Both the position numbers and the translations under genes were made by a program. Positions 1 to 64,000 of a DNA stretch of 64,000 nucleotides are shown here, piece by piece. The first letter of the stretch is position 1. Each line of letters opens with the position of its first letter. The stretch lies in NCBI RefSeq assembly GCF_001190925.1, contig NZ_CP011072.1, positions 1,674,001-1,738,000 of the forward strand, given 5' to 3'. The notes under the pieces were generated by a model that saw only the letters and a list, made by a program, of their open reading frames with translations, did no database searches and was not told where the DNA came from. This DNA comes from Azoarcus sp. CIB. GTDB lineage: Bacteria; Pseudomonadota; Gammaproteobacteria; Burkholderiales; Rhodocyclaceae.

Positions 1-373
1 TCCCATCACCGGACTGATGCTCAAATGGTCGCAACATGGCGTGCCGAAGATCACTTTCCGCGAGATGTACTTCCTCGAGCATTCGCGTCGCATCCGGGCC
101 GCGGTGGACGTCCCGCTGGGCTATCTCGGCGGCGCCCGGTCGCTGGCGAACGCGGAAGCGGCGATGCGCGAGGGCTTCGATGCCGTCGTGATGGCGCGGC
201 CGCTGATCCACGATCCGGCGCTGGTGAACAAGTTCCGCGACGGCAGTGCGCTGCGGTCCGGTTGCACGAACTGCAACCGCTGCGTGCCCTACATCTACCA
301 CCCCGCCGGGACCTGGTGCGTGATGAATCCGCCCAACGATCCGGCCCTCAACAAGATCCGGGCTGCCGGCTGA
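1..373 (+). CDS. OYE-family NADH:flavin oxidoreductase, 3' end only
   Basis: The frame is open from the first bases of the window, so the gene starts upstream and only about 123 C-terminal residues are seen. They match the end of the TIM barrel of Old Yellow Enzyme / 2,4-dienoyl-CoA reductase proteins: a segment around GYLGGARSLANAEAA followed by the VVMARPLIHDP phosphate-binding region. After the barrel comes a cysteine cluster of the form CxxCxxC with a fourth Cys about 12 residues later, as in members that carry a 4Fe-4S cluster. The protein stops soon after this cluster, so the C-terminal FAD/NAD domain of FadH-type enzymes is absent. A separate FAD protein follows 44 bp downstream and is probably co-transcribed. 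A redox role on an enone or enoyl-CoA substrate is inferred. Confidence 0.75.
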   Translation, partial: PITGLMLKWSQHGVPKITFREMYFLEHSRRIRAAVDVPLGYLGGARSLANAEAAMREGFDAVVMARPLIHDPALVNKFRDGSALRSGCTNCNRCVPYIYHPAGTWCVMNPPNDPALNKIRAAG

Positions 374-417
374 GCCGGCGCGATCCCGGACCGAACCTCA
401 CCCCCAGGAGAATTGAG

Positions 418-1887
418 ATGGAACAGCAGTTTTCGCCGTCGCGGCCATGCCGCGTCGAGGATGTCCCGCAGTGGGACATCGAGACCGATGTCGCCGTGGT
501 CGGCTTCGGCGCCGCCGGCAGTTGCGCAGCGATCGAAGCGCGCAATGCGGGCGCCGAGGTGGTGATCTTCGAGGTCGCCGCCGCGCCGGGCGGCAGCGCG
601 GCGCTGTCCGGCGGCGAGGTGTACGTCGGCGGCAGTGGCGGCACGAGCGTGCAGCGCGCGGCCGGATTCGAGGACTCGACCGAGGACTTCTACAAGTACC
701 TGCTGATGGCGGGCGGCCCCGGCGCCGACGCCGCACGGGCGCGCGTGTATTCGGAGAACGCCGAAGCGCACTTCCGTTGGCTGCAGGAGCAGGGCGTGCC
801 GTACAAGGGCACTTTCCTGCCCGGGAAATGGCTCGAGCCGCATACGGACGACACGCTGGTGTGGTCGGGTTCCGAGCTGGCCTGGCCGTTCTCGGCCGAG
901 GCCAAGCCAGCACCGCGCGGGCACACCGCGCAGCAGGACGGCTGGAGCGCCGGGCGAACGCTGATGGAGAAACTCTGCGGCCGCGCCGAGGCGCTCGGCG
1001 CGACGGTGTATTGCAGCAGCCGCGCCCTGGCGCTGGTGACCGCCGCCGACGGCGCGATCGTCGGTCTCGTGGTGCGCATCGACGGGGTGCCGCGCTACGT
1101 GCTGGCGCGCCGCGGCGTGGTGCTCGCGTCGGGCGGCTTCATCACCAACCGCGAGATGGTCGAACGCTACGCGCCCGACGCGCTCGTGTGCGAAACGCCG
1201 GTCTCGGCCGGCAACGACGACGGTTCGGGCATACGCATGGGCATCGGCGCCGGTGGGACGGCGCTCAACATGGACCAGTTCTTCGCGACTCTGCCCTACT
1301 TTCCGCCCGAGTCGCTCGTGAAGGGCATCTTCATCAACGAGCGCGGCGAGCGCTTCATCAATGAGGACGCCTATCACGGCCGCATCGCGCACTACGTGCT
1401 GCGCCAGCCGGGTGGCCGCGCCTGGCTGATCGTCGATGACGAAATCTTCGGACGGCCGATGATCCATCGCGACATCACGATCGCCGGGGTGGGCGAGACC
1501 TGGGAAGAACTGGAGCAGGAACTCGGACTGGCCGAGGGCAGCCTGCAGTGCACCGTCGAGGCCTTCAACCGGGAGGCTGCCGAGGGACGCGATCCGCAGT
1601 TTCACAAGGCAGCCAACTGGCTGCGCCCCCTGACGAAGGCCCCGTTCGCCGCACTGAGCTACTGCCGCGGCGACATTCCGGGACACGCCTTCACGCTGGG
1701 CGGCCTCGCGACCGACACCGACGGCGCGGTGCTGAACGAGGCCGGCCAGCCGATTCCCGGTCTCTATGCCGCGGGGCGCTGCGCCTGCGGCCTGCCGCGC
1801 TGGGGAGAAGGTTACAGCTCTGGGATGTCGCTGGGCGACTCTACGTTCTTTGGTCGACGGGCTGGCCGTCGCGCGGCGGAGGGCTGA
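418..1887 (+). CDS. FAD-dependent oxidoreductase (fumarate reductase / 3-ketosteroid dehydrogenase type)
   Basis: A 489-residue flavoprotein. The N-terminal dinucleotide fold VVGFGAAGSCAA (residues about 27-38) ends in an acidic residue (E52), typical of FAD binding. The C-terminal stretch IPGLYAAGRCACG followed by GYSSGMSLGDSTFFGRRAG is the family signature that closes the FAD site. Relatives include fumarate reductase flavoprotein chains and 3-ketosteroid delta-1-dehydrogenases; the exact substrate cannot be told. The ATG at 418 was chosen because AGGAG lies about 7 bp upstream, and the open frame further upstream runs antiparallel in sense to the preceding gene. The last 47 bp overlap the 3' end of the convergent MFS gene. 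Confidence 0.85.
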   Translation: MEQQFSPSRPCRVEDVPQWDIETDVAVVGFGAAGSCAAIEARNAGAEVVIFEVAAAPGGSAALSGGEVYVGGSGGTSVQRAAGFEDSTEDFYKYLLMAGGPGADAARARVYSENAEAHFRWLQEQGVPYKGTFLPGKWLEPHTDDTLVWSGSELAWPFSAEAKPAPRGHTAQQDGWSAGRTLMEKLCGRAEALGATVYCSSRALALVTAADGAIVGLVVRIDGVPRYVLARRGVVLASGGFITNREMVERYAPDALVCETPVSAGNDDGSGIRMGIGAGGTALNMDQFFATLPYFPPESLVKGIFINERGERFINEDAYHGRIAHYVLRQPGGRAWLIVDDEIFGRPMIHRDITIAGVGETWEELEQELGLAEGSLQCTVEAFNREAAEGRDPQFHKAANWLRPLTKAPFAALSYCRGDIPGHAFTLGGLATDTDGAVLNEAGQPIPGLYAAGRCACGLPRWGEGYSSGMSLGDSTFFGRRAGRRAAEG

Positions 1888-3256
1888 GGCGCGGGTCCTG
1901 CTGCTGGGCCTGCTTTCGTTCAAGGCGCAGGCTCAGCAGCAGGGCAAGGCCGATCAGGCCGACAAGCAGCCAGCCGACCGTGCCGAGTGCGGCGGCGAGG
2001 GCGTCGGGCGTGCCCTGCTGCTTGTGGAACGCGAGCGAGGCGCTGAAGGTTGCAAGCGATACGGATGAGCCCGTCGGCGCGCCCAGATCGCGCAGGGTGC
2101 TGAAGAGCCCGGTGCCGGCGCCCAGGCGCTCGGGGGGGACCGCGCCGAGGGCGAGTTTCATCACCGCCGGGGTGTTGCAGCCCATCGCGAGGCCGAGCAC
2201 GCAGACCGTGGCGATCACGAACCACAGCGGGGTGTCGCTGCGCAGGGTGAGCAGCAGCGCGAGGCCGGCGAGCATGACGGCGAGGGCTGCAGTCGTGACG
2301 TGGCGGGGAGCGATGCGGTCAACGAGGCGGCCGGCGAGCGGCGAGGCGAGCACGCTGCTGCCGTAGAGGAAGAGCGTGACGAAGCCGAACTGGGCGGCGC
2401 TGCCGCCGGGGCGTCCGTTGATGAAGAAGGCGAGGGCGTAGACGACGCCGCTGAAGGAGAGCAGGTGGAGCCAGTAGATCGCGCTGGGCAGCGCGAAGGC
2501 CGGGAGGCGCAGGATCGCGACATCGATGACGGGGGCTGCGACGCGCTGGCTGTTGCGCCACAGGAGCGTGAGGCCCAGGACCCCGGTCGCGACGATTACC
2601 GCGGTGTAGGGCGAGCGGAGGCCGAAGTTGCCGATCCAGGTGGGCAGGGAGAGCAGCGCGGCGATCGTGGCGAAGAGCGCGGCGGAGCGCTCGCTGCGGA
2701 TGTCCGGCACGAGCAGGGCGACCGGGACCAGGCCGGCGAGGGCGAGCGCGCCGCTGATCCAGTAGACGCTGGGCCAGCCGAGGCGGTCGATCAGCAGTCC
2801 GCCGAGCAGTCCGCCGCTCGCCGCGCCGAGCGTCATCGTCATCGCGAAGATGCCCAGCGCCATGCCGCGGCGCTGCTCGGGGAAGAGATGCCCGATGTAG
2901 GCGAAAACGCCGGGCAGTATGCAGGCGACGCCGAGGCCCTGGGCGAAACGCGCAGCGAGGAAGACATGGAAGTTCGCGGCCGCGGCGGCGGCGAACTCTG
3001 ACAGCGCGAACACCAGCAACCCGGCCAGCAACACGCGCTTGCGCCCGCGCTGGTCGCCCAGGCGCCCCATGATCGGCGCGAACACGGTGAGGCCGACGAA
3101 GTAGGACATCAGGACCAGCGCGGCGAGGTTGATCGGAATGCCGAAGTGCTTGGTCAGGCTGGGCAGCGCCGGCGCCTGGAAGGCGGCCGCCTCGATCGTG
3201 ACGAAGGTGCCGAACAGCAGGGCAGCGTAGATCTTCCACGCGGTGCGCGAATCCAT
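1841..3256 (-). CDS. MFS transporter
   Basis: A 471-residue, strongly hydrophobic protein of the major facilitator superfamily with the inter-helix motif GRLGDQRGRKR after the second membrane segment, and 12 to 14 predicted membrane helices. The family moves small molecules across the inner membrane by proton coupling; drug/H+ antiporter-2 type members look similar. It is the last - strand gene after the OYE gene, from which it is separated by a 244-bp repeat-bearing gap, so it may have its own promoter or be read through. Its 3' end overlaps the convergent flavoprotein gene by 47 bp. Uptake or efflux of the catabolic substrate is inferred only from context. Confidence 0.85.
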   Translation of the reverse strand: MDSRTAWKIYAALLFGTFVTIEAAAFQAPALPSLTKHFGIPINLAALVLMSYFVGLTVFAPIMGRLGDQRGRKRVLLAGLLVFALSEFAAAAAANFHVFLAARFAQGLGVACILPGVFAYIGHLFPEQRRGMALGIFAMTMTLGAASGGLLGGLLIDRLGWPSVYWISGALALAGLVPVALLVPDIRSERSAALFATIAALLSLPTWIGNFGLRSPYTAVIVATGVLGLTLLWRNSQRVAAPVIDVAILRLPAFALPSAIYWLHLLSFSGVVYALAFFINGRPGGSAAQFGFVTLFLYGSSVLASPLAGRLVDRIAPRHVTTAALAVMLAGLALLLTLRSDTPLWFVIATVCVLGLAMGCNTPAVMKLALGAVPPERLGAGTGLFSTLRDLGAPTGSSVSLATFSASLAFHKQQGTPDALAAALGTVGWLLVGLIGLALLLSLRLERKQAQQQDPRLSPPPRDGQPVDQRT

Positions 3257-3299
3257 GGTTCCTCCGAAAAGGGAGATGTGACGTGGACGGCTGCTTTTG

Positions 3300-3462
3300 C
3301 TCCCTCCCCTTCAAGGGGGCGGAGGCGGGGTTTCGCAGAGCACCGCTCTGCGCCGCCGTAGCGGCGGAGCGAAGCGGAGACTCCCGGGGCGGGGTGGGGA
3401 TGGGTTACGCAGGCGTCGCAGAAACCCATCCCCCTCCTAGCCTCCCCCTTGAAGGGGGAGGA
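3300..3462. repeat. Intergenic palindromic repeat, family A copy 1
   Basis: The outer arms are complementary: CCCTCCCCTTCAAGGGGG on the left and CCTCCCCCTTGAAGGGGGAGG on the right are each self-complementary. Inner arms GGGGTGGGGATGGGTT and AAACCCATCCCCCTCC also pair. This copy carries a GC-rich insert between the left arm and the inner arm. Four further copies lie at 37248, 41169, 56061 and 61797, all between genes. Confidence 0.85.
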
Positions 3463-3500
3463 ACAGGGTTCCCGGCATGCCGTCGTGGCTGTGCCTGGCG

Positions 3501-4565
3501 TTACACGGCCAGCGGGGGATAGTCCGTATAGCCGCGCGGCCCCGGCGTGTACAGCGTACCCTGATCGAATTCGGCGAGCGGGGCGCCCTCACGGAAGCGC
3601 CGGACTAGGTCCGGGTTGCCGATGAAATAGCGCCCGAAGGAGAGCGCCTCGCCCTTGCCCTCGGCGATGACCCGTTGTGCGCTGGCGAGCTTGAAGCTGT
3701 CGTTGGCGATGATCGGGCCGCGGAAGTTGGCGCGGGCGAGCGCCAGCGCGTCGAGTTCGCGCAGCGGCGAGCGCATCACGTGCAGGTAGGCGAGGCCCAG
3801 CGGGTCGATGGCCTGCAGCAGTCCCGTGTAGGTCGTGACCGGATCGTCGTCAAGGACATCGTTGAACGGATTGGCCGGGCAGATGCGCAGGCCGACGCGA
3901 CCGGCGCCGGCGGCGGATGCCATGGCTTCCAGCGCCTCGACGACGAAGCGCAGGCGCTTTTGCGGCGAACCTCCGTAGGCGTCGTCACGCTGGTTGGTGT
4001 TGGCGGCGAGGAACTGCATCGGCAGGTAGCCGCTCGTGCAGTGCAGTTCGACGCCGTCGAATCCGGCTTCGAGGGCATTCCCGGTCGCGCGGCGGTATTC
4101 GGCGATCACGCCGGGGATTTCTTCGGTGCGCAGCGCGCGCGGCATGTCGTGCTCGACCATGCCAGCGACGTCGGTGAAGATCTTCCCGGCAGCGCGGATC
4201 GCCGAGGGGGCGACGGTCTCGGTGCCGGGATCCTTGTTGAGATGGCTGGCGATGCGCCCGACATGCATGATCTGCAGCACGATGCGTCCGCCTTCGCGAT
4301 GCACCGCGTCGGTGACCTTGCGCCAGCCGGCGATCTGCTCGCCGGTGTGGATGCCCGGCGTGCGGCAGTAGCCCTTGCCGTTGGCGCTCGGCTGCGTGCC
4401 TTCGGCGACGATCAGGCCGGAGGTGGCACGCTGGCGGTAGTACTCGACCATCAGATCGGTCGGCACGTCGCCCGCGCCCGCGCGGCTGCGGGTCATGGGT
4501 GCCATGACGATGCGGTTGGCGAGCTCGATGTCGCCGAGCGTGAGCGGGGAAAACAGGTCTGGCAT
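3501..4565 (-). CDS. Alkene reductase, OYE / NemA-like
   Basis: A 354-residue FMN-binding TIM-barrel protein of the Old Yellow Enzyme class. It begins LFSPLTLGDIELANRIVMAP with the typical MTRSRA loop and ends in GYTDYPPL, the usual tail of N-ethylmaleimide-reductase-like members, which reduce activated C=C bonds with NAD(P)H. The substrate-binding motif is unusual: the family normally has HxxN or HxxH, whereas here residues 175-178 read H-C-T-S. The gene lies 11 bp downstream of the SnoaL-like gene and is the fourth member of the SDR operon. The ATG at 4565 is preceded by GGAG. Reduction of a cyclic enone in the pathway is inferred. Confidence 0.88.
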   Translation of the reverse strand: MPDLFSPLTLGDIELANRIVMAPMTRSRAGAGDVPTDLMVEYYRQRATSGLIVAEGTQPSANGKGYCRTPGIHTGEQIAGWRKVTDAVHREGGRIVLQIMHVGRIASHLNKDPGTETVAPSAIRAAGKIFTDVAGMVEHDMPRALRTEEIPGVIAEYRRATGNALEAGFDGVELHCTSGYLPMQFLAANTNQRDDAYGGSPQKRLRFVVEALEAMASAAGAGRVGLRICPANPFNDVLDDDPVTTYTGLLQAIDPLGLAYLHVMRSPLRELDALALARANFRGPIIANDSFKLASAQRVIAEGKGEALSFGRYFIGNPDLVRRFREGAPLAEFDQGTLYTPGPRGYTDYPPLAV

Positions 4566-4576
4566 GTCGGGCTCCT

Positions 4577-5206
4577 TCAGCGGACGCGGATCTTCGGCGC
4601 GGGGGTGCCGCGTCGCATCGTCTCGAGGAACTTCTCCAGCGGCGCGGGCGGCGCGACTTCGGGCAGCGATTCCTTGTCGGGACGGTTGGCCCAGAACTCC
4701 TTCCACGACGGGAAAAGCTCGTGGAAGGTGCCGGCGTAGGGCGGGCGGCCCGGCCAGCGCATCTTCATGTCGCCGATCGGCGGCTTGTTCAGGTCGGTGG
4801 CGTACCAGTAGCACGGCAGGCGGCGCCGGAACAGCCAGCGGCCGTCGATGCGCTGGTAGTCGTCCCAGTACAGCATCTGCATGATCACCCACTCGCCGCC
4901 GCACTCGTGCTCGTTCTTCGAGTAGACGACGCCGGTGGCGTGGTCGCGGTCGGTGAACTCGATGATGTGCTGGCCGAGATGGTGGGAGGTGCCGGTGAAT
5001 TGCTCGCGCAGCGTGTCGTCCTGCCAGGCCTTGAAGTGAGCGCGGCCGACCCGCTCGCGGCCGACGCGGATGTCGGGCGCGAACAGGTTCACGTGCGAGT
5101 CCATGTCGCGCATGTCGAGCGACAGCGAGTACTTCGCGACGAGCTGACGGATTTCGTCGAGCGATTCGAGCCGGTCGATGCGTTCTTCGAGCGTGGGCGT
5201 GCTCAT
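4577..5206 (-). CDS. SnoaL-like / NTF2-fold protein
   Basis: A 209-residue cytoplasmic protein with no signal peptide. The N-terminal part (LEERIDRLESLDEIRQLVAKYSLS, broken here as two helices) followed by a beta-rich region with HHLGQHIIEF and RIDGRWLFRRR is typical of the SnoaL-like / nuclear transport factor 2 superfamily, which includes ketosteroid-isomerase-like, dehydratase and non-enzymatic members. It sits between an SDR gene (8 bp upstream) and the OYE gene (11 bp downstream), so it is translationally close-coupled in a catabolic operon. A proline-rich extension of about 50 residues at the C-terminus is longer than the bare fold. An isomerase or hydratase role is possible but unproven. 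Confidence 0.75.
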   Translation of the reverse strand: MSTPTLEERIDRLESLDEIRQLVAKYSLSLDMRDMDSHVNLFAPDIRVGRERVGRAHFKAWQDDTLREQFTGTSHHLGQHIIEFTDRDHATGVVYSKNEHECGGEWVIMQMLYWDDYQRIDGRWLFRRRLPCYWYATDLNKPPIGDMKMRWPGRPPYAGTFHELFPSWKEFWANRPDKESLPEVAPPAPLEKFLETMRRGTPAPKIRVR

Positions 5207-5214
5207 TGCGTCCC

Positions 5215-5985
5215 TCATTCGAGCGCGGTGACGAGCACGGCGGAGCGACCGCCATCGACCGGCAGCGCGGCGCCCGTGATGTAGGAGGCGTCGGGTCCGG
5301 CGAGGAAGGCGACTGCCGCGGCGAGCTCGTCGGACTGGCCGACGCGGCCCATCGGAATCAGCTTCTCGGTGTTGCGGCGCGACTTCTCGTCGGAGAGCAT
5401 GCCGGCGGTGGCCGGGGTCTCGACGACCGCAGGGATCACGACGTTCACGCGGATGTTGTCGGGGGCGCCTTCGGCGGCCGCGGCGCGCGAGAAGTTGATG
5501 ATCGCGGCCTTCGCGGCCGAGTAGCCGGCCATCCACGGCGTGCCGAGCGTGCCGCAGATCGACGACAGGTTCACGATCGCGCCGCCGCGCCCCTTCATCA
5601 GCTTCATCGCGGTGCGCGTACCCCAGAAGGTGCCGTCGACCGAGGTGCTGAAGTTGGCGTGCCAGTCGGCGGTCGAGGTCGATTCGATGGCGCCCCAAGT
5701 GTAGGCCATCGCGTTGTTCACGAGGATGTCGAGGTGGCCGTGGCGCTTGGCGGTGTCTTCGAGCGCGGCGACGAACTGCGCCTCGTTGCCGACGTCGACG
5801 ACGAGCGCTTCGGCCTTGCCGTCCTTCGCGACGATGTCGGCGACGACTTCGTCGAGCGGTTCCTTGCGGCGGCCGCAGATGACGACGGTCGCGCCCTCGG
5901 CGGCGAGGCGACGAGCCGTCGCGGCGCCGATGCCGGAGCCGCCGCCGGTGACGAAGGCGACCTGGCCGTGGAGTTTTCCGGACAT
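5215..5985 (-). CDS. SDR-family oxidoreductase
   Basis: A 256-residue classical short-chain dehydrogenase/reductase. The cofactor motif TGGGSGIG lies at about residues 12-19, NNAM in the expected NNAG position, the catalytic Ser in VNLSSICG, and YSAAK as the YxxxK active site; the tail ends with ITGAALPVDGG. It would oxidise or reduce a hydroxyl/keto group with NAD(P). I place the start at 5985 because AAGGGG lies 6 bp upstream; an ATG two codons earlier has no spacing for ribosome binding. Second gene of the operon, 10 bp after the other SDR. Confidence 0.9.
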   Translation of the reverse strand: MSGKLHGQVAFVTGGGSGIGAATARRLAAEGATVVICGRRKEPLDEVVADIVAKDGKAEALVVDVGNEAQFVAALEDTAKRHGHLDILVNNAMAYTWGAIESTSTADWHANFSTSVDGTFWGTRTAMKLMKGRGGAIVNLSSICGTLGTPWMAGYSAAKAAIINFSRAAAAEGAPDNIRVNVVIPAVVETPATAGMLSDEKSRRNTEKLIPMGRVGQSDELAAAVAFLAGPDASYITGAALPVDGGRSAVLVTALE

Positions 5986-5995
5986 GCGCATCCCC

Positions 5996-6832
5996 TTACT
6001 TGAAGTACGAGCCGCCGTTGGCGACGAGATCCGAACCGGTGACCATCGCGGCGTCGTCGGAGGCGAGGAAGGCGACCACAGCGGCGATGTCGGAGGGCTC
6101 CGCCATGCGGCCGAGCGGGATGCCGGCGACCATCGAGTCGATCCACGCCTGCGAGACGTTGGCCATGATCGGCGTGTTCACCGGGCCGGGCATCACGTTG
6201 TTCACGCGAATGCCGCGCGGCGCGAGCTCCCGCGCGAGGCTGCGCGTCATGCCCGTCAGCGCCGCCTTGGAGGCGGCGTAGTGCAGCGCGCCTTCGCCCG
6301 AGATCGCTGCCGTGCTGGAGATGTTGACCAGCGCGCCCTTGATGCCGTGCTTGATCATCACGCGCACGGCTTCGCGAGTGCAGAAGAAGGTGCCGTCGAG
6401 GTTCACCTGCATGACGCCGCGCCAGCCTTCGTCGGCCATGTCGCAGATGAGATCGGGATACACGGTGGGCTTTTCGCCGCGGGCCATCTGTGCGCCGCGC
6501 TCGTTCATGCGCGCGAGCAGCTTGTCGAAACCGTCGTTCTTGGCGCTGCCGATGCCGGCGTTGTTCACGAGCACGTCCAGGCGGCGATAGCGGCCGTCGA
6601 CTTCCTCGAACAGGGCCTTCACGGAGGCGCTGTCGGCGATGTTGCAGACGCGCGCGATGCCGTCCGAGGTGTTGCCACTGAGACCTGCGAGTTCCAGCGT
6701 TTCCTTCGCGTTGGCTTCGTTTACATCGACCGCGACGATGGTGGCGCCTTCCTGCGCGAGGCGGATTGCGATGGCGCGTCCCATGCCTTGGCCGGCGCCG
6801 GTGACGACGGCCACTTTTCCTGCGAATCTCAT
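5996..6832 (-). CDS. SDR-family oxidoreductase
   Basis: A 278-residue short-chain dehydrogenase with TGAGQGMG near the N-terminus, NNAGIG, catalytic Ser in ISSTAAISG, the YAASK active site and a C-terminal VTGSDLVANGGSYF. It is about 20 residues longer than a minimal SDR because of an insert after NNAG (around GFDKLLARMNERG). ATG at 6832 is supported by AGGAG 7 bp upstream. It is the first gene of the SDR-SDR-SnoaL-OYE operon. A palindromic motif, GTCC-N4-GGAC, lies 66 bp ahead of the start and is shared with three other operons in this window. Confidence 0.9.
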   Translation of the reverse strand: MRFAGKVAVVTGAGQGMGRAIAIRLAQEGATIVAVDVNEANAKETLELAGLSGNTSDGIARVCNIADSASVKALFEEVDGRYRRLDVLVNNAGIGSAKNDGFDKLLARMNERGAQMARGEKPTVYPDLICDMADEGWRGVMQVNLDGTFFCTREAVRVMIKHGIKGALVNISSTAAISGEGALHYAASKAALTGMTRSLARELAPRGIRVNNVMPGPVNTPIMANVSQAWIDSMVAGIPLGRMAEPSDIAAVVAFLASDDAAMVTGSDLVANGGSYFK

Positions 6833-6898
6833 GCCTTGTCTCCTGGAAATGACTGTTTGCGTGGGGTGAGCGTAGGGATCCCGCCCGGGCGTGCCATC

Positions 6899-6910
6899 GT
6901 CCGATGGGAC
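6899..6910 (-). promoter_or_regulatory. Shared palindromic operator-like motif, site 1
   Basis: Read on the minus strand the sequence is TTAGTCCCATCGGACGATG, with the inverted repeat GTCC-N4-GGAC in the core. The flanking TTA on the left and GATG on the right are also shared with the sites at 36196 and, in part, 14278. It lies about 66 bp before the first SDR gene and points toward it. A binding site for one of the regulators in this window (AraC-type at 7015 or LuxR-type at 32505) is inferred. Confidence 0.6.
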
Positions 6911-6930
6911 TAACGCGGCCACCCATTACC

Positions 6931-6987
6931 GTTCGGGCTGAGCTTGTCGAAGCCCTCTCACGGCCCTTCGACGGGCTCAGGGCGAAC
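6931..6987. repeat. REP-like palindrome, family C copy 1
   Basis: Two inverted arms, GTTCGGGCTGAGCTTGTCG and the complement of CGACGGGCTCAGGGCGAAC, flank a short loop. The same element recurs at 51703. It lies between the AraC-type regulator (upstream on the minus strand) and the downstream operon site. Elements with this CTGAGCTTGTCGAAG core are widespread REP-like intergenic sequences in proteobacteria. Confidence 0.8.
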
Positions 6988-7014
6988 GGATGTTGTATAT
7001 GTCGGTGCGTTCCC

Positions 7015-8019
7015 TCAGGCCGCGTGCGCGAGGCGTGCGTCGGAGAGCGTCTGATTCGTCCACGCCTTGAAGGCGCGGCGGAAGTTGCTGACGCTGCTGT
7101 AGCCGAGCATGTAGCCGATCTCCTTGGGCGTCAGCATTGTGTGTTGCAGGTACTGCAGCGCGAGATCCTTGCGCGTGTCGTCGAGGATCTTCTGGTAGCT
7201 CTGGTCTTCATCCACGAGTCGCCGGCGCAAGGTGCGTGCGCCGATGTTGAGGTGCTCGGCCATCTCCTCGAGGGTCGGAAATTCCCCGGGGTGGCCCACC
7301 AGATAGTCGCGAATCAGTTCCGACAGCCCCGCATCCCGACGCTGGCGCGCGGCAAGCATCTCGCACTGGCTCGCGCACAGCTTGAAGACCTCGGGGTTCG
7401 CGAGGCTGATCGGATCTTCCAGCCGGTTGATGTCGAAGACGACGAGGTTGCGCGACTGGTTGAAGTAGATCGGGCAGTTGAAGCGGCGGATATAGGGCGT
7501 AACGTCGGCAGGCTGCGGGAAGGTCAGGTGCAGCTCGAGGATCGGGAAGGGGCGGTTGGTCAGCGTCGACGCGAGCTGGATGGTCTGGCTGACGAACTCC
7601 TCGACCGCGAAGCGCATCACGTCGCCGAGACGATAGACGTCGTGGATCTCCGAGAACCAGCGCCCGTGCTTGATGTAGTTGGTGGTCGAGAAAATGTGTT
7701 CGTTGAGGCCGCGGTAGCGGTCGTAGAGTTCGCGCGAGTCCTTGAGCGTTGAGGCGCTGAGCGCCGCATAGCCGAGGATGCCGAGGTCGCTGACGCGGAA
7801 TTCCTCGCCCAGCGCGATGCCGAGCCACGGGTTGCGGGTGAGTTCCAGCATGTTGAGGATGACGCGGCGATACTGCGGCGGATGCGGCTGGAGGTCATGC
7901 TCCTGCAGTTGCTTGGCGCGCAGTCCGGTGCCGGCGAGCACGCGCTCGGCGCCGATGCCGCGGCTGGCCATACGGGCCAGATAGAACTCGAGTTTGCCCG
8001 TCGGTTTCAGATCATTCAT
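7015..8019 (-). CDS. AraC-family transcriptional regulator
   Basis: A 334-residue regulator. The first 200 residues look like the Arabinose-binding-type N-terminal domain found in OruR/ArgR-like AraC members (NPWLGIALGEEFRVSDLGILGYA). The C-terminal 100 residues hold two helix-turn-helix units: one around EEMAEHLNIGARTLRRRL and the other around IGYMLGYSSVSNFRRAFKAW, the AraC hallmark. The gene is oriented toward the SDR operon and divergent from the xdhC-like gene. It is the best local candidate for control of the SDR operon and possibly of the other operons that carry the GTCC-N4-GGAC motif. The ligand is unknown. Confidence 0.9.
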   Translation of the reverse strand: MNDLKPTGKLEFYLARMASRGIGAERVLAGTGLRAKQLQEHDLQPHPPQYRRVILNMLELTRNPWLGIALGEEFRVSDLGILGYAALSASTLKDSRELYDRYRGLNEHIFSTTNYIKHGRWFSEIHDVYRLGDVMRFAVEEFVSQTIQLASTLTNRPFPILELHLTFPQPADVTPYIRRFNCPIYFNQSRNLVVFDINRLEDPISLANPEVFKLCASQCEMLAARQRRDAGLSELIRDYLVGHPGEFPTLEEMAEHLNIGARTLRRRLVDEDQSYQKILDDTRKDLALQYLQHTMLTPKEIGYMLGYSSVSNFRRAFKAWTNQTLSDARLAHAA

Positions 8020-8246
8020 CGCCGTCTCCGTCCGTATCTGCCGCTTTCCGGGGCACGCCCGGCCGCGGGTGGTGAGGGCATCGTCGTCGATGGCCCGTTC
8101 GCGCGCATCACCCGATCGCATTAAATCCCCCGGCGCTTCGAGCGTTTAGGTCTTGGCCGCCGCCGTAATGCAAAGGAACGATGCGGGTTTGCGCGCCGCG
8201 GACGACAGTTCGAGCAGGGCTTGTGATACCGGAGAGGGAGGCGCCG

Positions 8247-9455
8247 ATGAACGAAATGCAGCGGATCATCCAGGCCGTCGCGCGCCTGCGCGGGCGTGGC
8301 GAGATGGCGGCGCTGGCCACAGTGGTGGCGGTCGAAGGATCGACCTACCGACGCCCCGGCGCGCGTATGCTCGTGAGCGCGGACGGCGAGGCCGAAGGCG
8401 CGATCAGCGGCGGCTGTCTCGAACGCGACGTCTTCCGCCAGGCCGCCCGTGTGCTGCACAGCGGCCAGCCTGCAGTCACCGCGTACGACTCTACCGGCGA
8501 GGATCTCGATGAAGGATACTCGCTCGGCTGCAACGGCCTCGTGGTCGTGCTCGTCGAGCCCCTGGCGCCGGACGGACCTGCTGCGGCGCTCGACTTCATC
8601 GCGGACTGCGTGCGACGTCGCCGTCAGGGCGTGGTCGCCACGGTTTTCGCGGTGCGGGGCGCGGTTCGGACGCGCATCGGTGCGCGGCTGACCCTTGCCG
8701 ACGATGGATCGAGCTGCGCGACGGGGATCGATGATGACTCGACGCGTGAGCTGCTGTGCGCCGAGGCCTCCAAGGCCCTGCACACGGGACGTTCTTCGCG
8801 CACCCGGGTCAGTACGCCAGCAGGAGAGTTCGAAGCCTTCGTCGAGGTGGTCGCGCCGCCGACGGCGCTGAAAATCTTCGGGGCCGGCCACGACGCCGTG
8901 CCGCTTGCGCAGTTCGCGCAGGCGCTCGGCTGGCACGTGAGCGTCGTGTCGCGCAATGCGGGTCATGGCATCCACGCCCGCTTCGCCACAGCCGACCGCG
9001 TGCTCGTCGCGGATGCCGACGAGGCACTCGACGGGCTGGAGGACGAGGGCGGTGCGATCGCCGTGGTGATGACGCACAACTACTTCGAGGACCTGCGCGT
9101 GCTGCGCGCGCTGATCGCGCGTCGGCCGCGTTATGTCGCGCTGCTCGGCCCGAAACGACGCACCGCGCGCCTTCTCGCGGCTTTGGCGGACGAGGGCCTG
9201 ATGCCGCGCGGCAAGCCGGCGCCATGGCTGCACGGGCCGGCGGGGCTGGACATCGGGGCGGACACGCCGGAGGAGATCGCACTGGCGATCGTCGCGGAGA
9301 TCCGGGCCGTTGTCACGGAGCGGAAAGGGGGCTTTGCGCGGGAGCGGAGCGGGCCAATGCACCCGCGGAGCGAGGCGCTTGAAGGGGCGCGTGAAACGGT
9401 GCTTGCTGTCGGCGTGCCGCGCGGCGAAGTCGTGTGCGGGATTATCGCCGACTAG
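8247..9455 (+). CDS. XdhC/CoxF-family molybdenum hydroxylase maturation protein
   Basis: A 402-residue protein. The N-terminal region (residues about 15-90) carries the XdhC_CoxI signature: ATVVAVEGSTYRRPGARMLV, AISGGCLE and the later GYSLGCNG. The C-terminal part has a Rossmann-type fold with KIFGAGHDAVPLAQFAQALG and the YVALLGPKRR segment. XdhC proteins bind molybdenum cofactor and pass the sulfurated form to xanthine-dehydrogenase-type enzymes. The only such enzyme here is the three-subunit hydroxylase at 56.2-60.1 kb, so this is probably its maturation factor although the genes are 47 kb apart. The ATG at 8247 follows GGAGAGGGAGG. It is followed by a low-complexity tail and a palindromic repeat. 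Confidence 0.85.
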   Translation: MNEMQRIIQAVARLRGRGEMAALATVVAVEGSTYRRPGARMLVSADGEAEGAISGGCLERDVFRQAARVLHSGQPAVTAYDSTGEDLDEGYSLGCNGLVVVLVEPLAPDGPAAALDFIADCVRRRRQGVVATVFAVRGAVRTRIGARLTLADDGSSCATGIDDDSTRELLCAEASKALHTGRSSRTRVSTPAGEFEAFVEVVAPPTALKIFGAGHDAVPLAQFAQALGWHVSVVSRNAGHGIHARFATADRVLVADADEALDGLEDEGGAIAVVMTHNYFEDLRVLRALIARRPRYVALLGPKRRTARLLAALADEGLMPRGKPAPWLHGPAGLDIGADTPEEIALAIVAEIRAVVTERKGGFARERSGPMHPRSEALEGARETVLAVGVPRGEVVCGIIAD

Positions 9456-9558
9456 CTCGGGACGGAGCAGCCGAGACACGTTCGGGCGGGAAGGGGCGGT
9501 CACATGAATGCGCTTGTCGTCGGATCGCGTGTGAAATTGTTTGCGGGGGCACGGATTC

Positions 9559-9656
9559 GTAGGGTGGGAGAAGCGCAGCGCATCCCACCACGCAACGGTC
9601 GAGCGGATTCCGGCGCCTGGATTGGCGGGATGCGCTGCGCTCCTCCCGCCCTACGC
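9559..9656. repeat. Intergenic palindromic repeat, family B copy 1
   Basis: GTAGGGTGGGAGAAGCGCAG on the left is nearly complementary to CTGCGCTCCTCCCGCCCTAC on the right, around a loop with a second small inverted pair (GCATCCCACC / GGCGGGATGC). Related copies at 24757 and 47843 use GTAGGGCGGAAAAG arms. It lies between the convergent xdhC-like and coxG-like genes and could fold at the end of both transcripts. Confidence 0.75.
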
Positions 9657-9700
9657 GGGCTCGTCCGATTGCCTTGGGGGCGGTCGCCCCCGTGCAGGAC

Positions 9701-10342
9701 TCAGGCCCGACCGAACACGCGCCGGAACAGCGCGGCGATGCGGTCGAGGAAGACCTTGAACACTACGCCGACGACGTTGATCGAATCTTCCTTGCGCGGA
9801 ATGGCACGCGGAGGCGATTCGGGCGCGGTGGGTGCAGCGTTACCGCCTTCTGCCGCGGTGGAGGGAGCCGTGGAGGCTTCGTCGCGCGGGACTTCGAGCA
9901 GTGCGCGCACGTTGTTTACGTACTTCTTGATGATCTGTGCCGACACACCTTCGATCATGCCCCGCCCGACCTGGAGGATGCGCCCGGTGAGGTCGATGCT
10001 CGACTCGCAGCTCACTTCGGTGCTCCGGCCGTCGGGTGAAGGGGTGAGGCGGGTGACGATCGTTCCGCTGACGGTGCCGCCGCCGCGCTCGTTGCCTGAC
10101 GCGAGCAGCTTGACGATGTGCTGGGCGAGGTCCTTCTCGACGTAGGTGATCGTGCCCTGATACTGCGCCGTCACCGCGCCGATCTTGAGCTTCACCGCGC
10201 CGATGAAGCTGTCGGCATTCACGATTTCCGTCAGCGAGGCGCCCGGCATGCAGGCGACGACGTTCTGCGGGTCGAGCAGGAACTGCCAGACCGCGTCGAC
10301 CGGCGCGGCGACCTCGAATTTCTCCTGGATTTGCAGGGCCAT
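9701..10342 (-). CDS. CoxG-family (SRPBCC) protein
   Basis: A 213-residue protein. Residues 1-150 form a START/SRPBCC-like domain beginning KFEVAAPVDAVWQFLLDPQNVV and containing CMPGASL, the signature of carbon-monoxide-dehydrogenase subunit G. After a low-complexity linker rich in Ala, Pro and Ser, the last 30 residues (VVGVVFKVFLDRIAALFRRV) form a hydrophobic/basic helix that probably anchors it to the membrane. CoxG in Oligotropha recruits CO dehydrogenase to the membrane. The gene is 41 bp downstream of fbiC, in the F420 operon, although its natural partner would be the molybdenum hydroxylase at 56-60 kb. ATG at 10342 has AAGGA upstream. Confidence 0.85.
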   Translation of the reverse strand: MALQIQEKFEVAAPVDAVWQFLLDPQNVVACMPGASLTEIVNADSFIGAVKLKIGAVTAQYQGTITYVEKDLAQHIVKLLASGNERGGGTVSGTIVTRLTPSPDGRSTEVSCESSIDLTGRILQVGRGMIEGVSAQIIKKYVNNVRALLEVPRDEASTAPSTAAEGGNAAPTAPESPPRAIPRKEDSINVVGVVFKVFLDRIAALFRRVFGRA

Positions 10343-10383
10343 GTCCGTTCCTTGGTAGTGGTTGTCTTGGTTCTTGCGGGGCT

Positions 10384-12780
10384 TTAGCCGAGGCAGGCCG
10401 CGATTTCGTTGCCTTCGGCGTGCACGGCGTTCTCGCGCACGGCGGCGCGGCCATAAACCGTGTTGCGACGCCAGAGGGGGCGGCCGATGGCGGTTGCGAT
10501 GCGGTTCATGCCGGTGCCGTCCATTTCCTGGCCGTTCAGGCCACCGGCGGCGCGGGTGATCGATTCGTACATCAGTGTTCCGCCCAGATCGTTGGCGCCG
10601 GCTTGCAGGCACCGTGCCGCGCCGGTCGGCCCCATCTTGACCCACGAGGTCTGGATGTTCGGGATCAGCGGGTGCAACGCGAGGCGTGCAACCGCGTGCA
10701 TCAGCACGGCCTCGCGCGCGGTGGGGCCGGATCGGCTGCGGCCCTTGTGCCACAGCGGCGATTCCATATGCACGAAGGGCAGAGGCACGAATTCGGTGAT
10801 GCCGCCCGTGTCTCGCTGAAGTTGGCGCAGCTTGAGGAGATGGCGGGCCCAGTGGCGCGGAGTGTCGACGTGGCCGAACATGATTGTCGAGGTCGTGGGC
10901 ACCCCGACCTCGTGGGCCGCCCGCACGATGGCCAGCCATTCGTCCGTGCCGAGCTTGTCCGGGCACAGCTTTGCGCGCACCTCGTCGTCGAGCACTTCCG
11001 CGGCGGTGCCGGGCAGGCTGCCCAGCCCGGCGTCGCGCAACCGGCGCAGGAACGCGGCTGGTGACAGCCCAAGCGTGGCCGCGCCGTGGCGGATCTCGAG
11101 CGGCGAGAAGGCGTGAATGTGCATGTCCGGCACGGCGTCGCGTACGGCCGCGACGATGTCGAGGTAGGACTGACCCGTGTAGGCGGGGTGGATGCCCCCT
11201 TGCAGGCAGACCTCGGTGGCGCCTCGGCGGTGTGCCTCCAGGGCGCGCTGTCCGACCTCGTCGGCGCTCAGCACGTAGGCGGGGCCGCGCAGCGTCTCGG
11301 CGCTACGCCCCTTCGCAAAGGCGCAGAAGCCGCAGCGGTGTTTGCAGATGTTCGTGTAGTTGATGTTGCAGTTCGCGACGAAGGACACGCCTTCCCCAAC
11401 GGTGGCCGCGCGCAGGCGATCGGCTGCCTCGACGACGGCCGTGTAGTCGGCGCCGCGCGCTTCGAAGAGGGCGGCGATCGCATCCTCGGTGAGTTCGCGG
11501 CCGGCGCTGGCTTCGTCGATCAGCCGGAGGACAGTGCTCGACGGCGCACGCGCGTTGCTTCGGGCGCCGCCGCCGACGGATGGCGGGAGCGGCGCACCGC
11601 TGCCGGCGTGCCAGGCGTCGTCACGCGCGAAGCCCGATGCGTCGGTGCGGTGCAGGATGGCGCGCGAGATCTCGGGAGCGGTCCAGCGGGCCGCGTCGCG
11701 GGCGTAGGCGGGGACCAGCGCGAGGCGCTCGACGAGCTCCCGCCCGGCCGCCTCGGTTTCCTGCCGCAGCGTGGCAATGTGCGGCCACGCGGCCTCCGGG
11801 TTCACATGGTCGGGCGTGACCGGCGAGATGCCGCCCCAATCGTTGATGCCGGCGCGGATCAGCGGCGCGAGTTCGCCTGGGCGCAGGTTCGGCGGCGCCT
11901 GGATCGACATCGCGGGGCCGAAGATCAGGCGCGCCATCGCGATCGTCCACTGGTGTTCGACCAGGTCCGGCTCGGGCGCGTGCGCCATCGCGGTGCGCGG
12001 TTTGGCGCGGAAGTTCTGGACGATGATCTCCTGAATGTGGCCGTGCCGGTCATTCAGCGCGCGCAGGGCGATGAGGGCCTCGATCCGTTCGAAGCGCGTC
12101 TCGCCGATGCCGACGAGAATGCCGCTCGTCATCGCGATCGCCTGCTCGCCAGCGGCGTGCAGGGTCGCGAGGCGTGCGTCGGGATGCTTGTCGGGGCATT
12201 GCCAGTGCGGGCCACCGCGCTCGGTGAGGCGGGTGGCGGTCGACTCCAGCATCAGGCCCATCGATGCGGCGTGCGGCCGCAACCGGCCGAGCTCCTCTGC
12301 CGAGAGCGTTCCCGGATTGAGATGCGGCAGCAGTCCCGTCTCGTCGAAGATGCGGCGCGCCATCGCGGCGACGTAGTCCACCGTGCTGTCGAAGCCCAGC
12401 GCGGCGAGCGCGTCGCGCGCGGCGGGGTGGCGCAGCTCGGGGCGTTCGCCGAGCGTCAGCAGGGCCTCGCGGCAGCCGGCTGCGGCCCCGGCGCGGGCAA
12501 TCGCGAGCACCTCGTCCGGACTGAGATAGGCCGGTGTTCCTGTGCGCGGACTCTCCGCAAAGGTGCAGTAGCCGCAGCGGTTGCGGCACAGATGCGTGAG
12601 CGGGATGAAGACCTTGCGCGACCAGCCGACCGCGGTGCCGTGGCCCGCGAGGGTCAGTGCTTCCGCCGTCGCGAGGATCGGTTGGAGTTCGGCCGCGGCA
12701 GCGAGAATCGCCGCGCCTGTGGCGTCTAGCCTCAGTCCCGCGCGTACGTCGGCAAGGATTCGCTGTGCACTGTCGGCCAT
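10384..12780 (-). CDS. fbiC: FbiC: 7,8-didemethyl-8-hydroxy-5-deazariboflavin (Fo) synthase, CofG-CofH fusion
   Basis: A 798-residue fusion of two radical-SAM modules. The N-terminal CofG-like half has its CX3CX2C cluster motif at C65, C69 and C72 (HLCRNRCGYCTFAES); the C-terminal CofH-like half has a second at C479, C483 and C486 (NICKHRCGFCAF). Together they join a tyrosine-derived radical to the ribityl-aminouracil precursor to make Fo, the chromophore of coenzyme F420. The fused form and length match actinobacterial FbiC. The ATG at 12780 lies inside the 3' end of cofC (49-bp overlap); a GTG 13 codons earlier is the alternative. No ribosome-binding site is evident, which fits translational coupling. 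Its presence in a proteobacterial locus is uncommon. Confidence 0.95.
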   Translation of the reverse strand: MADSAQRILADVRAGLRLDATGAAILAAAAELQPILATAEALTLAGHGTAVGWSRKVFIPLTHLCRNRCGYCTFAESPRTGTPAYLSPDEVLAIARAGAAAGCREALLTLGERPELRHPAARDALAALGFDSTVDYVAAMARRIFDETGLLPHLNPGTLSAEELGRLRPHAASMGLMLESTATRLTERGGPHWQCPDKHPDARLATLHAAGEQAIAMTSGILVGIGETRFERIEALIALRALNDRHGHIQEIIVQNFRAKPRTAMAHAPEPDLVEHQWTIAMARLIFGPAMSIQAPPNLRPGELAPLIRAGINDWGGISPVTPDHVNPEAAWPHIATLRQETEAAGRELVERLALVPAYARDAARWTAPEISRAILHRTDASGFARDDAWHAGSGAPLPPSVGGGARSNARAPSSTVLRLIDEASAGRELTEDAIAALFEARGADYTAVVEAADRLRAATVGEGVSFVANCNINYTNICKHRCGFCAFAKGRSAETLRGPAYVLSADEVGQRALEAHRRGATEVCLQGGIHPAYTGQSYLDIVAAVRDAVPDMHIHAFSPLEIRHGAATLGLSPAAFLRRLRDAGLGSLPGTAAEVLDDEVRAKLCPDKLGTDEWLAIVRAAHEVGVPTTSTIMFGHVDTPRHWARHLLKLRQLQRDTGGITEFVPLPFVHMESPLWHKGRSRSGPTAREAVLMHAVARLALHPLIPNIQTSWVKMGPTGAARCLQAGANDLGGTLMYESITRAAGGLNGQEMDGTGMNRIATAIGRPLWRRNTVYGRAAVRENAVHAEGNEIAACLG

Positions 12781-13451
12781 GGCATGGGATTCCGGTGGGG
12801 GGTGGGGAAGTGGCGGCACGGTGGGTCGCGGCGAGCCGTCAGAGGGTGGCAGTGTGATTGGCTGAGTGATTGGCCGAGAGGACGCGCGAAGCGCGCGAGA
12901 TCGGCCGGCAGATCGACATCGAAGGCCAGTCCCGGCCGTTCGACGATAGCCGGCACCAGTCCGCAGCGCAGCGCCTCGGTGACGTGAATGGGGAAACTCT
13001 GCGTGCCGAACTGAAAGCGAAAATCGCTGCCGGCCTCGAGGTAGACCGCGTTGGTGCCGACGCGGGCCCGGTCGGGTGCGAGCGCGAGGCCGGATTGGCG
13101 ACCGCGCAGCACGAGTTCGTCGATGTCCTCGGGACGCGCGAGCGGCAGGTCTCCGTGCATCACGACGAGTTCGCTCGCGCCCCGGTCGGCGAGGGCGAGG
13201 GCGGCCTGCTGCACCGAGCCGTTAAGCCCGAGGCCGCAGTCGGGCAGGACCTCGACGGGGCGGGACGTGAGATTTGCGGCGGGGGTGACGATGGCGACCC
13301 GATCGATCAGTGACGAGCCGAGCAGCGCGTCGAGCACGCGATCGAGCATCGCGCGTATCAGGCGCTGACGCTCGCCCGGGCCGAGGACGCCGGCCAGCCG
13401 ACCCTTGCCCAGGGCGGGCAGCTTGATCGGGATCAGCGCCCAGCAGCTCAC
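12732..13451 (-). CDS. cofC: CofC/FbiD-type phospholactate (or phosphoenolpyruvate/phosphoglycerate) guanylyltransferase
   Basis: A 239-residue nucleotidyltransferase. The N-terminus ALIPIKLPALGKGRLAGVL carries the phosphate-contacting Lys/Arg motif of CofC, and HGDLPLARPEDID and FDVDLPADL contain the metal-binding acidic residues. In F420 synthesis this enzyme activates 2-phospholactate, phosphoenolpyruvate or (in Paraburkholderia) 3-phosphoglycerate with GTP to build the side chain; which is used here cannot be told. The start is GTG at 13451, 12 bp after the fno stop. The last 30 residues are His/Pro rich and overlap fbiC. The next enzymes of the pathway, CofD and CofE, are not in the window. 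Confidence 0.9.
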   Translation of the reverse strand: MSCWALIPIKLPALGKGRLAGVLGPGERQRLIRAMLDRVLDALLGSSLIDRVAIVTPAANLTSRPVEVLPDCGLGLNGSVQQAALALADRGASELVVMHGDLPLARPEDIDELVLRGRQSGLALAPDRARVGTNAVYLEAGSDFRFQFGTQSFPIHVTEALRCGLVPAIVERPGLAFDVDLPADLARFARPLGQSLSQSHCHPLTARRDPPCRHFPTPHRNPMPWPTVHSESLPTYARD

Positions 13452-13463
13452 GGTCGGCCCCGG

Positions 13464-14149
13464 TCAGTCGGCGTAGGCGGCGAGCGCGCCGGTGATGCGC
13501 ACGCCGGCCCCATCCACCGAATAGTTGCGGTTCATGAAGATGAGGATCGAGGTCAGGGCCTCGGCGGCTGCGGAGTTGTCCAGCGCCCCGGCATGGAGCC
13601 CGCGCAGGCCCGCGTCGTCCGCGAGCGCCGCGACCACGCCGCGCGCCGCCTTGTCGTCGCCGAAGACCAGCACACCAGCACGTCGCATTCGACCTCGACA
13701 TCGGTCGCGAGCTTGTGCGCAGCCACGTTGTGGAAGGCGGATACGACGCGCACGCCCTCGCCGAGCAGCGCCTGCGCGCGCAGCGCGGCGCAGCCTTCGG
13801 GCGGCAACTGGACCCGCATCACCTTGGGCGGCACGAGCGGCACCGTGGTATCGACGACGATCTTGCCGCCGACCGCAGGGCGGATCTCCTCGAGCACGGC
13901 AGCCTGCGAGGAGAAGGGAACCGTCACGACGACGATATCGGCCCGGCGTGCCGCGTCGAGGTTGGTGCCGGAGGCGATCTCGCGTCCCAGTTCGGCGCCC
14001 AGCACATCGGCTGCCGCACGGGCCTTGTCCGCGTCGCGCGACCCGATGACGACCTTGTGGCCGTGCTTCGCCCAGCGCCGTGCGAGCGCTGCGCCCAGGT
14101 GCCCGGTCCCGCCGACCACGCCGATGATTCGTTCCGTCCCGTTTGTCAT
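13464..14149 (-). pseudogene. fno: NADPH:F420 oxidoreductase, frameshifted by an 8-bp tandem duplication
   Basis: The N-terminal frame starts at ATG 14149 with IIGVVGGTGHLGAALARRWA, the dinucleotide fold of F420-dependent NADP reductase (NpdG/Fno), and continues through DIVVVTVPFSSQ and VSAFHNVAAHKL. At residue about 160 (VECDVLV) the frame is lost. The family's remaining C-terminus (VFGDDKAARGVVAAL through GALDNSAAAEALTSIL to a stop at 13464) is present in another frame. The cause is visible: ACCAGCAC is repeated exactly in tandem at 13666-13673 and 13674-13681, and deleting one copy restores one frame of about 225 residues. Fno would exchange hydride between NADPH and F420. The copy may be inactive, slippage-switchable, or a sequence error. 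Confidence 0.88.
13666..13681. repeat. 8-bp perfect tandem duplication inside fno
   Basis: ACCAGCAC occurs twice with no spacer. Removal of either copy changes the minus-strand reading D-V-L-V-C-W-S to D-V-L-V-F-G-D-D-K and joins the two halves of the reductase. Confidence 0.95.
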
Positions 14150-14277
14150 GTCTGGCCTCTTTTCGATGTGAGGCCAAAGCTATCAGCCGGGGGGGGCGGG
14201 CAGCATCGTTCTTTTGCACTATCGGTGGGGCAGGGGGCGATTCAAATCCGGTCAGGCGCCGCGGTATTCCGCCAATA

Positions 14278-14289
14278 GTCCCATTGGAT
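14278..14289 (+). promoter_or_regulatory. Shared palindromic operator-like motif, site 2
   Basis: AATAGTCCCATTGGATGATG in the plus direction: the core GTCCCATTGGAT has one mismatch from GTCC-N4-GGAC, and the flanking TAGTCC and GATG are conserved with sites 1 and 3. It lies 70 bp ahead of the acyl-CoA dehydrogenase operon and about 130 bp from the divergent fno start, so it could affect both directions. Confidence 0.5.
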
Positions 14290-14359
14290 GATGTGTCTCT
14301 CCGTGCCCGCCGGGAGAATCGCCCCATCAAGATCCACGAGGCGATTCACGGGAAAGCCA

Positions 14360-15475
14360 ATGGAAAATGCATTGCTGTTATCCGACGAGCAACTCGCGCT
14401 GCAGGACACGGCGGCCGCGTTCCTCGCCGAGTTCGCCAATGCCCGCAAGCCGCGGGACGAGGATGCATCCCTCTGGCGGCGCATCAGTGAGCTGGGGTGG
14501 CCGGCGGTGCAGGTGCCGGAGGACTTGGGCGGGCTGGCCATGGGGGCGGTGGAACTCGCCCTGCTGATGGAGGAGATGGGGCGCCGGTTGATCCGCTCGC
14601 CCTACTTCGCGAGCGTGGTGTTGGCGCAGACGGCTCTGCTCGAAGCGGGTAGTGCCGCAGCGCGCGAGCGTTTCCTGCCCGAACTCGCGAGCGGCGAGGT
14701 GAGCGCGACACTGATCCTCGCGCCCGGGCTCGTCTGGGCCCCGGACGCGATCGGCATCGAATGCCGCCGCGAGGGGGACGGATGGGTGATGAACGGCGAG
14801 GCCGCGCAGGTGCTCGACGACGGCAACGCCGCGATGGCCTTTGTCGCCGCGCGTACCGAGGATGGCATCGGCCTCTTCCATGTTTCGGCACACGCCGCCG
14901 GCGTCGAGCGCAGTCCGTTGGATGTCTGGGATCTGACCCGCCCGCAATGCGCGTGGCGCTTCCGGGAGGTGCGTCTCGCGGCCGATGCCCGCATCGACGC
15001 GCCCGGGAAGCTCGACGCGGGGCTTGCGCGCACGGTCTCGCTCGCCGCGCTGCAGCTTGCGGCCGAGCAGGTCGGCGGCGCGGCGGCCTGCCTCGACATG
15101 ACCGTGGCCTACACGAAGGAACGCGTCCAGTTCGGCCGTCCGGTCGCGAGTTTCCAGGCCGTCAAGCACCGTTGCGCGCAGATGATGGTGAAGCTCGAAA
15201 CCGCCCGCTCCGCCGTGCGTGGCGTCGCCGCAAGCGTCGCCCGCCTGCAGGACGCGGACGCGCTGGCCTGCGAGGTCGCTGTCGCGCGCGTGCTCGCGTC
15301 GGACGCCTATCGCTACTGCGCACAGGAGGCGGTGCAGCTGCACGGCGGCGTGGGATTCACATGGGAATACGACCCGCAACTGCACTTCAAGCGCGCGCAG
15401 TGGGGCAGCCAGTGGCTCGGTCCGGCCAGCCGCTGGCGCGAGCGCGTGGCCACCCAACTTCTGGATCTTGCCTGA
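14360..15475 (+). CDS. Acyl-CoA dehydrogenase (subunit 1 of a likely pair)
   Basis: A 371-residue flavin-dependent acyl-CoA dehydrogenase fold: an N-terminal helical domain (LSDEQLALQDTAAAFLAEF), a middle beta region and a C-terminal helical domain with QFGRPVASFQAVKHR and VQLHGGVGFTWEYDPQLHF. Enzymes of this family make an alpha,beta double bond in a CoA thioester and hand electrons to ETF. It lies 22 bp before a second acyl-CoA dehydrogenase of similar size; adjacent pairs of this kind form alpha2-beta2 heterotetramers in steroid side-chain degraders, so a heteromer is inferred. ATG at 14360 was chosen because homology begins at MENALLLSDEQ; the spacing from the motif at 14278 also fits. 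Confidence 0.9.
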   Translation: MENALLLSDEQLALQDTAAAFLAEFANARKPRDEDASLWRRISELGWPAVQVPEDLGGLAMGAVELALLMEEMGRRLIRSPYFASVVLAQTALLEAGSAAARERFLPELASGEVSATLILAPGLVWAPDAIGIECRREGDGWVMNGEAAQVLDDGNAAMAFVAARTEDGIGLFHVSAHAAGVERSPLDVWDLTRPQCAWRFREVRLAADARIDAPGKLDAGLARTVSLAALQLAAEQVGGAAACLDMTVAYTKERVQFGRPVASFQAVKHRCAQMMVKLETARSAVRGVAASVARLQDADALACEVAVARVLASDAYRYCAQEAVQLHGGVGFTWEYDPQLHFKRAQWGSQWLGPASRWRERVATQLLDLA

Positions 15476-15497
15476 CATGGATGCGACAAAGGATTCG

Positions 15498-16643
15498 ATG
15501 AACGAGACGGCCTTTCGCGCCGAAGTGGCCGCGTGGCTCGCGCGCGAGCTGAAGGGCGAATTCGCCTGCCTGCGCCACCGCGGCGGCCCCGGCGACGAAG
15601 AGGCCTTCCCGGCCTTGCGCAAGGACTGGGAACGCAAGCTCGCCGAAGGGGGCTGGGTTGGCGCGTCGTGGCCGCAGGAGCATGGGGGGCGCGGTTTGCC
15701 GCTGGAACTTCAGCTCGCCTTCCATGAGGAATACGTGCGCGCGGGCGGCCCCGGCCGCATGGGCCACATCGGCGAAACCCTGCTTGCCCCGACCCTGATC
15801 GAGCTCGGCACCCCCGAGCAGCAACGCCGCTTCCTGCCCGGCATCCGCGAGGGACGCGAATTCTGGTGCCAGGGCTATTCGGAGCCGGGCGCAGGTTCGG
15901 ACCTCGCGGCGATCACCACCCGCTGCTGGCAGGACGGCGACGTGTGGCGTGTACAGGGGCAGAAGGTGTGGACCTCGCTCGCGCATGAATCCGACTGGAT
16001 TTTCGTGATCGCGCGCAGCACGCCGGGTTCGGTGGGCCGCGAAGGACTCACCTTTCTTCTGATGCCGCTCGACCAGCCGGGCATCGAGATCCAGCCGATC
16101 CGCCAGATGACCGGCGAGGCGGAGTTCAACGCGGTGTTCTTCGACGGCGCCGCGACCGATGCGGGCTGCATCGTAGGCAAGCCCGGCGAGGGCTGGCGTG
16201 TCGCGATGGCCTTGCTCGGCTTCGAGCGCGGCGCCTCGACACTGGGCCAGCAGATGCACTTCGTGCATGAGATGCAGCTCGTCGTCGATGCCGCGATCGC
16301 CATAGGCACGGCCTTCGATCCTGCCATACGCGAACGCATCGCCGACGCGTGGATCGGCCTCCGCGCGCTGCGCCACAACGCCCTGCGCATGCTCGCGGGC
16401 AATGACGGCGGCGTCCGCCCGGAATCGCTGATGTACAAGTACGCGTGGTCGAACTGGCATCGCGATCTCGGCCAGCTGGCGATGGACGTGCTCGGCGCAG
16501 CCGGCGACGTGCGCTCCGACGACGACACCGTGCGTCGACTGCAGCAAGTGTTCTTCTTCTCCCGCGCCGACACGATCTACGCGGGCACCAACGAAATCCA
16601 GCTCAACATCATCGCCGAGCGCGCGCTGGCCATGCCGCGCTGA
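15498..16643 (+). CDS. Acyl-CoA dehydrogenase (subunit 2 of a likely pair)
   Basis: A 381-residue acyl-CoA dehydrogenase. It shows GGWVGASWPQEHGGRG, the flavin-contacting QGYSEPGAGSDLA region, KVWTSLAHESDW and the C-terminal IYAGTNEIQLNIIAERAL that closes the active site in family members. It follows the first dehydrogenase closely and precedes the LLM oxidoreductase by 22 bp. I start at ATG 15498 because AAAGGA lies just upstream; an in-frame ATG at 15477 directly after the preceding stop is the alternative and adds seven residues. The two dehydrogenases probably act together on the same CoA ester. Confidence 0.9.
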   Translation: MNETAFRAEVAAWLARELKGEFACLRHRGGPGDEEAFPALRKDWERKLAEGGWVGASWPQEHGGRGLPLELQLAFHEEYVRAGGPGRMGHIGETLLAPTLIELGTPEQQRRFLPGIREGREFWCQGYSEPGAGSDLAAITTRCWQDGDVWRVQGQKVWTSLAHESDWIFVIARSTPGSVGREGLTFLLMPLDQPGIEIQPIRQMTGEAEFNAVFFDGAATDAGCIVGKPGEGWRVAMALLGFERGASTLGQQMHFVHEMQLVVDAAIAIGTAFDPAIRERIADAWIGLRALRHNALRMLAGNDGGVRPESLMYKYAWSNWHRDLGQLAMDVLGAAGDVRSDDDTVRRLQQVFFFSRADTIYAGTNEIQLNIIAERALAMPR

Positions 16644-16665
16644 CGCGACCGGAAAGGGAGTTCCC

Positions 16666-17535
16666 ATGCGTTTCGTGCTGCAACTCGGCTTCAGCAACTA
16701 CCGCAATTACACCGCGATCGCCCAGGCCGCCGACGCTGCCGGCTGGGATTGGTTGTCCATTCCGGACAGTCTGTTCTTTCCGCGACTGACGGAGTCGGAA
16801 TATCCGTATGCCGAAACCAGTGCGATCCGGCAATACCTGGAACATTCCGACTTCATCGAGCCCTTCGTCGCGATGTCGACGATGGCGGCGGTGACGCAGC
16901 GGATCGGTTTCTACCCTGGAGTGATGAAGGTGCCGGTGCGCCAGCCGCTGATTCTCGCGAAGGCGCTGTGTTCGCTTGCGGTTATCTCCAACGGGCGCGT
17001 CGCACTCGGTGCGGGCCTGAGCCCGTGGAAGGAGGACTTCGTCTATAACGGCGCGGATTTCGAACGCCGCGGCGAACTGATGGACGAGTGCATCGCCGTG
17101 TTGCGCGGCGCAATGAGCGGCGAGTTCTTCGAATTCCATGGCAAGCATCACGACTTCGGCCCGCTGCGCATGCGCCCGGTGCCGGAAAAACCGGTGCCGA
17201 TCCTGATCGGCGGACACAGCAAGCCCGCACTGCGCCGCGCCGCACGTCTGGGCGATGGCTGGGTTTCTGCCAACACCGATCTGCCGACGCTGAAAGACCT
17301 GATCGCCGAGGTCAATGCCTACCGCGCCGAGTTCGGCACCCTCGGGCGCGACTTCCAGTTCCACGGCATCGATTTCGCCGCACGCACCGTCGATGACTTC
17401 AAGCGCCTCGCCGAGGTCGGCGTAACCGATGCCGGCGTACTGCCGTGGGACGTCCGCAGCGATCCGACGGACCTGCAGGGCCAGCTCGACGCGATCCGCC
17501 GCTTCGGCGACGAGGTCATCGCGAAGATGGGCTGA
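16666..17535 (+). CDS. LLM-class flavin/F420-dependent oxidoreductase
   Basis: A 289-residue luciferase-like TIM-barrel protein. Seen features are the N-terminal QLGFSNYRNYTAIAQAADAAGWDWLSIPDS, split across strand 1 and helix 1, RIGFYPGVMKVPVRQPLILAKAL, SNGRVALGAGLSPWKEDF and the PVPILIGGHSKPALRRAARLGDGW phosphate-site region. Members use reduced F420 or FMNH2. Location argues for F420: the F420 synthesis and reductase genes diverge from this operon. AAAGGGAG precedes the ATG. It lies between the dehydrogenase pair and the crotonase (3-bp gap), so it likely acts on a CoA-bound or ring intermediate of the same route. FMNH2 use cannot be excluded. Confidence 0.88.
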   Translation: MRFVLQLGFSNYRNYTAIAQAADAAGWDWLSIPDSLFFPRLTESEYPYAETSAIRQYLEHSDFIEPFVAMSTMAAVTQRIGFYPGVMKVPVRQPLILAKALCSLAVISNGRVALGAGLSPWKEDFVYNGADFERRGELMDECIAVLRGAMSGEFFEFHGKHHDFGPLRMRPVPEKPVPILIGGHSKPALRRAARLGDGWVSANTDLPTLKDLIAEVNAYRAEFGTLGRDFQFHGIDFAARTVDDFKRLAEVGVTDAGVLPWDVRSDPTDLQGQLDAIRRFGDEVIAKMG

Positions 17536-17538
17536 ACC

Positions 17539-18552
17539 ATGGCGGACGGCGACCCCGCGGTCCTCGACCTGGCCGACCTGCGCGCGTTGCGCTTCGCGTC
17601 GGCCGGCGGGGCAGGGGGCTCGCCGTTCGCGCCCGATCCTTTCCTCGTCGTCGCCCCCGTCGGGGCGGACGAAGGCGATGAGGACCAGCTCGCCGCCTGG
17701 CTCGCGCGCCAGCCCTGCCCGGTGATCGGGTTCTCCGATAAGGGTGCCGCGGCCTCAGCGCTGCTCGCCGCCTGCGACGTCGTGCTGGACGACATCGGCG
17801 ATCTCGCACCAATCGCTGCAAACATCCGTAAGGCGCCGCTCGCAGCGATGACGCTGGTGCAGGTGCTACGCGTCACGGACGGCATGCCGCCCGCACAAGC
17901 CCTGGCCGTCGAATCCTTGGCGTACGCAACTCTGCAGGCCGGGCCCGAGTTCGCGGCGTGGTCGCGCGCGAATCCGCCTGCGCCTGAGAAGCTCATCGTT
18001 GGGGAGGGGCCGGCGGTGCGCATCGAGCGCGACGGATCACGGATCGAACTCATCCTGAACCGTCCGCGCAGCCGCAATGCGATGTCGGTCGAGATGCGGG
18101 ACGCCCTGTGCGAGGCGCTGCAGCTTGTCGTCGCCGACGAATCCATCACCTCGGTCACGCTCTCCGGTGCCGGCGCCTGTTTCAGCACGGGTGGCGAGTT
18201 GCGCGAGTTCGGCACCGCCCCCGATCCGACCACAGCACATGCCATCCGCAGCCAGCGTCTGCCTGCCGCGCTGCTCCTTCAATGTGCCGATCGGGTCACC
18301 GCCCATCTGCACAGCGCATGCATCGGCTCGGGAATCGAACTCCCTGTGTTCGCGCATCGCGTCACGGCGGCCCGCGACACCTTCATCCAGCTGCCGGAAC
18401 TGCGCTTCGGCCTCATTCCCGGGGCCGGTGGCTGCGTGAGCTTGCCGCGACGCATCGGGCGACAGCGGACGGCGTGGCTGGCGTTCTCGGGGCGGCGGAT
18501 CAGCACGGCGACGGCGTTGGGGTGGGGGCTGGTTGATGAGGTCGTCGACTAG
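17539..18552 (+). CDS. Enoyl-CoA hydratase/isomerase family protein with extended N-terminus
   Basis: A 337-residue protein. Residues about 155-337 form a crotonase domain: IELILNRPRSRNAMSVEM, VTLSGAGACFSTGGELREF for the oxyanion hole, and LPELRFGLIPGAGGCVSLPRRIG. The first 150 residues are not part of a standard crotonase; phrases such as LAACDVVLDDIGDLAPIAANI and ALAVESLAYATLQAGPEF resemble a worn second crotonase half. The C-terminal trimerisation helices after GLVDEVVD are missing, so the protein ends early for the family. It is the last gene of the dehydrogenase operon and its final 4 bp overlap the convergent amidohydrolase gene. Confidence 0.8.
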   Translation: MADGDPAVLDLADLRALRFASAGGAGGSPFAPDPFLVVAPVGADEGDEDQLAAWLARQPCPVIGFSDKGAAASALLAACDVVLDDIGDLAPIAANIRKAPLAAMTLVQVLRVTDGMPPAQALAVESLAYATLQAGPEFAAWSRANPPAPEKLIVGEGPAVRIERDGSRIELILNRPRSRNAMSVEMRDALCEALQLVVADESITSVTLSGAGACFSTGGELREFGTAPDPTTAHAIRSQRLPAALLLQCADRVTAHLHSACIGSGIELPVFAHRVTAARDTFIQLPELRFGLIPGAGGCVSLPRRIGRQRTAWLAFSGRRISTATALGWGLVDEVVD

Positions 18553-19988
18553 CTCCGGCGCCAGATCGCCCGCCCATCCTTGATCGTCGCATCCACACCG
18601 ACCGCTGCCAGCTCGCCCAGTGCAGCCTCCCACGAACGATTCAGCAGGCACAGGTCGCCCGCGGCACCGCTTTCGATGCGGCGTGACGATCCGCCCGGAT
18701 CATTTGCGTCACCTGTGAACAGCGCGAGGGCTTCGGCGGGCGAGAGCGCTTCGTCGGGGCCGATGAGTGATCCCTTGCGCGTGCGGCGGCTGACGGCGGC
18801 GGACATTGCGGTCCAGGGGTTGAGCTCACCGCAGGGCGCGTCGGTGCCGGCGGCGAGCGGGATGCCGGTTTGCGCAAAACCGCGTCCGCGATAGAGCCAC
18901 GGCAGATCCTCACGGTCCACCTCGTCGATGTAGCTGTCGCCGCGTTCGAGCACGAAATGCGGTTGGGTCACGACGGTGAGGCCCAGTTCCCGCAGCAGTT
19001 CGACGCCCTCGGGAGGGGCGACGGAGGCGTGTTCGATGCGGTCGCCGCGCAGGGGGCCGCATTGGCGCAGGGCGGCGGTCGCGAAGATCAGTTCGCCGCG
19101 GGTCACGCAGTGGATCGCCACCGGTCGCCCTGCCGCGTGACTCCGGGCGATGGCGTGGCAGAAGTCCTCGAAGGGCGGCAGCTCGGCGTCGCGCAGGTAC
19201 AGCTTGGTCGGACCGACTCGGACACCGGACTCGTCGGCGAGGTCGTCGAGCTCCGCGTTGCCCATCACCAGCACGTCCTGTTTCAGTCTGCCGTCGCGCC
19301 GTTCGGCGACGAAGTGCCCGAATTCGCCGCGCCCGTTGCGCGCGCCTGCGTCGGTGACGCCGGTCACGCCCAGCCGGGCGAGGGCCTCACTTGTCCGCGC
19401 GAGCGACGGGTAGGTGCCGGCAAGGCGCGCGCTCAGCCACTCGTCGGCGTCGAAGAGGCGCCCGGTGAGCCGTCCGTCGATGCGCTCGAGCGGAGTGTCG
19501 CGACTGCTTTTGGCGTCATTCTCATCCACGCCGATGCGCCGCAGCGCGCAGGTGTTCAGGATCCACAGCCGGCCGCTGCGATGCTGGATGCGCACGGGCA
19601 CGCGCGGCGCCACGGCGTCGAGCCAGCGCCGGTCGATGGGGCCGGCGACGCTCTCGTGGTAGCCGATGCCGCGGATCCAGCCCGGCGCTGACGGATCTTC
19701 CATGCGCGCCCGCATCAGCAGCAGTTCCGAAAAGCCGGTGACGCAGCCGATGACCGGGTTCCCGCACGGCAGGGATTCCAGCGCCGCCGCGTGGGCCATG
19801 AGGTGCAGGTGGTGGTCGTGCAGACCGACCGAGAGCGCACGGCCGCGCGCATCGATCACGGCCTCGCCGTCGCGCGGCGGTAGTCCCGGTGCGATGCGCT
19901 CGATACGTCCGGCGGCCAGGCGCACGTCCACCCTCGCCCCGGATTGAAGCTCCGCGTCGCGGATCAGCAGGGCCTGGGCGGGGCTCAT
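18549..19988 (-). CDS. Amidohydrolase-family protein (YtcJ-like)
   Basis: A 479-residue metal-dependent hydrolase of the amidohydrolase superfamily. The HxH-type metal motif GLHDHHLHLMAHA lies at about residues 56-68, later metal ligands are in AIHCVTRGELIF and RIEHASVAPPEG, and the catalytic Asp is in LAAGTDAPCGELNPW. An N-terminal and C-terminal beta sandwich (IDARGRALSVGLHD, IKDGRAIWRR) flank the barrel as in YtcJ-like members. Substrates of such proteins are usually cyclic amides, esters or carbamates; none can be named here. The ATG overlaps the stop codon of the upstream CoA-transferase gene (ATGA), showing translational coupling. Confidence 0.85.
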   Translation of the reverse strand: MSPAQALLIRDAELQSGARVDVRLAAGRIERIAPGLPPRDGEAVIDARGRALSVGLHDHHLHLMAHAAALESLPCGNPVIGCVTGFSELLLMRARMEDPSAPGWIRGIGYHESVAGPIDRRWLDAVAPRVPVRIQHRSGRLWILNTCALRRIGVDENDAKSSRDTPLERIDGRLTGRLFDADEWLSARLAGTYPSLARTSEALARLGVTGVTDAGARNGRGEFGHFVAERRDGRLKQDVLVMGNAELDDLADESGVRVGPTKLYLRDAELPPFEDFCHAIARSHAAGRPVAIHCVTRGELIFATAALRQCGPLRGDRIEHASVAPPEGVELLRELGLTVVTQPHFVLERGDSYIDEVDREDLPWLYRGRGFAQTGIPLAAGTDAPCGELNPWTAMSAAVSRRTRKGSLIGPDEALSPAEALALFTGDANDPGGSSRRIESGAAGDLCLLNRSWEAALGELAAVGVDATIKDGRAIWRRS

Positions 19989-21388
19989 GCCGCACGTAAG
20001 CCGAGGTCCGACAGCACGGCCGCGGTGTCGGCACCGAGCGGGCGCGCGCGGCTCTGCGGCGCGAAGCAGAGCGGGGCGGGCTCGATATTGCGGCGGGATC
20101 TCGCGACCCGCGTCCAGCGGGCGTGCCGCTCGTGCAGCGCATCGTCCGATTGTGGCGCGCCGAAGCTCACGCAATGCCGCAGCACGGCGTCCAGCGAGAG
20201 CGCGAGCAGGTGGCCGCCGCCGGCGCGCCAGCTCGCCCAAACGGCGAGTGCGGCATGCAGGCCCGTGAGCGGGTCGCCGATCGCGTCGCCGCAGATCAGC
20301 CGTTCGCCGGTCGCGCGGTGCATCAGCTCGGAGAGTCCTGCGCCCACGCCCGCGTCGTCGCCGAATGCGACCCAGTCGGCGGCGTCACCCCGTCTGCCAT
20401 GGCCGGTGATGCTCAGCCAGCTGCGTCCGGCGCGCGCGGCAAGCCAGTCTTCGGCGGCGACGCCCATCTGGCGCAGGGCGCGCGGACGGGAGGCCTCGAT
20501 CACGATGTCGGCGCGCTCGACCAATTGCCGCAGCCGATCGCGTCCGGCCGGCGAGGCGAGATCGAGCTGCACGCTCGCCTTGCCCGCGTTGAGCAGATCG
20601 AAAAAGGGCGCCGGGCCGCGGCGGGCTCCGTCGGGCCGTGCAGACGATTCGACTTTGATCACGTGGGCGCCCAATTCACGCAGGAGTTGTCCGCACAGTG
20701 GTCCGGCCCACAGGGACGAGAGGTCCACGACGAGGGGGCGGTCGCCACTGGCACACCGCGGGCGTGGCGCCTTGGGCGCGCCGAGAAGATTCAGTTCGAG
20801 CCACGAGCGTGGCGTGGGGGCCTCCGACACGGCGGCCGCAAGCCCCAGCAGGCGCGAGCGTTCAAGCAGCTGCGCGGCCGGTTGATCCGACACCCGCGCA
20901 GCGACGGTGACCCAATTGGGGACATCATCGCTTTCGAGCCACGCCGGCACCATCGCCCAGTCGTCGGGGCGGGCGAGGTTGATCGCGATATGTCCGTCGC
21001 GGCATGCGAGCAGGCGGCAGGTTCCGCCCGGCGAGACCGCGCCCTGACGGGCCAGGCCGGCGAATTGTGCACGCACGCCCATCAAGGCGGCGCCGCTGCC
21101 GGGTACTGCGCGCAGGCCCTGCCCGAGCGCGGCGAGTGCGGCGAGCGCCCCGTCGGCACAGGCGGTGAGCGGCACCGGGCACATCCGCGCCGCGCCGCCC
21201 GCCCGTCCCGTGAGCGCCATCAATCCGCTGCGGCGCCATGCGAGCGCTGGGTGCTCGTCGGACTCGCCGTCGCCCTTCGCCTCGCATTCGACGCCCAGGG
21301 ACGCCAGCAGGCCACGCGCGTAATCGCTGGCGTGGCCGTGCCCGCCCAGCGCGACGCGCAATCCGGTGAGCGGGTAGGCGGAGGTCAT
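19985..21388 (-). CDS. Family III CoA-transferase (CaiB/BaiF-like) with rearranged architecture
   Basis: A 467-residue protein. The usual N-terminal signature of the family (VVDLSSLWAGPLCGQLLREL, then GAHVIKVESSARPDG) starts only at about residue 218. The preceding 200 residues instead resemble the middle and late parts of the family: GLMALTGRAGG, ADGALAALAALG and CRDGHIAINLARPDDW, and a second copy of the middle region (DPLTGLHAALAVWAS) follows the signature. The order thus looks permuted or partly duplicated. Family III enzymes move CoA between acids. The gene ends on ATGA with the amidohydrolase and starts 4 bp after the acyl-CoA synthetase stop. Catalytic competence is uncertain. Confidence 0.78.
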   Translation of the reverse strand: MTSAYPLTGLRVALGGHGHASDYARGLLASLGVECEAKGDGESDEHPALAWRRSGLMALTGRAGGAARMCPVPLTACADGALAALAALGQGLRAVPGSGAALMGVRAQFAGLARQGAVSPGGTCRLLACRDGHIAINLARPDDWAMVPAWLESDDVPNWVTVAARVSDQPAAQLLERSRLLGLAAAVSEAPTPRSWLELNLLGAPKAPRPRCASGDRPLVVDLSSLWAGPLCGQLLRELGAHVIKVESSARPDGARRGPAPFFDLLNAGKASVQLDLASPAGRDRLRQLVERADIVIEASRPRALRQMGVAAEDWLAARAGRSWLSITGHGRRGDAADWVAFGDDAGVGAGLSELMHRATGERLICGDAIGDPLTGLHAALAVWASWRAGGGHLLALSLDAVLRHCVSFGAPQSDDALHERHARWTRVARSRRNIEPAPLCFAPQSRARPLGADTAAVLSDLGLRAA

Positions 21389-21392
21389 GCGA

Positions 21393-22907
21393 TCAGGCCG
21401 GCTCAGCCGCGCTGCGGAAGTCGTCCTTCAGCACGCGCCGCAGCACCTTGCCCATCTCGTTGTACGGCAACTCGTCGCGGAAGCGGATCGCCGCGGGCAC
21501 GCGCGACGAACGCAGGCGTTCCCGCACCCAGTCCTGCAGATCGGCGGCCACCACATTCGCGCCTTCGCGCGCCACGACCACCGCTGCCACCGCTTCGCCC
21601 CATTGCTCGTCCGCCATTGCGACGACCGCGACGTCGGACACTGCCGGATGTTCGCGCAGAACGTCCTCGATCTCGCCCGGCGAGATGTTCTCGCCACCGC
21701 GCACGATCACGTCGTCGGCCCGCCCGTCGAGGTACAGAAAACCGTACTGATCCACGAAGCCGCGGTCGCGCGTCGGGAACCAACCGTCCGCGTCGAGCAG
21801 GCTGCCGACGCCGAGATATTCGCCCGACACCTGCCCGCCGCGCACGAACACGTCGCCGAGTTCCCCCGCGGACAGCGCCTTGCCGTCCGCGCCGCGGATC
21901 TCGATTTCAATCGTGCCGATCGGTTTGCCGACCGAATGCAGCCGCCGGCGCACGTCCGGGTCGCTGCTCGCGAACGCGTCGCGGTGATCCTGAGGGCCGA
22001 GCAGGCAGATCGTCGAGCTCGTCTCCGTCAGTCCATAGGCGTTCGTGAAATCCACCGCGGGCCAGATCGCCATCGCCTTCTCGATCACCTGCGGCGGCAT
22101 CTTGCCGCCCCCGTACGCGATCGCCTTCATCGCCGGCAGCGCCCCGGATTCGCCGGTGGCGTCGAGATGCTCGATCACGCGCGAGAGCATCGTCGGCACG
22201 ACGAAGGCATTGGTGACACCCTCGTCGCGACACAGCCCGAGCCAGGTCGGGCCGTCGAAGTTGGGCAGCTGCACCATGCGTCGGCAGGCGTAGGTCGAGC
22301 TCAACACCGCCGAGATGCCGGCAATGTGATATGGCGGCACCGCGACCAGCGCAGCATCCGCGTCGTCGGCGCCGGCGAAGTCGACGGTGCCGAGGATGTA
22401 GCTCATCAGGTTCTCGTGGCGCAGCACGGCGGCCTTCGGGGCGCCCGTGGTACCGCTGGTGAAGAGCTGCACGGCGACGGCCGACGGCTCGCCCGGCGCT
22501 TCGGTGGCCGGTGCGGTGTCGCCCTGCGCCAGCGCGAGAAAATCCTCTGCGCTCACGACGCGATTGCCGGCCGGCATCGTCAGCGGTTCGACGTAGGCCG
22601 GGGCGGCGACGAGGAAGGCCGGCTCGATGCGGGCGAGCAGGGCCTCCAACTCCGGGCGCGTCAGCCGGTAGTTAATCGGCACATAGGGCACGCCCGCATA
22701 GGCGGCGGCGAAGATCGCAATCGGCGCCGCGAGGCTGTTGATGTCGAGCAGGCCAACATAGCGGCAGCCGCTGTCGCGCACGACCGCGCCGGCAGTGCGC
22801 GCCGCGCGCAGCAACTCCCCGTAGGTGAGATTTTTTGTGCCGGACGTGACGGCGACGCGATCGGGATGGCAGTCGGCCGCCATCTCCAGGGCCATGACGA
22901 TGTTCAT
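21393..22907 (-). CDS. AMP-forming acyl-CoA synthetase / CoA ligase
   Basis: A 504-residue class I adenylate-forming enzyme. The phosphate loop LFTSGTTGAPKAAVL, the AYGLTETSSTICLLG aromatic/adenine region, the hinge GRADDVIVRGGENISPGEIE and the C-terminal lysine of LPYNEMGKVLRRVL are all present. It would activate a carboxylic acid with ATP and CoA, feeding the CoA-ester pathway around it. Second gene of a four-gene operon, with 4-bp gaps on both sides. Substrate specificity is unknown; the size and motif set fit medium-chain, cyclic or aromatic acid ligases. Confidence 0.92.
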   Translation of the reverse strand: MNIVMALEMAADCHPDRVAVTSGTKNLTYGELLRAARTAGAVVRDSGCRYVGLLDINSLAAPIAIFAAAYAGVPYVPINYRLTRPELEALLARIEPAFLVAAPAYVEPLTMPAGNRVVSAEDFLALAQGDTAPATEAPGEPSAVAVQLFTSGTTGAPKAAVLRHENLMSYILGTVDFAGADDADAALVAVPPYHIAGISAVLSSTYACRRMVQLPNFDGPTWLGLCRDEGVTNAFVVPTMLSRVIEHLDATGESGALPAMKAIAYGGGKMPPQVIEKAMAIWPAVDFTNAYGLTETSSTICLLGPQDHRDAFASSDPDVRRRLHSVGKPIGTIEIEIRGADGKALSAGELGDVFVRGGQVSGEYLGVGSLLDADGWFPTRDRGFVDQYGFLYLDGRADDVIVRGGENISPGEIEDVLREHPAVSDVAVVAMADEQWGEAVAAVVVAREGANVVAADLQDWVRERLRSSRVPAAIRFRDELPYNEMGKVLRRVLKDDFRSAAEPA

Positions 22908-22911
22908 GCGA

Positions 22912-23220
22912 TCAGTCCGAAGAGGGCAAGGCCTTGGCCTGCTTCACGACGAGCGCCGCGCCGCCGAGCGACAGGCTGCCCTTGCCGCCCTTCGTGCATA
23001 GCAGTTCGGTCGTGTCCTGCTCATCCACATAGCGCTTGCCCACCAGCGTGCCTTGCGCGAAGGCCGCATCCGGCTCGGCAGCGGCCTTCTGGCCGTCCAT
23101 CGCGATCATCTCCATCCCGCCGCAGCACAGCAGCACGGGCTCGGGGCGGGTGCGGATCACCATCACTTCGGTATCGCACGCGGCGCTCTTCAGGCGCGTT
23201 CCGGCTTTCAGGGTTTTCAT
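22912..23220 (-). CDS. Small conserved protein of unknown function next to the CoA ligase
   Basis: A 102-residue protein I cannot assign. It begins KTLKAGTRLKSAACDTEVMV, has a short cysteine pair in LLCCGGMEM and ends with a Lys/Ser-rich tail; no membrane segment or signal is seen. A similar arrangement of GTRLxSxxCxTEV and CGGxPM occurs, from memory, in small proteins beside acyl-CoA synthetases in other degraders; this should be treated as a lead only. It starts the operon that continues into the acyl-CoA synthetase 4 bp later. AAGGAG lies 5 bp before the ATG. Confidence 0.65.
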   Translation of the reverse strand: MKTLKAGTRLKSAACDTEVMVIRTRPEPVLLCCGGMEMIAMDGQKAAAEPDAAFAQGTLVGKRYVDEQDTTELLCTKGGKGSLSLGGAALVVKQAKALPSSD

Positions 23221-23512
23221 CGAAGCTCCTTCGGATTGTCCGTTGATCGTTTTCGCGACGCCCTTCCGGAAGGCCGGGCCGAACGCCGCATCGCATTGAT
23301 CGTGCTGCGATTCTGGGCGATGGATCTCCGATAAACATTTGACTGGCCCGAATTGCAATGCCGATGTCCCGATCAGAAACGCAAGCCCGGAAACCCCCTT
23401 CCGGCAATTCCCTATCGTGATCGCAACGGCCGATCCGTCACGGCTCGGCTCGCTTCGCCCTTCCTTTGCAATCCCCGGAAAACCGCTCCGGATCACGAGG
23501 TGAACGCCCATC

Positions 23513-24745
23513 ATGAACACGCCCGTCCCGCCGCTCGGCAGTCTGCGCATCATCGAAAGCTCGATTCTCGGCCCCGCCGCCATCACCACCGCGCTTGCCG
23601 ATCTCGGCGCCGAGGTCATCAAGGTCGAAACGCCCGCCGGCGACTACATTCGCGAGATGACCTGGCCGATCATCGAGGGCGTATCGCTGATGCACTACCA
23701 CCTCAACCGGGGCAAGAAGAGCATCGCGCTCGACCTCAAGACCGAGGCCGCGCGCCGCATCTACCGCGACCTCGTGCGCGATGCCGACGTGGTGATCGAG
23801 GCGTCCAAGCCCGGCGCGCTCGCGAAGTACGGCCTCGGCTACGAGGACTTGCGCAAGATCAACCCGAAAATCGTCTTCTGCACCGTCTCCGGCTACGGCA
23901 TGAGCGGCCCGTACAAGGACATGCCCTCGCACGGCATCGCCTACGACACTTGGGCTGGCATCGTGAAGCCCGCGTATGACGAGGAAGGCTTCTGCTACAT
24001 CCCCGAACACGTCGGCATCGGCATCAACGCCGCGCCACTGTTCGGCGGCCTGGCGGTGCTCGCCGCGGTGATCCGCGCACGCGAAACGGGGGAGGGCGCC
24101 TTCCTGGAACTCGCGCAGAGCGACGCCGCCGCCGCCTTCGACTGGTACCGCAGCGAAAGCCACATGGCCTATGCGCGCCCTGAGGATGTCGTCACCGGCA
24201 ACAAGTCCGACAACTGGGTGCGCCGCCCGGTCGCCACCGCCGGCATGAAGGAGGGCGTGCGCTACCAACTCTACGCATCGGCCGACGGCCACGTGCTGTT
24301 CATGGCCTCCGAGCAGGCCTTCTGGAAGAACTTCTGCGCGGGCGTCGGCCGCATGGACCTCTTCGACAAGTGGCCCGGCTCGAAGTACGCGGACCACGCC
24401 CGCGGCAACCGCGAGCTGCAGGCCATCCTGCGCGACATCTTCAAGACGCGCACCACCGAGCAGTGGCTCGCCTTCGGCGTGGAGGCCAACACCCCGATCG
24501 CACCGGTCAATACCGTGCAGAACATCGTCGATGACCCGCAGTTCCAGGCGCGCTTCAAGCTCATCCCGCACGAGACGCACGGCGCCGACATGCTCGGCTT
24601 CCCGGTGCAGTTCGTCGGCGAGGAACTCCCCGAGCCCACCCGCGCGCCCACCGTCGGCGAGCACCGCGATGCGGTGCTGCGCGAGGTGCTGGGCTACGAC
24701 GCCGCGACCATCGATGCGCTCGCGCAGGAGAAGGCGTTCGGGTGA
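23513..24745 (+). CDS. Family III CoA-transferase (CaiB/BaiF)
   Basis: A 410-residue protein with the standard layout: LRIIESSILGPAAITTALAD near the N-terminus followed by LGAEVIKVETPAGD, the RGKKSIALDLKTEAARR segment, VVIEASKPGALAKYGLGYED, and a C-terminal half with GEGAFLELAQSDAAAAFDW in which an acidic residue forms the acyl-anhydride intermediate. It lacks the clear VLDLS of most relatives (LRIIESS instead). First gene of the + unit that continues with the nitronate-monooxygenase-like gene 282 bp later. The 292-bp gap before it, shared with the divergent operon, must contain both promoters. Confidence 0.9.
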   Translation: MNTPVPPLGSLRIIESSILGPAAITTALADLGAEVIKVETPAGDYIREMTWPIIEGVSLMHYHLNRGKKSIALDLKTEAARRIYRDLVRDADVVIEASKPGALAKYGLGYEDLRKINPKIVFCTVSGYGMSGPYKDMPSHGIAYDTWAGIVKPAYDEEGFCYIPEHVGIGINAAPLFGGLAVLAAVIRARETGEGAFLELAQSDAAAAFDWYRSESHMAYARPEDVVTGNKSDNWVRRPVATAGMKEGVRYQLYASADGHVLFMASEQAFWKNFCAGVGRMDLFDKWPGSKYADHARGNRELQAILRDIFKTRTTEQWLAFGVEANTPIAPVNTVQNIVDDPQFQARFKLIPHETHGADMLGFPVQFVGEELPEPTRAPTVGEHRDAVLREVLGYDAATIDALAQEKAFG

Positions 24746-24756
24746 ATGGGTCGTCC

Positions 24757-24876
24757 GTAGGGCGGAAAAGCGAAGCGCCTTCCGCCGTATGGCAGTCGGG
24801 GGCGTGCTACATCCCGCATGCCCGTGGCCGACGAGCTACATGCGGCGGATAACGCCTTCGGCTCATCCGCCCTACG
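24757..24876. repeat. Intergenic palindromic repeat, family B copy 2
   Basis: Left arm GTAGGGCGGAAAAGCGAAG with GCGCCTTCCGCC, right arm GGCGGATAACGCCTTCGGC ending ATCCGCCCTAC. It fills much of the gap between the CoA-transferase and the nitronate-monooxygenase-like gene. The GGCGGATAACGC core is a common intergenic palindrome in proteobacteria. Confidence 0.8.
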
Positions 24877-25027
24877 AAATTCCCGCCTCACCGCTGCCTG
24901 TCACGTACGGATACCCCGCGGGCCGTTTCGGATACCAAACGCGCCCTAAGCCCGCGGCGTCGCTCAATAGAATCAAATCGAGGCCGGCGTCGCTCGCCGG
25001 CCACCGCCGATTCCCGAAGGAGCCAAG

Positions 25028-26122
25028 ATGAGCAACCCCCTGCACACCCCACTCTGCGACAAGCTCGGCATCGAGTATCCGGTCGTCGCCTTCACCCACT
25101 GCAAGGACGTCGCCGTCGCCGTCATCAACGCGGGCGGCTTCGCGGTGCTTGGCGAGGCGCTGCACACCCCCGACCAGATCGCCGCGGACATCAAGTGGAT
25201 CCGCGAACGCATTGGCGGCAAGCCCTTCGGCATCGACCTCGTGCTGCCGTCCTCGGTGCCGGAGGAGAAAAGCGTCGAGGAACTGCTCGCGATGATCCCG
25301 CCCGAGCAGCGCGAATTCGAGCAGATGATCAAGCGCAAGTACGACGTGCCCGATCCCAAGGTTGCGCCGGACATCCACCATTGGGGCGGCCTCGACCAGA
25401 AGCGCGCGCTCGCCCAACTCGAGGTCATTTTTGACGAGCGCGTGCCCGTGTTCGCCTCCGGCCTCGGCTCCCCGGCCTTCCTGCTCAAGCGTGCGCATGA
25501 ACTCGGCATGCAGGTGTGGGGCCTGGTCGGCAAGCCCAAGCAGGCGAAGAAGCAGCTCGCCGCGGGCACCGACGTCATCATCGCGCAGGGCTACGACGCC
25601 GCCGGCCACACCGGCAACATCGGCACCTTCTCCATCGTCCCGCAGGTCGTCGATGCCGCGCGCGGCACCGGCGTGCCGGTCATCGCCGCGGGCGGCGTCA
25701 CCACCGGTCGCCACCTCGCCGCGGCGATTGCCCTCGGTGCGGACGGCGTATGGACCGGTTCGCTGTGGCTCGCGTCGCGCGAATCGGACGTCAATCTCCC
25801 GCTCAAGGAGCGCCTCATCGAGGCCGAGACCGACGACACCGTCTACTCCAACTGCATCTCCGGCTACACAATGCGCACCACGCGCAGCCCGTGGCACAAC
25901 GAATGGGGCAGCGACGCCGCGCCGGAAGTCCTCAAGCCGCCGCTGCAGATGATCCTCTCGTCCAACTACATCCAGGGCTCGCTCGACTACCAGCGCAAGG
26001 ACCTGATGACCGAGGCCGCGGGGCAGGGCATCCACTACGTCACCGAGATGAAGCCCGCCCGCCAGATCCTGTCCGATATCGTCGAGGAGGCGCTCGATGT
26101 CTTCGACCGCTTCGCAGGCTGA
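25028..26122 (+). CDS. Nitronate-monooxygenase-family FMN oxidoreductase (IpdC-like)
   Basis: A 364-residue FMN TIM-barrel protein of the nitronate monooxygenase / 2-nitropropane dioxygenase family: IEYPVVAFTHCKDVAVAVIN at the start, AQGYDAAGHTGNIGTFS (with the GH-type active site) and IAAGGVTTGRHLAAAIALGADG for FMN phosphate binding. In actinobacterial steroid degraders a relative (IpdC) acts as a flavin-dependent enzyme in CD-ring opening, so a similar dehydrogenation of a CoA ester is a reasonable inference here rather than nitroalkane oxidation. AAGGAG precedes the ATG. Its 3' end overlaps the next small gene by 26 bp. Confidence 0.82.
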   Translation: MSNPLHTPLCDKLGIEYPVVAFTHCKDVAVAVINAGGFAVLGEALHTPDQIAADIKWIRERIGGKPFGIDLVLPSSVPEEKSVEELLAMIPPEQREFEQMIKRKYDVPDPKVAPDIHHWGGLDQKRALAQLEVIFDERVPVFASGLGSPAFLLKRAHELGMQVWGLVGKPKQAKKQLAAGTDVIIAQGYDAAGHTGNIGTFSIVPQVVDAARGTGVPVIAAGGVTTGRHLAAAIALGADGVWTGSLWLASRESDVNLPLKERLIEAETDDTVYSNCISGYTMRTTRSPWHNEWGSDAAPEVLKPPLQMILSSNYIQGSLDYQRKDLMTEAAGQGIHYVTEMKPARQILSDIVEEALDVFDRFAG

Positions 26123-26411
26123 CACAGGTTTTCGCCCCGGATTCGACGCCGCGATGAGCGGCCGCATCGCCGAGTGCGATGGCGGCCGCCACATCGCCGG
26201 CACCAAGTTCGCCGGCCGGCAGGAATTCACCGGCACGCTCACCGGCGCCTACCGCGACTTCGGCCCGTATCCGTGGCGCTGGTACCTGCTCGCCCAACTC
26301 ACCCGCAAACCCGAAGGCTTCGCCCATGACGCCGTCTGGTGTGATGCCGAAAGCCTCACCCTGACCGGCGCGCTCGACGCCGCCGGCATCCGCCAACCCG
26401 AACAGGAGTGA
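26097..26411 (+). CDS. Small conserved protein of unknown function
   Basis: A 104-residue soluble protein with no recognised domain. It is rich in aromatic residues in the middle (YRDFGPYPWRWYLLAQLTR) and has no signal peptide. A strong ribosome-binding site, GAGGAGG, lies 6 bp before its ATG inside the preceding gene, so it is translated by coupling with the nitronate-monooxygenase-like protein. It is followed by etfB after 5 bp. A role as a small partner of either flavoprotein is possible. Confidence 0.65.
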   Translation: MSSTASQADTGFRPGFDAAMSGRIAECDGGRHIAGTKFAGRQEFTGTLTGAYRDFGPYPWRWYLLAQLTRKPEGFAHDAVWCDAESLTLTGALDAAGIRQPEQE

Positions 26412-26416
26412 CCGCC

Positions 26417-27205
26417 ATGCGAATCGTCGTATGCGTGAAGGAAGTGCTCGACCCCGCCGCCGTCAACAACTACGCGCTCGCCGGTAACCTCAAGATCGCC
26501 GCCGACGGCCGCACGCCCGAAGTCGCCGCGATCCCGCGCCTCATCAACGGCTATGACGAACAGGCGATGGAAGCCGCGCTGCGCATCCGCGACCAGGGCG
26601 TCGCCTGCACCATCACCGCCGTCACCATCGGCACCGACCGCAAGGACCTGCTCAAACACTGCGCCGCCCTCGGCGCCGACGAGATCGTCGCGATCGACCC
26701 CGGCGCTGCGGAACCGGACGGCCAGGTCGTCGCCAACATCCTCGCCGCCTACGTGAAAAGCATCGGCGGCGCCGACCTCGTCCTGTGCGGCCGCCAGGCC
26801 TCCGACGACGATCAGGGCGTCGTGCCCCTGCTGCTCGCCGAAAAACTTGGCATGCCCGCAGCAACGCTCGCCCGCGCGGTCGAGGTCAGCGGCAGCAGCG
26901 TCACCGTCACCCGCGCCACCGCCGACGGCGACGAAGTCGTCCGCGGGCCGCTCCCCGCCGTCGTCACCGTCAGCAACGAACTCGGCACCCCGCGCTTCCC
27001 CAACGCGAAGGCCAAGATGGCCGCGCGCAAGATGAGCCCGGTCGAACTCGCTCCGGTGGCGCTGGGGCTTACCGCGCAGGAGCTTCAGCCGGCGGTTGTG
27101 ATGCTGCGGCAGTATGTGCCGAAGGTGCAGGGGAACTGCAAGTTCCTCACGGGCTCGGCGGCGGACATCGCGCGCCAGTTGTTGGAGAAGATTCGGGCTG
27201 CGTAG
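26417..27205 (+). CDS. etfB: Electron transfer flavoprotein beta subunit
   Basis: A 262-residue ETF beta subunit: MRIVVCVKEVLDP at the N-terminus, INGYDEQAMEAALRIRD, and the AMP-binding GRQASDDDQGVVPLLLAE segment. ETF takes electrons from acyl-CoA dehydrogenases and passes them to the respiratory chain, but it needs an alpha subunit that carries FAD. No etfA follows; the transcript ends in a strong terminator within 25 bp. Alpha must be encoded elsewhere, or this gene arose as a spare. The ATG at 26417 has AGGAG 8 bp upstream; a GTG at 26408 is in frame but too close to it. Confidence 0.93.
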   Translation: MRIVVCVKEVLDPAAVNNYALAGNLKIAADGRTPEVAAIPRLINGYDEQAMEAALRIRDQGVACTITAVTIGTDRKDLLKHCAALGADEIVAIDPGAAEPDGQVVANILAAYVKSIGGADLVLCGRQASDDDQGVVPLLLAEKLGMPAATLARAVEVSGSSVTVTRATADGDEVVRGPLPAVVTVSNELGTPRFPNAKAKMAARKMSPVELAPVALGLTAQELQPAVVMLRQYVPKVQGNCKFLTGSAADIARQLLEKIRAA

Positions 27206-27226
27206 GGGAGAAACTCCCTCGGCATG

Positions 27227-27267
27227 GAAGAGCCGGCGCGTTCGGTATGAACGCGCCGGCTCTTTGC
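27227..27267 (+). terminator. Rho-independent terminator after etfB
   Basis: A perfect 16-bp stem, AAGAGCCGGCGCGTTC paired with GAACGCGCCGGCTCTT, with a 5-base loop (GGTAT) and a short T-rich end. It closes the CoA-transferase to etfB transcription unit and marks the left boundary of the accessory island. Confidence 0.9.
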
Positions 27268-27681
27268 GTTTACCTTGCCTCTTGAAGTGACGGGCGACTA
27301 GTCGGCCGAACCCGACGTTCGTCCGTCGCCGCATTGCTCGGTGAACGGCAGCTATCGGGAACCCACTTTCAGTAGCGGCACCCGGCCATTATCTGCCTGT
27401 CGAGGGCGCTACCCAATTTCAATAATTTGCACGTACAATGATCCAGCTAAATTAACCGCATCCGGCTAGCAAATTGGAACACACGTCGCCTCAGCTCGAA
27501 CAGAAGCAGTCGGTGACATTGTTTTCCTAATCCAGTCATTAAATATGACAAAAAAAACAGGTTCGCGGTCACGCAGAGCCTGTCAATAATCTTGTGTTTG
27601 GGGCATTCCATGTCGCGGAGGTCCAAACAATGCCGCCGCTCATGAGTAATCGCATCCCAAGATGCATAGAAGTCAATTCAC
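27268..27681. other. AT-richer intergenic stretch at island edge
   Basis: No gene is visible in these 414 bp. Base composition is plainly less GC-rich than the rest of the window, with runs such as AATTTCAATAATTTGC and an eight-A tract near 27550. A weak hairpin (ACAGG ... CCTGT) sits next to that tract. It probably holds the promoter of the truncated adhesin-like gene. Confidence 0.6.
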
Positions 27682-27960
27682 ATGCCTAGTTCAAGCGCTT
27701 TCTCACGCGTGGTCGTCATGCTGCTCACGACCGTAGTCCTTTGTGCCCAATGCGAACGGGCAACAGCCGAGTGGGTGGAGGTAAGAAAGCACCCGGTATC
27801 GACGATTTACATAGATCCTGAGATCGCGCGATATGACAAGGATATCTTTTTGGCATGGATGCTAGCGGACTTCTCCCCTCCGTACAAAAATCCCCTGATC
27901 CTATCGTCGCGTTTTCAGATGGCCTACGACTGCCAGGGCAATCGCACCTTCATGTCATAA
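27682..27960 (+). pseudogene. Surface-adhesin-E-like protein, 3' truncated by the IS element
   Basis: Genuine residues are about the first 84. They start with a signal peptide (VVVMLLTTVVLCAQC) and continue EWVEVRKHPVSTIYIDPEIA, then WMLADF and an AYDC segment. This pattern of W..V....YYD plus a late YDC is that of small exported proteins of the surface-adhesin protein E type, which usually run about 120-140 residues. At 27934 the sequence enters the insertion element, which adds the codons Q-G-N-R-T-F-M-S and a stop. The rest of the gene is missing on the other side, so the gene is broken. Confidence 0.7.
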
Positions 27961-29200
27961 CCCCGAGCAACTCGGCGCGAAATTCATCGACGGTGGCAGC
28001 CAGCATGCGCTTCGATTTGATGCTCGCCTTGCGGGTCGTATTGAGCCGCAGCAGGTTCATCACGATGTGGCGGACGATGGCCAGGTTGTTGGCGGCATAA
28101 CCGCTGCGCACCCGTGACTGATCCTCATTGAACTGCACATCCAGACACCAGTGAAGGCGATTCTCCACCTCCCAGTGACTGCGTACGGCCCGAGCGATGC
28201 GCTCGGCGTCGGCGGGCAGGCTGCTGATGTAGTAGGCGCGCTCGGTGCTGGTGCGATTGCCCACCGTGCGCACGCGCTCGACCACGGCAAAGCTGGCGAT
28301 GTCCTGCCAGTCCTCGGCCTTGTAGAGCCGCTCGGTTGCATCAAAGGCCCAGCATCGCCTGACTTCGCTACGACCGTGGCCTGGATTCTTGGTCTCGTGC
28401 GTCGAACTCGGTGTCAGCGGTCCGTTCGGACCGATACCGGCAAACATGATCGAGTCGAGCAGCTTCGGATGGTTGTCCTTCACGCACAGCACGTAATGGG
28501 CGCCACGCTCGCGGATCGTGCGCGCGATCTTCGTCTGCGTGCCCATCGCGTCGATCGTCACCACGCAGCCCTCGAGCGCCAACTTGGCGAGCAATTCCGG
28601 GATCGCCGTGATCTCGTTGGATTTCTCGGCGGTCGCCGTCTGGCCCAACACAACACCCATACCGGCCACGAATGCGCTGACCAAGTGCAGCGGACTCGCC
28701 TGCGTCTTGGTCTTGCTGGCGGTTCGTCGGCTGGTCTTGCCATCGATTGCCACGACCGTGTCCTCGGCCAACGCGGGCACCACCATGCCAACCCAGCGCC
28801 GGAATGCAGATTCGAACTCATCGGGCGTGATCATGCCGAACACGCGACCGATCGTGTCATGGGACGGGATGCCATGCTCAAGCTTCATGAAGCCCCGCAG
28901 CCAGTCGATCTTGGCCTCGGCCCACAATTCGATGTCGACGAAGTCGTCCACGCCCGACAGCACCGCGCAAACCGCCACCGTGAGCAGTTCGGCAAGATCG
29001 TGGCGCTTGTGGCGCGCGCTGCGCGGATCGGAAATCGAGACGAACACCTGCGTCAGCGGCATGATGTTTCCTGCCTTCATGGGCGGCCCAAAAAGGTAGG
29101 AAACTACACAAATTATGCCGCTGTGAACAGGGGCTCGGTAAGGTCATGAAAGTTAACAATCTTTGGCATTCGCATATGCCAAGTCGGTGCGATTGCCCTG
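27934..29200 (-). mobile_element. ISAs1-family insertion sequence (1,267 bp)
   Basis: The ends are a perfect 15-bp inverted repeat, CAGGGCAATCGCACC at 27934-27948 and its complement at 29186-29200. The length and single DDE transposase fit the ISAs1 family (including H-repeat elements). Family members make 8-10-bp target duplications; here no duplication is directly adjacent, although the 7-mer CCTACGA occurs 4 bp left of the left end and exactly at the right end. Together with two different truncated genes on the two sides this suggests a deletion or recombination after insertion. Confidence 0.88.
27950..29062 (-). CDS. ISAs1-family transposase
   Basis: About 370 residues, intact. The N-terminal region (SARHKRHDLAELLTVAVCAV) matches the DDE_Tnp_1-associated domain. 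The catalytic triad is seen as VAIDGKT, VTIDAMGTQTKIA and the Glu of SHWEVENRLHWCLDVQF. I prefer ATG 29062 because AGGA lies 6 bp upstream; another ATG at 29080 would add six residues. The stop codon lies 2 bp inside the left inverted repeat. It is probably capable of transposition if expressed. Confidence 0.92.
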   Translation of the reverse strand: MPLTQVFVSISDPRSARHKRHDLAELLTVAVCAVLSGVDDFVDIELWAEAKIDWLRGFMKLEHGIPSHDTIGRVFGMITPDEFESAFRRWVGMVVPALAEDTVVAIDGKTSRRTASKTKTQASPLHLVSAFVAGMGVVLGQTATAEKSNEITAIPELLAKLALEGCVVTIDAMGTQTKIARTIRERGAHYVLCVKDNHPKLLDSIMFAGIGPNGPLTPSSTHETKNPGHGRSEVRRCWAFDATERLYKAEDWQDIASFAVVERVRTVGNRTSTERAYYISSLPADAERIARAVRSHWEVENRLHWCLDVQFNEDQSRVRSGYAANNLAIVRHIVMNLLRLNTTRKASIKSKRMLAATVDEFRAELLGVMT

Positions 29201-30114
29201 CCTACGAGACCAACACGCGCAATGTCTGTGCTCAACGCGACTTCATGCGGTTCGAAGCCAAGGGGCGTAAGCCGGACTGGCTCGAAGAAGAGTTTGGCAA
29301 GCTCGAATCAATGGCTGTGGCAGCCATTCGCGAGGTGATGAAGTCAGGAGATTTTGACGGCGAAAACAAGAACTACATACTCAACTTGATGGCCTTGCTG
29401 GCCGTTCGTTCACCCGAGCAGCGTGAGAATATGCGCGAGTTTCAAGCGCGCGTGGCGCAGCGCATGATGGAATTGGTGCTCGAAACGAAGGAGCGCTGGG
29501 AGTCTCAGATCAGTGAAATGGAAGAGACTACGGGTAAACCAAGGTCGGTCACGTATGAGGAAGTCAAGGATTTCCACGAGCAGGGTAAGTACACGATCGA
29601 GGTTGCGCGCGAGCGACACATTCAGACCGAGATCAATTTGTACAACACGGTGTTGCAACTGCTTGGCCAGCGAAAGTGGACGTTATATTCAGTTCCTGGT
29701 GACTACGGCGAGTTCATTACTACGAGTCGGCCGGTGGTGATTGCGTATATCGATCCGGAAAAGGTGCCGTTGTACCTGCGGCACTCCCCGGGCTTCGGTC
29801 TCAAGAACACGGAGGTCTACTTTCCACTGACGAAGCACGCCCTATTGGTTGGGCGTTGGGATGGCGATGAAAAGACTATCAGCCCGGCAAATCAGGCGTT
29901 CGTAGGTGTGATGAATTACCAGATGATCCAGCACTCTTACGGACTGGCGCTGTCTTCAGCCCGTGAAGTGCTATACCACGATCCGCTACTGCGACTCCAA
30001 TGGGACGACAAGGTGATCGACAGGTTCACTGTTCCCCCGAGCGAAGAAGATGTCGCGCAATTCAAAGCCAACCACGGAATCGCGGACACCCCGGAAGCGA
30101 GACGAACAGACTAG
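29146..30114 (+). pseudogene. DUF4238-family protein, 5' truncated by the IS element
   Basis: The native coding sequence resumes at the IS right end (29201) in frame with PAYETNTRNVCAQRDFM and continues as a DUF4238-like protein: LEEEFGKLESMAVAAIREVM, then NLMALLAVRSPEQREN and a later part with HSPGFGLKNTEVYFPLTKHA. DUF4238 proteins normally begin with a QHYVP-type segment about 50 residues earlier, which is absent. An ATG at 29146 inside the element and an ATG at 29245 could still give a shortened product. Function of the family is unknown; it often occurs in accessory islands. Codon use is less GC-biased than in neighbouring catabolic genes. Confidence 0.7.
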
Positions 30115-30491
30115 TTTTGTGCCAGCCGCTGACGTCGGCATATCTCCGTCAGCTTGATGAATTTCAGGTTAAATCGACTCGTGGAAGCGGTCATAAGCGA
30201 ACGTCGCCTCCTGGCCGGGTACGTGAGTTCGTGAACGGCCGCGTCGTGGCTTCGAAACTCGCGAAAGCCCAGTGTGCCTGAGCGGCGGCTTCAGGGAAGT
30301 CCCAATGGCCGCTTGGGGTCGACACTGCACTGTCGGCAGACGCGACCGGAGACATTCACCCTGCGTAAGTTGACGAGCGGCTGAACGTCCGTTGAGGCCG
30401 ACTCGCGGTCAATCGACGGTTGTACCAAGACCGCCGGTACATGGGGAAAGGAGGCGATCCGGGCCCGCTTCGCGGGGCTTGAGGGTAACCC
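30115..30491. other. Intergenic stretch without a recognisable gene
   Basis: I see no convincing coding region, RNA gene or repeat here. A short GC hairpin near 30465-30480 (GCCCGC / GCGGGGC) follows the minus-strand flavoprotein gene and might contribute to its transcription end, but it lacks a T run. Confidence 0.5.
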
Positions 30492-31697
30492 TTAAACGAA
30501 CTGTCCGGCAGCGTGCCCGGACGACCATGCCCACTGGAAGTTGTAGCCGCCGAGATGGCCGGTGACGTCCATCACCTCGCCGACGAAAAACAGCCCCTTG
30601 CAGCGCGTCGCCTCCATCGTCTTCGACGACAGCACGCGCGTGTCGACGCCGCCGAGCGTGACTTCCGCCTTGGCGTAGCCTTGCGTGCCCGACGGGACGA
30701 TCTGCCAGTTGGCGAGCGTGGCCGCGACGGTGCGCAGTTCGGCGTGGCTGAAGCGGTTCAACGGCCGTTCCCAGCCATGCAGCGCGCACCACGCATGCGC
30801 GAAGCGGCGCGGCAGATGTTCGGCGAGCAGGTTGGCGAGCAGCGCCTTGCCATCGGCGTGCGAGAGCAGCCAGGCTTCGGCGTCGAGGTCGGGCAGGAGG
30901 TCGATGCCGACCGGCTCCCACTCGCCGTCGCGGTAGGCCTGTGCCTGCCAGTAGTTCGACACCTGCAGCACCACCGGCCCGGACAGCCCGCGATGTGTCA
31001 CGAGCAGCGCCTCGCGAAAGCGCGCGCCGTTGCACTGCGCGGCGACGTCGAGCGAGGCGCCGGAGAGGTCGGCGAAGCGGGCAAGGGTTTCGGATGGCAG
31101 CGTCAGCGGGACCAGCGCAGGGCGCGGCGCGACCATCGGCAGGCCGAACTGTTCGGCGATGCGGTAGCCGAACGGCGTCGCCCCGATCTTCGGGATGGAC
31201 AGTCCGCCGGTGGCGACGACCAGGCTGTCGCAGCGCAGGCGCCCGCGCGCGGTGTCGAGCACGAAGCCGGTGTCGCCCTCGCCGCGCGCGATGGCCTGTA
31301 CCGTCATGGGCATCGCCCACGCTACGCCACCGGCGTCACACTCGGCGCGCAGCATGTCGATAATCCGCTGTGCGGAGTCGTCGCAGAACAGTTGGCCGTG
31401 GTCGCGTTCGTGGTAGCGGATGCCATAGCGCTCGACGAGCGCGATAAAGTCGGTGGAGCCGTAGCGCGACAGCGCCGAGCGCACGAAATGCGGATTCTGC
31501 GACAGGTAGTGTTCAGGACCGACGCGCCGGTTGGTGAAGTTGCAGCGCCCGCCGCCCGAGATGCGGATCTTCTCGGCGAGGTGCTCGGCGTGATCGATGA
31601 GCAGCACGCGCCGCCCGCGTTGCCCGGCCTGGGCCGCGCACATCATGCCAGCCGCGCCCGCGCCGATCACGATCACTTCGAAATGCTGCTCCGCCAC
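30492..31697 (-). CDS. BaiN/HI0933-family NAD(P)/FAD-dependent oxidoreductase
   Basis: A 401-residue flavoprotein of the HI0933/BaiN type. Seen are VIVIGAGAAGMMCA at the N-terminus, the family tag ISGGGRCNFTNRR, LVVATGGLSIPKIGATPFGY, GEVMDVTGHLGGYNFQWAWSSGH near the end. Family members include BaiN, which reduces unsaturated bile-acid intermediates, and widely conserved proteins of unclear role. There is no ATG at the right place; the frame is open for another 500 bp upstream, but homology begins at VAEQHFEVIVIG, so I assign GTG at 31697. It lies downstream of the Phd/RelE pair. Confidence 0.85.
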   Translation of the reverse strand: MAEQHFEVIVIGAGAAGMMCAAQAGQRGRRVLLIDHAEHLAEKIRISGGGRCNFTNRRVGPEHYLSQNPHFVRSALSRYGSTDFIALVERYGIRYHERDHGQLFCDDSAQRIIDMLRAECDAGGVAWAMPMTVQAIARGEGDTGFVLDTARGRLRCDSLVVATGGLSIPKIGATPFGYRIAEQFGLPMVAPRPALVPLTLPSETLARFADLSGASLDVAAQCNGARFREALLVTHRGLSGPVVLQVSNYWQAQAYRDGEWEPVGIDLLPDLDAEAWLLSHADGKALLANLLAEHLPRRFAHAWCALHGWERPLNRFSHAELRTVAATLANWQIVPSGTQGYAKAEVTLGGVDTRVLSSKTMEATRCKGLFFVGEVMDVTGHLGGYNFQWAWSSGHAAGQFV

Positions 31698-31807
31698 TGC
31701 CGCCTGCCCGTCGTCCGAAAGGGGCGCAGGATACGCCGCGCGGTGAGGGGCGGCTAGTGGGCATTTTTCGATTCCGCCGACGCGAGAATGGCGCGGACTA
31801 ACCGGAT

Positions 31808-32149
31808 TCAGGCCCCGAGAAGGCGGCGAGCCAGCACTGACTGCATATCCCGGCGGCCATCGACGATCAGGTAAATGACGACCTGGCTTCCTGAAACGCG
31901 GTAGATCACCCGATAGGGTTTGAATGCGGTCTGGCGATACTCCTTGATGCCCAAGGCAGCCAACTCCTTCGGGTGGCTGCCTCGTTCGGGGAAATGCGCC
32001 AGGCCTTCGACGACTGCCATCAACTGGTCGAGGACATGGTTGGCATTTGCCACGCAGTCGAACTCGGCGATGTAGTCGTGGATGGACTCCAGGTCCTGCT
32101 CCGCGCCCTGGGTGAGCAGAACCTCGTAGCGGGGCGGTCTGCCGGCCAT
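31808..32149 (-). CDS. RelE/ParE-family toxin
   Basis: A 113-residue small basic protein. The pattern EVLLTQGAEQDLESIHDYI, then GSHPKELAALGIKEYRQTAF, KPYRVIYRVSGSQVVIYLIVDGRRD is typical of the RelE/ParE toxin fold, which acts on ribosome-bound mRNA or on gyrase. Start and antitoxin stop overlap by one base (TGATG), so the two are co-translated. Which of the two target types applies cannot be told. It forms a toxin-antitoxin pair with the gene upstream. Confidence 0.85.
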   Translation of the reverse strand: MAGRPPRYEVLLTQGAEQDLESIHDYIAEFDCVANANHVLDQLMAVVEGLAHFPERGSHPKELAALGIKEYRQTAFKPYRVIYRVSGSQVVIYLIVDGRRDMQSVLARRLLGA

Positions 32150-32424
32150 CAGGCAGTTGTATGCTTGGCGCGCAGACGCGCCACGACGTCTGCCACAGGT
32201 TTGACCCGACCGGCTTCGACATCCTGGTTACCGAGGGCCAGAATCTTCAGCAAAGCCAATGTCTCCTGCGTCTCCTCGAAGGATGCGACGTCCTGCAGCA
32301 CGGCCTTGGCTTCCCCGTTCTGCGTAATGATCAAGGGCTCCCGTCGCTCGGCAAGATCTGTCAGCACCTCGGCTGCGTTGGCCTTGAGGTAGCTGATGGG
32401 TTTGACTTGTGATGAGTAGCGCAT
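32149..32424 (-). CDS. Phd/YefM-family antitoxin
   Basis: A 91-residue protein with the Phd/YefM N-terminal DNA-binding fold: KPISYLKANAAEVLTDLAER, PLIITQNGEAKAVLQDV. The C-terminal helix (LKILALGNQDVEAGR) would bind and block the RelE/ParE-like toxin encoded just downstream. Antitoxins of this family also repress their own promoter, which should lie in 32425-32504. A stretch of A and T bases (TTTTTTAAAGG on the + strand) sits there. Confidence 0.88.
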   Translation of the reverse strand: MRYSSQVKPISYLKANAAEVLTDLAERREPLIITQNGEAKAVLQDVASFEETQETLALLKILALGNQDVEAGRVKPVADVVARLRAKHTTA

Positions 32425-32504
32425 TGCCTTGCCCTCCGAATTCGACAAGACTGAATATAGTTTTTTAAAGGGCTTGTCGCAACAGACGAATAAGCTCGCC
32501 GCGC

Positions 32505-33668
32505 TCACGCCAGCGGAATCACACCCCCGAGCAGCAGCCGCAGCAACTCCGTCTGCCGTGTCACCCCCGTCTTCGCAAAGATCGCCCGCAACTGGCAACG
32601 CGCCGTGTTGCGGCTGATCGACAGCTCTTCGGCCGCTTCATCGACGGTGAGCCCGTCGAGGAGCTTCAGCGTGAGCGTTGATTCGGCCGGCGTCAGGCCG
32701 TAGAGCCGTTTCATCAGCGCTTGCGAGGCCTGCACGCGGGATTCGGAGTCGCGGATGACGACGACGGCGGCGGGGCGGTTCGCGGTTTCGGACCACTCGG
32801 TGACGGGCGCGGTGCGCACGAGGATGCCGAGGTTGCCGTGGCCGGCGGTGCGGGTGATGGACATGGCGCCGACGACGCCGGGGCCGCGGTCGGCGTGGCC
32901 CGCGATGGCCTGCTCGATGAGGCGGTGCAGCTCGCGGTTTTCGCTGCCGTAGGACGCCTGAAGGCCGCCCTGCACGAGGCTGATGCCGTTGCGCTCGGCC
33001 AGGATCTCGTTGGCGGCGCTGTTGCTCTTGAGCACGCGGCCTTTCTTGTCGAGGATGACGGCGCCGATGGCGAGGCGCTCCAGTGCGCCTGCATAGACGG
33101 TGCGTTCGGCTTCGGTGGCGTCGTGCGCGGAGCGCAGGCGCACGGCGCATTTCAGGTGCGGCAGCAGCAGCGTGCAGAGTGCGCGCTCAGGCTCGGAGAA
33201 GGGGGTTGACCCGCTCGGACGGCTGACGCGGATGCGGCAGATCGCGTCGTTGCCGCCGCCGACGTCGGCGCCCATGTAGTAGCGGATGTTGAGCGGCTTG
33301 AGGAATTCCTGGTAGATCGCACTCTTGAGCCAGTCCGCTTCGTTGATCACCTCGTCGACCGTGACCATGCGGTCGGCGGGCAGATTGACGAAGGGGTCCA
33401 TCGCGTAGAAGAAGGTTTCGTACGTGGCGGCGATCGCGGGCTGGGCTTCGCCGGCGAAGACGACGCGCCATTGGTGCTCGGGCGTCGGCGGGCGCAGGAT
33501 CAGCGACACGTAGTTGGCGTCGAGCCGCTTGCGCAACGATTCGAGCAGCCGCGTCCAGGGCACCGGTTCGGTGACGCCTTCGTAGACGAGCCGGATCAGG
33601 TGATCGTAGTCGGCGACGCCGAGACCGGAGGCGGCGAATCGGATAGCGAGGTCGGTCTCGGGTGCCAT
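32505..33668 (-). CDS. LuxR-type transcriptional regulator
   Basis: A 387-residue regulator. The last 65 residues are a LuxR/GerE helix-turn-helix domain (GLTPAESTLTLKLLDGLTV, then EAAEELSISRNTARCQLRAI). The long N-terminal part has a PAS/GAF-like look, with an ALERLAIGAVILDKKGRVL segment at about residues 215-233, suggesting ligand sensing rather than quorum-signal binding. GGAGGATT lies before ATG 33668. It follows the aldehyde dehydrogenase gene by 37 bp in the same direction, so it is probably co-transcribed from the promoter that carries the palindromic motif at 35251. It is a candidate for recognising that motif. Confidence 0.88.
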   Translation of the reverse strand: MAPETDLAIRFAASGLGVADYDHLIRLVYEGVTEPVPWTRLLESLRKRLDANYVSLILRPPTPEHQWRVVFAGEAQPAIAATYETFFYAMDPFVNLPADRMVTVDEVINEADWLKSAIYQEFLKPLNIRYYMGADVGGGNDAICRIRVSRPSGSTPFSEPERALCTLLLPHLKCAVRLRSAHDATEAERTVYAGALERLAIGAVILDKKGRVLKSNSAANEILAERNGISLVQGGLQASYGSENRELHRLIEQAIAGHADRGPGVVGAMSITRTAGHGNLGILVRTAPVTEWSETANRPAAVVVIRDSESRVQASQALMKRLYGLTPAESTLTLKLLDGLTVDEAAEELSISRNTARCQLRAIFAKTGVTRQTELLRLLLGGVIPLA

Positions 33669-33705
33669 CGGGAATCCTCCGGTGTCGGGTTGTTTTGCTG
33701 CGGGG

Positions 33706-35151
33706 TCAGGGCGTGATCTGGGATTGCATGGCCGCGAGGAAATGATCTGGGTAGGGCGGCAGCGTGCCCCACTCGCGGCGCGGGTCGTAGGCGGGCGCCT
33801 TGAACACGGTGCGGACGTGGCTGAACTCGATGAAGCCCTCGCGGCCGTGATAGTGGCCCATGCCCGAAGCACCGACGCCGCCGAAGGGGGCGTCCTGCAT
33901 CGCGGCGTGGAACATGGCTTCGTTGATCGTGACGCCGCCCGAGAGGGTGTGTTCGAGCACGCGCTGCTGCTCGGCCGCGTCCTCGCCGAAGTAGTACAGC
34001 GCGAGCGGGCGGGGGCGGGCGTTGATGTCGGCGATGACCGCGTCGATGTCGTCGTAAGGCAGCACGACCACGGCGGGGCCGAAGATCTCTTCCTGCATGA
34101 TGCGAGTGGTGTGCGGCGGGTCGATCACGATGCGCAGCGGACAGCGACGGTTCTCGGGATCGGCGGGAGAGGGGGCAGTGAGGGGCGCGGGCGCGGTTTC
34201 GATGCGCGCCCCGGCTGCGGCGGCTTCCTCGACATAGCTTTCGACGCGGGCGAGATGGCGCGCGTTGACGACCGCGACGACGTCGGGATTGTCGGCGATG
34301 GTCGGGAACAGCGACGCGTAGGCACTCTTGAGGGCACCCACGAAGTCTTCCAGGCGTTCGCGCGGGGCGTAGATCACATCCGGATTCACGCACAGCTGCC
34401 CGCCGTTGGCGGCCTTGGCGGCGGCGATGCGGAAGGCGGCGGTGGTGAGGTCGGCGCTGCGCGCGACGATGGTCGGCGACTTGCCGCCGAGTTCGAGCGT
34501 GACCGGCACCAGGTTCTCGGCGGCGTTGCGCATCACCTCGCGGCCGACCGCGGTGCTGCCGGTGAAGACGAGATGGTCGAAGGGCTGGCAGCTGAAAGCT
34601 CCGCCGATGTCCGGGCCGCCGGTGACGACGCCGACGATGGCCGGGTCGATCAGGCCGGCGAAGGCTTCGGCGATGGCCGCCGCGGTGCGCGGGGTGATTT
34701 CGGAGGGTTTCAGGATCGCGCGGTTGCCCGCGGCGAGCACGTAGGCGAGCGGGCTCAGCAGCGTGAACAGCGGGGCGTTCCAGGTGCCGATGATGCCGAT
34801 CGAGCCCTTCGGCTGGTACATCACCCAGGCTTCGCCGCCGAAGTGGTCATAGGGCGTGAAGGGCTGGCGCTTCTCGTTCTGCATCCACGCTTCGAGGTGG
34901 TCGCGCGCGTGCTTGAGCGACGCGAGCGAGCCGAGCACGTCGTTCATCAGCGAGAAGCCCTGCGGCCGGTTGCCGAAGTCCGCTTCCATTGCCGCGGCGA
35001 GGGCCACGTGATGCTTCACGAGCAGGTCGATCACGCTCTGGATGCGCGCGCGGCGCTCTTCGGCACCGACCGGGCCGGCGGCCGTGAAGGCGGATTTCTG
35101 CTGTGAGAGCAGCTGGGTAAGGCCAGCGACTGTGCTTAGCGTGGAGGTCAT
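33706..35151 (-). CDS. Aldehyde dehydrogenase, coniferyl-aldehyde type
   Basis: A 481-residue NAD(P)-dependent aldehyde dehydrogenase of the coniferyl-aldehyde/class 3-like branch. The general-base glutamate is E220 in LELGGKSP and the catalytic cysteine is C254 in GGQLCVNPD. The C-terminal membrane-type tail of ALDH3 is not obvious. It would oxidise an aldehyde intermediate to the acid before CoA activation. It leads a two-gene unit with the LuxR-type regulator. A perfect palindrome, GTCCGATCGGAC, lies 100 bp ahead of its start. Confidence 0.92.
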   Translation of the reverse strand: MTSTLSTVAGLTQLLSQQKSAFTAAGPVGAEERRARIQSVIDLLVKHHVALAAAMEADFGNRPQGFSLMNDVLGSLASLKHARDHLEAWMQNEKRQPFTPYDHFGGEAWVMYQPKGSIGIIGTWNAPLFTLLSPLAYVLAAGNRAILKPSEITPRTAAAIAEAFAGLIDPAIVGVVTGGPDIGGAFSCQPFDHLVFTGSTAVGREVMRNAAENLVPVTLELGGKSPTIVARSADLTTAAFRIAAAKAANGGQLCVNPDVIYAPRERLEDFVGALKSAYASLFPTIADNPDVVAVVNARHLARVESYVEEAAAAGARIETAPAPLTAPSPADPENRRCPLRIVIDPPHTTRIMQEEIFGPAVVVLPYDDIDAVIADINARPRPLALYYFGEDAAEQQRVLEHTLSGGVTINEAMFHAAMQDAPFGGVGASGMGHYHGREGFIEFSHVRTVFKAPAYDPRREWGTLPPYPDHFLAAMQSQITP

Positions 35152-35250
35152 GGCGGTGCGTTCCGGTGGGTTGTCGGAGAAGTGTCGCGCGGCGCAGTGG
35201 GGCTTGCGCTTTGGACGCCACACTATCACCCGATGGCCGGAGGTGGCCTC

Positions 35251-35262
35251 GTCCGATCGGAC
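35251..35262 (-). promoter_or_regulatory. Shared palindromic operator-like motif, site 3
   Basis: GTCCGATCGGAC, a perfect 12-bp inverted repeat. It is read on the minus strand as ATGGTCCGATCGGACGAGG and lies 100 bp upstream of the aldehyde dehydrogenase ATG. The GGACGA on the downstream side is shared with sites 1 and 4; the left flank ATG differs from TTA. Confidence 0.6.
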
Positions 35263-35284
35263 CATGGCGGGGCAGCCGTTTGGT

Positions 35285-35674
35285 CTATTGCCGCCAGTGG
35301 CCTTCGAAGTCGAACGAAAGCTGTCGCTGGAGTCGGATAGTCAGCAGATAGATCGCGCCTCCAGCCTGTGCGTAGAGCAGCAGGTAGTCCTTGAGGACGT
35401 ATTCGCGGAGGGCGTCCATGTCGGCTGTCAGTGCAGACAACTTTGCACGGAGCGTTGCCAGCGCATTGGTGGCTTCCACGGAGCGCGGCTGACGGGTCAG
35501 GAAGGGGCGCCCCATGTCCGGGTAGCGCTCGAGGTTGGGAATCACCGTTTCAAGCAGTTCGTCCAGCAAGCTGTCGAAGGCTTGCGGTACTTCCGCTTCG
35601 GTCAGGAAGCGCTCGATGTCTTCGAGGTTGCGCTCGAAGTTCGCGGTGAGTTTGACGACCGGTTTTCCTGCCAC
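35285..35674 (-). CDS. RelE/ParE-family toxin (second pair)
   Basis: A 129-residue protein: VVKLTANFERNLEDIERFL, YPDMGRPFL and the later EYVLKDYLLLYAQAGGAIYLLTIRLQRQLSFD segments (broken here) fit the RelE/ParE toxin fold. It is a little longer than the first toxin because of an insert in the middle. It stops only 34 bp before the position of the palindromic motif of the aldehyde dehydrogenase operon. Its antitoxin gene lies 18 bp upstream. Confidence 0.82.
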   Translation of the reverse strand: MAGKPVVKLTANFERNLEDIERFLTEAEVPQAFDSLLDELLETVIPNLERYPDMGRPFLTRQPRSVEATNALATLRAKLSALTADMDALREYVLKDYLLLYAQAGGAIYLLTIRLQRQLSFDFEGHWRQ

Positions 35675-35692
35675 AAGCAGATCCGTCGCAAC

Positions 35693-35983
35693 TCAGACGC
35701 TGCGACGGCGCTTGATGGACTGAACCACGCTGCGGGCGTCCTTCACCTTGCCGGCGGCAACATCGTCGAGTCCCTTGGCGGCCTCGTCGATCAGCAGCAG
35801 ATGAATCCGCTCACGCTCCAGCTGGTGGTAGTAGTCCAGACGGTTGGCGTCGATCAGGGCGACGTAGCTCTCACCGTTCTTGGTGATGATCTTCTCGGCG
35901 CCGCCCTTGACCTCTTCCGCCAGTTCGGAAAAGTTGGCCCGCGCGTGAGAGAGCGGGACGACGTCACTTGCGGAGATAGCCAT
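35693..35983 (-). CDS. Phd/YefM-family antitoxin (second pair)
   Basis: A 96-residue antitoxin with VPLSHARANFSELAEEVKGG, KIITKNGESYVALIDANRL, the Phd/YefM dimer fold, and a charged C-terminal tail that ends KRRRSV. GGAGG lies before the ATG. An AT-rich patch at 36000-36030 (TACAGAATATTGTACG) upstream contains a near-palindrome, TACAGAATATTGTA, that may be its own operator. It pairs with the toxin gene 18 bp downstream. Confidence 0.88.
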   Translation of the reverse strand: MAISASDVVPLSHARANFSELAEEVKGGAEKIITKNGESYVALIDANRLDYYHQLERERIHLLLIDEAAKGLDDVAAGKVKDARSVVQSIKRRRSV

Positions 35984-36008
35984 GGTGGCCTCCTGAATCC
36001 CATAAAAA

Positions 36009-36026
36009 TGTACAGAATATTGTACG
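36009..36026. promoter_or_regulatory. AT-rich palindrome ahead of the second antitoxin gene
   Basis: TGTACAGAATATTGTACG includes the imperfect inverted repeat GTACA-G-AATA-T-TGTAC. It sits about 26 bp before the antitoxin start, where Phd-type antitoxins usually bind to repress their own operon. Confidence 0.45.
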
Positions 36027-36195
36027 TCTTCTTAGCGAGCTTTTCACGCATCCGCCGGTTTGCTCGAACACACCCTGCTGGCTGCAGGTGGATGGATTCG
36101 CGGCTAGGCTGCGTGAGCGAACGACCGTCGCGGTGGACCGAAATGGCCCAAATCGAGTCACGCAGCGAGAGTTGCCCCATGGCTCGCACGCGTTA

Positions 36196-36207
36196 GTCCG
36201 TTGGGAC
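36196..36207 (+). promoter_or_regulatory. Shared palindromic operator-like motif, site 4
   Basis: GTTAGTCCGTTGGGACGATG on the plus strand, with GTCC-N4-GGAC core. It is 62 bp ahead of the flavin reductase start and has the same TTA left flank and GATG right flank as site 1. It faces the 36-54 kb catabolic operon. Confidence 0.6.
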
Positions 36208-36269
36208 GATGTTTCAGGCGTGGCCGGCTTTGATACTGCGGCCATGTTCCCTGTTTCCGGAGACCCCCG

Positions 36270-37247
36270 ATGACGTCGCAAGCGAGCTTCGATCCGCAGG
36301 CGTTCCGTGCCGCGCTCGGCACCTTCACGACCGGGGTCACGATCATCACGACGCGTGGCTCCGATGGGGCTCCGGTGGGCGTGACCGCCAACAGCTTCAA
36401 TTCAGTTTCGCTCAATCCGCCGCTGGTGCTGTGGAGCCTCGCGAAGAGTGCCCGCAGCCTGGAGGCGTTCTCGACGAATCAGCACTGGAATGTGCACGTG
36501 CTGTCGGCCGCTCAGGAAGGGCTGTCGGGCCGCTTCGCGTCGCAGGGCGAGGACAAGTTCGGCGGCATCGAGCTCGACGAGGGTATCAGCGATGCACCGC
36601 TGCTGCCCGGTTGCACCGCGCGCTTCCAGTGCCGCACCGCGTTCAGCTACGAAGGCGGCGATCACGTGATCTTCGTCGGCGAGGTGCATGCCTACGACCG
36701 CAGCCCGGAACCGCCGCTGGTGTATCAGGCCGGGCAGTATGCGGTGGCCGCACGCAAGCCGCGCACCGAACTTCGCCTTGCGGCGCCTCCACCGCCCGAA
36801 TGCAGCTACACCGAGGACCTGCTCGGCTACCTCCTCGGTCGCGCTCATTACCAGATGCTGCATGCACTGCGTCGCATGCTCGCCGGCGATGCGCTGGACG
36901 AGGCGAACTTCTTCCTGCTGTCGGTGCTGTGCATCCGCGACGACCTGACGCTCGACGAGCTCAACGGGTTCGTGAGCTACACAGGCATCGAGGCGACCGC
37001 CGAGATGATGGCGCAGCTCGAGGAGCGGCGCTTCGTGGCCTGCGAGCGCCGCGGCCGGCAGAACCGCTACGTGCTGACGGCTGACGGGCGCGAGGTCGCG
37101 CTGCGTCAGATTGCGCTGGCGAAGGCCCAGGAGGACAACCTCGCGGACAAGCTGGGAGTGGGCGACGTGATGGCGCTCAAGCTGATGCTCAAGCGTCTCG
37201 TCGCCGCGACCGATCCCGGCCTGCCTGATTTGTGGGCGCCGCGATGA
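36270..37247 (+). CDS. Flavin reductase fused to a MarR-like domain (C1-HpaH-type reductase)
   Basis: A 325-residue protein. Residues 1-165 are a flavin-reductase-like split barrel (AFRAALGTFTTGVTIITTRG, VTANSFNSVSLNPPLVLWSL, VGEVHAYDRSPEPPLVYQAG). Residues about 180-315 look like a MarR winged helix (LLSVLCIRDDLTLDELNGFV, then RRFVACERRGRQNRYVLT). The same fusion occurs in the reductase of 4-hydroxyphenylacetate hydroxylase of Acinetobacter, where the MarR-like part senses the substrate and controls FMN reduction. The enzyme would supply reduced flavin to a monooxygenase; no obvious one is in the window, unless an LLM protein serves. It heads the + strand operon and has the palindromic motif 62 bp upstream. 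Confidence 0.85.
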   Translation: MTSQASFDPQAFRAALGTFTTGVTIITTRGSDGAPVGVTANSFNSVSLNPPLVLWSLAKSARSLEAFSTNQHWNVHVLSAAQEGLSGRFASQGEDKFGGIELDEGISDAPLLPGCTARFQCRTAFSYEGGDHVIFVGEVHAYDRSPEPPLVYQAGQYAVAARKPRTELRLAAPPPPECSYTEDLLGYLLGRAHYQMLHALRRMLAGDALDEANFFLLSVLCIRDDLTLDELNGFVSYTGIEATAEMMAQLEERRFVACERRGRQNRYVLTADGREVALRQIALAKAQEDNLADKLGVGDVMALKLMLKRLVAATDPGLPDLWAPR

Positions 37248-37410
37248 CTCCCTCCCCTTCAAGGGGAGGGCTGGGGTGGGGATGGGTTAAGCAGACGCCG
37301 CAGAAACCCATCCCCCTCCTAACCGGTAGTCTCGGCTGCGCCTCGCCGCTCCACAGGCGGCGAGCAGTGCTCGCCGAAACCCCTGTTCCGCCCCCCTTGA
37401 AGGGGGAGGA
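37248..37410. repeat. Intergenic palindromic repeat, family A copy 2
   Basis: Begins directly after the flavin reductase stop codon with CTCCCTCCCCTTCAAGGGG, then TGGGGTGGGGATGGGTT and AACCCATCCCCCTCCT, and ends CCCCCCTTGAAGGGGGAGG. Between the inner and right arms an extra 60 bp (CTCGGCTGCGCCTCGCC and beyond) is inserted, as in copy 1. Confidence 0.85.
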
Positions 37411-37459
37411 ACAGATAGACGACATATCCAAATCACGAATTCGACTTGAAGAGGACGGA

Positions 37460-38233
37460 ATGAGCATCATCGATCGCTTCAGCATGGAAGGTCGCGTGGC
37501 CGTGGTGACGGGCGCGGGGCGGGGAATAGGGCGCGCGATTGCGCTGGCCTTCGCCGAGCGCGGGGCAGACGTGGTGTGCGCGGCGCGCACGCTCGCCGAC
37601 GTCGAGGCTGTCGCGGCCGAAGCGCGCGCGATGGGGCGGCGGGCGCTCGCGGTGTCCTGCGACGTGAACGACGCCGCGCAGCGTGCGGCACTGGTGGCGG
37701 CGGCGCAGGAAGGTTTCGGCCGCGTGACGCATCTCGTGAACAACGCGGGCGGCGCGGGACCGAACCATCCGCTGAAGATGACGCCGGAGCAGTTCGAGGA
37801 GGTCTTCCGCTTCAACGTCAGCTCGGCCTACGCGCTGAGCCAGTTGTGCGTGCCGCTGATGCGTGAGGCGGGTGCGGGCAACATCATCAACATCACCTCG
37901 GGCGCTGCGCGCTATGCGCAGCCGCACTTCAGCGCCTACGGCACCGCGAAGGCGGCGCTGACGCAACTGACGCGCCTGCTCGCGCAGGATTTCGCGCCGC
38001 AGGTGCGCGTGAACGCGATCGCGCCGGGACCGATTCTCACCGATGCGCTCAACCGCGTGCTGCCGGCCGAGATGCGCGACGGAATGATCAAGAACACCCC
38101 GCTGCAGAGCCTTGGCGAGACCGAGGACATCGCCGCCGCGGCGCTCTACCTCGCCTCCGACGCGTCGCGATGGGTGACCGGCAAGGTCATCGAGGTCGAT
38201 GGCGGCGCCGAATCGAGCGTCTGGCCCGGCTGA
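37460..38233 (+). CDS. SDR-family oxidoreductase
   Basis: A 257-residue short-chain dehydrogenase with TGAGRGIGRAIA, NNAGGAGPN, catalytic Ser in ITSGAARYAQ, YGTAK as YxxxK, and VTGKVIEVDGGAES at the end. NAD(P)-linked oxidation or reduction of an alcohol/ketone is implied. AAGAGGACGGA precedes ATG 37460. It is the second gene of the operon that continues into the hydratase/aldehyde dehydrogenase/aldolase set 44 bp later. Confidence 0.9.
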   Translation: MSIIDRFSMEGRVAVVTGAGRGIGRAIALAFAERGADVVCAARTLADVEAVAAEARAMGRRALAVSCDVNDAAQRAALVAAAQEGFGRVTHLVNNAGGAGPNHPLKMTPEQFEEVFRFNVSSAYALSQLCVPLMREAGAGNIINITSGAARYAQPHFSAYGTAKAALTQLTRLLAQDFAPQVRVNAIAPGPILTDALNRVLPAEMRDGMIKNTPLQSLGETEDIAAAALYLASDASRWVTGKVIEVDGGAESSVWPG

Positions 38234-38277
38234 GCCGTGCATTCCATTCCGACAGAAACGAAGAAAGAACGACAAGC

Positions 38278-39069
38278 ATGGACGCAACCCTGATCGAAAC
38301 CCTGGGCGACGAGCTGCACGCCGCCCTGCGTAGCCGGCGCACGGTGACGCCGCTCACCGCGCGACACGCGGGCATGTCGGTTGCCGACGCGTACCGCATC
38401 TCTCTGCGCCTGTTGCAGCAGCGCGAGGCCGAAGGCGAACGCGTGATCGGCAAGAAGATCGGCGTCACGAGCGAGGCGGTGCAGGACATGCTGGACGTGC
38501 ATCAGCCGGATTTCGGTTTCCTGACCGACGCGATGCAGCTCGACGACGGGGCGACGGTGAGCCTCGCGCAGGCGGGGCTGATCCAGCCGCGCGCCGAAGG
38601 CGAGATCGCTTTCATGCTGAAGGCCGACCTGTGCGGGCCGGGCGTGACGCGCGACGACGTGCTGGCGGCGACCGAGTGGGTCGCGCCGTGCTTCGAGATC
38701 GTCGATTCGCGCATCGACGCGTGGAAGATCCACATCCAGGACACGGTCGCCGACAACGCCTCTTGCGGCGTGTTCGTGGTCGGACGTGAGCACGTCGACC
38801 CGCGCGGGCTGGACCTCGCGGCGCTGCACATGGAGATGTTCCGCAACGGCGAGCCGGCAGGCAGCGGCTTCGGCTCTGCGGTGCAGGGCCATCCGGCAGA
38901 GGCCGTCGCGTGGCTCGCGAACACGCTGGGCGAATTCGGCATCCCCTTCCGCAAGGGCGAGTTGATCCTGTCGGGTTCGCTCGCCCCGCTGGTGCCGGTT
39001 GTCGCGGGCGACCGCTTCACGATGCGAATCGAAGGTCTGGGCGGCTGCTCGATCGGCTTCGCGCCGTAG
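38278..39069 (+). CDS. 2-keto-4-pentenoate hydratase (MhpD/TesE/HsaE family)
   Basis: A 263-residue hydratase of the fumarylacetoacetase-like fold: VIGKKIGVTSEAVQDMLDVH, FGFLTDAM, IQPRAEGEIAFML with the metal-binding glutamates, and FEIVDSRIDAWKI. It adds water to a 2-hydroxy-2,4-dienoate to give a 4-hydroxy-2-oxo acid. With the two genes that follow it makes up the classic lower meta-cleavage pathway, which ends in pyruvate and acetyl- or propionyl-CoA. No extradiol dioxygenase or C-C hydrolase is in the window to supply its substrate. Confidence 0.92.
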   Translation: MDATLIETLGDELHAALRSRRTVTPLTARHAGMSVADAYRISLRLLQQREAEGERVIGKKIGVTSEAVQDMLDVHQPDFGFLTDAMQLDDGATVSLAQAGLIQPRAEGEIAFMLKADLCGPGVTRDDVLAATEWVAPCFEIVDSRIDAWKIHIQDTVADNASCGVFVVGREHVDPRGLDLAALHMEMFRNGEPAGSGFGSAVQGHPAEAVAWLANTLGEFGIPFRKGELILSGSLAPLVPVVAGDRFTMRIEGLGGCSIGFAP

Positions 39070-39168
39070 TTTTCCGGTTGCAGGCACGCGGCGCGAAACC
39101 CATCGCTCTCCTCCTCCGCGTCGCGTTGCCTGCTCCACCCCAACAGAGAACCCTGCAAGGACAACATA

Positions 39169-40095
39169 ATGAAAAAGATCCGCTGCGCACTGATCGGGCC
39201 GGGGAACATCGGCACCGACCTGCTGTACAAGCTGCAACGCAGCCCGGTGCTGGAGCCGGTGTGGATGGTCGGCATCGACCCCGATTCCGACGGCCTGGTG
39301 CGAGCGCGCGAAATGGGCCTGAAGACGACCGCGGACGGTGTGGATGGCCTGCTGCCGCACGTCGAGGCGGACAACATCCAGATCGCTTTCGATGCGACCA
39401 GCGCCTATGTGCACGCCGAGAACAGTCGCAAGCTCAACGAGCTGGGCGTGCTGATGATCGACCTGACGCCCGCAGCGATCGGCCCCTACTGCGTGCCGCC
39501 GGTGAACCTGGTCGAGCATGTCGGCAAGCGTGAAATGAACGTGAACATGGTGACCTGCGGCGGGCAGGCGACGATCCCGATGGTCGCGGCGATCTCGCGC
39601 GTGCAGCCGGTCGCGTATGGCGAAATCATCGCGACGGTGTCCTCGCGTTCGATCGGCCCCGGCACGCGCAAGAACATAGACGAGTTCACGCGCACCACGG
39701 CGGGTGCGGTCGAACGGGTCGGCGGAGCGAAGAAGGGCAAGGCCATCGTCGTCATCAATCCGGCCGAGCCGCCGCTGATGATGCGTGACACCGTGCATTG
39801 CCTGACCGAGTCCGAACCCGACCAGGCGGCGATCACCGCATCCATCCACGGAATGATCGCGGAGGTGCAGAAGTACGTGCCGGGCTACCGCCTCGTAAAC
39901 GGGCCGGTTTTCGACGGCAATCGCGTGTCGGTCTTCCTCGAGGTCGAAGGGCTCGGCGACTACCTGCCGAAGTACGCGGGCAATCTCGACATCATGACCG
40001 CCGCCGCGGCGCGCACCGCCGAGATGTTTGCCGAGGAAATCCTCAAGGGCGAGCTCGTGCTGGCGCCCGTCGCCCCCCAACCCGTCGCAGCATAA
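39169..40095 (+). CDS. Acylating acetaldehyde dehydrogenase (MhpF/TesF/HsaG family)
   Basis: A 308-residue enzyme: [20 protein letters not shown] at the N-terminus for NAD binding, the catalytic cysteine C130 in [16 protein letters not shown], and the dimerisation/aldolase-channel region near [20 protein letters not shown]. It turns acetaldehyde or propanal into the acyl-CoA and usually works in a channelled complex with the aldolase encoded 11 bp downstream. AAGGACAACATA precedes ATG 39169. Third gene of the lower pathway set after a 99-bp gap. Confidence 0.95.
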
Positions 40096-40105
40096 GGAGC
40101 CGGCC

Positions 40106-41134
40106 ATGGATCTGCACGGCAAGAAAATCACCGTTCATGACATGACCCTGCGGGACGGCATGCATCCGAAGCGTCACCTGATGACGCTCGAACAGATGAA
40201 GACCATCGCCTGCGGGCTGGACAAGGCCGGCGTGCCGTTGATCGAGGTCACGCACGGCGACGGCCTGGGCGGCTCGTCCGTGAACTACGGCTTCCCGGCG
40301 CACACGGACGAGGAGTATCTCGGCGCGGTCGTGCCGCTGATGAAGCGCGCCCGCGTGTCGGCGCTGCTGCTGCCGGGGATCGGCACCGTTGATCACCTGA
40401 AGATGGCGCACGGGCTGGGCGTGTCGACGATCCGCGTCGCGACCCACTGCACCGAGGCGGATGTCTCCGAACAGCACATCGGCATGGCCCGAAAGCTCGG
40501 CATGGACACCGTCGGCTTCCTGATGATGGCGCACATGAGCAGCCCTGAAGGGCTCGTCGCGCAGGCGAAGCTGATGGAGAGTTACGGCGCGAACTGCATC
40601 TACATCACCGACTCGGCCGGCTACCTGCTGCCCGACGACGTGCGCGAGCGCATCGGCGCGGTGCGCGCGGCGCTCGCGCCCGACACCGAGCTGGGCTTCC
40701 ACGGCCACCACAATCTGGCAATGGGCGTCGCGAACTCCATCGCGGCGATCGAGGCGGGGGCGAGCCGCATCGATGCGGCGGCAGCGGGCCTCGGGGCCGG
40801 CGCGGGCAACACGCCGATGGAGGTCTTCGTTGCGGTGTGTGCGCGCATGGGGATCGACACCGGCGTCGACGTGTTCCGCATCCAGGACGTCGCCGAAGAC
40901 CTCGTTGTGCCCATCATGGACTTCCCGATCCGCATCGACCGCGATGCGCTCACGCTGGGCTATGCGGGCGTGTACGGCTCCTTCCTGCTGTTCGCCAAGC
41001 GCGCGGAGAAGAAGTACGGCGTGCCGGCGCGCGAGATCCTCGTCGAGATGGGTCGCCGCGGCATGGTTGGTGGGCAGGAGGACATGATCGAGGACACGGC
41101 GATGACACTGGCGAAGGCGCGGGCCGCGGCATGA
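40106..41134 (+). CDS. 4-hydroxy-2-oxovalerate aldolase (MhpE/TesG/HsaF family)
   Basis: A 342-residue class II aldolase: [18 protein letters not shown] carrying the metal/Arg active-site motif, [20 protein letters not shown] with the metal-binding histidines, and [17 protein letters not shown]. It cleaves 4-hydroxy-2-oxo acids to pyruvate and an aldehyde that passes to the adjacent dehydrogenase. Full length for the family. AAGGAGCC lies 8 bp before ATG 40106. A family A repeat follows and separates it from the MFS gene. Confidence 0.95.
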
Positions 41135-41168
41135 CGAGTTGGGAGCCGGGGACGTGGTGATCTTGGTT

Positions 41169-41262
41169 CCTCCCCCTTCAAGGGGGAGGTCAGGAGGGGG
41201 ATGGGTTTCTGCGGCGTCCGCTAGACCCATCCCCACCCCAGCCCTCCCCTTGAAGGGGAGGG
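41169..41262. repeat. Intergenic palindromic repeat, family A copy 3
   Basis: CCTCCCCCTTCAAGGGGGAGG, then GGAGGGGGATGGGTTTC, ACCCATCCCCACCCCAG and CCCTCCCCTTGAAGGGGAGGG. It is the short form, without inserts, and lies in inverted orientation relative to copy 4. It may form a long hairpin between the aldolase and MFS genes. Confidence 0.88.
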
Positions 41263-41298
41263 AGTGACCGTGCAGCACTCAAACCGATAGGAGCCCCG

Positions 41299-42627
41299 AT
41301 GTCTGCACCGCCCCCCACGACCTCCGCCAGGCGCAGCCACGGGCTGCTCATGCTGTTGTCGCTGATGTATGCGGACAACTTCGTCGGGCGGCAGATCATG
41401 GCGGTGATGATCGAGCCGATCAAGCGCGAGTTCGGCGCGAGCGACACGGCGATGGGCCTCATCTCGGGCCTCGCGTTCGCGGGCGTGTATGCCTTGCTGG
41501 GGCTGCCCGCGGGACGCATCGCGGATCGCGTCTCGCGCGTGCGCCTGCTCGCGGTGTCCGGACTGATGTGGTGCGTGGCGACCGTGCTGTGCGGTCTGGC
41601 GAGCGGCTTCGGACTGCTGGTGCTGGCGCGCATGGCGGTGGCGGTGGCAGAGGCACCGGCGACGCCGGCCTCGCTGTCCATCATCGCCGATCTCTATCCG
41701 CCGCAACGCCGCTCGTTCGCCATCAGCTGCTTCACCGCAGCGCCGACCTTCGCCGCGATCGTCGCACTGAGTGTGGGCGCATGGATGGTGGGGGCGTGGG
41801 GCTGGCGCAACGCTTTCATGGTGCTCGCGCTGCCGGTCCTGCCGGTGGCGGCGCTGCTTGCGTTTGCGGTGCGCGAGCCGCGACGGGGCGTATGGGATGG
41901 CGGCCATACGGGCGCCGCGATTCCGCTGGGAATGTGGAGCACCCTGCGCGAGCTCTGGGCCTGCCGTCCCTACCGTTACCTGGTGCTCGCCAGCGCGGTG
42001 ACGACGCTCGGCGCGAACGCCTACGGCATGTGGAATCCGACCTTCCTCGTGCGTTCGCACGACCTGACGCTGCAGAACGCCGGGCTCCTCGCGGGCCTCG
42101 TCGGCGGCACCTCGGCCGGCGTGGGCATGCTCTTCAGCGGCTGGCTGACGGACCGCCTGACGCATCGCGGGCAGCGCTGGCACCTCAGGATTCCGTTGAT
42201 CGGCCATAGCATCGCCGTCGTTTCGCTGGCCGCCTATCTGCTGTGGCCGCACGCGACCTTGCTGCAGGCCGGGTCGGTTGCCGTGCCCACTGCCATGCTG
42301 TGGTGCGGACTGAACGGATTCTTTTCCGTGTGGTGGGTGGCGCCCTCGTACAGCTTCATCACCCACCTGGTCGCGCCCGGCCAGCGCGCGGTGGCGCTCG
42401 CCGCCCTGACGATCCTCACCACCTTGCTCGGCGTCGGAGTGGGGCCACTGCTGATCGGTGCGTTCAGCGACGCGCTGCAGCCGCGGTTCGGCGGGGAATC
42501 CCTGCGCTATGCGCTGCTGTTCGTGTGCCTGACAACGGTTGTCGCGATGTTCGCGATCAGGCGTGTGGGTGGCCTGATCGGGGGGCAGCCGCAGGCCGGT
42601 CTCGCGGTGTCAGGTTCCACGCCATGA
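41299..42627 (+). CDS. MFS transporter
   Basis: A 442-residue major facilitator with about 12 membrane helices. Motifs include GLPAGRIADRVSRVRLL after helix 2 and the FSGWLTDRLTHRGQRW equivalent in the second half. It has the look of the spinster-like / aromatic-acid-type carriers (ADNFVGRQIMAVMIEPIKRE at the start). It probably imports the substrate of the surrounding operon. ATAGGAG lies before ATG 41299. A terminator-like hairpin follows about 40 bp after the stop. Confidence 0.88.
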   Translation: MSAPPPTTSARRSHGLLMLLSLMYADNFVGRQIMAVMIEPIKREFGASDTAMGLISGLAFAGVYALLGLPAGRIADRVSRVRLLAVSGLMWCVATVLCGLASGFGLLVLARMAVAVAEAPATPASLSIIADLYPPQRRSFAISCFTAAPTFAAIVALSVGAWMVGAWGWRNAFMVLALPVLPVAALLAFAVREPRRGVWDGGHTGAAIPLGMWSTLRELWACRPYRYLVLASAVTTLGANAYGMWNPTFLVRSHDLTLQNAGLLAGLVGGTSAGVGMLFSGWLTDRLTHRGQRWHLRIPLIGHSIAVVSLAAYLLWPHATLLQAGSVAVPTAMLWCGLNGFFSVWWVAPSYSFITHLVAPGQRAVALAALTILTTLLGVGVGPLLIGAFSDALQPRFGGESLRYALLFVCLTTVVAMFAIRRVGGLIGGQPQAGLAVSGSTP

Positions 42628-42665
42628 GCGGCGTGGTGCAAGTCACGCCGCGGACGTCGTTCGAA

Positions 42666-42687
42666 GGGGGCCTGCGGGCCCTCTTTG
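42666..42687 (+). terminator. Possible rho-independent terminator after the MFS gene
   Basis: AGGGGGCC and GGCCCTCT around a TGCG loop form a stem of about eight pairs, followed by TTT. Weak T run, so attenuation rather than a full stop is possible. Confidence 0.4.
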
Positions 42688-42859
42688 CATTGCTGAGAAC
42701 CCCGCGCTGCGCGCCGTTTCCGGCGTCGTCCGCATTTGATCCGCCATCGGCCGTAAATGACTTCCTGCCGTCCCTGACGGGAAAAGCCGGACCGATAGAC
42801 TGGAATTGGCATGGGGTGAAGTTCGCCCCGCACCTCCGAACTCGTCACAAGGACTCCCG

Positions 42860-44041
42860 ATGAGCCGCGCCCTCGACGATGTCGTCGTTCTCGATCTGAC
42901 CCGGCAGTTCTGCGCCTCGCTGTCTGCCGCCTTCCTCGCCGACTTCGGGGCGCGTGTGATCCGCCTCGATCTGCCGCCCCAGCGCGCGCCCACCGACGGG
43001 CGCTGGAATCACGAGGCGGACCTGATCCACCGCAACAAGGAGAGCGTCGCGCTCGATCCCGCCACCAAGCGGGGGGCGGCGCTCCTGCACCAGCTCGTGG
43101 CCAAGGCCGACGTCATCGTCACGGACTGGCAGCGCGACGAACTGGCGGCGCTGGGGATCGACTACGCAGGCGGGTCTGCGCTGCGCCCCGACATCGTCTT
43201 CGGGCGCATCTCCGGTTTCGGCCCGCAGGGGCCGGATGCCGACCTGCCGCCGATCGACGAGCTCGCCGCGGCGCGCACCGGGATGATGCCGATCCTGCCG
43301 CAGCCCGGCCAGCCGCCGATCCACACCGGGGCCGGCGCGATGCACGCGACCGTGATGCTGGCCTTCGGCGTCGTCACCGCGCTGATACACCGGCAGGCTT
43401 CCGGGGAGGGGCAGGAGGTCGACGTGTCGCTCTTCGGCGCCAACATGTACGGCGGAGCGCTCGACATCCAGGCCTTCCTCGCGATCGGCGAAGGGGAACG
43501 CTTCCTCAATCCGATCTCCCGCATGGACGTCTCCAACCCGATGTCTGGCTCGCTCTATCCGGGCGCCGACGGGCGCTGGGTGACGCTCACGATGCCTGAT
43601 ACCGACCGATGGTGGCCGGTGTTTTCGGCGGCGGTCGGGATCGCGGCCGACGATCCGCGTTTCGACACGCACGACAAGCGCACCGAGACGAACCGCCTCG
43701 AATTGATCCGCGAACTCGAAGCCGCCTTCGGGAAGCAGCCCGGCAGCCACTGGCGCCAGGTGTTCCACGAGAAGCAGATGTCGGCGGACGTCATCGAACG
43801 CTTCGACTACCCGGCGAACGACCCGCAGGTGCTCGCCAATCGCTACATCCTCGAACTCGACCACCCGAGCTTCGGGCCGGTGAAGAGCCTCGGCTTCCCG
43901 ATCTTCATGAGCGACAGCCCGGCGCGCCTCGACCGCCTTGCGCCCTGCGTCGGCCAGCACGGCACCCAGGTGCTGGGCGAGCTGCTCGGCTACCCGGAAG
44001 AGGCCATCCAACAACTGCGCGCGGACCGCGTGCTCGTCTGA
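42860..44041 (+). CDS. Family III CoA-transferase (CaiB/BaiF)
   Basis: A 393-residue family III CoA-transferase: VVVLDLTRQFCASLSAAFLA, FGARVIRLDLPPQ, NKESVALDPATKRGAALLH and the second-half GEGQEVDVSLFGANMYGGA. The usual GP after the first motif is replaced by CASLS, and GARVIRLD stands for GAxVIKVE, so it is a divergent member. AAGGACTCCCG lies before ATG 42860. It and the next CoA-transferase are adjacent (29-bp gap), which suggests a two-subunit enzyme or two acids handled in sequence. Confidence 0.88.
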   Translation: MSRALDDVVVLDLTRQFCASLSAAFLADFGARVIRLDLPPQRAPTDGRWNHEADLIHRNKESVALDPATKRGAALLHQLVAKADVIVTDWQRDELAALGIDYAGGSALRPDIVFGRISGFGPQGPDADLPPIDELAAARTGMMPILPQPGQPPIHTGAGAMHATVMLAFGVVTALIHRQASGEGQEVDVSLFGANMYGGALDIQAFLAIGEGERFLNPISRMDVSNPMSGSLYPGADGRWVTLTMPDTDRWWPVFSAAVGIAADDPRFDTHDKRTETNRLELIRELEAAFGKQPGSHWRQVFHEKQMSADVIERFDYPANDPQVLANRYILELDHPSFGPVKSLGFPIFMSDSPARLDRLAPCVGQHGTQVLGELLGYPEEAIQQLRADRVLV

Positions 44042-44070
44042 CGTACAGCAAACGGGAACGGAGAACGCTC

Positions 44071-45279
44071 GTGGCGAAAGCATTGGAAGGAATCCGGGTC
44101 ATCGACCTCACCGTGTGGTTCCAAGGCCCCGTGTCGGCCCAGTATCTGGCCGACTTCGGCGCCGAGGTCATCAAGGTCGAACGGCCGCAGGGCGGCGACC
44201 AGGGCCGCGGTGTGCGCTCGATCAAGTCGCTGCCCGTGGGCGACTGGAACCAGTATTTCCTGGTCATCAACCGCAACAAGAAGAGCATGGCGATCGACCT
44301 CAAGACCGAGGGTGGGCGCCAGATCCTCTATAGGCTCGTCGAAAAGTCGGACGTGTTCCTGTCCAATCTCGCGCCGGAAATGCTGGAGAGCTGGGGGCTG
44401 TCGTACGAGAAGCTCTCCGCGCTCAACCCGGCGCTGGTCTATGCGACCAATACCGGTTACGGCCGCTTCGGCGGCGTGTCGAAGCCGTCCTTCGACATGA
44501 CGGTGCAGGCGCTCACCGGCGCGATGGCGCGTCTGGGCGAGCCGGGCGAGCCACCGGTGTACCTCGGCATGGGCTCGGGCGACGCCTACGGCGGGATCAT
44601 GTCCGCGCTGGGCATCGCGCTCGCGCTCTACCAGCGCCGCCGCACCGGGCGCGGCCAGTACCTGGACGCGTCGCTTTACGGCGCGCAGCTCTTCCTCGCG
44701 GCGCCGTACCTGCAGTCCTTCCTCGCCGGCAATCAGGACGCGGCCCTGCAGCACTCCCGCAAAGCGGTCGAGAACCCGCTGTGGAACCTGTATCCGACCA
44801 CCGGGAAATGGGTCTTCCTGTGCGAACCGAACGATGACGCGCGTTTCGCCGCGCTGTGCCGCGCACTGGATGCGCCTTCCCTGCACGCCGATCCGCGCTT
44901 CGCGACCTGCGCATTGCGGGCCGAGCACAACGAGGCCCTGATCGCGGCCATCGAGGCGCTGACGCTGCGACACGACCATCAGGCGCTGATGCGGGCCTTC
45001 GTTTCCGAGGCGGTCGTCGCGAGCCCGGTCAGCAACCTTGCCGACGTCGTGCGCGACGAGCAGGCCTGGCGCAACAACTACTTCATGAAGGCGTACTGCG
45101 AGGAAGTGCAGCGCGAGGTCGACGTGCGCGGCCTGCCGGTGACGCTGTCGAAGACGCCCGGCGAGATCCACTGCCTCGGCCCGCAACTCGGGCAGGACAC
45201 CGAGCTGCTGCTCATGGACCTGCTCGGCTACGAGTGGGACGAGATCGAAACCCTGAAAGCGCAGCGCGCGATTCCCTGA
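44071..45279 (+). CDS. Family III CoA-transferase (CaiB/BaiF)
   Basis: A 402-residue canonical member: IRVIDLTVWFQGPVSAQYLA, FGAEVIKVERPQGGD, NRNKKSMAIDLKTEGGRQIL, GRGQYLDASLYGAQLFLAA with the active-site acidic residue. The start is GTG at 44071 with GGAG 8 bp upstream; no ATG fits. It follows the other CoA-transferase gene and precedes the MenB/BadI-like crotonase by 27 bp. Its product would load a pathway acid with CoA from a donor such as succinyl-CoA. Confidence 0.92.
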   Translation: MAKALEGIRVIDLTVWFQGPVSAQYLADFGAEVIKVERPQGGDQGRGVRSIKSLPVGDWNQYFLVINRNKKSMAIDLKTEGGRQILYRLVEKSDVFLSNLAPEMLESWGLSYEKLSALNPALVYATNTGYGRFGGVSKPSFDMTVQALTGAMARLGEPGEPPVYLGMGSGDAYGGIMSALGIALALYQRRRTGRGQYLDASLYGAQLFLAAPYLQSFLAGNQDAALQHSRKAVENPLWNLYPTTGKWVFLCEPNDDARFAALCRALDAPSLHADPRFATCALRAEHNEALIAAIEALTLRHDHQALMRAFVSEAVVASPVSNLADVVRDEQAWRNNYFMKAYCEEVQREVDVRGLPVTLSKTPGEIHCLGPQLGQDTELLLMDLLGYEWDEIETLKAQRAIP

Positions 45280-45306
45280 ACACCCAGCGCATCCGGAGAC
45301 GAATCG

Positions 45307-46224
45307 ATGAAGAACGAAAACGTGCCGACCGTGTGGAGCGCGTGGCAGGTCGTGGAGGGCGAGGGGCTCGACGACTTCGCCGAGATCCTCTACGAGAAGA
45401 AGATGCATGGCGAGCTCGGCGGCGGCATTGCGCGCATCACGCTGAACAAGCCCGACAAGATGAACACGCTGACGCTCGCGACCGTCGACGAGATGTTCCG
45501 CGCCTTCTACGACGCGAACCACGACTCCGCGATCGGCGTGATCGTGATCGCGGGCAAGGGCAAGCATTTCGGCGCCGGCGGGGATGTCGAGTGGGAGCGC
45601 TGGGGGCTGCGCGAAGCCTTCTACAACCGCTATCCGCACAACCGGCTGATGCGCCTGTCGCGCAAGCCGATCATCGCGCAGGTGCAGGGCTACTGCATCG
45701 CCGGCCACAACCACATGGCCTACTGCTGCGATTTCACGATTGCCGCGGACAACGCCATCTTCGGCCAAGCCGGTCCGCGCGTCTCGTCCCCGGCGGACGG
45801 CTTCTTCGTGCCCTATCTGACCAAGGTCGTCGGCGCCAAGAAGGCGCGCGAGATGTGGATGCTGTGCCGCAAGTACAAGGCGCCCGAGGCCCTGCAGATG
45901 GGGCTGATCAATACGGTCGTGCCGCTTGACGAGCTGGAGACAGAGGTCGATCGCTGGTGCGAGGAAATGCTGGCCGTGAGCCCGGGCTGCCTCGAAGTGC
46001 TCAAGGCCTCATTCGACCAGGAAATGGACGGCTACAAGGAATCCTGCGTGACCTCCGCGGCAATGTATCCGGACTGGTTCGACATGCCCGAAGGCAAGGA
46101 GGGCGGGGCGGCCTTCCTCGCCAAGCGCAAGGCGCGCTTCTGGGACATCCGGCAGCGCGAGGCGGAAGCCCGGCAGGCGCTGCTCGCAGACTACGAGGCG
46201 CAGCCCGCGCCTGTGGCCAAGTAG
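45307..46224 (+). CDS. Crotonase-family protein resembling MenB/BadI ring-closing or ring-opening enzymes
   Basis: A 305-residue crotonase with an N-terminal extension of about 40 residues. The early motif is ITLNKPDKMNTLTLATVDEM and the oxyanion region is AGKGKHFGAGGDVEW. The middle part GPRVSSPADGFFVPYLTKVV and GAKKAREMWMLCRKYKAPEA follows the MenB/BadI pattern (GPRVGSFDxGYGxxYLxRxVG, KKAREIWFLCRxY) rather than that of ordinary enoyl-CoA hydratases. BadI hydrolyses a cyclic beta-keto acyl-CoA to open the ring and MenB does the reverse type of reaction. A ring-opening hydrolase for an alicyclic CoA ester is therefore the favoured, unproven guess. Confidence 0.82.
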   Translation: MKNENVPTVWSAWQVVEGEGLDDFAEILYEKKMHGELGGGIARITLNKPDKMNTLTLATVDEMFRAFYDANHDSAIGVIVIAGKGKHFGAGGDVEWERWGLREAFYNRYPHNRLMRLSRKPIIAQVQGYCIAGHNHMAYCCDFTIAADNAIFGQAGPRVSSPADGFFVPYLTKVVGAKKAREMWMLCRKYKAPEALQMGLINTVVPLDELETEVDRWCEEMLAVSPGCLEVLKASFDQEMDGYKESCVTSAAMYPDWFDMPEGKEGGAAFLAKRKARFWDIRQREAEARQALLADYEAQPAPVAK

Positions 46225-46236
46225 GAGCGCCGGCGA

Positions 46237-47400
46237 ATGTTCAAGGACAAGGCCTGTATCGTCGGCATCGGCGAAACGCCCTTCTGCCGCAAGCCCGGCT
46301 CGGGACTCAGCGAGATGGGCATCCAGCTCAAGGCGGCGGTGGCCGCGCTGGAAGACGCCGGGCTCAAGGCAGCGCAGATCGACGGCATCCTGCCCTTCCC
46401 GAACGTCGGCAAGGCGGAGGCCTTCGCCGCGAGCCTGGGCTGCGAGAACCTGCGTTTCGCGGCGACGCTGCACATGGGCGGCGCGGCCCCCGTCGGCTCG
46501 CTGCGCATGGCCGCGATGGCGGTCACGAGCGGCGCAGCCGACTACGTCATGGTGCCGGGCGGCTGGAACGGCTACTCCGGCGCGCGGGTGCGCGAGACGG
46601 CGGCCAACGACGTCGATTCCATTCCGGGCGGCGAGATCGCGCGCGACTTCTACATGCCCTTCGGGCTTACCGCACCGCCGCAGTGGTACGCGCTGATGGC
46701 GCGCCGGCACATGCACGAATACGGAACGACCGCCGAGCAGTTCGGCGCTGTGGCGCTGGCGATGCGCAAGCATGCCCAGTTGAACCCCGCCGCGCTGATG
46801 CACGGCAAGCCGCTGACGATGGCCGACTACCTCGCGTCGCCGTACATCGCTTCGCCCTACCGGCTGCTCGACTGCTGCGTCGAAACCGACGGCGCGGCCG
46901 CCTTCATCGTCACCACCGTCGAGCGCGCGCGCGACCTGCGGCAGAAACCCGTCTACATCATGGGTGCAGCCGCCGGCCAACCGTACCCCGCGGACGAGAT
47001 CACCAACCGTGCCGACTTCCATCGCACCGGGCTCACCAATGCCGCGCCGGAAGCCTTCCGCATGGCCGGCGTAAGCCCCGCGGACGCGGATTTCGCGCAG
47101 ATCTACGACTGCTTCACCTTCGAAGTGATCCAGCAGCTCGAGGAAGCCGGCTTCTGCAGGCGCGGCGAAGGCGGCGCCTTCGTCGAGAACGGCGGCATCG
47201 AGCTGGGCGGCCGCCTGCCGGTGAATACGCACGGCGGGCTGCTCTCGCAGGCCCATGTACTGGGCATCTCGCATGTCGTCGAGGCGGTGCGCCAGCTGCG
47301 TGGCGAGGCCGGTGCGCGGCAGGTGGCGGATGCCGAGATCGGCGTCGTGACCGGCTGGGGCGATTTCGGCGACGGCAGCATCGCCGTCCTGCGCCGCTGA
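46237..47400 (+). CDS. Thiolase-superfamily protein, Ltp2/SCP-x-like
   Basis: A 387-residue thiolase fold of the lipid-transfer-protein type: CIVGIGETPFCRKPGSGLSE at the start, the region LHMGGAAPVGSLRMAAMAV at about residues 79-96, IYDCFTFEVIQQLEEAGFC near Y290, NTHGGLLSQAHVLGISHVVE at the end. True thiolases have a nucleophilic Cys in the first of these regions; here it is Gly-Gly-Ala, so thiolysis is unlikely. Ltp2 proteins with the same loss are retro-aldolases that cleave a beta-hydroxyacyl-CoA and need a DUF35 partner, which is encoded 20 bp downstream. An aldolase role is inferred. Confidence 0.85.
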   Translation: MFKDKACIVGIGETPFCRKPGSGLSEMGIQLKAAVAALEDAGLKAAQIDGILPFPNVGKAEAFAASLGCENLRFAATLHMGGAAPVGSLRMAAMAVTSGAADYVMVPGGWNGYSGARVRETAANDVDSIPGGEIARDFYMPFGLTAPPQWYALMARRHMHEYGTTAEQFGAVALAMRKHAQLNPAALMHGKPLTMADYLASPYIASPYRLLDCCVETDGAAAFIVTTVERARDLRQKPVYIMGAAAGQPYPADEITNRADFHRTGLTNAAPEAFRMAGVSPADADFAQIYDCFTFEVIQQLEEAGFCRRGEGGAFVENGGIELGGRLPVNTHGGLLSQAHVLGISHVVEAVRQLRGEAGARQVADAEIGVVTGWGDFGDGSIAVLRR

Positions 47401-47420
47401 AGAATCCCTGGAGAAGCGAC

Positions 47421-47846
47421 ATGAGCCAAAACGCGATTTCCTACGACAAGCCGCAGCCCAGCCTCACGGGGTTGCACGGCGAGTTCTACGCCTGGTGCCG
47501 CGACCGCGAGCTGCGCTTCCAGCGCTGCAAAGGCTGCGGGCGCCATCGGCACGTGCCGCGCGACATCTGCGCGCATTGCAGCTCGATGGAATGGGAATGG
47601 GCCCGTTCCAGCGGGCGCGGCACGGTGTTTACCTGGACCGAGGTGGTGCGCGCACTGCATCCGGCCTTCGCCGCCGTGACCCCGTACGCGCCGGTCGTTG
47701 TCGAGATGGAGGAGGGCGTGCGCCTGCTGTCGCGCGTCGTCGATTGCACGCCCGACGAATTGCAGATCGGCATGCCTGTCGAGGTCGATTTCGAGAAGGT
47801 TAGCGATGCAATTACGTTGCCCGTATTTCGCCGTGCAGCCCGGTAG
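47421..47846 (+). CDS. DUF35 / OB-fold zinc-ribbon acyl-CoA-associated protein
   Basis: A 141-residue protein. A rubredoxin-like zinc ribbon uses C36, C39, C50 and C53 (QRCKGCG, ICAHC), followed by an OB-fold domain (GRGTVFTWTEVVRALHPAF, then VVVEMEEGVRLLSRVVD). Proteins of this class pair with thiolase-fold enzymes; in steroid degraders the DUF35 part of ChsH2 binds and activates the Ltp2 aldolase. The 20-bp distance to the thiolase-like gene supports this pairing. The stop codon TAG lies inside the left arm of a family B palindromic repeat. Confidence 0.9.
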   Translation: MSQNAISYDKPQPSLTGLHGEFYAWCRDRELRFQRCKGCGRHRHVPRDICAHCSSMEWEWARSSGRGTVFTWTEVVRALHPAFAAVTPYAPVVVEMEEGVRLLSRVVDCTPDELQIGMPVEVDFEKVSDAITLPVFRRAAR

Positions 47847-47930
47847 GGCGGAAAAGCCGAAGGCGCCTTCCGCCGCATGTACCGATCCCAGTCACATTCG
47901 GCGGAAGGCGCTGCGCTTTTCCGCCCTACG
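47843..47930. repeat. Intergenic palindromic repeat, family B copy 3
   Basis: GTAGGGCGGAAAAGCCGAAG with GCGCCTTCCGCC on the left; GGCGGAAGGCGCTGCGC and TTTTCCGCCCTAC on the right. The left end supplies the TAG stop of the DUF35 gene. It separates that gene from the next crotonase. Confidence 0.88.
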
Positions 47931-47975
47931 CAAGACGTTTTCATTGGATAACGCAGTCAACGTGAGGACAAATTC

Positions 47976-48755
47976 ATGGGCCTGAACCTGCCCGCGAGCC
48001 TGAGCTACGAGAAACGCGGCCGCATCGCGATCATCACAATGAACCGCCCGGAGGCGATGAATTCGCTGACGAAGGAGATGCTGATCGGTCTTGAGGCGGC
48101 CTTCGAGGATTACAACAACGATCCCGAATTGCGCTGCGCGATCTTCACCGCCTCCGGCGACCGCGCCTTCTGCACCGGGCTCGACCTGAAGGTGGCGCTT
48201 CCGGCGCTCAATGAGGGCGACGCACTGGGTTATGAGGATCCGGCGAAGCGCCCGTTCCAGAACGTCTACAAACCGATCATCACCGCGGTGAACGGCGTGT
48301 GTGTGGCGGGCGGGCTGGAATTCCTGCTCGGCACCGACATTCGCATTGCCGCCGAGCACGCCAAGTTCGGCCTCGCCGAAGTGCGCTGGGCGGTCGTGCC
48401 GGCGGGCGGCTCGCACGTGCGCCTGCCGCAGCAGATCCCGTGGGCGATCGCGATGGAGATGCTGCTCACCGGCAACACCATCGACGCGCAGCGGGCCTAC
48501 GACATCGGCCTGATCAACAAGGTCGTGCCGGCCGACAAGCTCCTCGACGAGGCCCTGGCCTACGCCGAACGCATCTGCGAGAACGGGCCGCTGGCGGTGC
48601 GCACCGCGAAGGAGATCGCGATGCGCGCGCTCAACAACGAACCGGCCTTCGTGCTCGAAAAGACCATGTCCGCGCGCGTCTTTGCGTCGGAGGACGCGCG
48701 CGAAGGGCCGCGTGCCTTCGCTGCCAAGACCAAACCCGAATACGTCGGCCGCTGA
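47976..48755 (+). CDS. Enoyl-CoA hydratase/isomerase
   Basis: A 259-residue standard crotonase: IITMNRPEAMNSLTKEML, FTASGDRAFCTGLDLK forming the oxyanion hole, FGLAEVRWAVVPAGGSHVRL with one catalytic Glu (AEVRWA), and the usual C-terminal helices. It would hydrate or isomerise an enoyl-CoA. GAGGACAAATTC precedes ATG 47976. It is followed 41 bp later by the amidohydrolase gene in the same operon. Confidence 0.92.
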   Translation: MGLNLPASLSYEKRGRIAIITMNRPEAMNSLTKEMLIGLEAAFEDYNNDPELRCAIFTASGDRAFCTGLDLKVALPALNEGDALGYEDPAKRPFQNVYKPIITAVNGVCVAGGLEFLLGTDIRIAAEHAKFGLAEVRWAVVPAGGSHVRLPQQIPWAIAMEMLLTGNTIDAQRAYDIGLINKVVPADKLLDEALAYAERICENGPLAVRTAKEIAMRALNNEPAFVLEKTMSARVFASEDAREGPRAFAAKTKPEYVGR

Positions 48756-48796
48756 TCCGCCGAAACCCCACGAACCCAAGGGAAGGAGACCGCAGC

Positions 48797-49771
48797 ATGA
48801 GCAAAGACTACTTCGTCGCAATGACCGAATTCCACTTCATGAACCTGCAGACCATGAGTGAGATCGGTTACTACCCGGGCATGCAGCAGTTCCACGACAG
48901 CGTGAACGGCGTGTTGCGCGCGTGGGCCGGCCGCGACCTCGACAGCGAGTGGCCGAAGCCGATCGCGAGCGAGCTGATCAACTACATGGACCAGACCAGC
49001 GTCGACGTTGCGTTCTGCCTGCGCGAGCCGATGATGGACATCACCGGCGGCACCGTGTCGATGTCGACCAACGGCTTCATGCTGCAGCAGATCGAGCCCT
49101 ATCCGGAGCGCATGTATCTGGAGGCCAACGTCGGTCCGGTCATCAAGCGCGGCATCAAACATGCGAACTGGGAACTCGAATACCTCGTGAAGGAGCGGGG
49201 CGCCAAGCTGTGCAAGCTCTACACGCCCGAGGACGACGGCCCGCTCAACGACAAGCGCCTGTGGCCGTTCTACGAGAAGGCGGTCGAGCTGGGCGTCCCG
49301 CTCACCATTCATACCGGCATGAGCTACGTGTGCCCGCAGCCGAGCAACCACTGCCATCCGTCGCAGCTCGATGACGTGATGCTCGACTTCCCCGATCTGA
49401 AGATCATCGCCTACCACGCGGGCTGGCCGCATTCGGAGGAACTGATCGGCCTGTGCGGCAAGCACAAGAACCTCTACCTGAGCCTGTCGGGCATCATCGG
49501 CTGGTTCCAGCGCGCACCGTACCGCGGCTATCACACCATCGGCACCGCGCTGCAGTGGATGACGTCCGAGAAGATCGTGCTGGGCTTCGACCTGCCGTTC
49601 GACGACCTCGGTCGCGTCACCGACTACATCAAGAACCTCGACATGCCCGAGGAATTGCAGGAGAAGTGGGGCTACGCGCAGGTCACCGAGCAGGACAAGG
49701 CCAACATCCTGGGCCTCAACCTTGCGCGCCTGACCGGTATCGAGCCGACCAAACGCGCGCCGCTGCGCTGA
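48797..49771 (+). CDS. ACMSD-like amidohydrolase-2-family protein with altered metal motif
   Basis: A 324-residue TIM-barrel protein of the COG2159/Amidohydro_2 family. Later motifs are present: LTIHTGMSYVCPQPS, IIAYHAGWPHSEELIGL, and LGFDLPFDD with the catalytic Asp. The N-terminal DxHxH that normally binds zinc reads T-E-F-H-F (H13 only), so metal binding is altered. Members include decarboxylases and ring-opening hydrolases. GGAAGGAG precedes ATG 48797. The EthD-like gene follows after 7 bp. The function is open. Confidence 0.8.
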   Translation: MSKDYFVAMTEFHFMNLQTMSEIGYYPGMQQFHDSVNGVLRAWAGRDLDSEWPKPIASELINYMDQTSVDVAFCLREPMMDITGGTVSMSTNGFMLQQIEPYPERMYLEANVGPVIKRGIKHANWELEYLVKERGAKLCKLYTPEDDGPLNDKRLWPFYEKAVELGVPLTIHTGMSYVCPQPSNHCHPSQLDDVMLDFPDLKIIAYHAGWPHSEELIGLCGKHKNLYLSLSGIIGWFQRAPYRGYHTIGTALQWMTSEKIVLGFDLPFDDLGRVTDYIKNLDMPEELQEKWGYAQVTEQDKANILGLNLARLTGIEPTKRAPLR

Positions 49772-49778
49772 TCGGTTC

Positions 49779-50501
49779 ATGGAAAAGGTCATCTATGCCC
49801 TGTGGCGCTGCGAAGGCACGGACAAGGCCGCCTTCGCCGCGCGCTTGCACGGCGAACTCGTGCCGCGCCTCGTTGCGCTGGGCGTACTCGGCGCCCAGCT
49901 GAACGTGGCCGACGCAGACGCTGCGGATGCCGCACCGACGATGCAGGCGCTGCCGATGCCGATGGACGCCTTCGTTTCGGTGTGGGTGGATTCGGCCAAC
50001 GCCTCGCTGCGCAAGCCGGTCGACGACGCCGTCGCGGCCGTGTGCGAGCGCTACGCCGCCTGGCTCGTGACCGAGTCGCGGCCGATGCGCAACACGCGCT
50101 TCCTGCCCGCGCTCGGCGAGCGCACGGCCGGCTTCGCGCAAGTGGCCCTGTTCCGCCGCCCGCCACGCATCGAGCGCGAAGCCTGGCTCGACGTGTGGCT
50201 CGGTTCGCACACACAGGTCGCCATCGATACGCAGGACACCTTCCTCTACGTGCAGAACGTCGTCACGCGCGCGCTCACGCCCGACGCGCCGCAGTACGAC
50301 GCGATCGTCGAGGAGGGCTTCCCGCCGGAGGCGATCGGCAACATCCAGGCCTTCTACGACGCTGTCGGCGACGAGGAAAAATTCCGCCGCAACGTCGTGG
50401 CGATGCGCGAAAGCTGCGCACGCTTCATCGACATGGACAAGATCGACGTCGTGCAGACCAGCCAGTACGTGCTGATTCCCCCGCGCGGCGGCGTCGGCTA
50501 G
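49779..50501 (+). CDS. EthD-domain-like protein
   Basis: A 240-residue soluble protein with two ferredoxin-like halves. The second half (EREAWLDVWLGSHTQVAIDT and DAIVEEGFPPEAIGNIQAFY, RRNVVAMRESCARFIDMDKI) has the look of the EthD family, small stress- or degradation-linked proteins of uncertain chemistry. It overlaps nothing and lies 7 bp behind the amidohydrolase gene, so the two are co-translated. The assignment is from pattern only. Confidence 0.65.
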   Translation: MEKVIYALWRCEGTDKAAFAARLHGELVPRLVALGVLGAQLNVADADAADAAPTMQALPMPMDAFVSVWVDSANASLRKPVDDAVAAVCERYAAWLVTESRPMRNTRFLPALGERTAGFAQVALFRRPPRIEREAWLDVWLGSHTQVAIDTQDTFLYVQNVVTRALTPDAPQYDAIVEEGFPPEAIGNIQAFYDAVGDEEKFRRNVVAMRESCARFIDMDKIDVVQTSQYVLIPPRGGVG

Positions 50502-50513
50502 CAGGGGCATGGA

Positions 50514-51713
50514 TTGACCGGGGACCGACTCGTCGCGGTCCTGCGCGCCGCGCATATGACCCATCTGATCGATTTCATGGTCATGATGCCGCTGGGCGCG
50601 CACTTCATCGGTGCCTTCGGCGCGACGCCGGCCGATCTGGGCCGGCTCGTGCTGGCCTACACGGCGAGCGCGGCGGTCGCGGGCGTACTGGTGAGCACGG
50701 TGATCGACCGCTTCGACCGCGGTCGGGTGCTGTGCGCCGTATATGCGGCCTTCGTGCTGTCGCTGCTCGTGACGGCGACCGCCGGCAGCCTCGACGAATT
50801 GGTCCGCGCACGGGTCTTTGCCGGCATGAGCGGCGGCGTGCTCTCGGCGCTGATCCAGTCCCTCGTCGCCGAGGTAGCCCCACCCGGTCAGCGTGCCGGG
50901 GCCATCGGACGCGTCATGAGCGGGCACGCGCTGTCAGCTGTGATCGGGCTGCCCGCCGGGTTGTGGGTTGCTGCCGCGCTGGGCTGGCAGGGACCTTTCG
51001 TCGCGGTCGCGCTGATCTCGGTGGGCGTGTTCGTGGGTCTCGTACGCCACCTGCCACCCGTGCCGTCACGGCGGCTCCAACCTGCGTCGGATACCCCGGC
51101 CCGGACCTCGTTCCGGGAGCTTCTGGTCGGCCGTGCGCTGGGCGGCTTTCTCCTGACCTTCCTCGTGACCTCGTCCTGCTACGCGGTGATCGCCTACATC
51201 GCGCCCTACTGGGTCAAGAACGTCGGGATCGCCGAGACGCAGCTGCCGTGGATCTATCTGCTGGCCGGCGCGATCAGTTTCTTCACGACGCCCTTCGCGG
51301 GACGGCTCGCCGACCGCCACGGACGCTTTCCTGTATTCGCAGCGACCAGCGTGCTGTCCGCGATCGGGATCGTGCTCGCCACGCACGCCCCGGTGCTGCC
51401 GATCGCTGGCGCGCTCGTGGTGAGCAGCCTCTTCTTCGTCTCCGTGTATGCGCGCTGGACGCCGACGGTGGCGATCCTCGCCGACCTTCCGCCCCCCCGG
51501 GTGCGGGGCGCGTTCATGATGCTCAACGGCGTCATGACCCAGTTCGGCATGGGGGTGGGCGCGATGTTCAGCGGCGTCGTGATCAGCATCGGGCCGGACG
51601 GGCAGCTTGCCGGATTCGGGACCGTCGGCATCGTCGCGACGCTCCTCTCGCTCATCGCCCTTGCGCTTGCCCACGTCATTACCGGCTCCAGTGCCAAAGG
51701 CAGTTCTGGCTGA
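50514..51713 (+). CDS. MFS transporter
   Basis: A 399-residue major facilitator with about 12 membrane helices and the LVSTVIDRFDRGRVLCAVY loop, YWVKNVGIAETQLPWIYLLA in the middle and AGRLADRHGRFPVFA before helix 8. DHA1-like arrangement. The assigned start is TTG at 50514 with AGGGG upstream; an ATG at 50556 (MTHLIDFMVMM) is a shorter option. Its stop codon lies within a family C REP-like palindrome. Likely import or export of a pathway compound. Confidence 0.85.
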   Translation: MTGDRLVAVLRAAHMTHLIDFMVMMPLGAHFIGAFGATPADLGRLVLAYTASAAVAGVLVSTVIDRFDRGRVLCAVYAAFVLSLLVTATAGSLDELVRARVFAGMSGGVLSALIQSLVAEVAPPGQRAGAIGRVMSGHALSAVIGLPAGLWVAAALGWQGPFVAVALISVGVFVGLVRHLPPVPSRRLQPASDTPARTSFRELLVGRALGGFLLTFLVTSSCYAVIAYIAPYWVKNVGIAETQLPWIYLLAGAISFFTTPFAGRLADRHGRFPVFAATSVLSAIGIVLATHAPVLPIAGALVVSSLFFVSVYARWTPTVAILADLPPPRVRGAFMMLNGVMTQFGMGVGAMFSGVVISIGPDGQLAGFGTVGIVATLLSLIALALAHVITGSSAKGSSG

Positions 51714-51760
51714 GCTTGTCGAAGCCCTGCGCGTGCCCTTCGACAAGCTCAGGGCGAACG
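51703..51760. repeat. REP-like palindrome, family C copy 2
   Basis: GTTCTGGCTGAGCTTGTCG on the left and CGACAAGCTCAGGGCGAAC on the right are inverted. The left arm contains the TGA stop of the MFS gene. Same element as at 6931. Confidence 0.85.
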
Positions 51761-51915
51761 GAGTATTTGGCACTGTGAGCAGCGTCGGAATCGCGAGCGG
51801 GCGCGCTGTCCGCAATTGAGACGCGATCGGCCGGATTCGAAGCCGTGCCGCCACGAGCGTCGCGCGACGCCTCTCTACACTGGACTGCGGATCGTCTACT
51901 CAAGGAATTCCAGCA

Positions 51916-52434
51916 ATGTCGACGCAGAATCGCGAAACCATGGTGAAGCCGGACTACATGTCCGATGAAGAATGGCAGGCCATCAAGGACGCCACCGCGT
52001 CACTCGAGCGCATCCGGGGCGACGCGAAGGCGGATGTCGCACGCTATCTCGCGAACCCCGACGGCTGGGCTTCCGGCAAGGGCTCGCCGTCGGGCTTCCC
52101 GACCCTGCTGCTGACGGCCGTTGGCCGCAAGTCTGGCGAGCCGCGCACGACGCCGCTGGTGTTCCTGCAGAACGGCAAGGATGTCGTCGTCGTTGCGTCG
52201 CTCGCCGGCTATGACGAGCCGCCCGCCTGGTACCTCAACGTCACCGCCAACCCCAACTGCTGGGTGCAACTCGACCGGAACAAGTCCACCGCGGTCGCGC
52301 GCGACGCCACCGATGAGGAACGCAAGACGCTGTGGCCGCACCTGACCGCGCTGTTCCCGCCCTGGGGCTTCTTCCAGCAGCAGACCGACCGCCCCTTCGG
52401 GATCGTGATCATCTCGCCGACCCGCGCTGTCTGA
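51916..52434 (+). CDS. Deazaflavin (F420)-dependent nitroreductase-family protein
   Basis: A 172-residue single-domain split-barrel protein of the Ddn / F420H2-dependent reductase family: FPTLLLTAVGRKSGEPRTTP, then LVFLQNGKDVVVVASLAGYD and PPAWYLNVTANPNCWVQL, which is the hallmark order. These proteins bind F420 (or related deazaflavin) and reduce a variety of substrates including enones and quinones. Its presence supports F420 use in this locus. The family is abundant in actinobacteria and rare in proteobacteria. It is followed by the OYE/FadH-type gene after 62 bp and may work on the same enone-type intermediate. Confidence 0.92.
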   Translation: MSTQNRETMVKPDYMSDEEWQAIKDATASLERIRGDAKADVARYLANPDGWASGKGSPSGFPTLLLTAVGRKSGEPRTTPLVFLQNGKDVVVVASLAGYDEPPAWYLNVTANPNCWVQLDRNKSTAVARDATDEERKTLWPHLTALFPPWGFFQQQTDRPFGIVIISPTRAV

Positions 52435-52496
52435 GGCGCCTCGCCGGTTCCATTCCCCGGCTTCGTGTCCTGTCGCTTTCCTGTGGAGACGCTCGC

Positions 52497-54494
52497 ATGA
52501 GCACCGTGAACTTCGAACACCTCTTCTCGCCGCTGCAGGTCGGCCCCATGCGCGTGTCCAACCGCATTTGCGAGACGACCAACACGATCAATTCCTCGCG
52601 CGCGCCAGGACTCATCGACGAGCACTTCATCGCCCACCACGGCGCCAAGGCGAAAGGGGGCACGGGGTGGATCGGTAGCGAGACCTGGCTGCTCAATGTG
52701 CCGCTGCCGCCCGGAGCGCCCGACGAGATCTCGCTGAAGGGCGGGTTCGGCTGCCGCTTCGCTGCGCACCAGAATCCGGCCTTTCTGGAAGGCTGGAAGA
52801 AGTTTGTCGATGAAGTGCATGGGCATGGTGCGGTCGTGGTGGTCCAGCTCACACACCTCAACGCGCTCTGGTCGCCGTCGCCGGTGCCGGTCGTCGGCGC
52901 GCAGGACTACACGCCTCACGTGCTCGGCGAAGCCGAGATCGAGTTTCTGCTCGACGGGTATGCCGATGCCGCCACGGCGGCAAAGGCGAGCGGGGCCGAT
53001 GCGGTCGAGATCCACTGCGCGCACGAGACGGTGGGCTACAGCTTCCTGTCCCCGGTCACCAACCGTCGCACTGACAAATGGGGCGGCGGACCGGCCGAGC
53101 GCATCCGCTTCGTCGTCGAGGCCCTCAAGCGGGTACGCGAGCGCGTCGGTTCCACGATGGCGGTCGGCATCCGCGTCAACGGGCAGGAATCCCGCGAAGG
53201 CGGCTACGACAACATGCAGCTGCGGGAGATGCTGTACCACATCGGCGAGACCGGCCTGATGGACTTCGTCGACCTCGACGTTGGCCACTGCTGGGGCGCT
53301 CCGTCCTACGTGCCCTCGTCCTACCATCCGCATGCGGAGTATCGCGAGTTCGGCAAGGCGGCGCGCGCTGACCTCGCCGACCTGGATCCGAAGATCTCCG
53401 TGCTTTTCACGGGCCGCATCAACGACCCCGTGCTCGCCGAAGAGCTCATCAAGGGCGGCTTCTGCGACCTCGTCGGCATGGTGCGCGCAGGCATCGCCGA
53501 TCCCGATTTCGCCCTCAAGGCGAAGGAGGGCCGGCTCGGCGAGATCCGCCGCTGCATCGGCTGCACGCGCTGCATCGACGAAGCCTCCGAGCCTGCGTAC
53601 ATTCCCTACACGCCCACCTGTTCGATCAATCCGATGATCGGCAACGAGTTGCAGTGGGAAGCCGACTTCCGACCCACCGACAAGCCTGGCCATGTCGTCG
53701 TCGTGGGGGGCGGTGCCGCAGGCTGCGAGGCGGCGCGTATGGCCGCGCTGCGCGGGCATAAGGTCACGGTGCTGGAGCAGGGCAAGCGCCTCGGTGGCCA
53801 GCTCCTTCTCGCCGCGAAGGCGCCGGGGCGGGACTCGTTCGAGGATCAGGTCTATTTCGAGGAAAACGCACTCGCGCGCTTGGGCGTCGACGTGCGCGTC
53901 GAGACCGCCGCGGATCTTGCCGCGATCCAGGCACTCCAGCCGGATTCCGTCGTGATCGCCACCGGCTCGCTGCCGCGCATGCCGACCGAGGTGCCGGGAA
54001 TCGACCTGCCCCACGTCGTGCAGGGCTGGGACGTGCTGCGCGGGCGCGCGAAGACGGGGCAGCGCGTCGCGATCGTCTCCCAGGAAGACTACTACCAGAC
54101 CCCCTGCGTCGCGGAATACCTCGCCGAGCAGGGCAAGTCGGTCGAGATCTTCCACAAGTCCGTGCACCTCGCCACCGAAGTCGCACGCTACTCGATCGGG
54201 ATGGTGCTGAAACGCATGGAGCGCTGCGGCGTGAAGGTGCACCCGAACCTGATCCTGCGTAGCATCGACTCGGACGTGTTGGAATTTGTCTCCAGTTGGG
54301 GCGACCAGACCTACCGGGTCGAAGGCTTCGATTCCGTCGTGCTGATGTACGGCTCCGTGCAGCAAGCGGCGCTCTACGACGCCCTCAAGGCCGATGGCAG
54401 CATCGCGCAGGTATTCATCGCCGGCGGCGCATGGGTGCCGCGGCGGCTCGCCGAGGCCACGCGACATGGGGCGGCGGTGGGGATGATGGTCTAG
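52497..54494 (+). CDS. Multidomain FMN/4Fe-4S/FAD oxidoreductase (2,4-dienoyl-CoA reductase-like)
   Basis: A 665-residue enzyme of the FadH/trimethylamine-dehydrogenase type. The N-terminal OYE-like barrel (FEHLFSPLQVGPMRVSNRI, then EIHCAHETVGYSFLSPVTNR with an HxxH pair) is followed by the cluster motif C353, C356, C359 and C375 (RRCIGCTRCID ... YTPTCSIN) and by FAD/NADH domains with VVVVGGGAAGCEAARMAAL (from about residue 400). Such enzymes move hydride from NADH through FAD and the cluster to FMN and a dienoyl-CoA or enone. A strong terminator-like stem follows. GTGGAG precedes ATG 52497 by about 8 bp. Confidence 0.92.
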   Translation: MSTVNFEHLFSPLQVGPMRVSNRICETTNTINSSRAPGLIDEHFIAHHGAKAKGGTGWIGSETWLLNVPLPPGAPDEISLKGGFGCRFAAHQNPAFLEGWKKFVDEVHGHGAVVVVQLTHLNALWSPSPVPVVGAQDYTPHVLGEAEIEFLLDGYADAATAAKASGADAVEIHCAHETVGYSFLSPVTNRRTDKWGGGPAERIRFVVEALKRVRERVGSTMAVGIRVNGQESREGGYDNMQLREMLYHIGETGLMDFVDLDVGHCWGAPSYVPSSYHPHAEYREFGKAARADLADLDPKISVLFTGRINDPVLAEELIKGGFCDLVGMVRAGIADPDFALKAKEGRLGEIRRCIGCTRCIDEASEPAYIPYTPTCSINPMIGNELQWEADFRPTDKPGHVVVVGGGAAGCEAARMAALRGHKVTVLEQGKRLGGQLLLAAKAPGRDSFEDQVYFEENALARLGVDVRVETAADLAAIQALQPDSVVIATGSLPRMPTEVPGIDLPHVVQGWDVLRGRAKTGQRVAIVSQEDYYQTPCVAEYLAEQGKSVEIFHKSVHLATEVARYSIGMVLKRMERCGVKVHPNLILRSIDSDVLEFVSSWGDQTYRVEGFDSVVLMYGSVQQAALYDALKADGSIAQVFIAGGAWVPRRLAEATRHGAAVGMMV

Positions 54495-54519
54495 TTCCTC
54501 CTCCCCGCGAGCATGAATG

Positions 54520-54556
54520 TGCCGATCCGCGCCCCGTCGGGGCAAGGATCGGCGCA
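54520..54556. terminator. Hairpin between convergent genes
   Basis: TGCCGATCC and GGATCGGCGCA pair around an inner GCCCCGTCGGGGC stem. It lies 26 bp after the multidomain reductase stop codon and 178 bp from the convergent CoA-transferase end. No clear T run, so it is a weak terminator candidate or a simple structure. Confidence 0.45.
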
Positions 54557-54733
54557 CAATCACTTCGCCACGGGCGCCCGCGCGGTCAGCGCTTTGGTGC
54601 GCCGCGGGTGTGAAGGTCCGCCTCACTCGCCAGCGTACGGTCGGAACATATCGCCCGACACAGTGGGGCGCACATAGCAGCCGGTGTAACGTCCGGCCGC
54701 CCGTGGCCCTTTCGTTGGGTCGCTCGAATCCGT

Positions 54734-55990
54734 TCAGGTCGGCTTTCTGACCTTCCGTTCCTCGCGGCGGCGGGTCATGTCCGCGACGTCTGCGACCAGA
54801 CCCTCGCCGATCAGCGCATCGACATCCCCCTTCGCGTAACCCAGTTCACCGAGGATCTCTCGCGTGTGTTCGCCCTGCATCGGCGGGTGCCGCGTGACTC
54901 CGCAGGGGGTGCCGTAGAAGCGGATGGGGATGCCCGTGACGTCGAGGCGGCCGAGGACGGGGTGCTCGACCGGGACGATCATGCGGTTGTGCAGGATCTG
55001 GGGATCCTTGACGACATCCTCGACCTCGTTGATCGGCGCGGTGAGGACGTCGGCAGCAATCAGCTTCTCGACGAGTTCCGTGCGGTCGAACTGGCGGGTG
55101 CGTTCGGCCATGACGCGATCGAGCTCGTCCTCGTTGGCGAGACGCGCGTGGATGTCGTGGAAGCGCGGGTCGGTGTCCCAGTCGGTGTCAAGGGCACGAC
55201 AGACTTTGGCGAAGAACTTCTCGCCCGGCGTGGTGATGACGACGTGTTTGCCATCCCTCGTGGGATACACGCCTGAGGGCGCGAAGTAGAGGCTGCGGTT
55301 GCCGGTGCGCTTGGGCCGGTCGCCGGTGGTGAGCCAGGTGCCGATGGAACTCGCCTGCGCGTGCATCAGGGCGTCGAGCAGCGAGACCTCGATGCGCTGG
55401 CCTTCGCCGGTGAGTTTGCGCGCGCGCAGCGCGGCCAGCGCGGCGTTGCTGACGAGGAGCGAAGTCATGACGTCGACGGCCGGGAACCCCGTGCGCACCG
55501 GTGCACCATCGGGTTCGCCGTTGAGGGTGAGCACGCCTGTGTAGCCCTGCGCGAGGAAATCGATGCCGGGGCGGCCGGCGTAGGGGCCGTCGGCGCCGAA
55601 GGCGGTGACACGGATCCAGATGATGTCCGGCCGGTGCTTCTTCACCTGCTCGTAGTCGAGGCCGAGCTTCGACAGGGCCGGCTCGCGGATATTGGTGACG
55701 AGGATGTCGGCAGTGGCGGCCAGCCGGGCGAAAATAACCTGCGCCTCTTCGCGCTGCAGGTCGAGCACGAGGTCACGCTTGCTGCGGTTGAGGCTCAGAT
55801 ATGGGCCGCGCTCGTCGCCGCGCTTGGGGCCGAGGTGGCGGCTCTCATCGCCGTAATGGGACTCGATCTTGATCACGTCGGCGCCCAGGTCCCCGAGCAG
55901 CGTCGCGCCGTAGGGGCCGGCGAGCATGGTCGAGAGGTCGAGGACGCGCAGGCCGGCGAGGGGGCCTTTGCTGAGGTCAGGGATGGTCAT
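54734..55990 (-). CDS. Family III CoA-transferase (CaiB/BaiF)
   Basis: A 418-residue canonical member: LRVLDLSTMLAGPYGATLLG, LGADVIKIESHYGDESR, NRSKRDLVLDLQREEAQ and GEGQRIEVSLLDALMHAQ with the active-site Asp. It lies at the distal end of the minus-strand module, 225 bp after the molybdenum hydroxylase large subunit, across a family A repeat. ATG 55990 is followed immediately by the homology; a GTG or ATG further upstream would add a non-conserved tail. Confidence 0.92.
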   Translation of the reverse strand: MTIPDLSKGPLAGLRVLDLSTMLAGPYGATLLGDLGADVIKIESHYGDESRHLGPKRGDERGPYLSLNRSKRDLVLDLQREEAQVIFARLAATADILVTNIREPALSKLGLDYEQVKKHRPDIIWIRVTAFGADGPYAGRPGIDFLAQGYTGVLTLNGEPDGAPVRTGFPAVDVMTSLLVSNAALAALRARKLTGEGQRIEVSLLDALMHAQASSIGTWLTTGDRPKRTGNRSLYFAPSGVYPTRDGKHVVITTPGEKFFAKVCRALDTDWDTDPRFHDIHARLANEDELDRVMAERTRQFDRTELVEKLIAADVLTAPINEVEDVVKDPQILHNRMIVPVEHPVLGRLDVTGIPIRFYGTPCGVTRHPPMQGEHTREILGELGYAKGDVDALIGEGLVADVADMTRRREERKVRKPT

Positions 55991-56060
55991 TGGAGAGTTC
56001 CGGTTCGGGCGGCGTTCACCGAGGGTGTGCCGACGGGATTGCGTTGATAGCAGCATGCTC

Positions 56061-56160
56061 ACTCCCTCCCCTTCAAGGGGGAGGGTTGGGGTGGGGGATG
56101 GGTTAAGCAGCGTCCGCCGGAACCCATCCCCCTCCTAACCTCCCCCTTGAAGGGGGAGGG
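56061..56160. repeat. Intergenic palindromic repeat, family A copy 4
   Basis: ACTCCCTCCCCTTCAAGGGGG, then TTGGGGTGGGGGATGGGTT, AACCCATCCCCCTCCTAAC and CTCCCCCTTGAAGGGGGAGG. Short form, between the molybdenum hydroxylase large subunit and the CoA-transferase. Confidence 0.88.
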
Positions 56161-56215
56161 ACTAGGTGCCTGGGAATCCATTCGACTGCTCGGGTAATCG
56201 CTGACATCCCCTAAC

Positions 56216-58639
56216 TTAATTGCCGTGCTGGCCGCGCTGGTCGTGCAGCAGTTGCCACAGCCGGCGCGGCGACGCGGGGGTTTCCCGGCACTCGAGGCCC
56301 AGCGGGGCCAGGGCGTCGTTGATCGCGCACAGCAGCGCCGCGGGCGTCGTATGGATCGCGCCTTCGCCGCAGCCCTTGGCCCCGAGCGGCGCGATCGGCG
56401 AGGGCGTGACGATGTGATCCTTCACGGTCATCGGCACCTCGTGGATGGTCGGCATGAGGTAGTCGACGAAGGTGCTGACCAGCGGCTGGCATTGCGCGTC
56501 GTAGACGTATTCCTCGTAGAGCGCCGCGCCAACGCCCTGCGCGACGCCCCCCTGCAACTGGCCTTCGACGTTCGCAGGGTTCAGGCGCGTGCCGCAGTCG
56601 TCGACGATGTAGTAGCCGAGGATCTCGACCTGCCCCGTATCGCGGTCGATTTCGACCTGGACGACGTGGGTGGCCGCGGCCGCGGTGAGATAGCTGCGGC
56701 AGCGCCCCTGGTCGTCGGGCAGATTGCGGTTTGGCGAGACCCAGACGAAGGTGGCTTCCGGGCAGGGCTCGACGCCGGGAGGCAGCAGGTCGCTGCGCGA
56801 CAGCATGAGGCCCGCGACTTCCGCGATGGTCATGCCGTGTTCCGGCGCGGCCTTGATCTGCAGGCGGCCGTTCATCAGTTCGATCTGCTCGGGCTCGGTC
56901 TGCATCACGTGGGCGACCACCCTGCAGAAAACTTGCCGCAGCTTTTCGCAGGCGCCCAGGATCGCGCCGGTCACGGCGACGCCCAGCCGGCTGCCGCCCT
57001 GACCGAAGTGGGGCAGGGCGACATCGGTGGAGGCGGTGGTGACTTTGACCGCATTCATGTCGACGCCGAGGTAATCCGCGACGACCTGCGCGGCGACCGT
57101 GAACTGGCCCTGGCCCTGCAGATTGAAGCCGACCGCGACGGTGACGGTGCCGAAGACATCGACGGCGACCTTGACGCCTTCGGGTACGCCGACGCCGGGT
57201 ACGCCTACCGTGGCATAAGCGTTCCAGTCGAAAACGCCCGGTTCGACGGTGCTCACTACGCCGATGCCGACCAGCCGGCCCTCGGCGCGAGCCTTCGCCT
57301 GCGATTCGCGCAGCGACTCGTAGTCCGCGAGTTCGAGGACCCGGTCAAGCACCGCGGCGTAGTTGCCGCTGTCGTATTCGTTGCCGCTCGGCACCGTGTA
57401 GGGAAACTGCTCGGGCCGGATGTAGTTGCGGCGGCGCAGCTCGGCCGGGTCGAGCGTGAGTTCGCGCGCGGCGACGTCCATCAGCGATTCGAGGACCAGG
57501 TTGTGGGGCGGGGGGCCGTAACCGCGATACGGGTAGGTGGGCGCCCGGTTGGTGGCGACTAGCGTGAGGTCGTAGAGGGCCGCCTCGATGCGATAGTTGC
57601 CGGTGAAGGCGGCGAGCGGCTTGGCAGCCGAGATGGTGCCATAGCCTTCGGCGCCTGCGCCCTGGTCGTCGACGAGGCGCACCTTGAAGCCGGTCACGGT
57701 GCCGTCGGCCTTGAGCGCGAGAGACGCGTCGTAGTAGCGGTCCCAGGACTGTCCGCCGCCGGCGAGCAGGTATTCCATGCGGTCTTCGATGTACTTGACG
57801 GGGCGTCCGTCGCTCTTGCGCGACAGCAGCGCCGCGATGTCGGTGCCGCGCGGCCCGCCCTTGCCGCCGAAGCCGCCACCCTGGGCGTGGCTGATGATCT
57901 TGACCTTATTGGCCGGCAGGCGCAGCGAGGCGGCGCGGCCGATCGCCATGAAGCGCGGCGTCTGGTAGGCGCCCCGGCAGGTGAGGCTGTTGTCCGCGAG
58001 GTCCCACTGGCAGATGCAGCCGAAGGTCTCGGTGGGGTTCGCGCCGACGCGATTCCAGCGGAATTGGCGGCTGACGATGCGGTCAGCTTCGGCGAACACG
58101 CGATCGACCTCGCCCCAGGTGTAGGTGCGGCTCTGGATGACGTTGGTGCCGCGGTTCTCGAACACGAGGGGCGCACCGGGGGCCATCGCCTCGTCTGGAT
58201 TCGCGACGGGGGCCAGCAGTTCATACTCGACCTGGATCAGTTCCAGCGCATCCTCGGCGATGTAGCGATTGCTCGCAGCGACGGCAACGACCGGTTCGCC
58301 GACGAAACGCACCTTGCCGACCGCGAGACAGTAGTTGCCCCATCCTTCCGGTGCCGTGAAGCAGGGGTCGCACCAGCGCTCGACGTCCTCGCCGGTCAGC
58401 ACCGCCTCGACGCCGGGCAGCTCCAGCGCCGCGCTGACGTCGATGCCGGTGATGCGCGCGTGCGGATGCGGGCTGCGCAGGATCGCGCAGTGGAGCATGC
58501 CGGGCAGCGACAGGTTGTCGATGAACTCGACGGTGCCGGAGACGAGCGCGGGGTCTTCGATGCGCTTGACGGCCTTGCCGATGAAACGCGTGGCGCTGGT
58601 CGGCAGCTGATCGGTACGGGTGGGAATGTCGATCGCCAT
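56216..58639 (-). CDS. Molybdenum hydroxylase large subunit (xanthine dehydrogenase family)
   Basis: An 807-residue Mo-binding subunit. Domain order: FIGKAVKRIEDPALVSGTVE at the start, then IISHAQGGGFGGKGGPRG for cofactor binding, YPYRGYGPPPHNLV in the position of the form II AYRGAGR loop, and GAKGCGEGAIHTTPAAL with the catalytic Glu E759. The CO-dehydrogenase-specific AYxCSFR loop is absent, so it is not a CO dehydrogenase. The enzyme would hydroxylate a carbon next to a ring hetero- or carbonyl atom, using water. It is the last of three linked genes (large, 2Fe-2S, FAD order by transcription: FAD first). ATG 58639 is 22 bp after the small-subunit stop and has no clear ribosome-binding site. 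Confidence 0.92.
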   Translation of the reverse strand: MAIDIPTRTDQLPTSATRFIGKAVKRIEDPALVSGTVEFIDNLSLPGMLHCAILRSPHPHARITGIDVSAALELPGVEAVLTGEDVERWCDPCFTAPEGWGNYCLAVGKVRFVGEPVVAVAASNRYIAEDALELIQVEYELLAPVANPDEAMAPGAPLVFENRGTNVIQSRTYTWGEVDRVFAEADRIVSRQFRWNRVGANPTETFGCICQWDLADNSLTCRGAYQTPRFMAIGRAASLRLPANKVKIISHAQGGGFGGKGGPRGTDIAALLSRKSDGRPVKYIEDRMEYLLAGGGQSWDRYYDASLALKADGTVTGFKVRLVDDQGAGAEGYGTISAAKPLAAFTGNYRIEAALYDLTLVATNRAPTYPYRGYGPPPHNLVLESLMDVAARELTLDPAELRRRNYIRPEQFPYTVPSGNEYDSGNYAAVLDRVLELADYESLRESQAKARAEGRLVGIGVVSTVEPGVFDWNAYATVGVPGVGVPEGVKVAVDVFGTVTVAVGFNLQGQGQFTVAAQVVADYLGVDMNAVKVTTASTDVALPHFGQGGSRLGVAVTGAILGACEKLRQVFCRVVAHVMQTEPEQIELMNGRLQIKAAPEHGMTIAEVAGLMLSRSDLLPPGVEPCPEATFVWVSPNRNLPDDQGRCRSYLTAAAATHVVQVEIDRDTGQVEILGYYIVDDCGTRLNPANVEGQLQGGVAQGVGAALYEEYVYDAQCQPLVSTFVDYLMPTIHEVPMTVKDHIVTPSPIAPLGAKGCGEGAIHTTPAALLCAINDALAPLGLECRETPASPRRLWQLLHDQRGQHGN

Positions 58640-58661
58640 GAGAGGAAGTCCGTGAGCCGCG

Positions 58662-59156
58662 TCAGGCGGCGGAGGCGGTGTTGATCCGGCTGGCGGCAAG
58701 ACGCACCGAATCGAGAATGCTCTGGTAGCCGGTGCAGCGGCACAGGTTGCCGCCGAGGGCTTCCTTGATCTCGTCGTCCGTCGGGTTGGGGTTCTCGCCG
58801 AGCAGTTCGAGGGTGGTCATGATGAAACCGGGAGTGCAGAAGCCGCACTGCAGGCCGTGGGCATCGACGAAGGCCTGCTGGATCGGATGCAGTTGCCCGG
58901 TCTCGCGGTTGCGCAGCCCCTCGACGGTGGTGATGCTGGCGCCGTCGGCCTGTACGGCAAGGGTCAGGCATGCGCGCGCCGAACTGCCGTCGATGAGGAT
59001 CGTGCAGGCACCGCAGATGCCATGTTCACAGCCGACGTGGGTGCCCCCGAGATGCAGTTCATGACGAATGAAGTCGGCCAGCGTGAGGCGGGCTTCGACC
59101 TCGCGTTCGTAGGGCTTGCCGTTGACGGTGAGGCGGATGGTTTTCCGGGTGCTCAT
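58662..59156 (-). CDS. Molybdenum hydroxylase 2Fe-2S subunit
   Basis: A 164-residue iron-sulfur subunit with both clusters of the family: the plant-ferredoxin-type C43, C48, C51 and C63 (GCEHGICGAC) and the helical-domain C104, C107, C139 and C141 (CGFCTPG, LCRCTG). It passes electrons between the Mo site and the FAD subunit. Length and spacing are standard. It lies 30 bp after the FAD subunit gene and 22 bp before the large subunit. Confidence 0.95.
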   Translation of the reverse strand: MSTRKTIRLTVNGKPYEREVEARLTLADFIRHELHLGGTHVGCEHGICGACTILIDGSSARACLTLAVQADGASITTVEGLRNRETGQLHPIQQAFVDAHGLQCGFCTPGFIMTTLELLGENPNPTDDEIKEALGGNLCRCTGYQSILDSVRLAASRINTASAA

Positions 59157-59186
59157 GGTGAACCTCGTGCCTGGAGTGAGAGGGCT

Positions 59187-60062
59187 TCAGTGCGCGCGCG
59201 CGGCCGCATCGGCGAGCGCGCGCTCGAGCAGGGTGCCGACGAGGTGGCGCCGGTACTCGGCGGAAGCGTGGATGCAGCTCATCGGGTCGGCGAGCGAGGC
59301 GGCTGCAATGGCCCCCGCCCGGGCGAAGCTTTCGGTGTTCGGGACGGCGCCGCGCAGCGCGTCTTCGGCCTCGCTCAGGCGCACGGCGGTCGCATCGATG
59401 CCGAATGCGGCAATGCGCGCGTCGGCACAGCGGCCCGCTTCGAGGCGCAGCGTGAGCGCGACGCCGGCAAGTGCGAGGTCGCCGCTGCGGCGCGTGATCT
59501 CCCGGATGGCCCAGCCGGTTCCGGGGGGCAGCACCGGCATGCGAACTTCGGTGAGGATCTCGCCTTGTTCCAGTGCGGTCGTCATGTAGGTGACGAAAAA
59601 CTCGGCGGCCGGAATCACGCGCTCGCCGTCGGGACCGGTGGCGACCATCTCCATGCCGAGCACCAGCGCGACGGCCGGATATTCGGATGCCGGATCGGCA
59701 TGGGCGAACGAGCCGCCGACGGAGCCGCGATTGCGGATCTGCTGATGTCCGACGAGTCGCGTGGCCGCGTGGAAGAGCGGCTGGCGCTCGCGCACGAGTT
59801 CCGACAATTCCGCGGCGCGCTTGCTCGCCATCGCACCGATCGCGATGCGGCCGTCCTGCAGGCGAATGTGGTCGAGGCCGGGCACTTGGCGGAGGTCGAC
59901 CAGGGCATCGGGGCGCGCGACGCGCATCGCCAGCATCGGCATTAGGCTCTGGCCGCCGGCGAGGATCTTGGCGTCGCAGCCCTCGTCTTCGAGACGTGCG
60001 AGGAGCGTGACCGCGTCGGCGAGGGAGGTCGGGGCGTGGTATTCGAACGGGGCCGGTTTCAT
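59187..60062 (-). CDS. Molybdenum hydroxylase FAD-binding subunit
   Basis: A 291-residue CoxM-type subunit: FEYHAPTSLADAVTLLARL, AKILAGGQSLMPMLAMRV binding the FAD pyrophosphate, IRNRGSVGGSFAHADPASEY as the second FAD motif, and the C-terminal CO_deh_flav_C domain with YRRHLVGTLLERAL. It accepts electrons from the 2Fe-2S subunit and gives them to NAD or a quinone. First gene of the three-gene set on the minus strand. Confidence 0.93.
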   Translation of the reverse strand: MKPAPFEYHAPTSLADAVTLLARLEDEGCDAKILAGGQSLMPMLAMRVARPDALVDLRQVPGLDHIRLQDGRIAIGAMASKRAAELSELVRERQPLFHAATRLVGHQQIRNRGSVGGSFAHADPASEYPAVALVLGMEMVATGPDGERVIPAAEFFVTYMTTALEQGEILTEVRMPVLPPGTGWAIREITRRSGDLALAGVALTLRLEAGRCADARIAAFGIDATAVRLSEAEDALRGAVPNTESFARAGAIAAASLADPMSCIHASAEYRRHLVGTLLERALADAAARAH

Positions 60063-60144
60063 GGCGCGGACCTCGGTGCGGGTCGGGGGGATCGGTCGGG
60101 ATGACTGTATGCGGGTGGGGAGGTACCCGCATCATCAGGATGGG

Positions 60145-60801
60145 TTATTGCGAGGCGACCGGCGTTTCCTGCCCGCCGCGGCACAGGCCGTCGCCGTGAC
60201 AGTGGCGCTCGACCTTGCGGCCGTGCTCGGCGAGGTAGTCGACGGTGACGTTCGGCAGCTTGTCGAGCTTCTCGACGATCTCGTAGTGGCGCTTGTACTC
60301 GGTGCTCCGGAGCAGCCACTTGCCGTCGACCTTCACATAGCGGTCGCGATAGAAGGCGGTGCCGGTGGTGTAAAGCTTCTCGCGCAGGTTGTAGAAGTTA
60401 TCGTGCAGGTACCACGTGCCTTCGGCCTCCGTCGGGCTGACAAGGCGGATCTCCGGGTGATGGCCGTTATGCTGGGCAATGACTTCGCTGTTGAAGTTGT
60501 TGCCGATGGCTTCGAGGTACTGCTCGCGGCCCGCGAGCTTCCACTCGTAGCCGCCGCCGATGAAATGCACGGTGACCTCGGGGTGCATGAGGCTGCGCAG
60601 GAGGGGCAGGTCCGCACTGTCGATGCCGCGGAAATAGGCGTGCTTGAGCATGCGGATTTCCTCGATGTCCTTCAGCGCGCGCACTTCGGCCTGCAGGGCC
60701 TTGAGCTGCCCGGCCACGTTGTCGCTTTTGGGTGGTGCCGCGGCGAAGGCCGCGGACGAAAGGATCAGCGCGGCGGCAGCCGCAACAATGAATTTGCTCA
60801 T
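60145..60801 (-). CDS. Exported SnoaL-like / NTF2-fold protein
   Basis: A 218-residue protein with a signal peptide (KFIVAAAAALILSSAAFA, cleavage near residue 20-21) and then a SnoaL-like domain: LQAEVRALKDIEEIRMLKHA, VHFIGGGYEWKLAGREQY, RYVKVDGKWLLRSTEYK. The C-terminal tail has three Cys or His-rich residues (HCHGDGLC). It resembles the cytoplasmic SnoaL-like protein at 4577 only in general fold. GGAG precedes the ATG. It would act in the periplasm, unlike its operon neighbours, which is unusual for this locus. Confidence 0.78.
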   Translation of the reverse strand: MSKFIVAAAAALILSSAAFAAAPPKSDNVAGQLKALQAEVRALKDIEEIRMLKHAYFRGIDSADLPLLRSLMHPEVTVHFIGGGYEWKLAGREQYLEAIGNNFNSEVIAQHNGHHPEIRLVSPTEAEGTWYLHDNFYNLREKLYTTGTAFYRDRYVKVDGKWLLRSTEYKRHYEIVEKLDKLPNVTVDYLAEHGRKVERHCHGDGLCRGGQETPVASQ

Positions 60802-60913
60802 CTCAACTCCATGTCATGGCGCCCCCGGCGCATCGCGCGCCGTCGGGCGGGTCTCGTGTCGGGGTTGGCGATGAGGGGGCCGGCCCGGTCTGCGCCGTGC
60901 TCGGCCGTACGCG

Positions 60914-61744
60914 TCAGATACCGCGATACACGGGCTTGCGCTTCTCGAGGAAGGACTGGGTGCCTTCCTTCGCGTCGAGCGACGAGGCGACGATGACGCC
61001 GGCGATGCCTTCGTAGTCGAGCATCTGTTCGAGCGTCGCGGTCTGGCCCATGTAGATCATGCGGCGCGCCATGTCGACGGCGACGCTGGCACGCTGGGCC
61101 AGGGTCTTCGCATATTCGAAGGCGGCGGCGAAGCTTTCGCCTTCGGGCACGAGATCGTCGACAAGCCCCATCGTCCTGCATTCCTCGGCGCGGAAGACGC
61201 GGCCGGTCTCGACCATCATCAGCGCGGTGGGCAGGCCGACGATGCGCGGCAGGAACCACGACAGGCCGCAGTCCGGCGCGACGCCGACATTGGTGAAGAT
61301 GGCCGACATCTTGAGCGTGGTGTCCGCGAAGCGGCGGTCGCACACCATGGCGTAGGCGAGCCCCGCGCCGACGGCGTGGCCGTGGAGGGCGGCGACGATG
61401 GGCTTGTCGACCGCGATCATCTGGCGCGTTGCGTCCATGAAGGGGCCGCCCGGGGTCTTGCGCTGCGAACGCGGAATCGGGCGCGTCGCGTCGGAGGTGC
61501 CCGGCATCGGGCGGTCGCTGTCGCCGGAGATCCAGTCGATGTCGCCCCCGGCGCAGAAGGCCCGGCCGGCGCCGGTCAGCACGATCGCGCGGACTTCATC
61601 GACGTAGCGCCAGCGATGGAAGACCGTGGCGAGTTCCTCGGCGAGTTCCCAGCTCAGGGCGTTGAGCTTCTCCGGGCGGTTGAGGGTGATGATCCCGACG
61701 TTGTCTTCGATGCGGGTGGTGAGGTAGTTGTGGGTGTCCGGCAT
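60914..61744 (-). CDS. Enoyl-CoA hydratase/isomerase
   Basis: A 276-residue crotonase: IITLNRPEKLNALSWELAEE, LTGAGRAFCAGGDIDWISGD, FTNVGVAPDCGLSWFLPRIV. The second catalytic position is D rather than E (PDCGLSW), as in isomerase-type members such as enoyl-CoA isomerases. GGAGACAG precedes ATG 61744. It lies between the exported SnoaL-like gene and the LLM oxidoreductase, from which it is separated by a family A repeat. Confidence 0.92.
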   Translation of the reverse strand: MPDTHNYLTTRIEDNVGIITLNRPEKLNALSWELAEELATVFHRWRYVDEVRAIVLTGAGRAFCAGGDIDWISGDSDRPMPGTSDATRPIPRSQRKTPGGPFMDATRQMIAVDKPIVAALHGHAVGAGLAYAMVCDRRFADTTLKMSAIFTNVGVAPDCGLSWFLPRIVGLPTALMMVETGRVFRAEECRTMGLVDDLVPEGESFAAAFEYAKTLAQRASVAVDMARRMIYMGQTATLEQMLDYEGIAGVIVASSLDAKEGTQSFLEKRKPVYRGI

Positions 61745-61796
61745 TTCTGTCTCCGGTTTTGCTTTATGTGAAATCAGACGAAGTCCCGCAGTGAAA

Positions 61797-61894
61797 CTCC
61801 CTCCCCTTCAAGGGGAGGGTTGGGGTGGGGATGGGTTAAGCAGCGGCGCCAGAAACCCATCCCCCTCCTAACCTCCCCCCTTGAAGGGGGAGGA
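61797..61894. repeat. Intergenic palindromic repeat, family A copy 5
   Basis: CTCCCTCCCCTTCAAGGGG, then TTGGGGTGGGGATGGGTT, AAACCCATCCCCCTCCTAAC and CCCCCCTTGAAGGGGGAGG. Short form, nearly identical to copy 4. Confidence 0.9.
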
Positions 61895-61903
61895 ACTGGT
61901 GCA

Positions 61904-62827
61904 TCACCTAAACTGCGGAATGATTTCCTGGTCGTACCACTCGATCCAGTCGAGGCATTGCTCGAAGGTTTCGAGCTTCGGCGGCATGACCTGGACGGAA
62001 GTGGCGCCGGCCTTCTGCAGCGCCTCGATTTCGCGCAGCACGCTGTCGCGGTCGGCGGAAACCTCGGTCTCGCCCTTCTCAGCGTGCGAGTAATCCTCGA
62101 CCTTGTAGGCGGTGGTCGTGACGAGGATCTCAAAGCGGTCGGCCTTCTCTTCGTAGGCGGGCAGGCTCTTCATGTAGGCGATGCAGCCCGGGAGGTCTTC
62201 AGCGGTCACGAGCCAGGGGATCCAGCCGTCGCCGTGCACGGCGGCGCGGCGCATCGCAGCCTGCGAGTTGCCGCCGATGAAGATCGGCGGGTGCGGCTTC
62301 TGTATCGGCTTGGGTTCGACGAGGATGTTGTCGAACTTGACGAAGTCGCCGTGGAACTTCGGATGCTCCGAGGTCCACACTTCTTTGAGCGCCTTGAGGT
62401 ATTCGTCGGTCATCGGTCCGCGCTGTTCGAACGGAATGCCGAGGGTCTCGAACTCGCGTTCCAGGTGACCGACTGCGGTGCCGAGCGTGAAGCGTCCCCC
62501 GGCGAGGAATTCCATCGTGCCGATTTGCTTGGCGAGCACCAGCGGATGGCGGTAGGGCAGCGCCAGGATGTAGGTGAGCATGTGGATGCGCTCGGTCGCG
62601 CCCATCAACACTGCAGAGGCGGCGATGCCCTCGGCGAAGCGCGAACCCATCACCTCCTTCATGTCCGTGGGCATCACGATGTGCTCGGGGATTGTGAGCC
62701 AGTCCCAGCTCAGGGAGTCGGCCTTCCGCGCATAGCGCAGGACTTCCGGGCCGCCGGCACGCGGCTCCCACGGGGCCATGGCGGCCGGGTAGTTGTTCAG
62801 CGCAGGCGTTGCGAGGGCGAACTTCAT
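61904..62827 (-). CDS. LLM-class F420-dependent oxidoreductase
   Basis: A 307-residue luciferase-like protein of the kind annotated as TIGR-type F420-dependent (LLM) oxidoreductases: VLRYARKADSLSWDWLTIPE, TYILALPYRHPLVLAKQIGT, GGRFTLGTAVGHLEREFETL and HPPIFIGGNSQAAMRRAAVH. Members oxidise or reduce alcohols, ketones or enones with F420. This and the LLM gene at 16666 share the fold but are not close copies. GGAGACACGCC precedes ATG 62827. It sits between a crotonase and a CoA-transferase, again within a CoA-ester pathway. Confidence 0.9.
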   Translation of the reverse strand: MKFALATPALNNYPAAMAPWEPRAGGPEVLRYARKADSLSWDWLTIPEHIVMPTDMKEVMGSRFAEGIAASAVLMGATERIHMLTYILALPYRHPLVLAKQIGTMEFLAGGRFTLGTAVGHLEREFETLGIPFEQRGPMTDEYLKALKEVWTSEHPKFHGDFVKFDNILVEPKPIQKPHPPIFIGGNSQAAMRRAAVHGDGWIPWLVTAEDLPGCIAYMKSLPAYEEKADRFEILVTTTAYKVEDYSHAEKGETEVSADRDSVLREIEALQKAGATSVQVMPPKLETFEQCLDWIEWYDQEIIPQFR

Positions 62828-62881
62828 GGCGTGTCTCCGATGTATGGGCCGGGCGGCGGGGTGCCTGCGGGCCGGTGCGTG

Positions 62882-64000
62882 TCAGTAGATGATCCGGTCG
62901 CGCTTGAGGCGCTCGTATTCCGCTTCCGGGATGTCGAGGAGCGTCCTGAACACGCGCTCGTTGTCCTGCCCGATGGTCGGGCCGGGCCGGATGTCGGGAC
63001 GGCTGCGGCTGGTTTTCACGTAGGCTCCGTAGATCGTTTCCTTGAAGCCCAGCGGGTGCGTGACCTCGATGAAGGTGTCGCGGGCGCGGTATTGCGGGTC
63101 ATGCAGCAGGTCGCCGACGTTCAGCACCGGGGACGCGGCGACGCCGTGCTCCTGCAGGCGCGCAGCGAGCTCGCGGTCGTCGAATCCGCGCGTCCATTGC
63201 GCGATGTGTTCGTGCAGGCGGTCGATCGTGGACACCCGCGCGGGCAGCGTCGCGAAGGCGGGCGTCGCGGCCCAGTCAGGGTTGCCCATCGCGGCGACGA
63301 GGCCTTGCCACTCCTCGTCCCGGCAGACGGCGATACTGATCCAGCGGTCGTCGCCGCGGCAGGGGAAGACGCCGTGCGGCGCTGCGGCGGCGGTGGGGTG
63401 TTCGTTGCTCTTCGGCCCGCCGCTGCGCCCGTTCAGCGTGTAGTCCATCCACGCCGGGGCAACCATCTGCATCACCGCCTCCTGCTGGGAGAAGTCGACG
63501 TGCTGGCCCGTACCGGTGTTGCGGCGGTGGTTGAGGGCGGCGAGCACCGCAAACGCACCGAAAATGCCCGCGAAGGGGTCCGAGAAGGCGTTCTCGACCG
63601 GCACCGGGTCGCCGCCCTTGTAACCGACGAGGCTGTCGAGGCCCGTCAGCGAAGTGAGGCTCAGGCCGTAGGTGCGCACGTGTTCGAGGGGACCGTAGAG
63701 GCCCGCCGCGGGCATCGAGAACAGGATGATGTCCTCCTTCACCTCGCGCAGGCGCTCGTAACCCAGGCCGAGGCGTTCCATGACGCCGGGGCCGAAGTTC
63801 TCGACGACGACATCGGCGGTCGCGATCAGCCGCAGCGCGAGTTCTAGCGCTTCGGGTTCCTTGAGGTTGAGCGACACCGATCCGTTGCCCGCCCAGCAGG
63901 CGTGGTTCGACAGGCTGCGGTCTGGCCCGGGGATGCCGTCGGCGAAGGGCGGCAGGTTGCGGGTCATGTCGACGCGCGCGGCCGATTCGATCTTGAGCAC
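62882..64000 (-). CDS. Family III CoA-transferase, 5' end outside the window
   Basis: At least 372 residues of a CaiB/BaiF-type enzyme; the N-terminal VLDLS-GP motif lies beyond the right edge, and only LKIESAARVDMTRNLPPFAD remains of the first block. Later features are VSLNLKEPEALELALRLIAT, ADVVVENFGPGVMERLGLGY and GTGQHVDFSQQEAVMQMVAP in which Gln-Gln-Glu replaces the more usual LxDA. It is the first visible gene of the minus-strand module and is followed by the LLM oxidoreductase after 54 bp. Confidence 0.9.
   Translation of the reverse strand: MLKIESAARVDMTRNLPPFADGIPGPDRSLSNHACWAGNGSVSLNLKEPEALELALRLIATADVVVENFGPGVMERLGLGYERLREVKEDIILFSMPAAGLYGPLEHVRTYGLSLTSLTGLDSLVGYKGGDPVPVENAFSDPFAGIFGAFAVLAALNHRRNTGTGQHVDFSQQEAVMQMVAPAWMDYTLNGRSGGPKSNEHPTAAAAPHGVFPCRGDDRWISIAVCRDEEWQGLVAAMGNPDWAATPAFATLPARVSTIDRLHEHIAQWTRGFDDRELAARLQEHGVAASPVLNVGDLLHDPQYRARDTFIEVTHPLGFKETIYGAYVKTSRSRPDIRPGPTIGQDNERVFRTLLDIPEAEYERLKRDRIIY

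Follow-up and report, generated by a model that had tools for sequence, protein, structure and literature searches.

A probable stranded remnant of coenzyme F420 synthesis beside an LLM oxidoreductase operon in Azoarcus sp. CIB

Introduction

The reason why proteobacteria make coenzyme F420 is treated as an open question in the available part of PMC8498797. In our literature search, none of the titles and abstract openings dealt with F420 in Azoarcus or Aromatoleum. Azoarcus sp. CIB, for which the accessible part of PMC4207700 describes an endophytic life, raises the question in a particular form: genes for the synthesis and reduction of F420 lie back to back with an operon that contains an LLM-class oxidoreductase. 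Does this strain make F420, and does the neighbouring oxidoreductase use it?

We analysed a stretch of 64,000 nucleotides (here called the window), which corresponds to positions 1,674,001–1,738,000 of the CIB genome. The genome is a single contig of 5,257,030 bp and is 100% complete by the tool's estimate. A sequence-only reading of the window had supposed that the LLM step uses F420H2, that the cofactor genes were brought in or kept for it, and that CofD and CofE, which are absent from the locus, are encoded elsewhere. Here, we report a genome-wide search for the missing genes, a comparison with related clusters and an estimate of selection on the genes that remain. Together they make it likely that the window holds the stranded remnant of an F420 system, and that the pathway of CIB stops at the precursor FO. 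The presence of FbiC, or of FbiC together with CofC, does not prove F420 production.

Results and discussion

Layout of the locus

The minus-strand operon consists of three genes. fbiC (10387–12780), which encodes an FO synthase fused from CofG and CofH, is intact: it scores 1085 bits with NF006687 (cut-off 1018), and both radical-SAM CxxxCxxC motifs are preserved. The guanylyltransferase gene cofC (12735–13451) has an intact frame and matches TIGR03552 (137 bits, cut-off 105) and PF01983. The third gene, fno or npdG, for NADPH:F420 oxidoreductase (13467–14149), is broken. A region of 210 bp (14150–14359) separates the start of this operon from that of a divergent plus-strand operon, which is composed of the acyl-CoA dehydrogenase genes acad1 (14360–15475) and acad2 (15477–16643), the LLM oxidoreductase gene (16666–17535; TIGR03619, 190.5 bits, cut-off 166.9) and a gene for a crotonase-fold protein (17539–18552). 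The last is not truncated, because the copies of relatives are of the same length class. Coordinates and family scores thus bear out the arrangement described by the sequence-only reading, and its gene set stands; the range that it gave, 9701–17535, ends before the crotonase gene, and its first 640 bases belong to a CoxG-like gene (9701–10342, minus strand) downstream of fbiC.

The best NCBIfam neighbours of the two dehydrogenases are IpdE2 for acad1 and pimC for acad2, both under their cut-offs, which suggests that the operon breaks down a ring or a dicarboxylic acid as its CoA ester. The CIB genome encodes two PF00296 proteins, both inside the window, and both exceed the cut-off of TIGR03619, the family of Rv2161c-type LLM oxidoreductases. 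The CIB enzyme differs from the Rv2161c type in its operon mates, which are acyl-CoA dehydrogenases and a crotonase. The gene of the second LLM protein (61904–62827, minus strand) lies near three genes at 56216–60062, the starts of which resemble molybdenum hydroxylase.

CofD and CofE are missing from the genome

In the whole CIB genome, neither PF01933 for CofD (four candidates scored) nor PF01996 for CofE (seven candidates scored) gave a match at an E-value of 0.001. The same models recognise two CofD proteins of relatives at 159–178 bits and three CofE proteins at 227–255 bits, and therefore they work on this group. The supposition that CofD and CofE are encoded elsewhere fails on this result, and the absence of a cofD homologue is the very outcome that the sequence-only reading had named in advance as contradicting its proposal; cofE is missing as well. 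FO synthase and CofC are present and the two later enzymes absent, so that CIB has no known route to F420. Like other proteobacterial F420 clusters, which comprise FbiC, CofC, CofD and CofE, that of CIB has the FbiC fusion, CofC and a betaproteobacterial Fno; it differs from them in lacking cofD and cofE, both in the cluster and in the genome, and in its broken fno.

In a survey of 150 genomes (CIB and 149 relatives), 83 matched FbiC at an E-value of 0.001, but only 20 encode a full-length protein (19 over the cut-off, and G078 with its copy divided over two contigs); the others are weak radical-SAM matches. CofD is present in 18 of the 150, including 17 of the 20 FbiC genomes. Those without it are CIB, G018 (83% complete) and G083 (95% complete, 190 contigs), while G148 has CofD without FbiC. 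Within the genus, FbiC occurs in 10 of 17 genomes and CofD in nine; all nine other FbiC genomes carry CofD, and the exception is CIB. A further check covered the records reached through 40 of the 80 FbiC loci (the best 80 of 362 matches), of which 39 also encode CofD; some of these 40 records are of the same species as genomes in the survey. The single miss is a metagenome-assembled Lysobacteraceae bin, in which a 4.4-kb contig (L005) carries a type I cluster, as defined below, without cofE and cofD and with an FbiC 85% identical. This contig is probably misbinned and Aromatoleum-like.

Origin of fbiC

The sequence-only reading had proposed to compare gene trees of FbiC with those of actinobacteria. 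The nearest named relatives of the CIB protein are those of Azoarcus and Aromatoleum species, which places the strain in that betaproteobacterial group, and the copy of Azoarcus sp. Aa7 is 95% identical; an actinobacterium is named in the title of none of the best 80 of 362 matches. In the FbiC tree, which has no actinobacterial row, the window's copy falls within a betaproteobacterial clade. The titles of these 80 matches and the placement in the tree lend no support to an actinobacterial donor, and we reject a recent transfer, of which these matches bear no sign.

Three types of cluster, with complementing halves in relatives

The genus holds three types of F420 cluster. Type I, that of the window, forms one clade of nine in the FbiC tree (support 100/100). 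In Aromatoleum sp. G013 (L095) it is uninterrupted, with the order fno-cofE-cofD-cofC-fbiC, and adjoins the same LLM operon. On either side of the intergenic region, the genes of this locus follow in the same order as in CIB (FbiC 77% and LLM 83% identical); it differs in keeping, between fno and cofC, the cofE and cofD that CIB lacks, and the corresponding place in CIB is a gap of 15 bp (13452–13466). The same two genes are missing from seven of the nine type I loci, including that of CIB; in these seven, which form a clade, 15 to 70 bp separate fno from cofC. The type I locus of A. anaerobium is not among the seven, and the part of its cofD that can be aligned is reduced to about 176 residues.

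Whole type II clusters occur in Aa7 and A. toluolicum; that of A. anaerobium has its fno in two frames. Three species of the clade of seven, G012, A. toluclasticum and A. evansii, carry a separate cofD-cofE pair that groups within the type II CofD clade (100/99), and the flank past cofE is collinear with whole type II clusters at 87–89%. In the 14–16 kb fetched around these remnants, fno and cofC were undetectable, and so was fbiC, except that two loci gave, past the flank, a match some 35 residues long (E 0.003 to 0.013). In G012 and A. evansii, a type I half and a type II half jointly make one pathway. A. toluclasticum (L107) and Aa7 (L102) additionally hold a whole type III cluster, and therefore half-clusters are not their sole source of F420. 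F420 clusters in this genus are thus broken up and complement each other.

Two further arrangements were observed. In A. anaerobium, the two clusters (L103 and L104) lie about 100 kb apart, one with a shortened cofD and the other with a split fno, and complement each other. In A. aromaticum EbN1, the F420 cluster (L105, G004:C3) is on a 223,670-bp plasmid, NC_006824.1. Among plasmid records in general, 73 have a match to FbiC and 39 to CofD.

The broken fno

As the sequence-only reading had noticed, fno is broken: CIB has two overlapping frames for Fno in place of one intact frame. Alignment with a 95%-identical relative (L001) places the loss of frame at 8 bases that are missing from the relative, and these extra bases exactly repeat the preceding 8 (13666–13681). 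Exact tandem 8-mers are not rare by themselves (one observed in the 64 kb against a mean of 2.7 in mononucleotide shuffles), and therefore the case for a mutation rests on the alignment. We rejected a homopolymer sequencing error, as the longest run within 13641–13710 is two bases. The gene is unbroken at seven other loci that are type I or neighbours of type I (L001, L002, L092, L095, L097, L098 and L103). A second intact fno was not found in the CIB genome, where the next match, at 1,170,950, is only 35% identical. Insertion sequences of the IS66 type generate 8-bp target duplications; the repeat in fno could be the footprint of an insertion sequence that has since been excised, and slippage is an equally possible origin. 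According to the part of PMC8498797 available, Fno is the only F420 reductase known in betaproteobacterial producers.

Probable loss of a complementing locus

We compared the gene order of 220 kb of G012 with that of 244 kb of CIB, using matches of at least 400 bases and at least 76% identity. The order is common to both from 2,114,063 in G012 to the end of the stretch and from 1,652,358 onward in CIB; to the left of 1,652,358 there are two matches, single and out of place. On the left side of this break, at a distance of 53 kb, G012 has its cofD-cofE pair (2,061 kb). On the same side in CIB, two transposases are found 1.6 and 4.0 kb from the break, and the farther one is of the IS66 type. Their position fits a transposase-linked loss or replacement of the cofD-cofE region, which they may have caused. 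A tRNA at the break was considered and rejected, as none occurs in four 20-kb stretches.

No orthologous counterpart of the Aa7 type II and type III loci, or of the 16-kb cofD-cofE locus of G012, was found in the CIB genome. An empty orthologous site for the Aa7 clusters was also rejected: once the matches to fbiC, cofC and fno of the window itself and to a dispersed repeat are excluded, those to the Aa7 flanks are short or at most 85% identical, and are located elsewhere. For the CIB lineage, loss of a complementing locus is the simpler reading compared with receipt of a type I cluster already damaged, because the clade of seven shares the cofE-cofD damage.

The account that we favour builds on what is directly established, namely the gene content, the absences in a one-contig genome, the complementing half-clusters of relatives and the broken fno. 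An ancestral cluster fno-cofE-cofD-cofC-fbiC would have stood beside an operon whose LLM enzyme most likely used F420. cofE and cofD would then have been lost harmlessly while a second F420 cluster supplied the missing steps. In CIB, the supplying genes would subsequently have gone too, and fno would have been broken. FbiC, if active as predicted, would still make FO, which known enzymes cannot convert to F420, and the LLM step, with its presumed need for F420, would probably be idle. The genus offers a natural experiment, since the same LLM operon is accompanied by a whole cluster in G013, by complementing halves in G012 and A. evansii, by two clusters with different damage in A. anaerobium and by a stranded half in CIB.

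Cofactor of the LLM oxidoreductase

An alternative is that the oxidoreductase is an FMN-dependent monooxygenase that stands beside F420 genes by accident. A fold search with the LLM model, in which residues 35–64 have pLDDT below 50, speaks in favour of FMN, as it ranks the FMN-type SfnG on top, with the F420-type Mer and FGD2 interspersed among the lower matches. Among proteins of solved structure, however, the four closest in sequence are F420 enzymes, and the TIGR03619 score is over the cut-off. Fold and sequence rank different enzymes first, so that structure is not decisive for the cofactor.

Distribution bears on both sides. An LLM orthologue (at least 57% identity) occurs in 10 of the 150 genomes; all ten encode a full-length FbiC and nine encode CofD, the exception again being CIB. 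The association with FbiC has a hypergeometric probability of 1.6e-10, which ignores kinship, and eight of the ten genomes are of one genus. The LLM operon adjoins the same F420 cluster in five relatives (G013, A. anaerobium, Aa7, A. toluclasticum and G012), and the LLM protein of Aa7 is 99% identical to that of CIB. Among the best 80 of 362 FbiC matches, an LLM relative of at least 60 bits is near only 19 loci (15 of the 49 loci of at least 20 kb), and therefore the link between LLM and FbiC is not general. Ten of the 20 FbiC genomes have no LLM orthologue, so that F420 in this group serves other enzymes too. On balance, we regard the FMN alternative as rather unlikely, and the LLM enzyme of the relatives likely uses F420. 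The idea that this step uses F420H2 and that the cofactor genes travel with it is therefore supported for the group, given the ten orthologues that all occur with FbiC and the five shared loci, but not for CIB itself, where neither cofD nor cofE was found.

Selection on the remaining genes and the possible use of FO

If the pathway has been cut short, fbiC might be expected to decay, and we looked for such decay in the form of relaxed selection. With A. toluclasticum as outgroup, replacement and silent changes number 10:38 on the CIB branch against 10:28 on that of Aa7; with A. toluolicum, they number 14:35 against 19:38. Relaxed selection on fbiC of the CIB branch was thus not seen with either outgroup. 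In a simple model with a transition weight of 4 and the constraint taken from the Aa7 branch, the neutral share of the CIB branch is at most 8 or 11%, depending on the outgroup. cofC gives a mixed picture, as one outgroup yields 1:7 against 1:5 and the second 7:5 against 3:12 (Fisher p 0.057), and the LLM operon genes have changed at so few sites on the CIB branch that selection cannot be estimated. It follows from the absence of relaxed selection that F420 synthesis ceased only recently, or else that FO is what FbiC has been kept for. This counts against a stranded remnant in that fbiC does not look like a gene in old decay, and the loss would have to fall within about the last tenth of the branch.

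The second possibility would make FO the wanted end product, as a host signal, as an antenna for light or as a cofactor by itself, with cofC, fno and the LLM operon as leftovers. The purifying selection on fbiC agrees with it, and recent loss fits equally, since the LLM and acyl-CoA dehydrogenase genes are also intact and little changed. CIB encodes one DNA photolyase, a potential user of FO, which scores 346 bits with 1dnp, an MTHF-type enzyme, and 288 bits with the 1owl group, of the FO type (8-HDF), and is thus closer to the former. In the part of PMC11104420 available, a betaproteobacterial–fungal symbiosis of Mycetohabitans is described as needing FO and not F420. There, as in photolyases, FO is a product in itself, and it would likewise be the last product that CIB could make; Mycetohabitans differs in that it also produces 3PG-F420 (same source, available part). 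A point against FO as end product is that the genes for FO and F420 co-occur in the majority of organisms, as stated in the accessible text of PMC8498797. Taken together, FO as end product seems to us improbable, and we would give a similarly small chance to CIB as an FO-only producer whose FbiC is selected since FO is useful as a plant or fungal host signal or as a stand-in cofactor of the LLM enzyme.

That CIB does make F420 is the least probable of the alternatives, all of them unlikely: a plasmid outside the assembly could carry cofD and cofE, as the plasmid-borne cluster of EbN1 illustrates, or an unrelated enzyme might possibly substitute for CofD or for both, and FbiC and CofC are conserved, but the genome is one contig of complete estimated content and its broken fno has no other close copy. 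A stranded remnant remains our preferred reading of the locus.

Other features of the window

The dispersed repeat excluded above, of about 80–170 bp, occurs in the window at 3300–3469, 41167–41244 and 61817–61895, and in at least 36 places in the CIB genome at an E-value of 8e-20 or better (40 of 712 candidates scored). It also flanks the type II cluster of Aa7 (L008, near 4,870–5,080). A transposase gene with DDE_Tnp_1 and DDE_Tnp_1_assoc domains (27950–29080) lies in a stretch of lower GC (0.58 at 28001–30000), and a pair of genes at 35285–35983 encodes a ParE-type toxin and a Phd/YefM-type antitoxin.
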